Assembly (NCBI GenBank): GCA_021777225.1
Contig: JAJYDQ010000041.1
Span: forward strand, 1-36,299
Length of the DNA stretch: 36,299 nt
Origin: Deltaproteobacteria bacterium
GTDB taxonomy: Bacteria > Desulfobacterota > Desulfomonilia > Desulfomonilales > Desulfomonilaceae
Direction of reading: 5' to 3'
The notes under the pieces are model-generated. The model had not been told where the DNA came from, did no database searches, and saw only the letters and a program-made list of their open reading frames with translations. Below, piece by piece: positions 1-36,299 of this stretch. Every line of letters begins with the position of its first letter. Position 1 is the first letter of the stretch. The position numbers and the translations under genes are program-made.

Positions 1-69
1 GGGGAGACAACGGACCCCAAGAGCGACAGTTTCAGAAACGGCAGCGTCACTCCAGCGCCGAGTGATTTT
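1..69. other. Window edge downstream of pheS, no recognisable pheT
   Basis: On the minus strand this should be where pheT begins if the usual pheS-pheT order held. No ATG with a ribosome site is present, and the readable frames do not resemble the PheT N-terminus. One minus-strand frame can be read from a GTG at about position 50 into a hydrophobic stretch (VTLPFLKLSLLG), but it has no properly spaced ribosome site, so I do not call it a gene. Confidence 0.3.
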
Positions 70-1086
70 TCAAAACTGGCTTAAGAAACGGACGTCGTTT
101 TCGTAAAATAATCGGATGTCGGGTATGCCGTATTTAAGCATTGCCACTCTTTCAATTCCCAAACCAAACGCAAAACCCGAATAAATATCAGGATCATAAT
201 TTACGAATTTGTACAGCGTCGGATCTACCATTCCTGACCCCAAAATTTCCAGCCAGCCGGTAAATGAGCAGGTTCTGCAGCCCGAACCGCCGCAAATTAC
301 ACATTGTATATCCACCTCGGCTGAAGGTTCAGTGAATGGGAAAAAACTGGGTCGAAAACGTAAGGCCAACCTGTCTCCGAAATATTCCCGGGCAAAAGCC
401 GTCAATACCCCCTTCAAATCAGAGAAAGAAACCCTTTTGTCAACCCACAGACCCTCGATTTGCATAAACATTGGGGAGTGAGTCACATCAGCGTCACGTC
501 TATAAACTTTGCCAGGACAGATAACCTTAACCGGCGGCTTGCATTTCTCCATGGTTCGAATTTGAACGGGAGATGTATGGGTCCTCAACAGAACATTCTC
601 TGAAAAATAGAACGTATCCTGCATATCTCGAGCCGGATGGTTCTTCGGCATATTCAGCGCTTCAAAATTGTAATAATCTATTTCAACTTCCGGACCTTCG
701 GCCAATTGGAACCCCAATCCGGAAAAAACATCAACCAGTTCCTGGGTGACCCGGTTGAGAATGTGAGACCTACCCAACGGCAAGCGCCTGCCCGGCATAG
801 TAATGTCTATGGACTCAAGAGCTAGCTGAGTGCGTTCAAGCTCATCACGCAAGTATGCTTCCCTTGTATCAAACAGGGATTCCAGGTCTGCCTTAATTTG
901 ATTTGCGAGCTTACCAACAGCGGAACGTTCTTCAATAGGAAGGTCTTTAAGGCCCCTCAAGACACTGGTTAACTCGCCCTTTCGTCCCAAAATTCTAATT
1001 CTTGAATCACTTAAGGTTTTCAGATCGAATGTCTGTTCTGTCAGAGCGACCGTTGAAGCTCTAAGTGAATTAAGCTGATCTTTCAT
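70..1086 (-). CDS. pheS: Phenylalanine--tRNA ligase alpha subunit
   Basis: Charges tRNA-Phe with phenylalanine in the cytoplasm, as the catalytic half of the (alpha-beta)2 enzyme. The 338-residue length is normal for a bacterial PheS. Residues 1-90 form the tRNA-binding coiled-coil arm. The class II core follows, with motif 2 around residues 192-212 (GKVYRRDADVTHSPMFMQIEG region) and motif 3 near residues 308-325 (GLGIERVAM). A four-cysteine knuckle (CVICGGSGCRTC, about residues 262-273) just before motif 3 is seen in many PheS proteins. Third in an rpmI-rplT-pheS cluster on the minus strand. The gap to rplT is 183 bp and holds a perfect hairpin, so separate control is possible. The beta-subunit gene is not visible next to it. 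Family identity is certain. Confidence 0.97.
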   Translation of the reverse strand: MKDQLNSLRASTVALTEQTFDLKTLSDSRIRILGRKGELTSVLRGLKDLPIEERSAVGKLANQIKADLESLFDTREAYLRDELERTQLALESIDITMPGRRLPLGRSHILNRVTQELVDVFSGLGFQLAEGPEVEIDYYNFEALNMPKNHPARDMQDTFYFSENVLLRTHTSPVQIRTMEKCKPPVKVICPGKVYRRDADVTHSPMFMQIEGLWVDKRVSFSDLKGVLTAFAREYFGDRLALRFRPSFFPFTEPSAEVDIQCVICGGSGCRTCSFTGWLEILGSGMVDPTLYKFVNYDPDIYSGFAFGLGIERVAMLKYGIPDIRLFYENDVRFLSQF

Positions 1087-1172
1087 ACCTCAAGGACCCT
1101 TTCTGGCAAATCCATCATGGAACGCTATACGCTGGAGATCCCGATTTATATCAGTGAATCATCATCAGTCAA

Positions 1173-1203
1173 CATGGAAACGGTCCTGAGGACCGTTTCC
1201 ATG
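1173..1203 (-). promoter_or_regulatory. Perfect 14-bp hairpin between rplT and pheS
   Basis: The arms at 1173-1186 and 1190-1203 (CATGGAAACGGTCC and its exact complement) are separated by only three bases. On the minus strand this lies in the rplT-pheS gap, about 87 bases before the pheS start. No T-run follows on either strand, so a simple Rho-independent terminator is unlikely. It could be an RNA-processing or attenuation structure, or a protein-binding site. The structure is seen directly; the role is inference. Confidence 0.6.
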
Positions 1204-1269
1204 CCTACAAACAATCATGAAGACATACTCGTGTGGGCTGACAAGACCGGACAACAGCCACAAGTCGTG

Positions 1270-1629
1270 TCAGACCTGCAATGCCTGTTGAGCTTGCTGA
1301 ACTATCCCCGAGAAGGCCGTAGGGTCAGCTACGGCTATGTCTGCCAGAATTTTTCTGTCCAGTCCCAAGCCCGCTTTTTTAATACCTTCCATAAAACGGT
1401 TGTAAGGTAGTCCGTTAAGCCTGCAGGCAGCATTGATCCTTGTTATCCACAAACTACGAAAATCTCGCTTGCGGACTTTCCTGTCCCTGTATGCGTAACA
1501 TAGGGCTCTTTCAAGGGTTTCTTTCGCCTGCTTAAGAGTCCGGCTTCTACCACCGACAAAACCCTTCGCGGCCTTTAATATTTTTTTTCGCCTCGCCCTA
1601 CTGGCGGGTGAACATCTAACTCTGGGCAT
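1270..1629 (-). CDS. rplT: Large ribosomal subunit protein bL20
   Basis: Binds 23S rRNA early in 50S assembly, and in several bacteria represses its own operon. The 119-residue length and basic N-terminal extension ([19 protein letters not shown]) followed by the globular domain ([22 protein letters not shown] at about residues 60-81) are typical of L20. The minus-strand start is well set: AAGGAG lies seven bases upstream of the ATG. It follows rpmI after a 109-bp gap containing an inverted repeat and precedes pheS, which matches the conserved order except for the missing infC. Confidence 0.97.
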
Positions 1630-1670
1630 TTCTAACTCCTTAAAATCTTCAAATTAAGAAAGCCAATTGA

Positions 1671-1688
1671 CGCTTTATTCATAAAGCG
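1671..1688 (-). promoter_or_regulatory. Inverted repeat in the rpmI-rplT gap
   Basis: CGCTTTAT and ATAAAGCG face each other around two bases, giving a short perfect palindrome about 40 bases before the rplT start on the minus strand. L20-controlled operons in other bacteria carry regulatory RNA structures near rpmI-rplT, so this may take part in autoregulation. That role is inference; the palindrome is seen. Confidence 0.4.
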
Positions 1689-1738
1689 AATCCAGGCGTT
1701 TCCAATTTTCTTCCGACTTAATTCCACGCGACGAATAA

Positions 1739-1936
1739 TCATCCGTAAGGCAGCAATCTCCTGATTTGCGCCGCGTCCTCAGGGCTTATATATGCGCCTT
1801 GCCTCAGCCCTCTCTTTTGCTTAGTAGTTTTTGAAGTCAAAATATGGCTGTGATAAGCCTTCTTTCGTTTTATTACGCCGCTCTTCAAAACCGTAAATCT
1901 CTTCGCGGCGCCTCGGCATGATTTCATTTTCGGCAT
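1739..1936 (-). CDS. rpmI: Large ribosomal subunit protein bL35
   Basis: A small basic ribosomal protein of the 50S subunit. The 65 residues show the family pattern from MPKMKS through AAKRFTVLKSGVIKRKKAYHSH to a C-terminal SPEDAAQIRRLLPY. The start has AGGAG seven bases upstream on the minus strand. It is the first recognisable gene of the minus-strand cluster. infC, which normally precedes it, is absent from the roughly 550 bases upstream, so transcription probably starts in that region. Confidence 0.96.
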   Translation of the reverse strand: MPKMKSCRGAAKRFTVLKSGVIKRKKAYHSHILTSKTTKQKRGLRQGAYISPEDAAQIRRLLPYG

Positions 1937-2248
1937 ATTTAGCTCCTAAGAATTCGGGACCGGAAACGTTTCGCGCTCAACCGGCTCAACCAAAACGCGC
2001 TCATTTTTCAGCCCGCGTTTGATTGTGAATTGCGATTCAGCGCGTTATTTAACTCATTTTCACAAAAAAGTCTCTTGGACCGACAGTTGCGCCATAAGTC
2101 ACAAAAACGGGCAACCGGGCTCAAGCGCCAAGCCAAACGTCAGTTAAATCAAGATGAGGCGTACACAAATTGACCGCGCCATCAAACTTCTTTTTATACA
2201 TTATAAAGTTCGAGGAAACAATTTTTTTATATTTTTTAAAATCATTAT
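1937..2248. other. Gene-free stretch upstream of rpmI
   Basis: No convincing ORF on either strand. At 1976-2006 the tandem words GCTCAACC and GGCTCAACC lie between GCGC-rich arms, giving possible stem-loops in the rpmI leader. An AT-rich block (2218-2249) precedes the plus-strand promoter candidate. The end of an infC gene was looked for on the minus strand and not seen. Confidence 0.5.
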
Positions 2249-2277
2249 TTGACATGGGCGCTTGCCGATGATAACAA
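2249..2277 (+). promoter_or_regulatory. Sigma-70-like promoter with upstream AT-rich tract
   Basis: TTGACA at 2249-2254, a 17-base gap, then TAACAA at 2272-2277. The -35 is perfect and the -10 is weak (three or four of six). The 30 bases upstream are almost pure A/T, resembling an UP element. Transcription would begin near 2284, just before the structured region described next. Confidence 0.35.
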
Positions 2278-2283
2278 TGCCGT

Positions 2284-2505
2284 CCGAATCTGATTGACGT
2301 CTGTTCTCGAGAGGCCCCCCATCAAGCATTTTACTGATTGATAGGTCGTTGGCTAGTAGCAGTGGTCTTTTACATCATTATGAATTGTTAAGTAACGACC
2401 TGGAATACAGTTGGATAAATTTCTGAATCACCTGAATCTTTTTCAGCAACCTGTGGTCTTAACATAATAAAAACTATCCTGCACTCGAGAAGACGTGTCT
2501 TTTTA
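2284..2505 (+). ncRNA. Candidate structured small RNA, 6S-like layout
   Basis: A long-range closing stem joins 2297-2311 (ACGTCT, two-base bulge, TCTCGAG) with 2484-2496 (CTCGAGAAGACGT): 13 base pairs enclosing about 170 bases. Inside are an 8-bp stem (2343-2350 with 2394-2401, AGGTCGTT/AACGACCT), a short ATCAA/TTGAT stem (2321-2325 with 2337-2341) and a CTGAA/TTCAG stem around 2432-2446. The 3' arm runs into TCTTTTT (2498-2504), which could end transcription. A promoter-like site lies just upstream and no good ORF occupies the region. The length of about 220 nt and the one-long-hairpin layout recall 6S RNA, but sequence alone does not prove that. Alternatives are a cis-acting leader or another small RNA. 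Confidence 0.35.
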
Positions 2506-2678
2506 CGGTATTGTAGTTTTTGAAACTACCAATCGCCGGCTAGACCTGATCACAGATTCTTCAGTTATCTTGGAAAGTTATGTATTAAATCAACCGACTT
2601 TTTCGGACTCTGTCTCTATTGGAAATGAGTTCGTCAAAGTCATAAACTGCAAATTTGCCCTAATTAGGAGGAAGCGTT

Positions 2679-2864
2679 TTGGAAAGATGTAAAACATGTG
2701 GGAGAGAATTCTCGGCAAACCAGACAATGACCTATTCAGTATACGGTTATTGTTCATGGGAGTGTTTAATGAACAAAAGAGGCCGTACGCCTCAAGCGCC
2801 AAGGAACCAAAAAAAGTCCAACTCACACAAGAATTCGGGACAAAACAGATCCAGATGGGCCTGA
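2679..2864 (+). CDS. Small zinc-ribbon protein, TTG start
   Basis: A 61-residue protein with CKTCGREF near the N-terminus and YCSWEC about 20 residues later, giving a CxxC ... CxxxC zinc knuckle like TRASH/MYM-type small metal-binding domains. The C-terminal half is basic and polar (PRNQKKSNSHKNSGQNRSRW). The start is TTG at 2679, fixed by a strong AGGAGG at 2666-2671 seven bases upstream; no in-frame ATG sits at the N-terminus. It may be transcribed alone or from upstream. The function is unknown: metal sensing or protein/nucleic-acid binding are possibilities. The strong ribosome site and Cys spacing make it likely to be a real gene. Confidence 0.65.
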   Translation: MERCKTCGREFSANQTMTYSVYGYCSWECLMNKRGRTPQAPRNQKKSNSHKNSGQNRSRWA

Positions 2865-3234
2865 TCCATTTTGTGGGGCAATCCCGGCATCGACTTTGTG
2901 GTTCTTCTGCAAATCCAATTTCTTTGCAATAACAGTTTTGTCCTTAGTGAAGACATTATCATAGCCCGCAATTGATATTTTCGTATAATATCAGGGCCAA
3001 ATCCTGCTAGTTTGTGGTCTGTTTATCCTGATGATAGATGTTTTCCGGAATAGCGCTGGTCGCAATCGGAAATCACCATGCGGTAGCTTTACCCAAACCA
3101 CCATCATTTAGGAAACTGATCTTTCAGCAAAGTCCATCCAAGACTTTTCGGATGAATTGCTGTTGCCTAAACGCTTGATCAATGTCTTAAATGTGAGGAG
3201 TGGAAACTGTCGCCGCGTGGCCTGGAGATTTAAA
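2865..3234. other. Intergenic region upstream of the zinc peptidase
   Basis: A gap of 370 bases. The peptidase frame is open back to 3157, but that upstream part has no ribosome site. I saw no tRNA, terminator or convincing promoter here. Confidence 0.4.
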
Positions 3235-4716
3235 ATGAACGAAGCCGATTATCTCAGTGTTGTTCAAGGTCTTGACGAGGCTCATCGTAAACTTGCGCGT
3301 CTTGCGCTGGATCAAAGCGTAGGAGCGGCTCAAGGGAAAACGTTTTCAGACGTCATCTCACCAGACTCGATTTTGTTAAGTGAAGCTGTAATTGCCGACC
3401 TTCGAGGGATGGCCGCCTCTGAATCCGACACTGAGCGAAGGGATATGATCGAACGCGTTTTCATAGCGTGTATGGATCTCGCAATTGAAGCCGAAACATC
3501 TTCTCTTGCCGACATGTTCAGGTTTTATATGGAAAAGGGGAGAATGATCGTTCAAGGCCAAAAAATCCCCGCTCTGGAGATTGTCCCCTGGCTTCAAAAT
3601 CAGGGTAGCTTTGAACTTCGAGAAGAAATGCGAAAGGAAATTGGCATATTTTCCAGGGCTATCCTAAATCCGATCCTGTTAAGTATCCTGGACACTTTGA
3701 CACGCACGGTGAAAGGAAGGTTTGGGTTCCAAAATTACGTTGACTACGTGGAATGCAAGAGGAACAGCTCCTTTGAGGGCTGGCGGAATGAATTTGTAAC
3801 TTTTTTGTCGGATACTGACGATCATTATTTTAGCAAGGCGCGTCCGTGGGTTGAAACCCGCCTGGGTCGCCCCCTGGAAGATTTGAACCGGAGCCATGCG
3901 CTTCGTTTGCTCCGAATTGACGCTTTTGACAGGTATTTCCCAAAAAATTCCATCATGGAATTTGTTCATAAGACATTCGTTGGGTTAGGGTTAAACCTGA
4001 CCCGGCAAAAAGATATAATAATCGACATTGAAGATAGTCCTGAAAAAACTCCCAACGCCATTTGCATACCAGTTGATTTGCCTGGAGAAATTCATATCCT
4101 GCTTAAACCAGTTGGCGGCATGGTAGACCTTGAAGCATTATTGCATGAAATGGGACACGCTTTTTTCCTCAGGGGGTTCTCAGCCAAATCCCCCGTCGAA
4201 CATCGAAGGCTTTGTCGGTCGTCGGCGCTCGATGAAACATTTGCCTTTCTGTTTATGCAACTGATAGAAAACCCCGCATGGTTAAGGGATGTCGTGAAAG
4301 TCGACACTTCTGAGGCTGACGAGTTGAGCGCAATTGTCGGAATAAAAAAATTGTTGCTGATTCGTCGTCACATTGGAAAATTTCTTGCCGAAATGGAATT
4401 TTTCGAAAATGGTGTTTTTAAGGACTCCAGTTTTTACTGTAAATGGCTCAATCGCTCTACAGGCTTCAATTACGAGCCTGATGGCTACCTTATCGATATG
4501 GACATGGACTTTTACTCTGCTGAGTATGTCTGGGCGTGGGCCGGAGCCGATATTATCCAACAGTATTTATACGGCCAGTTCGGAATTGACTGGTTCCGCA
4601 AACCTGAAGCGGGCGATTTTCTCAGACACATATCTTTTGAGGGTCGAAAAAATTCACTCCCCGAAGCTCTGTCGAAATTTTGTGGAACAACGCTCAGAAT
4701 GCCCAATTTTAATTAG
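3235..4716 (+). CDS. M3-family (oligoendopeptidase-type) zinc metallopeptidase
   Basis: Probably a cytoplasmic peptidase that cleaves short peptides. The 493-residue, mostly helical protein carries the gluzincin motif HEMGH (H304, E305, H308) in the context ALLHEMGHAFFL, with a downstream ALDETFAFLF supplying the likely third zinc ligand (E334). This is the arrangement of M3 peptidases such as PepF and thimet oligopeptidase. There is no signal peptide. I chose the ATG at 3235 because GGAG lies seven bases before it; the frame extends upstream to 3157 without a ribosome site. It stands alone, about 100 bp before metX. Family confidence is good, the substrate is unknown, and it is shorter than classical PepF (about 600 aa). 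Confidence 0.8.
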   Translation: MNEADYLSVVQGLDEAHRKLARLALDQSVGAAQGKTFSDVISPDSILLSEAVIADLRGMAASESDTERRDMIERVFIACMDLAIEAETSSLADMFRFYMEKGRMIVQGQKIPALEIVPWLQNQGSFELREEMRKEIGIFSRAILNPILLSILDTLTRTVKGRFGFQNYVDYVECKRNSSFEGWRNEFVTFLSDTDDHYFSKARPWVETRLGRPLEDLNRSHALRLLRIDAFDRYFPKNSIMEFVHKTFVGLGLNLTRQKDIIIDIEDSPEKTPNAICIPVDLPGEIHILLKPVGGMVDLEALLHEMGHAFFLRGFSAKSPVEHRRLCRSSALDETFAFLFMQLIENPAWLRDVVKVDTSEADELSAIVGIKKLLLIRRHIGKFLAEMEFFENGVFKDSSFYCKWLNRSTGFNYEPDGYLIDMDMDFYSAEYVWAWAGADIIQQYLYGQFGIDWFRKPEAGDFLRHISFEGRKNSLPEALSKFCGTTLRMPNFN

Positions 4717-4817
4717 ACATATGATGACTTTGACGCAAAGTAGTCCTAAAATCAGTTGTGATTTACGAGTTTAAACGCATTAAATAGATCGTCTGCACAT
4801 GTGACGGAGGCTGGCAA

Positions 4818-5957
4818 TTGGATCAAATCGGAGTAGTAGAAACTCAATATCTCCAATTTGATGGCTTAAGACTGGAGTCGGGGGGGTACTTGGGCCCCTT
4901 AACTGTCGCGTATGAGACCTACGGTAAATTCAACGACAAACGGGATAACGCGGTGTTAGTGCTTCACGCTCTCTCGGGGGACGCTCACGCCGCAGGATTG
5001 GACGAAAACGGCCGGACTGGTTGGTGGGATGGCATGATCGGTCCAGGCAAAGGGATCGATACAAACAAATACTTCGTAATCTGCTCGAATTGCCTTGGCG
5101 GATGTAAAGGGACAACTGGCCCGACAAGTATCAATCCCGACACCGGCGGCGCTTACGGCAGGTCATTTCCATTGATCACAATCGGTGACATGGTAAATGT
5201 GCAGGCCATGCTTGTGGAAAAGCTGGGTATATCGAAGTTGCATACCGTGATTGGCGGGTCTATGGGAGGGATGCAGGCGCTGGACTGGGCTTGTCGTTAC
5301 GGTGATCGACTCAAATCCGCCGTGGTAATTGCGGCTACAGCGCGCCTTTCTCCCCAGGGTATCGCATTCAATTGGGTCGGCCGAAACGCTATACGTTCCG
5401 ATCCTGTCATTCCACTTAACCAATCTGATTCAACTTCCAGCGACAGAAAGTCCGGGCGTGGCCTGGCGGTTGCCAGAATGATCGGACACATTACTTACCT
5501 ATCTGAAGAAACCATGCAGGCCAAATTCGGAAGAAAGCGTACCTTGCGAGACATGGACGGGACAACTTACAGTCTCGGTGAAAACGAAGGGTTTGGAGGC
5601 GAATTCGAGATTGAATCCTATCTTCAGCATAAAGGGAGTTCCTTTATGGAAAGGTTCGATGAAGACTCTTACATCATAATAACCAAAGCAATCGATTATT
5701 TTGACCTTGTTAGACAATGTGGAGACATGGTAACCGCAGTTGAAAACATTACAGCCAAAATGTTCATCATATCTTTCACTTCGGACTGGCTCTATCCGAC
5801 CTCGATGTCTATGGCGATAGTAAGGGCTTTGCAAGCTGCTAAAAAGCACGTATCGTTTGTAGAAGTAGATTTACCTTATGGTCATGACTCTTTCCTGGTT
5901 CCACAAGGTATGCCTACGTTAACCAGAATAGTAAGAGGCTTTCTAAAGGGTGTCTGA
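4818..5957 (+). CDS. metX: Homoserine O-acetyltransferase
   Basis: Transfers an acyl group from acetyl-CoA to homoserine, the activation step of methionine biosynthesis (some family members use succinyl-CoA). The 379-residue alpha/beta hydrolase shows the nucleophile elbow GGSMGG with S148, and D323 (SDWLYP) and H356 (YGHDSF) complete the triad. The conserved ETYG and GPTS segments are also present. The start is TTG at 4818, supported by GGAGG at 4806-4810 seven bases upstream. Its stop overlaps the metW start by eight bases, so the two are translationally coupled, the usual metX-metW pair. Confidence 0.94.
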   Translation: MDQIGVVETQYLQFDGLRLESGGYLGPLTVAYETYGKFNDKRDNAVLVLHALSGDAHAAGLDENGRTGWWDGMIGPGKGIDTNKYFVICSNCLGGCKGTTGPTSINPDTGGAYGRSFPLITIGDMVNVQAMLVEKLGISKLHTVIGGSMGGMQALDWACRYGDRLKSAVVIAATARLSPQGIAFNWVGRNAIRSDPVIPLNQSDSTSSDRKSGRGLAVARMIGHITYLSEETMQAKFGRKRTLRDMDGTTYSLGENEGFGGEFEIESYLQHKGSSFMERFDEDSYIIITKAIDYFDLVRQCGDMVTAVENITAKMFIISFTSDWLYPTSMSMAIVRALQAAKKHVSFVEVDLPYGHDSFLVPQGMPTLTRIVRGFLKGV

Positions 5958-6579
5958 ACAAGTATTGGAAATCCGCACCCCATTTCATGAATTTGAGGTT
6001 GGGTTCAACGTCATTATAGATCTGATAACCCCCGGGACCAGGGTTTTGGACTTGGGTTGTGGTTCCGGCACCCTACTTGCCAGATTGCGCGACGAAAAAG
6101 ACGTTGAAGGCTGCGGCGTCGAGCTGGACCAGGAAAAGGTGATTCGCTGCACGGAAAGGGGAATAAGGGTCATGACTCTCGATCTTGATCATGGTCTGGA
6201 GGGATTCCCCGACCTGAGTTACGAGTATGTGGTGCTCAGCCGAACACTCCAGCAGATCATCAATCCTGAACGACTGGTGCGTGAAATGTTGAGAGTCGGC
6301 TCTAAATCCATAATTGCGTTTCCCAATTTTGCAAATTGGAAGATAGCTCTTAGATATCTGCTAACAGGCAGAACGCCTATCGTCAAAACCTTCCCGCATC
6401 CCTGGTTCAACTCCCCAGATATTCATAGGGTTACGATAAGCGATTTTCGCCATTTTATTGACGATATCGGCGGGAAAATTGAAAAAGAGATTTTCATAAC
6501 TAAAGATACGCCCGGAACAAACATTTTTTGGCCTAACGGCCGAGCCGAATGGGGTTGTTTTCAGATCTCCGCGCAATAG
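5950..6579 (+). CDS. metW: Methionine biosynthesis protein MetW
   Basis: A class I SAM-dependent methyltransferase-fold protein that accompanies MetX and is needed for, or modulates, its activity in several proteobacteria. The 209 residues include the SAM-binding loop VLDLGCGSGTLLARL at about residues 32-46 and the family segment FPNFANWKIRLRY-like (FPNFANWKIALRYLLTGR) near residues 118-136, followed by PHPWFNSPDIH. It starts with GTG at 5950 inside the end of metX, the typical overlap of this pair. The end is followed by a 233-bp gap before hisS. Confidence 0.93.
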   Translation: MSEQVLEIRTPFHEFEVGFNVIIDLITPGTRVLDLGCGSGTLLARLRDEKDVEGCGVELDQEKVIRCTERGIRVMTLDLDHGLEGFPDLSYEYVVLSRTLQQIINPERLVREMLRVGSKSIIAFPNFANWKIALRYLLTGRTPIVKTFPHPWFNSPDIHRVTISDFRHFIDDIGGKIEKEIFITKDTPGTNIFWPNGRAEWGCFQISAQ

Positions 6580-6812
6580 TTCACGTTGGGTCTTTGTAAG
6601 CTCTCCGTAATACATTTCCGGTTTTATCAATCGTCACTTTCTGGGCTCACAAACGGTTCGTTTAGCAGGAAAGTTGCAGGATCAAATTGATTTTGGAGTT
6701 TTCCAGGACAATTACCGGCGATAAAGCTTGACCGCACGTAGGTTGTTGTCTTAATCTAACTATTTTGTGTGAATATAGTCGTCTTTTGACGATAAAATAC
6801 AGGCGTTGATCA
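6580..6812 (+). promoter_or_regulatory. metW-hisS intergenic region with promoter candidate
   Basis: TTGACC at 6728-6733, 17 bases, then TTAATC at 6751-6756 is a plausible sigma-70 promoter for hisS-aspS, about 57 bases ahead of the hisS ATG. A small hairpin (TCGTC TTTT GACGA, about 6779-6792) lies between it and the start. No gene or RNA was recognised in the rest of the gap. Confidence 0.35.
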
Positions 6813-8066
6813 ATGATCGGTTTAATTAAAGGTTTCCACGATATCCTGCCGGACCAATCTCTGAAATGGGCATTCATTATAGATACGGCTAGAAGTCGTC
6901 TTTCACGATTCGGTTTTCGCGAAATTATTACTCCTGTTATGGAAAAAACCGAACTGTTTCAGAGAGGTATTGGTCAGACTACTGACATCGTTGAAAAGGA
7001 AATGTACACGTTTTCAGATCTCGGCGGCGACTCTCTGAGTCTAAGGCCTGAGGCTACTGCCGGCATCCTTCGATCTGTGGTTGAACATTCCCTGCTAAGG
7101 CATGAACAACAACTAAAGCTTTTCTCAATCGGACCAATGTTCCGTCGAGAGAGGCCTTCCAAGGGCCGGTTTCGTCAGTTTTTCCAAATCAACGCCGAAG
7201 TCCTGGGTGACAATTCCCCTTTGGTTGACGCGGAGACTATCCTTGTCGCAACCTCAATTTTAGAGGGCATCGGAATTCAGGACTTTTGCGTGGATGTAAA
7301 TTCCGTAGGTTGCAAAGATTGTCGGAATATTTATCGAGCTGAGTTGAGACAATTTCTCAAACCCTCGTTCGGTCGTCTCTGTCCCGATTGCCAGAGGCGA
7401 TTTGATACGAACTCCCTCAGGGTCCTGGATTGCAAGGAACCAGAGTGCATTTCCATTTGCCGGAACGCTCCACTAATTTCTGACTGGCTCGATACAGCTT
7501 GTAAAGATCATTTTGGGCAGGTTATTAACGCTCTGGGTTCGCTGGGGGTAAACTATCGGGTCGAGCCTCGTCTGGTCAGAGGATTGGACTACTATACCAG
7601 GACGGCCTTTGAATTTGTTCATTCCAAATTGGGCCGAACCAAGGCAATTGGTGGTGGAGGACGTTACGATTCCTTAATCTCTGAACTTGGTGGACCAGAC
7701 GTCTCTGGCATCGGTTTTGGAATTGGAATTGAACGGCTTTCCATGAACCTTCCGGATGAAGGGCCTCTGTATCAAAGGAAAATCGATATTTTCGTGGCAA
7801 TAATAGGTTCAGACGCACGTAATAGGTGCTTTGGAATAGTCAACCAGCTAAGAAAGGGTGGGTTATCCGTCGAAGCCCGATATTCCGACATGAGCCTCAA
7901 AGCTCAAATGAAGTTAGCGGACCGTCTTGGCGCGCAGTGGGTAATAATGGTCGGCGAAAATGAGTTGACTCAGGGACAGGTCACTATTCGCAACATGAAA
8001 ACCAAGGAACAGTTCCTGGTGGAACTCGGTGGAATCGAACAAGCGGTTCGAGGAGAAAAAAGTTGA
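6813..8066 (+). CDS. hisS: Histidine--tRNA ligase
   Basis: Charges tRNA-His. The 417-residue length and order are typical: class II catalytic core starting IKGFHDILP, motif 2 (GPMFRRERPSKGRFRQF at about residues 109-125), the histidine-binding loop GLDYYTRTAFEF (about 258-269), motif 3 (GIGFGIGIERL at about 298-308), and a C-terminal anticodon-binding domain. A Cys-rich patch (CKDC...CPDC) in the insertion region is seen in many HisS. The stop overlaps the aspS TTG by four bases, so the two synthetases are made from one message. Confidence 0.96.
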   Translation: MIGLIKGFHDILPDQSLKWAFIIDTARSRLSRFGFREIITPVMEKTELFQRGIGQTTDIVEKEMYTFSDLGGDSLSLRPEATAGILRSVVEHSLLRHEQQLKLFSIGPMFRRERPSKGRFRQFFQINAEVLGDNSPLVDAETILVATSILEGIGIQDFCVDVNSVGCKDCRNIYRAELRQFLKPSFGRLCPDCQRRFDTNSLRVLDCKEPECISICRNAPLISDWLDTACKDHFGQVINALGSLGVNYRVEPRLVRGLDYYTRTAFEFVHSKLGRTKAIGGGGRYDSLISELGGPDVSGIGFGIGIERLSMNLPDEGPLYQRKIDIFVAIIGSDARNRCFGIVNQLRKGGLSVEARYSDMSLKAQMKLADRLGAQWVIMVGENELTQGQVTIRNMKTKEQFLVELGGIEQAVRGEKS

Positions 8067-9859
8067 CTTTACAAGCATTGGATGGATGGAAACGCACACA
8101 TCTTTCTGAGGAATTGACAGAGAAAGATGTTAACAAACGGGTCATCGTCATGGGATGGATCCTAAGACGCCGTGATCATGGCGGAGTTATTTTCATTGAT
8201 TTGAGAGACCGTAAAGGCTTGGTCCAGTTGGTTTTTAATCCTGAATTTTCTGAGCAGACTCATGCCCTGGCCCACAACCTGAGGCCGGAATGGGTCATTG
8301 CGGTCAGGGGAGAAGTTCGCCCGAGACCGGATGATTCTCTAAATCCGGATTTGGTCACGGGCAAGATCGAGATATTTGTAGATGAACTTAAAATACTCAA
8401 TTCCTCGGATCCCCCTCCATTCCCATTGGATGAGGAAACAACCCCAACTGACGCTGTTCGATACAAGTACAGATATCTCGATCTGAGGAAACCCGCTGGA
8501 GCCCGTCAGAACCTTCTTTTCCGAAATCGCCTGCTTTCTCAAATCAGAAACTTTTTGAGTTCTGAAGATTTCGTAGAAATCGAGACCCCCTTTTTAACAA
8601 CCAGCACACCGGAAGGCGCCAGGGATTACCTTGTTCCAAGCCGTTTGAATGTAGGTAGCTTTTATGCCCTGCCGCAATCACCACAACTTTTTAAACAACT
8701 ATTAATGGTCGCTGGTTTTGAACGCTACTATCAAATAGTGCGCTGTTTCAGGGACGAAGATTTGAGAGCTGACAGACAACCGGAATTTACCCAGTTGGAT
8801 ATAGAAACTTCCTTTATCGAAGAAAAGGACCTTTTCACAATAATGGAGACAATGATACAGGGCATTTTTAGAGAACTGCTTGGTATTGAGCTGAAGACGC
8901 CCTTCCCCACTATTCCATATTGTGACGCAATGGCCCGTTATGGTTTAGACAAACCCGACGTTCGATTCGGACTTGAGTTGACTGACATCACATCGGCAAT
9001 CCGTGAAACCGGTTTTGCCGTATTCAAAAACGCTGTAAACAATGGTGGGATAGTAAAAGCAATTAAAGTCGACGACGGCGCCAAACTTTCGCGCAAGGAT
9101 CTTGATGACCTGAGAGACTTCGCCGCCGTTTATGGAGGCAAAGGTGTTGCGTACACCAGGATCAAAGACGGGGGAGAATGGCAATCTCCGATAGCCAAGT
9201 TTTTGTCTGATCAGGAGCGATCCGAGATTAACCGGATGGTCGGGGCTGAGCCTGGGCATGTTGTCCTGTTCGGCGCAGATGACTCGAGGATCGTTAATGA
9301 TGTCCTGGGTAATCTTAGAAATCATCTGGGCGCAAAATTAGGACTGATCCCTTGTGGGAACTTCGAATTCATTTGGGTTACGGAATTCCCCATGTTCGAG
9401 TTCGATGAGGATGCGAAGCGTTTCAAAGCTATGCACCACCCCTTCACTTCTCCGATGGAAGGAGACCTCGCCCTTATGGAGACGAACCCGGGTTCAGTCC
9501 GTTCAAGAGCCTACGATCTCGTCCTGAATGGGTCTGAAATCGGTGGTGGAAGTATGCGTATCTATAGGAAAGATGTCCAGCAAAGGGTGTTCAAGGCCCT
9601 TGGAATTGACGAAGAGGATGCTGAACAGAAATTTGGCTTCCTGCTGGAAGCCCTGCGATATGGCGCTCCGCCCCATGGTGGCATCGCATTTGGTATAGAT
9701 CGAATAACGGCCATTTTAACCGGGTCTGAATCAATTCGTGATGTGATAGCATTCCCCAAGACCCAGAGGGCCACCTGCCCGCTTACCGGCGCCCCCACCC
9801 CGGTAAACCCGGAACAACTGAAAGAATTGGGTATACGTATTGTCATGAGGAAAGAGTGA
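8063..9859 (+). CDS. aspS: Aspartate--tRNA ligase
   Basis: Charges tRNA-Asp (and perhaps tRNA-Asn, if a GatCAB amidase exists in this organism, which cannot be seen here). The 598-residue length is that of the bacterial type with the GAD insertion. The N-terminal OB-fold includes GWILRRRDHGGVIFIDLRD (about residues 31-49), motif 2 is FRDEDLRADRQPEFTQLD, and motif 3 lies in GGIAFGIDRITAIL. The start is TTG at 8063 within the hisS stop region, with AGGAG about nine bases upstream. A 128-bp gap follows. Confidence 0.96.
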   Translation: MTLQALDGWKRTHLSEELTEKDVNKRVIVMGWILRRRDHGGVIFIDLRDRKGLVQLVFNPEFSEQTHALAHNLRPEWVIAVRGEVRPRPDDSLNPDLVTGKIEIFVDELKILNSSDPPPFPLDEETTPTDAVRYKYRYLDLRKPAGARQNLLFRNRLLSQIRNFLSSEDFVEIETPFLTTSTPEGARDYLVPSRLNVGSFYALPQSPQLFKQLLMVAGFERYYQIVRCFRDEDLRADRQPEFTQLDIETSFIEEKDLFTIMETMIQGIFRELLGIELKTPFPTIPYCDAMARYGLDKPDVRFGLELTDITSAIRETGFAVFKNAVNNGGIVKAIKVDDGAKLSRKDLDDLRDFAAVYGGKGVAYTRIKDGGEWQSPIAKFLSDQERSEINRMVGAEPGHVVLFGADDSRIVNDVLGNLRNHLGAKLGLIPCGNFEFIWVTEFPMFEFDEDAKRFKAMHHPFTSPMEGDLALMETNPGSVRSRAYDLVLNGSEIGGGSMRIYRKDVQQRVFKALGIDEEDAEQKFGFLLEALRYGAPPHGGIAFGIDRITAILTGSESIRDVIAFPKTQRATCPLTGAPTPVNPEQLKELGIRIVMRKE

Positions 9860-9987
9860 GACCATCTTATAATTGATACCATGTTGGGATTACATCCATC
9901 ATGAATTTGCACAAGTAAGACTTTTTAACGTCAGGAAATAGACCAATTTTCATTATGAAATTTTGAAGAAGATTAAGGAGTTCGGCA

Positions 9988-11880
9988 ATGGCTACATGGG
10001 ATGCTAAAAAAGGAGTGCTGTATCATGAGTTTAATAAGTTTTATAAAGAACGGTTCCTTCGTGAAGTCGACAAACCGAACTTACTAAGAAACATTTTCCC
10101 ATACTCAGAAGTGCCAAAGGTCGACTTCGACTTTGCCATGATCCCAATAAATCCGGCCAGGAATTTTCTTATGACCGATACCACATTCAGGGACGGTCAG
10201 CAGGCGAGACCACCGTTTACAGTTGAACAAATTTCGAGGCTTTTCGATTTCCTGCATAGGTTATCAGGACCCAGAGGCATAATACGGCAATCGGAATTCT
10301 TTCTTTACACCAAAAAGGACAGGGAAGCCGTCGAGGTTTGCAGAAGTAAAGGGTATCAATACCCACAAATTACTGGGTGGATCAGAGCCCAGAAAAAAGA
10401 TCTCGCTCAAGTCAGAGCCGTGGGGTTAACCGAAACAGGTATTCTTACCTCGGTTTCGGACTACCATATTTTCCTGAAAATGGGACTTGATCGCCGCAAA
10501 GCCATGGACAAATACCTGGATATGGTTAGAGCAACTATCGAAAAGGGAATTGCGCCACGATGCCATTTCGAAGATGTGACACGCGCTGATATCTACGGCT
10601 TCTGCGTCCCTTTGGCCCAGAAAATCATGGAAATACGTGAAGAGTCGGGCATTGAGATCAAGATTCGTCTTTGCGATACAATGGGTTACGGGGTCACATT
10701 TCCGGGTTCCGCACTGCCAAGGAGCGTTCCAAAACTTGTTCGTGCAATGATTGATGACGCGAACGTCCCCGAGGATCTTCTCGAATGGCATGGACATAAC
10801 GATTTTCATAAGGGTTTGACCAACGCCGTTTCAGCATGGCTATACGGTTGCTCTACCGTCAATGGCACGCTTCTCGGTATCGGAGAACGCACTGGAAACA
10901 CCCCTCTGGAAGCGTTAGTAATTGATTATATGTCTTTGAGAGGACACGCCGACGGAATGGACCCAAGAGTAATCACTGAGATTGCTGAATACTTTGAAAT
11001 GGAGCTTGGTCACACGGTACCAGATAATTACCCACTTGTTGGACGGTCTTTTAATACCACTAGCGCTGGTGTTCATGCGGATGGCGTTTTGAAAAATGAG
11101 GAGATTTACAACATATTCGACACCACCAAGATCCTGGGTAGACCTCCTCTGGTCAATATCACCGATAAATCAGGACTCGCTGGAATAGCTCACTGGATAA
11201 ACACAAAGCTTTCGGTGCCGAAAGAAGAAGCGCTAGATAAGTCACATCCGGCAATTTCACGTATTTACGACATAGTCATGGAACAGTATGAGAATGGCCG
11301 TGTAACGGCTATGTCGGACAAGGAAATGCTGGCCCTTGTTAAACGGTATTTGCCGGAACTATTTATATCAGACTGGGATCGAATGAAGCTCATAGCCCAC
11401 GAAATGGCTTACAAAATCGTGGAAACATTCATATCCTCGACCCCGATGACCAACCTGGATGTAAAAGCCATGGAAACCGCCATGTACGACTTCCTCAGGA
11501 AATATCCTTTCATACAATATTGCTATGTTGTTAATATGGAAGGTAAGAAAATCACAGCTAATGTTACTGATATCGCTGAAAAATCCAAATTTGTAGAGTT
11601 CAAGGAAAATGAGGATTTTTCTGACAGATCCTGGTTTATCATGCCGATAAAAGACGGCAAGATTCACGTCCTGGGTCCATTCACGTCCAAAATCACCGGG
11701 GCCCTTTGCATTACCGTCTCAGGACCACTCAGAGACAAAAACCATAAAATGATTGGTTTGTTTGGCGCTGATATAAGAATGGAAGAATTGCTAAAGGTCG
11801 AAAGAGAACTCATGGAAGAACACGGCATGGAGTTCACTGAAAAAGACATCAGAACATTGACAAAAAAATACAGAGATTAG
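9988..11880 (+). CDS. Re-citrate/isopropylmalate synthase-like enzyme fused to a Cache-like sensor domain
   Basis: The N-terminal ~450 residues are a TIM-barrel acyl-CoA condensing enzyme of the HMGL/DRE family. R68-D69 lie in TDTTFRDGQQ, the metal-binding HxH is H268/H270 in EWHGHNDFH, followed by GIGERTGNTPLE (297-308) and GVHADG (361-366). Such enzymes condense an acyl-CoA with an oxoacid; relatives with this TTFRDGQQARPP signature include (Re)-citrate synthases of strict anaerobes, so Re-citrate synthase is my best guess. Residues ~480-605 are different: YVVNMEGKKI, RSWFIMPIKDG and GALCITVSGPLRD...GLFGADI follow the pattern of Cache/PDC ligand-binding domains normally found in membrane receptors. 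No membrane segment is present, so the sensor would act inside the cell, perhaps allosterically. AAGGAG precedes the ATG. The substrate is uncertain. Confidence 0.75.
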   Translation: MATWDAKKGVLYHEFNKFYKERFLREVDKPNLLRNIFPYSEVPKVDFDFAMIPINPARNFLMTDTTFRDGQQARPPFTVEQISRLFDFLHRLSGPRGIIRQSEFFLYTKKDREAVEVCRSKGYQYPQITGWIRAQKKDLAQVRAVGLTETGILTSVSDYHIFLKMGLDRRKAMDKYLDMVRATIEKGIAPRCHFEDVTRADIYGFCVPLAQKIMEIREESGIEIKIRLCDTMGYGVTFPGSALPRSVPKLVRAMIDDANVPEDLLEWHGHNDFHKGLTNAVSAWLYGCSTVNGTLLGIGERTGNTPLEALVIDYMSLRGHADGMDPRVITEIAEYFEMELGHTVPDNYPLVGRSFNTTSAGVHADGVLKNEEIYNIFDTTKILGRPPLVNITDKSGLAGIAHWINTKLSVPKEEALDKSHPAISRIYDIVMEQYENGRVTAMSDKEMLALVKRYLPELFISDWDRMKLIAHEMAYKIVETFISSTPMTNLDVKAMETAMYDFLRKYPFIQYCYVVNMEGKKITANVTDIAEKSKFVEFKENEDFSDRSWFIMPIKDGKIHVLGPFTSKITGALCITVSGPLRDKNHKMIGLFGADIRMEELLKVERELMEEHGMEFTEKDIRTLTKKYRD

Positions 11881-11890
11881 ATTCCCGCCT

Positions 11891-11915
11891 CAGAGTCACA
11901 AAATAGATGACTCTG
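11891..11915 (+). terminator. Stem-loop after the synthase-Cache gene
   Basis: CAGAGTCA (11891-11898) and TGACTCTG (11908-11915) form a perfect 8-bp stem with a 9-base loop, eleven bases after the stop. Only a weak T-tract follows, so termination may be partial or rely on the second stem-loop downstream. Confidence 0.45.
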
Positions 11916-11935
11916 CATTTCCCGCCACCCGATCC

Positions 11936-11970
11936 AAAATCTCTCAAGAGCGTTACTCGTGAGAGATTTT
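11936..11970. terminator. Long A/T-flanked inverted repeat, probable bidirectional terminator
   Basis: AAAATCTCTCA (11936-11946) and TGAGAGATTTT (11960-11970) are exact complements around a 13-base loop. The stem has an A-run on one side and a T-run on the other, as in bidirectional Rho-independent terminators. It sits between the synthase gene and the flavodoxin and would isolate the two. Confidence 0.5.
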
Positions 11971-12042
11971 GCCCCCCCTATTCAGGAGGAGGCAAGATCG
12001 ACAAAGGGGATTGACCAATTTTGCTATGTGAAAGGAAATATC

Positions 12043-12576
12043 ATGAGAGTCCTCAACCTCTATTTTTCAACCACCGGCAACACCGAGAAAATGGCGAAGC
12101 AAATAGAGAAAGCGGCGAAGGATGCCGGTCATGAAGTAGAAACAATCAAAATTACCAAGAATGCCGAAGTGGACATCCTGGCATATGATTTTGTGTTTAT
12201 TGGGTCAGGTGTCTACACATGGCTCCCCGGTAAACCGATGATGGAGTTCCTCAACCAAGCCCGTGAAAGATACGGTCAGTTGGGCGAAATCAAGCCTTCA
12301 TCACCCAGAAGAGCTGGTAAAAAGGCGGTAGTATACTGTTCGTTCGGAGGAGGCCACACGGGTGTCAATGAGGCTTTGCCCGCGGCAAAGTTCATGGGGC
12401 AGTTGTTTGACCATTTGGGCTACGAAGTAGTAAGCGAATGGTATTTTGTCGGCGAATTCCACGGGCGACTTCAGCATCTTTCCACTACCGGTCGTTTGGG
12501 AAACATCAAGGGTCGTCCCAATGAAGCTGATTTGCAGGACATTTACCAGCGAGTACTCGGCATACTTGGTGTTTAA
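12043..12576 (+). CDS. Flavodoxin-family FMN protein
   Basis: A 177-residue protein of the flavodoxin/NAD(P)H-quinone reductase fold, likely a cytoplasmic electron carrier or FMN-dependent reductase. The phosphate-binding loop is at residues 7-16 (YFSTTGNTEK), and a second flavin-contact segment is FIGSGVYTWLPG. The start is the ATG at 12043 with AAAGGA six bases upstream. The frame is open further left, but that part has no ribosome site and lies just after an inverted repeat. It converges with the helicase gene, leaving only 23 bases between the stops. The redox partner cannot be inferred from the neighbours. Confidence 0.8.
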   Translation: MRVLNLYFSTTGNTEKMAKQIEKAAKDAGHEVETIKITKNAEVDILAYDFVFIGSGVYTWLPGKPMMEFLNQARERYGQLGEIKPSSPRRAGKKAVVYCSFGGGHTGVNEALPAAKFMGQLFDHLGYEVVSEWYFVGEFHGRLQHLSTTGRLGNIKGRPNEADLQDIYQRVLGILGV

Positions 12577-12599
12577 CAATTCATGGGTATAAACAGGGA

Positions 12600-15500
12600 T
12601 TATTTGCCATCCGACAACGAAGAATCCGAATAATTCCTGGCCCAGCAAAGAGTATTTACTAACTGGACCTGATCTATAGCGCGACACCTGATGCTGAGCA
12701 ATAAGGGATTGACCACAAGTATGGACAGGGCCCTGGCCCTGGACATCGCGACATTAAGACGATTCTTGCTGTAAAGAAATTCTATCCTGCGAGGCAAATA
12801 TTCCCCGCTCGATGTGGTCATAGAGACTATCACAACCTCGGATTCCTGACCCTGAAACTTGTCCACCGTGCCGATTCTCGCCCCTTTTGGTAAAACTCGT
12901 TTCAAAAGATTCACCTGCATGTTGTAAGGAGCGACCACCATTATATTTCCAAGGGTCATGGACTGTTCGTTTCCATCGCGATCCCGATACGATTGTTGAA
13001 CAAGACTGGCCATGATCTCTTTGATCAGATCGGCTTCTTCCTGGCTCTTCTGTGAACAGCCATCATGCTCTATCGGCACGAAGCTAACCCCAGACGGCTT
13101 GAGACTCTCGTGCGCTTGTGAATTCAGGACAAGTCGCTGACGCTCGTTAAGTGGTTCCGGCCTCAGCCGGGAGTCATAAACCGCATCAGAAATAAACCCA
13201 CACACATCCGGACACATACGCCATGTTGTATCCAGGAACACACCTCTATCCGGCTTGATGGTAGCATCGCCGTCGAGCAGATATTCGAGGGTTGATTCCC
13301 CAGACCTGCCAGGATGAACACCCTGAATGGGTTGTCCAAGCTGCATCTGATCGCCCAGAAGGACAATGTTTCTTGCTGACACGCCCATGGCTACCAGATT
13401 CGCCAGAGAAACCTGACCGGCTTCATCGACAAACAGAAAATCCAGGTCCTGGTCCATCCCGGCGAATAGCCATGCGGTGCCAGCGACCAGATTAGCTCGT
13501 GACTCATATATATCCCGGTTACTCGTCACATCTTCTATGAATTTTCCTTTAAACCATGTGCCCTTGTTATCTGTAGATTTTTTTAGACCATGGAATTGCA
13601 GACCAATTTCCTCGGCTCGTAATTCAACATGTTTCAAGAGATTGTTGATCGCCTTGTGGCTGTTGGACGACACCCCTATCCTGTACCCTCTTCTCAGCAA
13701 TTCCGCTACTACATGAGACCCCGTGTAAGTTTTGCCCGTCCCCGGAGGGCCTTGGATAAAAAGATAGCTATTGCGAAGACCGGCTACAGCTTCAATTATT
13801 TCGTTGGGATGAGGATTTTCGGGATTTACTATCGGCTTCCCGGACCTGTGACCATTAATATCAGGTATGGATCTCTTAAGAATGGCTTCAAGAGCGGCAT
13901 AGCGCCTATCTCCCCTGATTATGCTGTCAGCAAATCGGAACACAGCTTTGGTCAATGAACCGGACCTGATCGGGCCACCTGTTGAGACCGACAACTTCTC
14001 CGGCAATACGGCTCCAGACTCAGACGCAACCTGGACGAGCCGTTCATTTTCATCAATCCGGACTATCTTGAATTCTTCCTTGAAATCACCGGTGTGGACA
14101 CATTTGTCCCCTTCCCCAAGCTTGAATTCCTGCTCTGGATATTGATAAACAGCGCCTCCGGCGTTTGGCTCTATCATTTTTTGCCCCTTGGCCAGAGCCA
14201 TGCCTCCTATACACTCCGGGTCGTCAATCAGATCTTCATCCGTCATCTCCATCCTTGAAAAAACAGCCCACCACGCGGGTTTTTCACATCGTCGATGAAA
14301 ATCCAGCAAATAGAACACCAGTTCACGGAAGTGCATGTCATCTGGATCAATCCTGTGGTCTTCGAGCAGGGCGAGACGATATGACTCAAGCTTCGTTTCC
14401 AAATCTACCTGACGGTTAGATTTTGGACGGGCCTTTTTATCGTCCCCTGGCTTGACCTGATTCATCCATGGCAGATCCGGAGGCCGAAAAGTGAGCAGCC
14501 ACTCTCGTAACAGATAAGTTGAGCGGCAATCCTCATGATTATATACCTCAATGTCGTCAAGAAATTTTTTGTCTTTGGTTTGCAGCCACTTCTCATAGAA
14601 GACGATGCTCGACATAGCGTTTTTAACATCGCCTTCTCTCTTGTCCGCATAAAATGTTTCGAGATTCTTTATTGAGTATCTTGGTTCCGAGACACGGATG
14701 CTTTCCCTGACTACCTTGTAAAGATCAACGAGTTTATGGGAGCGGAGCAGATCATCCACCTGGGCTTCCTTTATCCCATGGGAACACATCAGTCGTTTGA
14801 GGGCCGATTCTTCATAACTGGCATAATGGTAAATGTGGGCTGATGGATATTTTTTTAACCGCTGAGCAACAAAATCCATGAACGCTTCAAAGGCCTTTCT
14901 TTCTTCATCCCGATTGTGAGCCCAGAACTTCTCGAATTTCGGCTTATCTCCATCGCGATAGTAGACTCCGAACAAATATTCCAAACCCTCCGGTTCCAGC
15001 GGATCACCCTCCATGTCAAAGAACAGGTCGCCCGGGTCCGGTTTTGGCAGGCGATGAAATCCTCTCAAGCCGTCAGGATCGAGCGGGAGCAATTCCAGTT
15101 CATTAGCTCCTGAATTTCGTTTCTTGAGCTGCAAAGACGCTTGATGACGAAGCTTAAGCAAGGTATCTGCGGCCAGCTTTTGTATTTTGACACGGTCATC
15201 ATGTTCAGCCAGTTGCGCCAACGTATGAATCCCGGCTGACCGTAACTTTTTTATCTGGATTTTCGTAATATTGGCGACCTGATTGAGATGGTCGTCTTGA
15301 AGCCATTTTTCTTCACACAGACCACGCCATCGGCATAAACTGCAATGTTCGGTCGTTTCAGGATATGTGTCGGCGTCACGTGAAATGCCCTCAAGGAAGC
15401 GTTCTTTCAGTGTCTGGTAGTATTGACCGAACTGGTCGAACCTGAAGTTCAGTTCAGTCCTGTCTCCCAACACAACATGCATCATGTTCGGCCGAAAACC

Positions 15501-15977
15501 CTGCAATGTCGTCAGCAGGTCCGAATAAAAACACAGTTGAATGATGAAATATGTCTTGGGGCTTCTGGCCAGTTTGGTGTCCATGACTTCATAGCTGAAT
15601 GGACCCAGACCTGAAGGCGTTCTGACCTTTCGAAGGAAATCGGGATACCCGCAAAAATTTCCCTGCATCAAGGTTCCCTGGTAAATTATGTCGGTTCCAC
15701 TCTTCATGGCCTCAAACGTGGCGACTGCTTTGTCCTGAAGAGTTCCCCCAACCGCTGACAGGTCTGTTACATCAACCCCGCTGTCCTTGAGTTTCTGCAG
15801 GTGGGACTGCTCGTGTTCAAAGCCTTTGTTCTGAAAAAGCTGGGCTTCCTCACCATCTGGTGTCTGGGGAAGAGGAGTTAACAGATTTATTTTGTCCAAA
15901 GCCGTCAGATGTTCACATTCAAGAAAATTGCAAAGATCCGTGGCTGAAAACAGTATTCCATCATCTATTTTTCTCAT
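12600..15977 (-). CDS. TM0106-type RecB-like nuclease fused to SF1 (Dna2/UPF1-like) helicase
   Basis: A 1125-residue nucleic-acid enzyme. The N-terminal part is a Cas4/RecB-like nuclease with D113 (GYPDFL), the D133-x-K135 pair (VMDTK), and QLCFYSDLL at 147-155 (QxxxY). C16 or C21 together with C212, C215 and C221 (HCSLCRWRGLC) is the Cys layout of Fe-S nucleases. The middle resembles an RNase H-like 3'-5' exonuclease module (FFDMEGDPL, HNRDEERKAFEAF, YNHEDC). The C-terminal third is an SF1 helicase: Walker A GPPGTGKT near residue 743, Walker B VDEAGQ near 850, and VDKFQGQESEVVIVS in motif V. Known family members are predicted DNA repair or processing proteins. The start ATG at 15977 has no neighbour in front. 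It lies 2.3 kb left of the CRISPR genes on the other strand, so functional linkage is unproven. Confidence 0.85.
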   Translation of the reverse strand: MRKIDDGILFSATDLCNFLECEHLTALDKINLLTPLPQTPDGEEAQLFQNKGFEHEQSHLQKLKDSGVDVTDLSAVGGTLQDKAVATFEAMKSGTDIIYQGTLMQGNFCGYPDFLRKVRTPSGLGPFSYEVMDTKLARSPKTYFIIQLCFYSDLLTTLQGFRPNMMHVVLGDRTELNFRFDQFGQYYQTLKERFLEGISRDADTYPETTEHCSLCRWRGLCEEKWLQDDHLNQVANITKIQIKKLRSAGIHTLAQLAEHDDRVKIQKLAADTLLKLRHQASLQLKKRNSGANELELLPLDPDGLRGFHRLPKPDPGDLFFDMEGDPLEPEGLEYLFGVYYRDGDKPKFEKFWAHNRDEERKAFEAFMDFVAQRLKKYPSAHIYHYASYEESALKRLMCSHGIKEAQVDDLLRSHKLVDLYKVVRESIRVSEPRYSIKNLETFYADKREGDVKNAMSSIVFYEKWLQTKDKKFLDDIEVYNHEDCRSTYLLREWLLTFRPPDLPWMNQVKPGDDKKARPKSNRQVDLETKLESYRLALLEDHRIDPDDMHFRELVFYLLDFHRRCEKPAWWAVFSRMEMTDEDLIDDPECIGGMALAKGQKMIEPNAGGAVYQYPEQEFKLGEGDKCVHTGDFKEEFKIVRIDENERLVQVASESGAVLPEKLSVSTGGPIRSGSLTKAVFRFADSIIRGDRRYAALEAILKRSIPDINGHRSGKPIVNPENPHPNEIIEAVAGLRNSYLFIQGPPGTGKTYTGSHVVAELLRRGYRIGVSSNSHKAINNLLKHVELRAEEIGLQFHGLKKSTDNKGTWFKGKFIEDVTSNRDIYESRANLVAGTAWLFAGMDQDLDFLFVDEAGQVSLANLVAMGVSARNIVLLGDQMQLGQPIQGVHPGRSGESTLEYLLDGDATIKPDRGVFLDTTWRMCPDVCGFISDAVYDSRLRPEPLNERQRLVLNSQAHESLKPSGVSFVPIEHDGCSQKSQEEADLIKEIMASLVQQSYRDRDGNEQSMTLGNIMVVAPYNMQVNLLKRVLPKGARIGTVDKFQGQESEVVIVSMTTSSGEYLPRRIEFLYSKNRLNVAMSRARALSILVVNPLLLSIRCRAIDQVQLVNTLCWARNYSDSSLSDGK

Positions 15978-16116
15978 TTCATTAGCTTACACCAATGGTT
16001 TGCATAAAGGGAAGGTAATCATATGCAGCAAGAGGCTCCAATTTTATGAAAATATGATAGAGTTTGGTATTATGTGAACTGCGATTTACAACTTGGTAAA
16101 GGGAGGACGAACAAAA
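15978..16116. promoter_or_regulatory. Divergent intergenic region
   Basis: This 139-bp gap separates the divergent nuclease-helicase and the small secreted protein, so it must hold promoters for both. Many A/T-rich hexamers occur (for example TATGAT and TATTAT around 16052-16074), but I cannot single out a convincing -35/-10 pair. Confidence 0.3.
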
Positions 16117-16362
16117 ATGAAGACAGCAGCTCTGACGGTTATTTTGATCGTAATTCCCGTCTTGTCGTTTGCCCAGTCTACAGACATCAGGGATCGCAAC
16201 GGAAACCTCGTCGGAACCAGGAATTATGATCGCACAACAGGGGAAACTCAATTTCGCGACAGGAATGGGAACCTCGAATACACTGGAAATCGTCGCGGGA
16301 ATGAATATGAGATTCGTGACCGATCCGGCAACCTCAAATGGACTGAAGAGTCCGATGATTAG
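16117..16362 (+). CDS. Small secreted protein with RDRxGNL repeats
   Basis: An 81-residue protein. Residues 1-20 (MKTAALTVILIVIPVLSFAQ) form a clear Sec signal peptide with cleavage expected near FAQ-S. The mature part of about 60 residues is built from three imperfect repeats, each with RDRNGNL or RDRSGNL followed by an aromatic-Thr pair (DIRDRNGNLVG, QFRDRNGNLEYTGN, EIRDRSGNLKWTE), resembling YD-type beta-strand repeats. The ATG at 16117 is preceded by GGGAGG at 16101-16106, ten bases away; the frame extends a little upstream but the signal peptide fixes this start. Probably periplasmic or exported; function unknown. Confidence 0.7.
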   Translation: MKTAALTVILIVIPVLSFAQSTDIRDRNGNLVGTRNYDRTTGETQFRDRNGNLEYTGNRRGNEYEIRDRSGNLKWTEESDD

Positions 16363-16432
16363 GACCAGTAATGTCCGTCCCATCAGTAAAGATTCAAGCT
16401 ATTTTTTGATTAGAAAATGTATAAATTACTAA

Positions 16433-16554
16433 AAATTACTATCACCCCTACGTCTTCGTACGTAGGCAGACGGCCTTGTGGCTTTTAAGCCGCAGGGCCT
16501 GAACATTTTTAGCACACATGGCGAACCATTGCGTATATAGATGATTTCAATTTT
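16433..16554 (+). repeat. Structured direct repeat, copy 1
   Basis: About 122 bp, nearly identical to 17390-17512. It contains three stem-loops: CCTACGT/ACGTAGG, a GGCC...GGCC stem (GGCCTTGTGGCTT with AAGCCGCAGGGCC, using two G-U pairs in RNA) and ATGG CGAA CCAT. It ends in TATATAGATG followed by TTCAATTTT. Between the copies the changes fall in loops or keep pairing, which points to selected structure rather than chance. After this copy the reading frame starting at its ATG (16541) runs into the 3' end of the oppositely oriented metalloprotein gene and is probably a remnant. No tRNA or known riboswitch was recognised. Confidence 0.7.
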
Positions 16555-16582
16555 GTTCCGTAGTCAACGCTACGCGAATATT

Positions 16583-17311
16583 CTAGCCAAAAAAATCATC
16601 ATCGGGAGCGACGGTTCGATACAATTCTTCCTTACAATAACGCCACTCCGGCATAAAATTATCCATCAGGGCCTTAAAACGGTCGTTATGACGACGTTCC
16701 AGGAGATGGGTCAATTCATGGACTATTATAAATTCCAGGCAATGTAACGGTTTTTTAGCTAATTCCAGATTCAGCCAGATTCGTTTATCCCTCTGATTGC
16801 AGCTCCCCCACCTCGTCTTCATTTTCTTGATACCCCAGTCATTAAGCTCAACCCCAATAACATATTCCCATTTTTCGATGAGACATGGGACCTGTTCTTT
16901 CAATTGGGATCGATACCACCCGTTAATTACTTTTTCCCGCTGGAGTTGATCGCTACCGGGCCTGACGTACAACTCAATGTAGGTGTTGTCACGGATTTCC
17001 ACTCTTGGCGTGGCCTCATAATAAATGACGTTCAGCAGATACGATTTCCCTTGATAAAGGTGGTTCTCGCCGGAAATGTATTCAAGCTCTAACTGATCCC
17101 GCATGCCTTCAAATTTCAGTTGATGTTTCTTTATCCAACTGAGCTTTGAGACTATGAATGACCTGATGGAGTAGTCGGTTATCCTGTAAGGAGCTGTCAC
17201 ATGAACCTTGCCTTGCGGTGGACGCACTCGTAAATGAAGATTTTTTATATCTTTCCGGACAACATCAACAACAACATCTCCGACTACAATTTTATTTTTG
17301 AAACTACTCAC
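16583..17311 (-). CDS. YgjP-type (DUF45) zinc metalloprotein
   Basis: A 242-residue protein with the SprT-like zinc motif HELTH (H198, E199, H202) and a third ligand H208 in ERRHNDRF. The preceding family segment TRWGSC (167-171) and WLNLELAKKP complete the YgjP/DUF45 signature. Family members are metal-dependent hydrolases of uncertain substrate, often near restriction or mobile genes. The first 160 residues form the beta-rich N-terminal domain. The C-terminus (VAPDDDFFG) is complete. It stands alone on the minus strand and is bracketed by two direct repeats, suggesting it arrived or was duplicated as a cassette. Confidence 0.85.
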   Translation of the reverse strand: MSSFKNKIVVGDVVVDVVRKDIKNLHLRVRPPQGKVHVTAPYRITDYSIRSFIVSKLSWIKKHQLKFEGMRDQLELEYISGENHLYQGKSYLLNVIYYEATPRVEIRDNTYIELYVRPGSDQLQREKVINGWYRSQLKEQVPCLIEKWEYVIGVELNDWGIKKMKTRWGSCNQRDKRIWLNLELAKKPLHCLEFIIVHELTHLLERRHNDRFKALMDNFMPEWRYCKEELYRTVAPDDDFFG

Positions 17312-17389
17312 TCTTGTCCTTGTCGATCACACCACTGTTTCAATGGAACTTAACATCGATTCATCAGTTTATTATTGTTGAAATGCATG

Positions 17390-17512
17390 AAATCACTATC
17401 ACCCCTACGTCTTCCTACGTAGGCAGACGGCCCTGTGGCTTTCTTAGTTACAGGGCCTGAACATTTTTAGCACACATGGCGACCCATTGCGTATATAGAT
17501 GAGTTCAATTTT
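17390..17512 (+). repeat. Structured direct repeat, copy 2
   Basis: The second copy of the ~122-bp element, same orientation as 16433-16554. Its central stem is GGCCCTGT with ACAGGGCC, fully Watson-Crick where copy 1 uses G-U pairs, and the loop sequence differs. The copy extends through the ATG at 17499 and about 14 bases into the following ORF. It could be a structured 5' leader that was duplicated together with the start of that gene, or a mobile palindromic element. Confidence 0.7.
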
Positions 17513-17858
17513 TACTTTTCAGCAGTGGGTTGAAGTCCTCAAGGTAGAAGAAAAGGGTTCGGATGTAAACTTGGCGACCACCCTTGTGAATGATGCATGG
17601 AAGGACCTCTTTGATTGCGCAGTGAAAATCTCGAATGACGGAGACCTTGTCGAAGCGCTGCGCATAGTCTCTCAAGAACAATGTAAGAAACTAATTCTTC
17701 TTACACCACCAAGATTTAAGAAAAAACGATCCAAAGCTCTGAAGAAATATGCTTCCATTTCATTGACTATCAAAAATACACATCTCGCTGAATCCCAGCT
17801 TTCTGACCCTATTCCTGGCACAAACATTCGTAAACCTGCTTCATGGAACTCTACATGA
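17499..17858 (+). CDS. Unrecognised 119-aa protein
   Basis: I do not recognise this family. The first ~70 residues look helical and amphipathic (FTFQQWVEVLKVEEKGSDV..., LVEALRIVSQEQCKKLILL), followed by a basic stretch (PPRFKKKRSKALKKYASI) and a polar tail. No membrane segment or catalytic motif is visible. The ATG at 17499 has no ribosome site; instead the structured repeat ends exactly there with a TATATAG, so translation may be leaderless or controlled by the upstream structure. The truncated frame after repeat copy 1 begins in a loosely similar way (MISILF... versus MSSIFTF...), hinting that a paralogue once stood there. Confidence 0.45.
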   Translation: MSSIFTFQQWVEVLKVEEKGSDVNLATTLVNDAWKDLFDCAVKISNDGDLVEALRIVSQEQCKKLILLTPPRFKKKRSKALKKYASISLTIKNTHLAESQLSDPIPGTNIRKPASWNST

Positions 17859-17896
17859 TTTAAATATTGGGCTTTAAAAGATGGCCATTTTATATA

Positions 17897-17935
17897 GATG
17901 ACCGGCGCTGGAGGTTGTCCTTGCAACACAGCGCC
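17897..17935 (+). repeat. Nested inverted repeat
   Basis: GGCGCTG and CAGCGCC enclose GTTG ... CAAC, giving a two-part stem-loop just after the 119-aa ORF. It is preceded by TATATAGATGA, the same word that ends both structured repeats. No T-run follows, so it is not a simple terminator. Confidence 0.45.
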
Positions 17936-18008
17936 CCTATTAGGTCAATCCTATTCCTTTAGACCCTCCCCCGCCTTTTTTCGGTATTTTCAACCGATGG
18001 CGGAATTC

Positions 18009-18031
18009 TCTTCCCAGTGGGAAGATTTTTT
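18009..18031 (+). terminator. Rho-independent terminator
   Basis: TCTTCCC (18009-18015) and GGGAAGA (18019-18025) with a 3-base loop, followed directly by six T. This closes off transcription from the left before the CRISPR operon. Confidence 0.65.
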
Positions 18032-18106
18032 CTACTGCTCCCAAAATAAATCCATTACATGTGTCCTTGTTTGACACACGTATGTGGCATGATCCGGAAA
18101 TTATGT

Positions 18107-18136
18107 TTGACCTGAAATAAAAACCGGAGCTATTAT
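18107..18136 (+). promoter_or_regulatory. Putative promoter of the CRISPR-Cas operon
   Basis: TTGACC at 18107-18112, an 18-base gap and TATTAT at 18131-18136 (five of six at both boxes). It lies between the terminator and cas6, about 170 bases ahead of the cas6 ATG, and leaves a long 5' leader. A perfect TTGACA at 18071-18076 has no -10 at the right distance. Confidence 0.4.
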
Positions 18137-18194
18137 GGGCAAATAATACCTTCTTAAAGTTGGTGTGGGGGTTTTCCATGAAATTTCATTTTGG

Positions 18195-18213
18195 GTGTTT
18201 GGACCACAAACAC
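18195..18213 (+). promoter_or_regulatory. Hairpin in the cas6 leader
   Basis: GTGTTTG (18195-18201), loop GACCA, CAAACAC (18207-18213): a perfect 7-bp inverted repeat between the putative promoter and cas6. It could be an operator half-site pair or an RNA hairpin. Role inferred from position only. Confidence 0.4.
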
Positions 18214-18305
18214 TCAATTGATACGCGCGTTTGAACTCCATGGAAATACTGCGCTGCAACGTGAAAGGTGACCTTAACCAATTGTGAATTACCCAAGGGG
18301 CTCAA

Positions 18306-19229
18306 ATGCTTTTCAGCAAATACGAATTTTGTTCCATTTTCAATGACGAAGCGATCCTGCCACCCTATAAAGGATCAACGTTTAGAGGGGCGTTCGGAGT
18401 CGCGTTGAAGAGGGTTACCTGCGCTCTCAAGCAGAGAGATTGCGTGGCTTGTCCTTTAACTCAGCGTTGCGTTTATTTTCGGGTTTTCGAAAACTCGTCA
18501 AATGACAGAGGAGAAAAAACGGCTAATAAGCCTCACCCATTTGTGATTGAACCGCCGGAAACTACAAAACAACGTTTTGATAAAGGCGATGATTTTAATT
18601 TCTCTTTGCTGCTGTTTGGCATTGCTAACAGCTATTTACCCTATTTCATTTATGCGTTTGAAGAGATGGGTAAGGTGGGTTTGGGCAAGTTTATCGAGGG
18701 GAAACGGCCCGGCTTTATTCTGACACGGGTAAACTCAGACAATAAAGAAGTTTACAATAGCGCAGACCGTTTAGTGCTGACAGGATCAGAAATCGACATG
18801 GCGTTCGACAATGGTCCTGTGGATGATGATCAAGAGATTGAGTTATCGATTCGACTTGAAACTCCTTTGCGGCTCAAATTTGAAAATAGCTTTCAGACCC
18901 AATTACCTTTTCACGTATTGGTACGATCGATGTTGCGTCGTATCGCCATACTTAATGAACACTTCGGTTCAGGGGAACCGCTTCTGGACTACAAGGGGCT
19001 CGTAAACAGAGCGCTCAAAGTCACCGCAGACAAATCATCTCTTCGATGGCTTGATTGGGCGCGATTTTCAAACCGTCAGCAGTCCAGAATGCAGTTCGGA
19101 GGACTCATAGGAGAAGTCACTTATAGCGGCAGGCTGAAGGAATTTGTGCCGCTTATCAAATATTGCGAAAAAGTTCATTTGGGAAAAGCTACTACGTTTG
19201 GACTGGGAAAGATAAGGCTTGTCCATTAG
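18306..19229 (+). CDS. cas6: CRISPR pre-crRNA endoribonuclease Cas6
   Basis: Cuts the repeat transcript to give crRNAs. The 307-residue RAMP protein has an N-terminal segment with KGSTFRGAFGVALKR (about 22-36) and a Cys cluster (C39, C46, C49, C55; CVACPLTQRC) shared by many Cas6 proteins of this branch. The C-terminal domain ends in a glycine-rich loop (LGKATTFGLGKIRL, near residue 292 onward) typical of the Cas6 RNA-binding fold. It is the first gene of the type III-A operon on the plus strand, followed by an 88-bp gap and cas10. The crRNA 5' handle would be the last eight bases of the repeat (ATTGCGAC). The catalytic residues cannot be named from sequence alone. Confidence 0.88.
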   Translation: MLFSKYEFCSIFNDEAILPPYKGSTFRGAFGVALKRVTCALKQRDCVACPLTQRCVYFRVFENSSNDRGEKTANKPHPFVIEPPETTKQRFDKGDDFNFSLLLFGIANSYLPYFIYAFEEMGKVGLGKFIEGKRPGFILTRVNSDNKEVYNSADRLVLTGSEIDMAFDNGPVDDDQEIELSIRLETPLRLKFENSFQTQLPFHVLVRSMLRRIAILNEHFGSGEPLLDYKGLVNRALKVTADKSSLRWLDWARFSNRQQSRMQFGGLIGEVTYSGRLKEFVPLIKYCEKVHLGKATTFGLGKIRLVH

Positions 19230-19317
19230 CCTAAGGAGAATGCCAAGCATCGTTTTATTAGAAGCATGTAGGCGTTAACCCGACAGAAGCCATCTGCGTA
19301 AATTGAAAGGAGGATCA

Positions 19318-21936
19318 ATGGATGACACTACCTTAAAAAATCAGTTGGGCGGTTTCTTCCACGATGTTGGAAAGATACCTGGAAAGGAGGACTTGGATCT
19401 CGGCGCAGAGTATGTCAGCAGGAATCAAGACATTTATCAACCGAGTTTTGATGGACGATTTTCACATGCTCACAGTTTGCTCACAGCGGCATTCATTGAA
19501 AAATTCGCCGACGTCTTGCCGCGGGAATTCAATGAACCGGGATGGGGAGATGGTGATTCATTCATAAATCTTGCTGCATGCCATCATAAACCAGAAACCC
19601 CTATGCAATGGATTGTCACGGTCGCTGACAGGATCAGCGCTGGTTGGGATCGAGCAAGTTTTGACGCCAAACATGATGCAAAAATAGCAGTCAAAGAATA
19701 TCAAAAAACCCGACTATTTTCCTTATTTGAGAAACTTGATCCAGATGGAGAACAGGGTGAACCGGGACATAAATCAGAATATGCGTACGAACTTAAGGCA
19801 CTTTCTCCGGAAACCATATTCCCCAAAAAATTGGGGAATATCAAACCGCTGAGCACGGAACAGGCCCGAAGCGAATACTCAGAATTGTTTAAACAATTCT
19901 GCTCGCAACTCGGCAATCTGGCGCATCGCAACGAGAATCTGGAACTGTGGTTTGAACATTTTGACAGTTTGTTTCTTGTATATTTCTCGTCTGTGCCGGC
20001 TGCTCGCGCTGGTGAAATTATTCCTGACGTTTCGCTTTATGATCATAGTAGGAGTGTCGCCGCATTAGCCGGAGCGCTCTATGTTTACCACCGCGACACA
20101 AATTCACTGACAGAACAATCTGTCCGAAATATGGATCAGAAGAAATTTCTGCTTATCCAGGGTGACTTTTTCGGAATTCAGGACTTTATCTTCAAGACAT
20201 CCGGTGATCTTAGAAAACTGCGATCCAAGCTCCTTCGTGGGCGGTCTTTCGCTGTTTCACTGTTTTCAGAGCTTGCAGCGGATATGATATGCCGTGAAAT
20301 TGGACTCTCGTTCGCTTCAGTTGTCCTGAACGCTGCGGGCAAGTTCACAATTATAGCTCCAAATGTGGACCGGGCTGGACAAGCGGTTAAAAACGTCGAG
20401 AAAACAGTCAATGACTGGCTTATGAAATTTACTTATGGTCAGAATACATTCGGTCTGGCTACATGCGAAGCGTCGGGCGCCGAATTCCTAGAGGGCAAAT
20501 TTGTTGGACTGCGATCCGAGCTGCAAAGAAGAATGGAACTGAAAAAGTTGAATCGAATCAACTTGGGAGCATTTGGTGGAGTTGTGGCGGGCTATTTGGA
20601 CTCGTTCAATAATGATCTTGAACCTGCTCTTTGTCCTCTGTGTGGTAAGCGGCCAGCCACTTCCGATGCGTCAACCGATGGTTTACTGGGTGATATTGCT
20701 TCGGCGTGCAACATATGTCGAGACGACGTTTTTCTGGGAACTAATGTGGTCAAAAAACCCAGGGTGGCCATTCTTGACTCACAAACGACGTTCTTGGATA
20801 AAAACAATTGCTTACTTGAACCTATTTTTGGCCGTTACCAGGTTTCTTTCGTTGAGAAAGGAAATTTGACTAAGCAAGCGGCTCATGGAAGCCTCCTGAG
20901 ATTTTGGGATATAGCTCCAGACCTTGGCCCAGAATCGATCCGTGAGATTACAGCAAAGTTTATCAATGGTTATGTGCCAGTTTTTACAGAAGAAGACAAA
21001 TATCGTGATCAATATTTGGCGGGCGAGAAAGCGGAGTCGCGGACTTCTGAGATGCTTGACCAAATCGAGATTGGATCGCCAAAAACCTTCCACCACATTG
21101 CGGCTATGGCATTAAACCCCGTTGTTTCCAGAAATGACAAAATGGATTTCAAGGGAGTGGCTGCGCTAGGGGCTCTCAAAGCCGATGTTGACAATTTAGG
21201 GGCATTGATGTCGTTTGGACTGCCTCAGAAGGAATTAACTCTGTCACGATTGGCTACGTTGAGCAGGCAAATCAACTTCTATTCTAGCATCTATCTGCCA
21301 CACTTGCTCCGGTCTACGCCGACATTTAACGACATCTATACTGTCTTTGCAGGAGGCGATGATCTTTTCGTAATTGGCCCGTGGAATAGAACTATAGATT
21401 TAGCCAGAGAATTATCCACTTCATTTAGAGATTATGTTTGCCATAATCCAAAGATCACTTTTTCCGCCGGTTGTATAGTCAAAAAACCAAATGCGCCGGT
21501 CGATAAAATAGCTGAACAAGTCGAATACGCATTGATGGAGGCAAAAGACTTGGGCCGAGATCGGTTAACGATTTTCGCTCAAGCAATACCATGGGCCGGT
21601 CTTAACGAAATGGACACGATAAAAAGGACGCTCACCGACTGGTACGAGAATCAGTGGATAAACAACGCAATGCTCTATCGGCTCAACGGATTCATCGATA
21701 TGGCAGACAGGGAAAGTCATTTAGGGGATGGCAATGTTTTGCTTTCTGACATGGATTGTGTGAAATGGCGTTCCTATCTGGCTTATACTTGTGAACGAAA
21801 TGTCGCGAAGGATGGTTTTTCAGGCAATCGCAAAGACATAGTCAAAAATGTCAATCAACAACTTGCTATGTGGTTGACACATTTAGGGGCAAAATTACGA
21901 ATTCCTCTGTGGGAAATCCTTTATAACAAGCGATAG
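19318..21936 (+). CDS. csm1: Type III-A Cas10/Csm1, HD nuclease and cyclase
   Basis: The large subunit of the Csm complex: cuts ssDNA through its HD domain and makes cyclic oligoadenylates through its Palm domain when target RNA is bound. The 872-residue protein has an intact HD motif at H15-D16 (GGFFHDVGKI), a Zn knuckle starting C439-xx-C442 (CPLCGKRP, with a second CNIC pair downstream) and an intact cyclase motif GGDD at 679-682 (VFAGGDDLFVI). Both activities are thus expected. The start is the ATG at 19318 with AAGGAGG four bases upstream; a TTG fifteen bases earlier lies inside that ribosome site and is rejected. Ten bases separate it from csm2. Confidence 0.95.
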   Translation: MDDTTLKNQLGGFFHDVGKIPGKEDLDLGAEYVSRNQDIYQPSFDGRFSHAHSLLTAAFIEKFADVLPREFNEPGWGDGDSFINLAACHHKPETPMQWIVTVADRISAGWDRASFDAKHDAKIAVKEYQKTRLFSLFEKLDPDGEQGEPGHKSEYAYELKALSPETIFPKKLGNIKPLSTEQARSEYSELFKQFCSQLGNLAHRNENLELWFEHFDSLFLVYFSSVPAARAGEIIPDVSLYDHSRSVAALAGALYVYHRDTNSLTEQSVRNMDQKKFLLIQGDFFGIQDFIFKTSGDLRKLRSKLLRGRSFAVSLFSELAADMICREIGLSFASVVLNAAGKFTIIAPNVDRAGQAVKNVEKTVNDWLMKFTYGQNTFGLATCEASGAEFLEGKFVGLRSELQRRMELKKLNRINLGAFGGVVAGYLDSFNNDLEPALCPLCGKRPATSDASTDGLLGDIASACNICRDDVFLGTNVVKKPRVAILDSQTTFLDKNNCLLEPIFGRYQVSFVEKGNLTKQAAHGSLLRFWDIAPDLGPESIREITAKFINGYVPVFTEEDKYRDQYLAGEKAESRTSEMLDQIEIGSPKTFHHIAAMALNPVVSRNDKMDFKGVAALGALKADVDNLGALMSFGLPQKELTLSRLATLSRQINFYSSIYLPHLLRSTPTFNDIYTVFAGGDDLFVIGPWNRTIDLARELSTSFRDYVCHNPKITFSAGCIVKKPNAPVDKIAEQVEYALMEAKDLGRDRLTIFAQAIPWAGLNEMDTIKRTLTDWYENQWINNAMLYRLNGFIDMADRESHLGDGNVLLSDMDCVKWRSYLAYTCERNVAKDGFSGNRKDIVKNVNQQLAMWLTHLGAKLRIPLWEILYNKR

Positions 21937-21946
21937 GAGGCTTGGA

Positions 21947-22348
21947 ATGACAGACATACAGTTCGTAAAATCTGACGACACAATTGATCCAAAGCTTTTT
22001 TCAGATGAAGCCGAGGCAATGGCAATAACTGTGAAAAAGGATTATGAGGCAAGCAAAGAAAGACAGAATCGAAGGTCACAGATTAGGAAATTTTATGACG
22101 AAATCATAAGATTGGAATCGATTGTGGAAAATCGACCCGAGTCTTGGTCTGTTGTTCTGCCTCAGATTCATATGTTAATTGCCAAAGCAGCCTATGCGCA
22201 AGGCAGAGGACTTGTTTCAATGACTTTTCTGAATTTTATTAGGAATTCCGTCAAACAGGTGGATACTCCCCGAAAACTTAGAATATTCTCAAACTTTTTT
22301 GAAGCCTTTATGGGGTTTTATAAATTCCATTGTCCAAAAAGCAACTAG
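21947..22348 (+). CDS. csm2: Csm2, small subunit of the type III-A complex
   Basis: The helical small subunit that lines the complex next to the crRNA-target duplex. The 133 residues include the family-typical QIRKFYDEI segment (about residues 45-53) and a later AAYAQGRG...FLNFI region. AGGAGG lies nine bases before the ATG. It sits between csm1 and csm3, the conserved order, which supports the call. Confidence 0.9.
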   Translation: MTDIQFVKSDDTIDPKLFSDEAEAMAITVKKDYEASKERQNRRSQIRKFYDEIIRLESIVENRPESWSVVLPQIHMLIAKAAYAQGRGLVSMTFLNFIRNSVKQVDTPRKLRIFSNFFEAFMGFYKFHCPKSN

Positions 22349-22360
22349 AGGAAAATCAAA

Positions 22361-23068
22361 ATGAAGCTAACATCAATAACGGAAATCAGGGGTTCGATTA
22401 TACTCAAAAGTGGTTTACATATAGGCGCTGGTGACATGGAAATGAAAATAGGTGGTGTTGACAACGCTGTCATCAAACATCCACATACTCAAACACCGTA
22501 TATACCGGGTTCCTCCATCAAGGGGAAAGTGCGTTCTTTGTTGGAAATGAGAAGTGGTTTGATGGGGCAAACCGGAGGAAAGCCCGTTTCGGTCAAAACA
22601 CTGAACAGCCTTTCGGGCGAACAGAAATACGAGTGTGAAAAAATTCTCAAGCTGTTTGGCTGTAGCGGAGCGGATTCGGAAGAAAACGTCAAACTTGGGC
22701 CAACTCGAGTTTCATTCGCCGATTGTTCCATGAATGGAGCGTGGGTTGAGAATTGTGCTGTACGAAACCTGCTACTCACTGAAGTTAAGTCTGAAAATTC
22801 GATTAATAGAATAAAAGGGACCGCAGAAAACCCGAGATTCACTGAGAGGGTACCAGCGGACGCAAAATTTGATTTCGCCGTGACTGTCAAAATGCTGGGT
22901 GATGAAGACGACCTCCTTGATTACCTTCTTGAGGGTTTAAAATTACTAGAATTGGATGCCCTAGGCGGTAGCGGCAGCCGTGGCTATGGTCGAATTGAAT
23001 TTCAGTTCGATGATGACAAAATAAGGGAGAAATTTGAAAATTTGGCGCCCTTCAAAAAGGAGGGATGA
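22361..23068 (+). CDS. csm3: Csm3, backbone RAMP and target-RNA nuclease
   Basis: Forms the repeated backbone of the Csm complex and cuts target RNA every six bases. The 235-residue protein has the G-rich segment IGAGDMEMKIGGVDNAV with D34 in GGVDN, the position of the catalytic aspartate in characterised Csm3 proteins. PYIPGSSIKGKVRS follows, and the C-terminal LGGSGSRGYGRI is the RAMP glycine loop. The catalytic Asp is present, so RNA cleavage is expected. The next gene starts four bases after the stop. Confidence 0.94.
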   Translation: MKLTSITEIRGSIILKSGLHIGAGDMEMKIGGVDNAVIKHPHTQTPYIPGSSIKGKVRSLLEMRSGLMGQTGGKPVSVKTLNSLSGEQKYECEKILKLFGCSGADSEENVKLGPTRVSFADCSMNGAWVENCAVRNLLLTEVKSENSINRIKGTAENPRFTERVPADAKFDFAVTVKMLGDEDDLLDYLLEGLKLLELDALGGSGSRGYGRIEFQFDDDKIREKFENLAPFKKEG

Positions 23069-23072
23069 AATC

Positions 23073-24110
23073 GTGAAACTCTATGATGTGACTATTCACC
23101 ATCTGGCTGCGTTTGGAACGCCGCTCAAAGGTGACACCTTATTCGGGCAGTTCTGCTGGCAATTGGCATATGATTCAAATTTGGTAGACGGTGGTCTCGA
23201 ACACAACCTTGACTTTTATCAAGAGGCGCCGTTCCTCGTAATTTCTTCAGCGTATCCAAAGCTTAAGGCTGCAACAGGTCAATATCTTTATGCTTTAAAG
23301 AAGCCGGATTTGCCTTTTAACGTATTGTTTCCTGAGCTGAAAGACGATTTGCGAAAGCAAGTGGAAGAACGTAAAATCATCAAGAGCAAGAAATGGATGC
23401 GCTTGTCTTCGGATTTGACCATAAATGTCAAGAAACTCCAATTTGTTAGTGACTCCGAACTAATCGATACTGCGCCTGAAAAGCAGATCAACAAAGTTAC
23501 CGTCATTGAAAAAACCGGCGACGGCCAGACGTTAATCAAATCCTTTGCTCAACCGCACAACTCAATAAATCGGGTTACCGCCACCACGGGAGGAGGGGCC
23601 CAGTTTGCTCCGTACCAAACGGAGTTGTTCATTTATAGCCCCAGTACCCTCCTGAGTGTCTTCGTCTTGCTGAATGAAAAACTGACTGACGTTCAAAGGG
23701 TCGTCGCGGGTTTTTCAAGGATTGGCTCCTATGGTTTCGGAAAAGACGCATCCATAGGCAAAGGCCGTTTTCGTGTGGAGAGTTTTCGAGAGTTGACGGC
23801 GCCTAAAATACTTGACGCCAACGGATTATACTGTCTTTCGCCTTGTGTGCCTAAATCTGGCTCTTACTCTGACGCGTTTTACCATCCGTTTGTTCGATTC
23901 GGTAGGCATGGTGACAGCGCGGCAAGTTCATCAAATCCATTTAAGAACCCTGTCATAATGGCTGATGAGGGCGCAGTTTTTGTGCCGACGCAAAAAGATG
24001 ATCTGACTCGTGGTTATTTTGGTTCAGGCATGACAGGTGTTTCAAAGCATCAGCCGAAAGCTGTAGCGCAGGGTTATGCCATTAGCCTGCCACTTAAAGT
24101 GGAGGTTTGA
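23073..24110 (+). CDS. csm4: Csm4, crRNA 5'-handle-binding RAMP
   Basis: Binds the crRNA 5' handle and joins the backbone to Csm1. The 345-residue protein has GTPLKGDTLFGQFCWQLAYD (about residues 12-31) at the N-terminus, the Csm4 hallmark, and a G-rich GFSRIGSYGFGKDASIGKG loop near residues 213-231. I place the start at GTG 23073, since the Csm3 stop lies at 23066-23068 and AAGGAGGG is nine bases upstream; the frame also opens inside csm3 without a ribosome site. It overlaps nothing and is followed after one base by csm5. Confidence 0.93.
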   Translation: MKLYDVTIHHLAAFGTPLKGDTLFGQFCWQLAYDSNLVDGGLEHNLDFYQEAPFLVISSAYPKLKAATGQYLYALKKPDLPFNVLFPELKDDLRKQVEERKIIKSKKWMRLSSDLTINVKKLQFVSDSELIDTAPEKQINKVTVIEKTGDGQTLIKSFAQPHNSINRVTATTGGGAQFAPYQTELFIYSPSTLLSVFVLLNEKLTDVQRVVAGFSRIGSYGFGKDASIGKGRFRVESFRELTAPKILDANGLYCLSPCVPKSGSYSDAFYHPFVRFGRHGDSAASSSNPFKNPVIMADEGAVFVPTQKDDLTRGYFGSGMTGVSKHQPKAVAQGYAISLPLKVEV

Positions 24111-24111
24111 T

Positions 24112-25623
24112 ATGACTTCTCCCGAAATAGTTTATAAGACCCCGCCCGTTTCAAAAGCACCATCTTCTTCCATGGGCCAAGGCCGCCAGAATAAGGTTAC
24201 GATAGAATTTGCCATTCAGACACTTTGCCCTGTCCATCTTGGATGTGATGACGTGTATGATCCGCTGAGTTTTGTTCTAGACATGGAGAAATCGGAACTG
24301 ATAGTTTTTGATACATCCGAATTCCTAACGAACCTAAGTGATACTGATCTTAGGGAATTTTCAAAAATCTGCAGCGAGGGTAACCTATCCTCAATAATCA
24401 AAATATACAAGTTTATGCGTGACCAGAGGCCACTGGGCAAGCGAGTAGGCGTATGCAGTGGTTTCTCAAGGCATTATGAAAAAGCCGTTTCAATCTCAGA
24501 AAGAGACCAAAGAAAAATTCAGCAAGAACTCAACGGTTTTATTATCAATAGAACCGCTTACCTACCAACAACAGACCGTCCCTACATTCCTGGATCCGCT
24601 GTCAAGGGATCCATCAGAACGGCTTATCTGAATTTGTTGGCGTCCCAGCGAAAAGTAAATCCGGAACGAGGGAAAGGGAGAGACCTTGAGAAACAGTTGC
24701 TTGATAACGGAGCGTTTGCAACAGATCCCTTTCGGCTGTTGAAAGTTTCAGACTTCATGCCTGTTGGTGAGATCAAGACTAAAATTGTTTACGCAGTCAA
24801 TGAAAAGAAAAAACCTAGCCTCCATGAAGCAAAAGGACCATATCAGATACTTGAAATTATTGAGCCGAATAGCCTGTTTATGGGGTCAATCACCGTAGAA
24901 CAGCCAGCACATGAGGCTAGCATTAGAAACCCTCTCAAAATTGGGACACTTATCGCTAGCCTTAAGTCATTTTATTCCAAGGAAAAAACCCTTGAGGATC
25001 AGGCGCTGCAAAACGTCAATATCCCAGTTCATGAAGCGGCGCCCAATGGCGCCACTTTATTGCGGCTTGGTAGACATTCAGGCGCTGAATCGGTGACCAT
25101 AGAAGGTTTTCGAGATATCAGGATCATGCAGGGACGAGGCGCACAGAGCAAGTATCAGCAAACCTCGACCACCCTGTGGCTAGCTTCTGAGGTCGACAAA
25201 CCTCAAAACAAGAGTTCATTGAAACCATTTGGCTGGACCACTCTAACGCCAATAGACGCAGACCAAAAGGCGCAATTCGTTGCAAAGGAGGTCGATTGGA
25301 GGCGTATTGCAGAGGACGACCGTTCTGTCGCTTTGCAACAGATTCAGGAACGCATGAGCATCATGACTGAAAAAGGAGATAGGTCTACCGTAACCAAGCC
25401 ATCAGTCCCAAAACCACCACAATCCGAGACATGGAAAGGGGCGACGCTAACCTGGAATCCCGGTCGGGCAGAATTGATAGCTCAATTTGGGACCCAAAAA
25501 GCGTTCTCAAAGGATAAAGAGCTTGTTCCCGAGGCTAAACGAAAAAATCTCTTCGTTAAGAAAAAAGGCGTCACATGCGATGTGGAAGTAGACGGCTCGT
25601 TCAAGATCACAAAAATTGAGTGA
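24112..25623 (+). CDS. csm5: Csm5, distal RAMP subunit
   Basis: Caps the 3' end of the crRNA in the Csm complex and helps its maturation. At 503 residues it is longer than many Csm5. It has an N-terminal CPVHLGCDDVYDPLSFV region (about 38-54), YIPGSAVKGSIRTAYLN (about 160-176) and a C-terminal stretch with GWTTLTP. The residues after about 420 (many K, P, S) form an extra tail ending in a small beta-rich segment. The start is ATG 24112 with GGAGG six bases upstream, two bases after the csm4 stop. Confidence 0.92.
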   Translation: MTSPEIVYKTPPVSKAPSSSMGQGRQNKVTIEFAIQTLCPVHLGCDDVYDPLSFVLDMEKSELIVFDTSEFLTNLSDTDLREFSKICSEGNLSSIIKIYKFMRDQRPLGKRVGVCSGFSRHYEKAVSISERDQRKIQQELNGFIINRTAYLPTTDRPYIPGSAVKGSIRTAYLNLLASQRKVNPERGKGRDLEKQLLDNGAFATDPFRLLKVSDFMPVGEIKTKIVYAVNEKKKPSLHEAKGPYQILEIIEPNSLFMGSITVEQPAHEASIRNPLKIGTLIASLKSFYSKEKTLEDQALQNVNIPVHEAAPNGATLLRLGRHSGAESVTIEGFRDIRIMQGRGAQSKYQQTSTTLWLASEVDKPQNKSSLKPFGWTTLTPIDADQKAQFVAKEVDWRRIAEDDRSVALQQIQERMSIMTEKGDRSTVTKPSVPKPPQSETWKGATLTWNPGRAELIAQFGTQKAFSKDKELVPEAKRKNLFVKKKGVTCDVEVDGSFKITKIE

Positions 25624-25626
25624 AGA

Positions 25627-26016
25627 GTGACTAAACTATTTCTAATATTCAATCATGAATTTACTGATGATCAAGTTGCCGATGCCCGGGTAACGCTCGG
25701 GGTCGGCCCAATTTTAAAATTGCCCGATGAGTTACAGGATCTTTGGGCCAACATCCCACCTGATCTTCCGGCGATACGGCCTTATCTCCAACCTCTGATG
25801 GATTGGCTGAGTTCTGTAGCCAACCCCAAAGACTATACCCTCGTCCAAGGGGATTTCGGGGCCTGTTACATTATGGTCAATTGGGCCTTAAGACATGGGT
25901 CCATTCCAATTTATTCAACTACAGAAAGAATAGCTCAGGAATCGGTCGCTGATGACGGTTCCGTCGTCAATACACACAAGTTCAAACATGCAATTTTCAG
26001 AAAGTACGGGGGTTAG
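25627..26016 (+). CDS. csx20: Csx20 family protein, possible ring nuclease
   Basis: A 129-residue protein matching my recollection of Csx20: MTKLFLIFNHEFTDDQV at the N-terminus, a LPDELQDLWANIPPDL stretch (about 33-48), VQGDFGACYIMVNWAL (about 79-94) and a C-terminal KFKHAIFRKY. Csx20 proteins occur in type III loci and have been proposed to degrade cyclic oligoadenylate, limiting the toxic signal. The start is GTG 25627, three bases after the csm5 stop, and its own stop is one base before the Csx1 ATG. This tight pairing with the cOA-activated RNase supports a regulator role. The catalytic activity is inference. Confidence 0.75.
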   Translation: MTKLFLIFNHEFTDDQVADARVTLGVGPILKLPDELQDLWANIPPDLPAIRPYLQPLMDWLSSVANPKDYTLVQGDFGACYIMVNWALRHGSIPIYSTTERIAQESVADDGSVVNTHKFKHAIFRKYGG

Positions 26017-26017
26017 G

Positions 26018-27295
26018 ATGGCGAGAGTATTTATATCGGTCTTAGGCACTACCAAATATGGAGAGTGCTCATATTGTTTTGGCGAGCAGCCCATATGTCA
26101 CAGCGTGAGATTTGTTCAGGAAGCGCTGGTAAATCACATTTGCTCCAATTGGGGAAAAGATGATCGAATAGTCGTGTTGGCGACGGACCTGGCATATGAA
26201 AAAAACTGGTTGGACAATGGTCACGGGGACGAATCACCTGGTCTGGCAACGCTACTCAGAGCATCAGAACCGGAAGTGAAAGCGAAGATTGAGGAACCCG
26301 TAATAATTCCATTTGGAAAGGACGGAGACGAAATCTGGGATATTTTTGACAGAATATTGAGCATTTTTGCCCCAAATGACAAGGTGACTTTCGATATCAC
26401 TCACAGTTTCAGGTCATTGCCCATGCTGGTCATGACAGTGCTGAACTACGCCAAGGTGATTAAGAACATTGAGATAGAAGGTGTTTATTATGGCAACTAC
26501 GAAGCACGCAATATGGCTTTAAATCGTGCGCCTGTTTTTGATCTCAAGGTTTTTGACAATCTCTTGAACTGGACGGTAGCCATCGATGCATTTTTGTCAT
26601 CTGGTGACGCTTCTAAAGCCGTAAGACTAGCAAAAGGAAAAGCTGATACAATTGCTAGGGCGAAAAAAGGTTCCGATCCTTTGATAAAGCCCCTTAGAAA
26701 GATAGCGAGCTGTTTGGAAGAATTCAGCAAAACCATGTCGACATGCAGGGGGACCGCAATTTCAGACAGTGTCAATAAACTCAAGAATTCAATTCATGAA
26801 ACGAATGATATCAAAATGGATCCAGCCTTCAAACCCCTTCTTAAACACCTCGAGGCCCGACTTCAAACATTCACCGGCTCAAAGATCGATGATGGGATTC
26901 GAGCAGCGGAATGGTGTGCACAACATAATCTTGTCCAACAGGGCTTCACAATTTTGCGCGAGTTCATGATTGGCTATGTTTGTAACGGTTACGGGACGGA
27001 TCCAGAGGATTACCCTGCACGTAAAAGAATTGAGGACTGCATTGGATCGGATGTCCATGCATGGAGCGAGCACAAGAAAAATAAACGGAAGAAGATTGAC
27101 GACTTAGATATAGCGCCGCCATTGATGATTCTAAAAGGAAAACCCGAATTGCTAGATCTGTTCGGTCGTCTTTACGATTGCCGAAATGACATAAACCATG
27201 CTGGTATCAGAAAGAGCCCCTCGGATCCAAAAACATTAATTGATGGATTGAACGAACTGATTTCACAGGCCAGAACCCTGGTTTTAAAAAATTGA
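26018..27295 (+). CDS. csx1: CARF-HEPN ribonuclease, Csx1/Csx2 (TIGR02221-like)
   Basis: An accessory effector: the CARF domain binds cyclic oligoadenylate made by Csm1 and switches on the HEPN RNase. The 425 residues start MARVFISVLGTTKY; the DxTHG-type motif is DITHS at 126-130, followed by FRSLPMLVM. The C-terminal HEPN domain has R389-NDIN-H394, an R-x4-H catalytic motif. I chose ATG 26018, one base after the csx20 stop; the frame opens 66 bases earlier inside csx20 but the conserved N-terminus begins here. It takes the place of csm6, which is absent. Which ring size it senses cannot be read from sequence. Confidence 0.88.
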   Translation: MARVFISVLGTTKYGECSYCFGEQPICHSVRFVQEALVNHICSNWGKDDRIVVLATDLAYEKNWLDNGHGDESPGLATLLRASEPEVKAKIEEPVIIPFGKDGDEIWDIFDRILSIFAPNDKVTFDITHSFRSLPMLVMTVLNYAKVIKNIEIEGVYYGNYEARNMALNRAPVFDLKVFDNLLNWTVAIDAFLSSGDASKAVRLAKGKADTIARAKKGSDPLIKPLRKIASCLEEFSKTMSTCRGTAISDSVNKLKNSIHETNDIKMDPAFKPLLKHLEARLQTFTGSKIDDGIRAAEWCAQHNLVQQGFTILREFMIGYVCNGYGTDPEDYPARKRIEDCIGSDVHAWSEHKKNKRKKIDDLDIAPPLMILKGKPELLDLFGRLYDCRNDINHAGIRKSPSDPKTLIDGLNELISQARTLVLKN

Positions 27296-27314
27296 GCTTA
27301 CATAAAACGCAATT

Positions 27315-27503
27315 CCCAGGCCTTCAGCCTGGGCTGATATAATACGCCCCTTCAGGGCTTAATAATGATGTGATGTTGTCAATCAACATATTATGATCGG
27401 TCGGGTTGGTCAAATTGGTTGATGTATGAAACGTTATTGTCGAAACGTGCATTTAACGAGCCCTGAAGGGGCGCCTGAATCCAGCCCAGGCTGAAGACCT
27501 GGG
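27315..27503. repeat. REPIN-like palindrome 1
   Basis: Two REP units in inverted orientation, 27315-27362 and 27453-27503, about 90 bases apart. Each unit holds two small hairpins: CCCAGGC...GCCTGGG and GCCC-CTTCA-GGGC. The right unit is nearly the complement of the left. Confidence 0.8.
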
Positions 27504-27693
27504 GGATGGGTGAAAGAAACAAACGCCCCCGTCCCGGTAATGATTGAATTGGTTTATGGCCAGGACTCGTAATTCGCCGATTGACGGTGTCGGGAAATTA
27601 TTGTGAACCGGGGATGTGTTCGGGATGTTGGGACACATGAACCGCCCTTGGGGTTGGTGTCATGGCGCTAACATGGTACACATTCGCCACAAA
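27504..27693. other. Spacer between the two REPIN-like elements
   Basis: 190 bases with no gene. A weak inverted repeat (ATGTGT...ACACAT, about 27610-27640) is the only structure I see. Confidence 0.4.
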
Positions 27694-27806
27694 CCCCAGG
27701 CCTTCAGCTTGGGCTGATATAAAACGCCCTTACAGGGCTTAATTTTGATTTGATATTTAAGAGCCCTGAAGGGGCGCCTGAATCCAGCCCAGGCTGAAGG
27801 CCTGGG
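27694..27806. repeat. REPIN-like palindrome 2
   Basis: The same two units as the preceding palindrome, 27694-27742 and 27757-27806, only 14 bases apart, so the whole element can fold into one long imperfect hairpin. It ends 20 bases before the transposase start. Confidence 0.8.
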
Positions 27807-27826
27807 TAAAAAAAGGGGGGCACACA

Positions 27827-28279
27827 ATGCCACAATCATTGGCAAGAATTTATGTTCATGTGGTGTTTGGCACAAAACACAGGATTCCATGGTTGGTCGA
27901 TAAGATACGACCAGAGATTTTCACCTTTATGGCCGGATCGCTCAATCAAATGGGTTCTAACCCTGTTTGTATTGGAGGCGTATCGGATCATGCTCACCTG
28001 TTGTTCAGGCTTTCGAAGAGCCACTCCCTGAGCAGGGTAGTCGAAAGGGTAAAAACAGATTCATCCATCTGGTTAAAAACCCAGAGAGAGGATTTCCTGG
28101 ATTTTGGTTGGCAAAACGGTTACGGGGCGTTTTCTGTTGACCAATCGAACCTGGAAGCTGTGAGGAAATATGTTTCAAACCAGAAACAGCATCACCAGCA
28201 CCTTTCGTTCAAGGATGAAGCAAAACGAATTTTTATTGCCCACAAACTTGAATACGATGAAAAATACTTTTGGGATTGA
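27827..28279 (+). CDS. REP-associated Y1 (IS200-type) transposase, RAYT
   Basis: A single-strand HUH transposase of the Y1 family. The 150 residues show the HUH pair H55-x-H57 in GGVSDHAHLLF and the nucleophilic tyrosine Y115 in AVRKYVSNQK, with N-terminal IYVHVVFGTKHRIPWL typical of the IS200-like group. All expected catalytic residues are present, so it may be active. G-rich bases stand at a usable distance before the ATG. Its two REPIN-like palindromes next door are the expected substrates. It sits inside the CRISPR locus, between csx1 and the CAPP gene, and probably inserted there. Confidence 0.88.
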   Translation: MPQSLARIYVHVVFGTKHRIPWLVDKIRPEIFTFMAGSLNQMGSNPVCIGGVSDHAHLLFRLSKSHSLSRVVERVKTDSSIWLKTQREDFLDFGWQNGYGAFSVDQSNLEAVRKYVSNQKQHHQHLSFKDEAKRIFIAHKLEYDEKYFWD

Positions 28280-28326
28280 ACCTAGCGCCATGCCTATCAA
28301 CGATCGTTAATTACGGAGAACGCCAT

Positions 28327-30246
28327 ATGATCAATGATCCTCTTCTGTCTCAAGTCAAAGCCGCATTAGATTCCGGTTTGTCTGACGAAGCTCTCAATAT
28401 CGCGCAATCCCGCAATACCAGAGATATAGCGGACGCAGACCTGCATCTTGCCTGGGCTGACATTCTTGAAGAACTCGTAACCACAGATGACGTGATATTC
28501 GAGTTGAACCTTGCCTTGCGAGACGATCCGGAACGGATTTCCACTTACGAACGTCTGTCAGAAGTTTACCTTGACCAGGGGCAGCCACAGAGGGCGGCAA
28601 GGGTCCTTACCAGGCTCGTTGAGAAACAACCAGATGATCCGCAACATTATGAAGCGTTAGGGTCGGCTCTGAAAGAGGCGCGGCAATTTGAAAAAGCTCG
28701 AGAAGTTTTTGAGGCTGCGCTGAAAAAAACCGGTGATTCACGATTTAGCGGATTCATAAAAGAACTCAGTTTTTTGGAAAGATCTGAAACTGAACATCGC
28801 GGGAGGATGGCGGATGGTCCAGGTCAGATTGAGCCAGCCAAGCATAACTTGATAACATTTACAACGCTGTTCGCTAGCCGGGAAGGAGTTTACGCAAGAC
28901 AGTGGGTCAGTCCTACAGGTGAATCCGGATACACTCCAATTCAGGAGCCCCTTACAGTTACGGTAGCGGAAAATCATATTCTCGGAAATTACACAATAGG
29001 AGCCTATCCAGTTCGCTTGGATAATAGCGTAAATTACATAGCTTTCGATTTTGACGTCGCAAAATTTGCGGTTGCCAAGGCAATCTCGAGTGAAAAGCTA
29101 TGGAACGCCGTCATAAATAAAGTCCATTCCGCAGCGTGTAAATTGGTGGACGTCTCGGCCGCGAATGAAATCCCAATATATATGGAGGATTCAGGATTCA
29201 AAGGCCGACATTGCTGGATATTCTGTGAAAGGGCAGTGCCGGCCGGAGTAGCGAAAAAATTCGCTGATCTCCTGGTAGCTCAAATCCTGCCGTTGCCGAA
29301 CGAAGTCACTGTTGAGGTTTTCCCGAAACAAACGTCAGTAAAAAGAGGAGGGCTTGGCAATCTCATAAAACTGCCGTTAGGCATTCATAAACGTACAGGT
29401 AAGCGCTCTCTTTTTATTCAACCGGATGGGACGCCATATGAGGATCAATTGAATTTTCTAGAGTCTGTGAGCAAGGCTTCGAGGAGGACTGTTTATGGTT
29501 TGATTCAGCGGATTTCCGCTGGGGTATCTCCTCGTGTAATTGCTGAACAAAATGAAGTTGAGGAAGCGCCGCCTTTCGATATTGGCGCAGAAGACAGACC
29601 GAGCGCCCCTGCCCACAATTACAAACACACATACGAGCCCCCGTATGATATAGATAGCGACGCCCAGTTCCAGCAACTTATGCTGAAGTGCCCAACATTG
29701 AAGGCTATTGTGGACAAAGTCAATCAAACTTCTATGTTATCCAAGGAAGAAACGCTTGTTCTTGTCCATAGTCTAGGGCACATGAAGCGCGGCCCGGAAG
29801 CTGTAAACACAATATTTCAGCGGTGTATGAACGCCGACCCTTCACTTTTTCTCAAATCACAACTTAAGGGTAATCCCATAAGTTGTCCCAAGATCAAGGC
29901 TAGGGTCCCAGAAATAGTTACGCGTGTGCCCTGCGACTGCACTTTCGATATGTCTGTAAATCTTTACCCGACACCAATCATTCATCTCAGAAATATGCAA
30001 GGCGCAGGCCGCTCTGAAACACCACTTGGCCTGACCGTGGATTCATTGCAGTTTCAGAATCTTGTCCAGGATTACCTGAAGCTGCGTAAACAGCTCCGAG
30101 AAACACAGTTGCTTTTAAAGAAATATGAAGAGAACCTTCGGAATTTCTTCGAAGAAGCCGGAGTAGATTGTGTGGAGACACCGGTTGGTCAACTACGGCG
30201 CCAGAAGAAAGAATCAGGGGAAATCTCATTTGTTTTAGAAATATGA
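28327..30246 (+). CDS. CRISPR-associated primase-polymerase (CAPP) with TPR N-terminus
   Basis: A 639-residue archaeo-eukaryotic-type primase-polymerase expected to work with Cas1-Cas2 during spacer acquisition, possibly making DNA from RNA or DNA templates. Residues 1-140 are TPR-like helical repeats. The primase core follows, with D241-x-D243 (AFDFDVAKF), the S289...H295 motif (SGFKGRHCWIF) and E330 in VEVFPK, so the three AEP metal/nucleotide motifs look intact. Residues ~445-540 contain C455, C500, C520, C536 and C538, a layout like the Fe-S domain of PriL (inference). A coiled-coil-like tail ends the protein. The start is ATG 28327 with GGAG eight bases upstream; an upstream in-frame ATG at 28270 overlaps the transposase. 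cas1 follows after 43 bases. Confidence 0.85.
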   Translation: MINDPLLSQVKAALDSGLSDEALNIAQSRNTRDIADADLHLAWADILEELVTTDDVIFELNLALRDDPERISTYERLSEVYLDQGQPQRAARVLTRLVEKQPDDPQHYEALGSALKEARQFEKAREVFEAALKKTGDSRFSGFIKELSFLERSETEHRGRMADGPGQIEPAKHNLITFTTLFASREGVYARQWVSPTGESGYTPIQEPLTVTVAENHILGNYTIGAYPVRLDNSVNYIAFDFDVAKFAVAKAISSEKLWNAVINKVHSAACKLVDVSAANEIPIYMEDSGFKGRHCWIFCERAVPAGVAKKFADLLVAQILPLPNEVTVEVFPKQTSVKRGGLGNLIKLPLGIHKRTGKRSLFIQPDGTPYEDQLNFLESVSKASRRTVYGLIQRISAGVSPRVIAEQNEVEEAPPFDIGAEDRPSAPAHNYKHTYEPPYDIDSDAQFQQLMLKCPTLKAIVDKVNQTSMLSKEETLVLVHSLGHMKRGPEAVNTIFQRCMNADPSLFLKSQLKGNPISCPKIKARVPEIVTRVPCDCTFDMSVNLYPTPIIHLRNMQGAGRSETPLGLTVDSLQFQNLVQDYLKLRKQLRETQLLLKKYEENLRNFFEEAGVDCVETPVGQLRRQKKESGEISFVLEI

Positions 30247-30289
30247 GAATTTCCGTGTCCAGCGCGGAAAGCGAAGGGATTGAGGGCGT

Positions 30290-31339
30290 GTGGCGATATT
30301 ATATGTTACCGAACAGGGATCGTCATTAACCAAGCAGGGTGATCGTCTTGTGGTGATGAAGCAGGGCAAGGCGATACACTGGGCGCACGCATTCAAAGTG
30401 GAGCAGGTTGCTTTGATGGGGAATATTTCCCTGTCTCCTGCTGTTGTCGGATTCCTGTTGGAGCAAGGGATTGATACGGTTTTTCTGACTTATTTTGGAC
30501 GTTACCGAGGTCGCCTGATTTCGCAATTTGGCAAAAATATCGAACTAAGGCGGCAGCAGTTCAAGAAGATTGATGACCTGGAATTCAAACTCAAACAAGC
30601 CCGATCATGCGTAAAAGGAAAAATCAATAATTGCCGGGTGTTTCTTAGGCGCAGGAACCAGGAATTTAACAATCCTGACATTACCAACGCAGTCCATAGA
30701 TTAAGACGGTTGGCTTCGCAGGTTGATTCTGCCGACTCAGTTGAATCACTGATGGGGGTAGAGGGCGCTGGCGCAGCGGCTTATTTCGGTTCCTTCGGAA
30801 AATTAATAAAAAATTCTAATGTAGTTTTTTCAGGTCGTAATCGGCGGCCGCCGAAAGACCCTGCGAATGTCTTGCTCAGTCTGGGCTACACTCTTCTCGC
30901 TAACGCCATTCATACACAGGTCAATATTGTGGGGCTCGACCCGTATCTGGGGTGCCTCCACAGTGCAGAATACGGACGACCATCTCTAGTGCTCGATCTC
31001 ATGGAAGAATTCAGACCGGCCCTTGTGGATTCGACTGTCATATATGCGGTAAATACTAATATTATCAAGCACACCGATTTTTATAAACCGGATGAACGCG
31101 AACCAGCGGCATTTGATTTTGCGGAAAAGGAACCGCTTCGCGAGGAATATCCAATTCTGCTGAGACATGAAGGTATGAAGAAGTTTGTTTCATTATTTGA
31201 GGATCGGCTTAACAGAAAGGCGATTCACCCTGCGAGAGGCCTGAGGTTGACATACCGAAATATTCTTCTCGAACAGGTTCGAATGTTTGCTCGAACCATC
31301 ACCGATGAATCGGCATACATTCCATTCACGATAAGGTGA
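30290..31339 (+). CDS. cas1: CRISPR integrase Cas1
   Basis: Integrates prespacers at the leader-repeat junction together with Cas2. The 349-residue length is usual. The metal ligands are E158 (GVEGAGAAAYF), H224 (LGCLHSAEYG) and D236 (LVLDLMEEFRP). The N-terminal beta-rich domain starts ILYVTEQGSSL. The start is GTG at 30290 with GAGGG just upstream. It is not fused to a reverse transcriptase; the separate primase-polymerase gene precedes it. cas2 follows after 22 bases. Confidence 0.96.
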   Translation: MAILYVTEQGSSLTKQGDRLVVMKQGKAIHWAHAFKVEQVALMGNISLSPAVVGFLLEQGIDTVFLTYFGRYRGRLISQFGKNIELRRQQFKKIDDLEFKLKQARSCVKGKINNCRVFLRRRNQEFNNPDITNAVHRLRRLASQVDSADSVESLMGVEGAGAAAYFGSFGKLIKNSNVVFSGRNRRPPKDPANVLLSLGYTLLANAIHTQVNIVGLDPYLGCLHSAEYGRPSLVLDLMEEFRPALVDSTVIYAVNTNIIKHTDFYKPDEREPAAFDFAEKEPLREEYPILLRHEGMKKFVSLFEDRLNRKAIHPARGLRLTYRNILLEQVRMFARTITDESAYIPFTIR

Positions 31340-31361
31340 TCCTTGTAGTTTGGAGGCCTGA

Positions 31362-31637
31362 TTGTTTGTAGTTGTTTCCTATGATATCGTTGATGACAAG
31401 AAAAGGCTACGTGTTGCTAAATTGCTCAAGAGTTATGGAGAACGAGTTCAAAAGAGTGTATTTGAATGTAGACTGGATGATAGACTCTATTTGAAGATGA
31501 AGCGAGAGATCGAAAAAATAATTGATTGGGAAGAAGACGGGGTCAGGTATTATATTTTGTGCGCCGGTTGTCTTAAAAATGTTGATATCAGTGGTGTTGG
31601 CTATGTTCGAGACGACGAGGATGTCATTGTTGTTTAG
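31362..31637 (+). CDS. cas2: CRISPR adaptation protein Cas2
   Basis: A ferredoxin-fold dimer that bridges two Cas1 dimers. The 91 residues begin FVVVSYDIVDDKKR with D8 in the conserved position, followed by GERVQKSVFEC. The start is TTG at 31362, supported by GGAGG at 31352-31356. It is the last protein gene before the leader and array. Confidence 0.95.
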   Translation: MFVVVSYDIVDDKKRLRVAKLLKSYGERVQKSVFECRLDDRLYLKMKREIEKIIDWEEDGVRYYILCAGCLKNVDISGVGYVRDDEDVIVV

Positions 31638-31864
31638 GGTCATGATGCTTTAAGTGCGATGACTTTAGAAATTTTGCAACTCCAGCATAACCACTCGAAA
31701 TCATTACGAGCTGAAAAAACGGTGATCGTAATTGTAACTAACGGATTTTACAGAATGTTTCTAGTTCTTGATCTGACTGCTGGGGTACCCGATGAAACGA
31801 TTGAGCCACGTCGTCGTTTCGCTACGGCAAAGTTTAGTGAATCCAGCCACTTTTGAGGGGAGGG
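31638..31864 (+). promoter_or_regulatory. CRISPR leader
   Basis: 227 bases between cas2 and the first repeat with no convincing gene (the open frames found here read into the array). It is A/T-richer than the repeats. Leader assignment rests on the position next to cas1-cas2, on perfect repeats at this end, and on decaying repeats at the far end. The last bases before the first repeat are G-rich (GAGGGGAGGG). Confidence 0.75.
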
Positions 31865-34800
31865 GTTGGACGGAGAGACCCGATTAGAGGGGATTGCGAC
31901 TTAAAACGCCCTCTCAATTCCATTGGTTGACAGCTTGTTGTTGGACGGAGAGACCCGATTAGAGGGGATTGCGACTTTTCCGAACCGGATTGAAGCAAAA
32001 CGGGCTCCACGTTTGTTGGACGGAGAGACCCGATTAGAGGGGATTGCGACTTACTTTCCTGATTATGCCGTCGGGGCATTGAACGGCGGGTTGGACGGAG
32101 AGACCCGATTAGAGGGGATTGCGACGTAATCAAACCACTGTATTTGTTTTTCTCACCAATAAAAAGTTGGACGGAGAGACCCGATTAGAGGGGATTGCGA
32201 CGTAAACTTGCGCGCTAATCGCATTGTCTGCTAATTTCACGTTGGACGGAGAGACCCGATTAGAGGGGATTGCGACTCAACGGCGTCTAGTGTTAGCATG
32301 AAATCTCTAAGTCTTTGTTGGACGGAGAGACCCGATTAGAGGGGATTGCGACTTAGGGAGCAGAGTAGTCACTCTCCTATGACTATTTCTGGTTGGACGG
32401 AGAGACCCGATTAGAGGGGATTGCGACATCTAGCATCCCCTGAGACACATGTTTAGGAAGAAGTGGGTTGGACGGAGAGACCCGATTAGAGGGGATTGCG
32501 ACATATATCAGATGGTCGGCTTCGCATAATCCGGCGCAATAAGTTGGACGGAGAGACCCGATTAGAGGGGATTGCGACTTCAATTCCGCTTTTTTGAAGT
32601 TGAGAAAATGTCATAAGGGTTGGACGGAGAGACCCGATTAGAGGGGATTGCGACTTCCTCTTCTCACCCTTATGTTTTACTGTCAGCTTCCCGGTTGGAC
32701 GGAGAGACCCGATTAGAGGGGATTGCGACTCTTCCGGCCATCTTCAGTGCGGCAGAATAATTGTTTGTTGGACGGAGAGACCCGATTAGAGGGGATTGCG
32801 ACAATGATTGCCTTTACCTTGCTGTTGCTCAAAGAAATAGGTTGGACGGAGAGACCCGATTAGAGGGGATTGCGACTGAATGAAAAAAATCACCTTAAAA
32901 CCTTTAAGGGCGCAGTTGGACGGAGAGACCCGATTAGAGGGGATTGCGACTCAGGTTTCATAGCGTAACAGACTTCTCGACATTTACGTTGGACGGAGAG
33001 ACCCGATTAGAGGGGATTGCGACTTAGGATGATAAATCTAGTCCCAAGCTTGGAGTTTCCAGTTGGACGGAGAGACCCGATTAGAGGGGATTGCGACTGT
33101 ATTGATACAGGATCATCTTATGGTATTGGAATACAAGTTGGACGGAGAGACCCGATTAGAGGGGATTGCGACAATTGCGCCTGCGTGATATGTCCTTGCG
33201 ACAAGCACAGTTGGACGGAGAGACCCGATTAGAGGGGATTGCGACACTAAACACAATCCTTGTTTCCTGGATTCACATAGAAATGGTTGGACGGAGAGAC
33301 CCGATTAGAGGGGATTGCGACCACTTAATGTCAAATTTCTGTAAAACTGAGCATACATACGTTGGACGGAGAGACCCGATTAGAGGGGATTGCGACAAAG
33401 TTAAAAACATCAACATAGCGTTCAAATTTATCACAGTTGGACGGAGAGACCCGATTAGAGGGGATTGCGACCCATTAGCTGATTTGCAAGCTTTGCAAAG
33501 ATTTAAGATGTTGGACGGAGAGACCCGATTAGAGGGGATTGCGACCAAAACCAGTCATGGATATCTGACCATTCAATCCTATACCGTTGGACGGAGAGAC
33601 CCGATTAGAGGGGATTGCGACTACTATTAACAAGTTTTGACGCTATTGTTAGCATCCTGTTGGACGGAGAGACCCGATTAGAGGGGATTGCGACCATACG
33701 CTAACTTCTCGACACAATCTTGATTCAATAAATGTTGGACGGAGAGACCCGATTAGAGGGGATTGCGACACAAACCTTAAAGGACAACAAAATACATTCA
33801 ATTGCAGTTGGACGGAGAGACCCGATTAGAGGGGATTGCGACAGAAGATGGTTCCACACTTGGCGCATATTTTCTCTGCGTAGTTGGACGGAGAGACCCG
33901 ATTAGAGGGGATTGCGACAACCTGGGTTTAGACCCTCTACATTAGGCAGGGGAACAAAGTTGGACGGAGAGACCCGATTAGAGGGGATTGCGACTAATCC
34001 GGCACAATAGGCTGATAGGCCGCGGTACTCAAGTTGGACGGAGAGACCCGATTAGAGGGGATTGCGACTAATCCGGCACAATAGGCTGATAGGCCGCGGT
34101 ACTCAAGTTGGACGGAGAGACCCGATTAGAGGGGATTGCGACGTGCTTCGGCTTTTGTGTTAATTCTGGACATGGCGCTAGTTGGACGGAGAGACCCGAT
34201 TAGAGGGGATTGCGACTAACAAGGCAAAGACCTTTTGCTCTTGATGAGCACATGAGTTGGACGGAGAGACCCGATTAGAGGGGATTGCGACTAACTGCTT
34301 GTTATACTCATACAAGACTGCTATTCGGTTGGACGGAGAGACCCGATTAGAGGGGATTGCGACTTCACCAGCTCGGTGAAATATTTCTCGTTAACTGTTT
34401 TGTTGGACGGAGAGACCCGATTAGAGGGGATTGCGACTCAGGCACAAAGTGTTGGCCACAGTTTCCGCAATACTGTTGGACGGAGAGACCCGATTAGAGG
34501 GGATTGCGACTTACTTCGTCATTCTATCTAAAATAGCTTGGAATTGTTGTTGGACGGAGAGACCCGATTAGAGGGGATTGCGACTCTTCAAGTTGTTTTC
34601 TGGTTGGTGGCATTATCCCATCCGTTGGACGGAGAGACCCGATTAGAGGGGATTGCGACTTTAATAGATGAGCGCAAAATGGCGGTTTTTAATCCCGCGG
34701 TTGGACGGAGAGACCCGATTAGAGGGGATTGCGACCATTTGCCTTCTCCTTTTTTATAAAACTTCAAGGTAATGTTGGACGGAGAGACCCGATTAGAGGG

Positions 34801-35634
34801 GATTGCGACAAAACCATGAACAGAATTATGGTCAATTGTTACCTGAATAGTTGGACGGAGAGACCCGATTAGAGGGGATTGCGACTTCAACTGTAACTTT
34901 CATAGCGTTTACCCCTTTTTTAGTTGGACGGAGAGACCCGATTAGAGGGGATTGCGACGAATTCCCATTAATCTTGGATATCCGCCATTGAAAATAAGTT
35001 GGACGGAGAGACCCGATTAGAGGGGATTGCGACGTAAGTTTTCCAGGCTATCCAAGTTAAACGTTGCCAGTGGTTGGACGGAGAGACCCGATTAGAGGGG
35101 ATTGCGACGTTTTTACTGAGTTCCGCATCTCAGTTTGTGTCCTGTGGGTTGGACGGAGAGACCCGATTAGAGGGGATTGCGACCTAACATGTCCATAATC
35201 TGATCTATGGCAGCGTCATCAGGTTGGACGGAGAGACCCGATTAGAGGGGATTGGGACAACAAGGCAAAGATTCAATACCCTCGACATGCAATTTGTAGT
35301 TGGACGGAGAGACCCGATTAGAGGGGATTGCGACAATTCCGCCGCTTGTCCCGATTTTATTAATGCCATTAAAAGTTGGACGGAGAGACCCGATTAGAGG
35401 GGATTGCGCCATAGCGCATCGCATCGCTGGAAAGCACAAAGTAGCGAGGTTGGACGGAGAGACCCGATTAGAGGGGATTGCGACGTATTTTCGCTTTGAA
35501 ATTCGTTCAATTGCGGTTTTGGAGTTGGACGGAGAGACCCGATTAGAGGGGATTGCGACTTCAATGAATGATTCTTTAGGATTACCCGTGGAGAGTATGT
35601 TGGACGGAGAGACCCGATTAGAGGGGATTGCGAC
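31865..35634 (+). CRISPR. CRISPR array, 51 repeats of 36 bp and 50 spacers
   Basis: The repeat starts GTTGGACGGAGAGACCC and ends GAGGGGATTGCGAC. Repeats begin every 72-76 bases and spacers are 36-40 bases. Almost all copies are identical; the exceptions I found are at 35223-35258 (TGGGAC end) and 35375-35410 (TGCGCC end), both near the right side. Spacers 29 and 30 (33995-34032 and 34069-34106) are identical. Transcription left to right gives a crRNA handle ATTGCGAC, like the common ATTGAAAC. The repeat has only weak internal pairing, as expected for type III repeats. The array is served by the adjacent type III-A genes. Confidence 0.99.
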
Positions 35635-35673
35635 GTTTCATGACAGCCTCCGTCCAAAACTTTAATCAGACCT

Positions 35674-35709
35674 GTTGACGGAGTGGTCTGGTCCGCAATA
35701 TGGAAACAC
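35674..35709 (+). repeat. Degenerate terminal CRISPR repeat
   Basis: Exactly one spacer length (39 bases, 35635-35673) after the last good repeat stands GTTGACGGAG, the repeat start with one base lost, followed by sequence that no longer matches. It is probably the decayed oldest repeat, marking the trailer end. Confidence 0.45.
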
Positions 35710-35802
35710 TGGCGTTGCAACATGGGATTGATGCGGCAGGAACCTTAGTGAACCAGGGCTAAAAGTTCAATTGAAATTGGATTATTTTGAATTTTTGCGC
35801 TC

Positions 35803-35831
35803 GTGACATTTTTAGCCTATGAAGCTATAAT
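35803..35831 (+). promoter_or_regulatory. Promoter of the DUF433 gene
   Basis: GTGACA at 35803-35808, a 17-base gap and a perfect TATAAT at 35826-35831. Transcription would start near 35838, about 25 bases before the ATG at 35864. Confidence 0.6.
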
Positions 35832-35863
35832 CAACCCAAGAAATGCTGTCAAAGGATTATCGC

Positions 35864-36100
35864 ATGAGAACACTCAAAAGGATATCATTTGACCCGAGGG
35901 TTATGGGCGGAAAACCTTGCATCCGCGGAATGCGGGTTACGGTTGGAATGATAGTTGGTATGATTGCCTCGGGCCACTCTAGAGAAGAAATCTTGGAGTT
36001 CTATCCATATCTGGAGCGGCAAGACATAGATGAGTCCCTTGAATACGCCGCATGGAGGGTAGAGGAGGTTGATGCGCCGCTGGTTCAGACCTACCAATGA
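35864..36100 (+). CDS. DUF433 antitoxin-like protein
   Basis: A 78-residue protein. FDPRVMGGKPCIRGMRVTV at residues 9-27 followed by IVGMIASGHSREEILEFYP is the DUF433 signature, a winged-helix or VapB-like fold often paired with a DUF5615 PIN-like protein. The ATG at 35864 is chosen because AAAGGA lies seven bases upstream and the promoter start falls after most of the longer frame's upstream region. The stop overlaps the ATG of the next ORF (ATGA), as in coupled toxin-antitoxin pairs. The partner appears to be broken. Confidence 0.8.
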   Translation: MRTLKRISFDPRVMGGKPCIRGMRVTVGMIVGMIASGHSREEILEFYPYLERQDIDESLEYAAWRVEEVDAPLVQTYQ

Positions 36101-36249
36101 AGATTCCTATAAACCCGAATCACCTTGAATCTCTTGTTGTTTCGGTTTTGAGGCAGTTCCAGGACAACTTGATGGACGGGGCATTGAGAGGCTGTAAAAT
36201 CTTTTGTGTAAATGGCCAAATTGGGTTTAAATCCGACACAAAGGAGTAA
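36097..36249 (+). pseudogene. DUF5615-like toxin gene cut by an IS256-family end
   Basis: A 50-codon frame that starts in the DUF433 stop. Its first ~30 residues (MKIPINPNHLESLVVSVLRQ) resemble the DUF5615 N-terminus (typically MKI.LDENLPESLV..LR), although the usual DEN acid residues are replaced by NPN. After about position 36187 the sequence becomes the terminal region of an IS256-type element and the remaining residues are encoded by IS DNA. Probably a disrupted partner of the DUF433 gene. The DUF5615 assignment is an inference from weak similarity and position. Confidence 0.45.
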
Positions 36250-36299
36250 GAAGATGGCCATTACCGAGGAACTACTTGATGAACTGATCAGAGATTACA
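36188..36299 (+). mobile_element. IS256-family insertion sequence, left end
   Basis: GAGGCTGTAAAATCTTTTGT at 36188 resembles the terminal inverted repeat of IS256-type elements, and a transposase of that family starts 66 bases further in. The element continues beyond the window, so the right end and the target duplication cannot be checked. Confidence 0.55.
36254..36299 (+). CDS. IS256-family (mutator-type) transposase, N-terminal fragment
   Basis: Only 15 codons are inside the window. MAITEELLDELIRDY matches the usual opening of IS256-family DDE transposases (MAITEELLDELLKDY...). AAGGAG lies seven bases before the ATG. The rest lies outside, so integrity is unknown. Confidence 0.65.
   Translation, partial: MAITEELLDELIRDY

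What the first reader, a model, noticed from the sequence alone, without database searches (positions are those of the whole stretch)
28327..31637. TPR-primase-polymerase with a PriL-like cysteine domain beside cas1-cas2
The gene before cas1 encodes TPR repeats, an AEP primase core with all three motifs (D241/D243, S289-H295, E330) and a C-terminal Cys region (C455, C500, C520, C536, C538) resembling the Fe-S domain that replicative primases use to initiate. Known CAPPs associate with Cas1-Cas2 in type III loci that lack a reverse transcriptase. A TPR-PriS-like-PriL-like single-chain architecture would be a self-contained primase acting in spacer acquisition, perhaps copying RNA-derived prespacers.
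Basis: partly seen in the sequence, partly recalled or inferred. Interest (0 to 1): 0.7.

Follow-up and report, generated by a model that had tools for sequence, protein, structure and literature searches.

The report
CRISPR-associated primase-polymerase (CAPP type A1)
The gene encodes a known kind of DNA-copying enzyme that sits beside the CRISPR memory-making genes; its cysteine-rich tail does look like the initiation domain of our own primase, which is a testable refinement rather than a new system.

Summary
It is not a new kind of protein. NCBIfam scores it above cut-off as 'CRISPR-associated primase-polymerase type A1' and PADLOC as 'adaptation polymerase'; its core models as the solved Marinitoga CAPP (Z 32.5, 1.6 A). 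The TPR-AEP-cysteine-bearing CTD architecture was published in 2021, and a Pri2/PriX-like role for the CTD has been proposed. The PriL resemblance gains support here: C455, C520 and C538 are invariant in 37/37 homologues that carry the domain, the P-x-[SG]-C-x-K-I and C-x-F motifs match human Pri2 Cys367 and Cys384, and the top structural matches to the modelled CTD are Pri2 Fe-S domains (Z about 6, moderate). C500 and C536 are clade-specific, so the fourth ligand is uncertain; iron-sulfur is unproven. RNA-derived prespacers are unlikely: published CAPPs prime poorly on RNA and no reverse transcriptase was found in this genome.

The parts
28327..30246 (+). CAPP type A1 gene, 639 aa (TPR - AEP - PriL-like Cys domain - Gam/Gp157-like tail)
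   Evidence: NCBIfam NF040561 E 5.6e-91, 305.6 bits vs cut-off 200; PADLOC PDLC01101 E 1.2e-95
28327..28806 (+). N-terminal TPR domain, residues 1-160
   Evidence: Pfam TPR_19 and others; all-helical in the AlphaFold2 model, pLDDT mostly 93-98
28834..29526 (+). AEP/Prim-Pol catalytic core, residues 170-400
   Evidence: PF22548 E 1.1e-49; 7nqd/7nqf by sequence E 3e-33; 7nqf_B Z 32.5, rmsd 1.6, 219 residues
29047..29055 (+). motif I, D241-x-D243
   Evidence: D in 36 of 39 homologues
29191..29211 (+). motif II, S289...H295
   Evidence: S 38/39, H 36/39
29314..29316 (+). motif III, E330
   Evidence: 38/39
29644..30009 (+). PriL-like cysteine domain, residues 440-561
   Evidence: AlphaFold2 CTD model, pLDDT 93-97 over most of 445-505 and 525-535; best PDB alignments are Pri2 Fe-S domains, Z 5.7-6.4
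29689..29691 (+). C455, proposed counterpart of human Pri2 C287
   Evidence: invariant in 37/37 homologues with the domain
29824..29826 (+). C500, conserved only in part of one clade
   Evidence: 17 of 38
29884..29886 (+). C520, proposed counterpart of human Pri2 C367
   Evidence: invariant; P-x-S-C-x-K-I motif shared
29932..29940 (+). C536-x-C538; C538 proposed counterpart of human Pri2 C384, C536 a candidate fourth ligand
   Evidence: C538 invariant; C536 in 20 of 38
30052..30243 (+). C-terminal Mu Gam/Sipho_Gp157-TOTE domain, residues 576-639
   Evidence: PF22709 E 4.7e-20; in 15 of 33 CAPP homologues
30290..31339 (+). cas1
   Evidence: PF01867 E 7.9e-92; the only cas1 found in the genome
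31362..31637 (+). cas2
   Evidence: PF09827 E 5.2e-25
31865..35634 (+). CRISPR array, 51 repeats of 36 nt and 50 spacers of 36-40 nt; 227-bp putative leader after cas2
18306..27295 (+). type III-A interference operon: cas6, cas10/csm1, csm2, csm3, csm4, csm5, csx20, csx1 (CARF-HEPN)

Best explanation
The gene is a CRISPR-associated primase-polymerase of type A1 (CAPP_A, TPR type) serving the sole Cas1-Cas2 module of a type III-A system. Inferred from characterised CAPPs: it binds Cas1-Cas2, makes a short DNA strand starting with a ribonucleotide on single-stranded DNA to yield double-stranded prespacers, and may fill gaps after integration. Its C-terminal domain (440-561) is proposed to be a trimmed PriL/Pri2-type domain that steadies the initiating nucleotide, held together by a metal site built on C455, C520 and C538 plus a fourth ligand (C536 in this clade), probably an Fe-S cluster. 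The TPR part and the Gam-like tail are proposed to mediate partner, self or DNA-end contacts. Shown here: sequence membership, catalytic motifs, operon, conserved triad, PriL-like model fold. Shown in other CAPPs: priming, polymerisation, Cas1-Cas2 binding. Inferred: the metal, its ligands, the CTD role and the function of the tail.
For: NCBIfam equivalog above cut-off; PADLOC adaptation polymerase over residues 9-591; core equals solved CAPP core; CAPP-cas1-cas2 cassette in 35 of 38 relatives; low dN/dS, 0.038, against the nearest homologue, with dS near saturation; invariant C455/P517/C520/I523/C538/Y547/P550. PriL likeness: top aligned PDB chains 8v6g_C Z 6.4 over 116 residues, 8g9l_B 6.3, 5f0q_B 6.0, 4rr2_D 5.7, and a cryptochrome at 5.9, a fold reported to share architecture with Pri2 (title of PMC2852410); viral library top hits include an AE_Prim_S-like phage protein (prob 1.00) and an archaeal-virus primase large subunit (prob 0.92); shared P-x-[SG]-C-x-K-I and C-x-F motifs with Pri2 C367 and C384; profile chain CAPP CTD to haloarchaeal/viral AEP CTD P 2.9e-5, and that to PriL P 3.9e-4. 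Activities and interactions of Marinitoga CAPP.
Against: Direct sequence similarity of the CTD to PriL is weak: no PriL hit in Pfam for any member, no PriL hit in a PDB profile search, hhalign P only 0.005-0.04 to human or Sulfolobus PriL. Foldseek alone gives E 3-7 for Pri2, and Z near 6 for a helical domain can be a common arrangement. No counterpart of the fourth Pri2 ligand C424 was found; C500 and C536 are absent from one of two clades. The published core primes without the CTD, so the domain is not essential in vitro. Nothing has been tested on this protein.
Confidence: 0.8

Rival explanations
1. The CTD cysteines bind zinc (or form a purely structural knuckle) rather than an Fe-S cluster, and the domain mainly mediates dimerisation and Cas1-Cas2 contact.
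For: CTD-CTD self-association was seen for the Marinitoga CAPP, whose primase buffer contains ZnCl2; only three cysteines are universal; an aligned H553, present in 35 of 38 sequences, could be a ligand.
Against: Closest fold and motif matches are Fe-S domains of primases, and related viral/haloarchaeal AEPs carry a four-Cys version.
Confidence: 0.3
2. The CTD is a member of the PriCT family and only distantly PriL-like; cysteines were retained without a cluster role in several lineages.
For: Zabrady et al. label it PriCT; PriCT-1/2 were themselves argued to be related to the PriL Fe-S_N part; low sequence scores to PriL.
Against: Three cysteines are invariant across 37 diverse homologues down to about 20% identity, which is hard to explain without a shared function.
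Confidence: 0.2
3. The protein copies RNA-derived prespacers, standing in for a reverse transcriptase.
For: Type III systems target RNA (established knowledge); no reverse transcriptase is found in this genome and only one cas1.
Against: Both characterised CAPPs prefer DNA templates and Marinitoga CAPP cannot efficiently prime on RNA; RNA-templated priming in CAPP-RT fusions is done by the RT domain.
Confidence: 0.05

Closest known systems
CRISPR-associated primase-polymerase (CAPP) type A1 / CAPP_A TPR type, e.g. Marinitoga piezophila MpCAPP
   Same: TPR - AEP - cysteine-bearing CTD, same catalytic motifs, upstream of cas1-cas2 in a type III locus; above the NCBIfam cut-off
   Different: 639 aa against 546 aa (CTD numbering); carries a recognisable Gam/Gp157-like tail, whose presence in Marinitoga was not tested; type III-A rather than III-B, no Argonaute gene recognised in the window
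PriL/Pri2 C-terminal Fe-S domain of archaeo-eukaryotic primase
   Same: Model fold over about 116-119 residues, order of three Cys, P-x-S-C-x-K-I and C-x-F motifs
   Different: Fused to the catalytic chain, shorter; no counterpart of the fourth ligand C424; not recognised by PF04104
PriCT-2 and PriL-like C-terminal domains of phage and haloarchaeal AEPs
   Same: Same position behind the AEP core and four-Cys layout (PMC5862659)
   Different: Those proteins lack TPR repeats and sit in viral contigs or a plasmid, not beside cas1-cas2
TOTE conflict-system AEP
   Same: AEP-TOTE (PF22548) and Mu_Gam-Sipho_Gp157-TOTE (PF22709) domains
   Different: No helicase part in this protein; TPR repeats and CRISPR context instead

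Membership tests
CAPP type A1 | Scores above the curated NCBIfam NF040561 cut-off | tested here: met
   305.6 bits against cut-off 200, residues 17-595
CAPP type A1 | AEP core with motifs I-III and CAPP fold | tested here: met
   D241/D243, S289/H295, E330; 7nqf Z 32.5, 33% identity
CAPP type A1 | N-terminal TPR repeats | tested here: met
CAPP type A1 | C-terminal region with conserved cysteines | tested here: met
   C455, C520, C538 invariant
CAPP type A1 | Operon with cas1-cas2 in a type III locus | tested here: met
CAPP type A1 | DNA primase/polymerase activity and Cas1-Cas2 binding | not testable with these tools
   known only for other CAPPs (PMC8211822)
PriL/Pri2 Fe-S domain | Match to PF04104 DNA_primase_lrg | tested here: not met
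   no PF04104 hit for any of 36 CTDs at E up to 10
PriL/Pri2 Fe-S domain | PriL C-terminal fold | tested here: inconclusive
   Pri2 chains head the list, Z 5.7-6.4 over 116-119 residues, but Z under 8 in a helical domain is not decisive
PriL/Pri2 Fe-S domain | Four Cys cluster ligands | tested here: inconclusive
   three invariant Cys at matching motifs; fourth is C536 or C466 by clade or missing, C424 has no counterpart
PriL/Pri2 Fe-S domain | Bound [4Fe-4S] cluster | not testable with these tools
   needs spectroscopy
TOTE conflict system | AEP-TOTE and Gam/Gp157-TOTE domains | tested here: met
   PF22548 and PF22709 above cut-off
TOTE conflict system | Helicase or nuclease modules as in helicase-fused TOTE proteins | tested here: not met
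   no helicase or nuclease domain in the 639 aa
RT-based RNA spacer acquisition | Reverse transcriptase in the locus or genome | tested here: not met
   no RVT_1 match in a 97.6% complete genome

The most novel reading that the evidence does not exclude
CAPP type A CTDs are true, shortened PriL-type [4Fe-4S] domains with three universal cysteines and a lineage-dependent fourth ligand, so a replicative-primase initiation module, together with a Gam-like DNA-end-binding tail in one clade, was assembled on a single chain for prespacer synthesis in CRISPR adaptation.
Probability: 0.4. Interest if true: 0.5.

Novelty: new member of a known kind. Interest (0 to 1): 0.33.

Why it matters
CAPPs are the dedicated polymerases proposed to make prespacers for Cas1-Cas2, and what their C-terminal domain does is open. 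The conserved triad, the two-clade fourth-ligand pattern and the Gam-like tail turn that into simple mutant and spectroscopy tests. If an Fe-S PriL-type domain is confirmed in a bacterial CRISPR enzyme, it would give a single-chain system for asking why primases keep an Fe-S cluster that the CAPP core does not need in vitro.

Tried and rejected
Direct HMMER searches of the CTD against Pfam and PDB found no PriL; hhalign with one to three PriL sequences was weak. A proper PriL alignment from archaeal genomes could not be assembled: scans of viral contigs and plasmids with Sulfolobus PriL found nothing, PF04104 is absent from 198 genomes of the phylum, and 'of' takes only genome handles. PolpTN2 of pTN2 was tested as a bridge; it has one Cys and no match. 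C466 and C536 looked mutually exclusive (36 of 38), which suggested a ligand swap, but the tree shows two clades and few changes, so it is not independent evidence; C466 also lies about 11 residues along the same modelled helix from C455, which makes co-ligation doubtful. Phage records hold no relative.

Full report
What is there. The ORF at 28327-30246 encodes 639 aa. cas1 follows after 43 bp and cas2 22 bp later. Upstream lies a complete type III-A set: cas6, cas10/csm1, csm2-csm5, csx20 and a CARF-HEPN csx1. Downstream is an array of 51 repeats and 50 spacers that starts 227 bp after cas2.

What it is. NCBIfam NF040561, 'CRISPR-associated primase-polymerase type A1', matches at 305.6 bits against a cut-off of 200, and PADLOC's adaptation polymerase model covers residues 9-591. 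By sequence the closest solved structures are 7nqd and 7nqf, the Marinitoga CAPP core (E 3e-33); the AlphaFold2 model superposes on 7nqf at Z 32.5, rmsd 1.6 over 219 residues. Zabrady et al. 2021 (PMC8211822) describe exactly this order: TPR, AEP, and a CTD 'containing conserved cysteine residues', upstream of cas1-cas2. So the architecture is known.

Recurrence. Among 395 genomes of the phylum, 102 hold an AEP-TOTE domain. Of 38 CAPP-like relatives taken out with their flanks, 35 have cas1 alongside; two of the other three are cut by contig ends. The catalytic residues hold in 36-38 of 39 sequences. Against the nearest homologue (81% identity) dN/dS is about 0.04, though dS is near saturation. 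This is a functional, conserved cassette.

The cysteine domain. In 37 homologues plus the window protein, after leaving out one truncated sequence, C455, C520 and C538 never vary; nor do P517, I523, Y547 and P550 in the 36-row alignment. C500 is present in 17 and C536 in 20 of 38; one clade lacks both and has a Cys near 466 instead. The CTD alone models well. Second-look alignment puts Pri2 Fe-S domains first: 8v6g_C Z 6.4, 8g9l_B 6.3, 5f0q_B 6.0, 4rr2_D 5.7, plus a cryptochrome at 5.9. Pri2 and photolyase were reported to share active-site architecture (title of PMC2852410). Against viral models the first and fourth hits are an AE_Prim_S-like phage protein and an archaeal-virus primase large subunit. 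In sequence, N-P-I-S-C520-P-K-I and C538-T-F line up with T-P-F-S-C367-L-K-I and C384-P-F of human Pri2, whose four cysteines in this stretch are 287, 367, 384 and 424. Haloarchaeal and viral AEPs carry intermediate four-Cys versions: CAPP CTD to these P 2.9e-5; these to PriL P 3.9e-4. Direct comparison with PriL is weak. I read this as a probable but not proven PriL-type domain with an unproven metal site.

How it probably works. For Marinitoga and Dysgonamonadaceae CAPPs it is shown that they prime with a ribonucleotide first, extend with dNTPs, displace strands and bind Cas1-Cas2. The proposed use is making double-stranded prespacers from single-stranded DNA and filling in after integration. 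All determinants of initiation lie in the core, with a Pri2/PriX-like assisting role modelled for the CTD. I transfer this to the window protein by family membership. The function of the Gam-like tail, present in 15 of 33 homologues scanned, is inference.

The RNA idea. This genome has one cas1 and no detectable reverse transcriptase, so RNA-derived spacers would need CAPP itself to copy RNA. Both tested CAPPs use RNA templates poorly, and Marinitoga CAPP cannot efficiently prime on RNA; in CAPP-RT fusions the RT domain does it. I consider the idea unlikely, though this protein is untested.

Novelty. New member of a known kind. I found no report of an Fe-S cluster test on a CAPP in the held papers; the 2022 structure paper on primer initiation was not held.

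Noticed in passing
27310-27806 and 27827-28279: A Y1 (IS200-like, possibly REP-associated) transposase gene sits directly before the CAPP gene, next to diverged palindrome-like repeats (27310-27377/27690-27757 and 27453-27503/27756-27806, 85-94% alike) between csx1 and the transposase.
   Followed up: no
33995-34142: Spacers 29 and 30 of the array are identical, and spacer 9 shares a similar stretch (TAATCCGGCGCAATAA); no exact match of the duplicated spacer in viral contigs.
   Followed up: partly
12600-15977: Large protein with an RNase_H_2 domain and superfamily 1 (AAA_11/AAA_12) helicase domains, encoded on the opposite strand upstream of the type III operon.
   Followed up: no
17499-17858: Small NYN-like ORF that matches PADLOC's HEC-09 model (E 8.4e-21) just before cas6.
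   Followed up: no
L102:4102-6081: AEP-TOTE protein in another genome of the phylum that runs on into a reverse-transcriptase-like part with a YVDD motif (read by eye), with CAPP-like CTD similarity between them.
   Followed up: no
L103:7956-9146; L106:1788-2870; L113:5968-6828; L114:5785-8919: AEPs on a Halobaculum plasmid and on viral contigs carry a four-cysteine PriL-like C-terminal domain outside any recognised CRISPR context.
   Followed up: partly
window 9988-11880: ORF joining an HMGL-like (acyltransferase-type) domain with a C-terminal Cache/PDC sensor-like stretch, an unusual combination.
   Followed up: no
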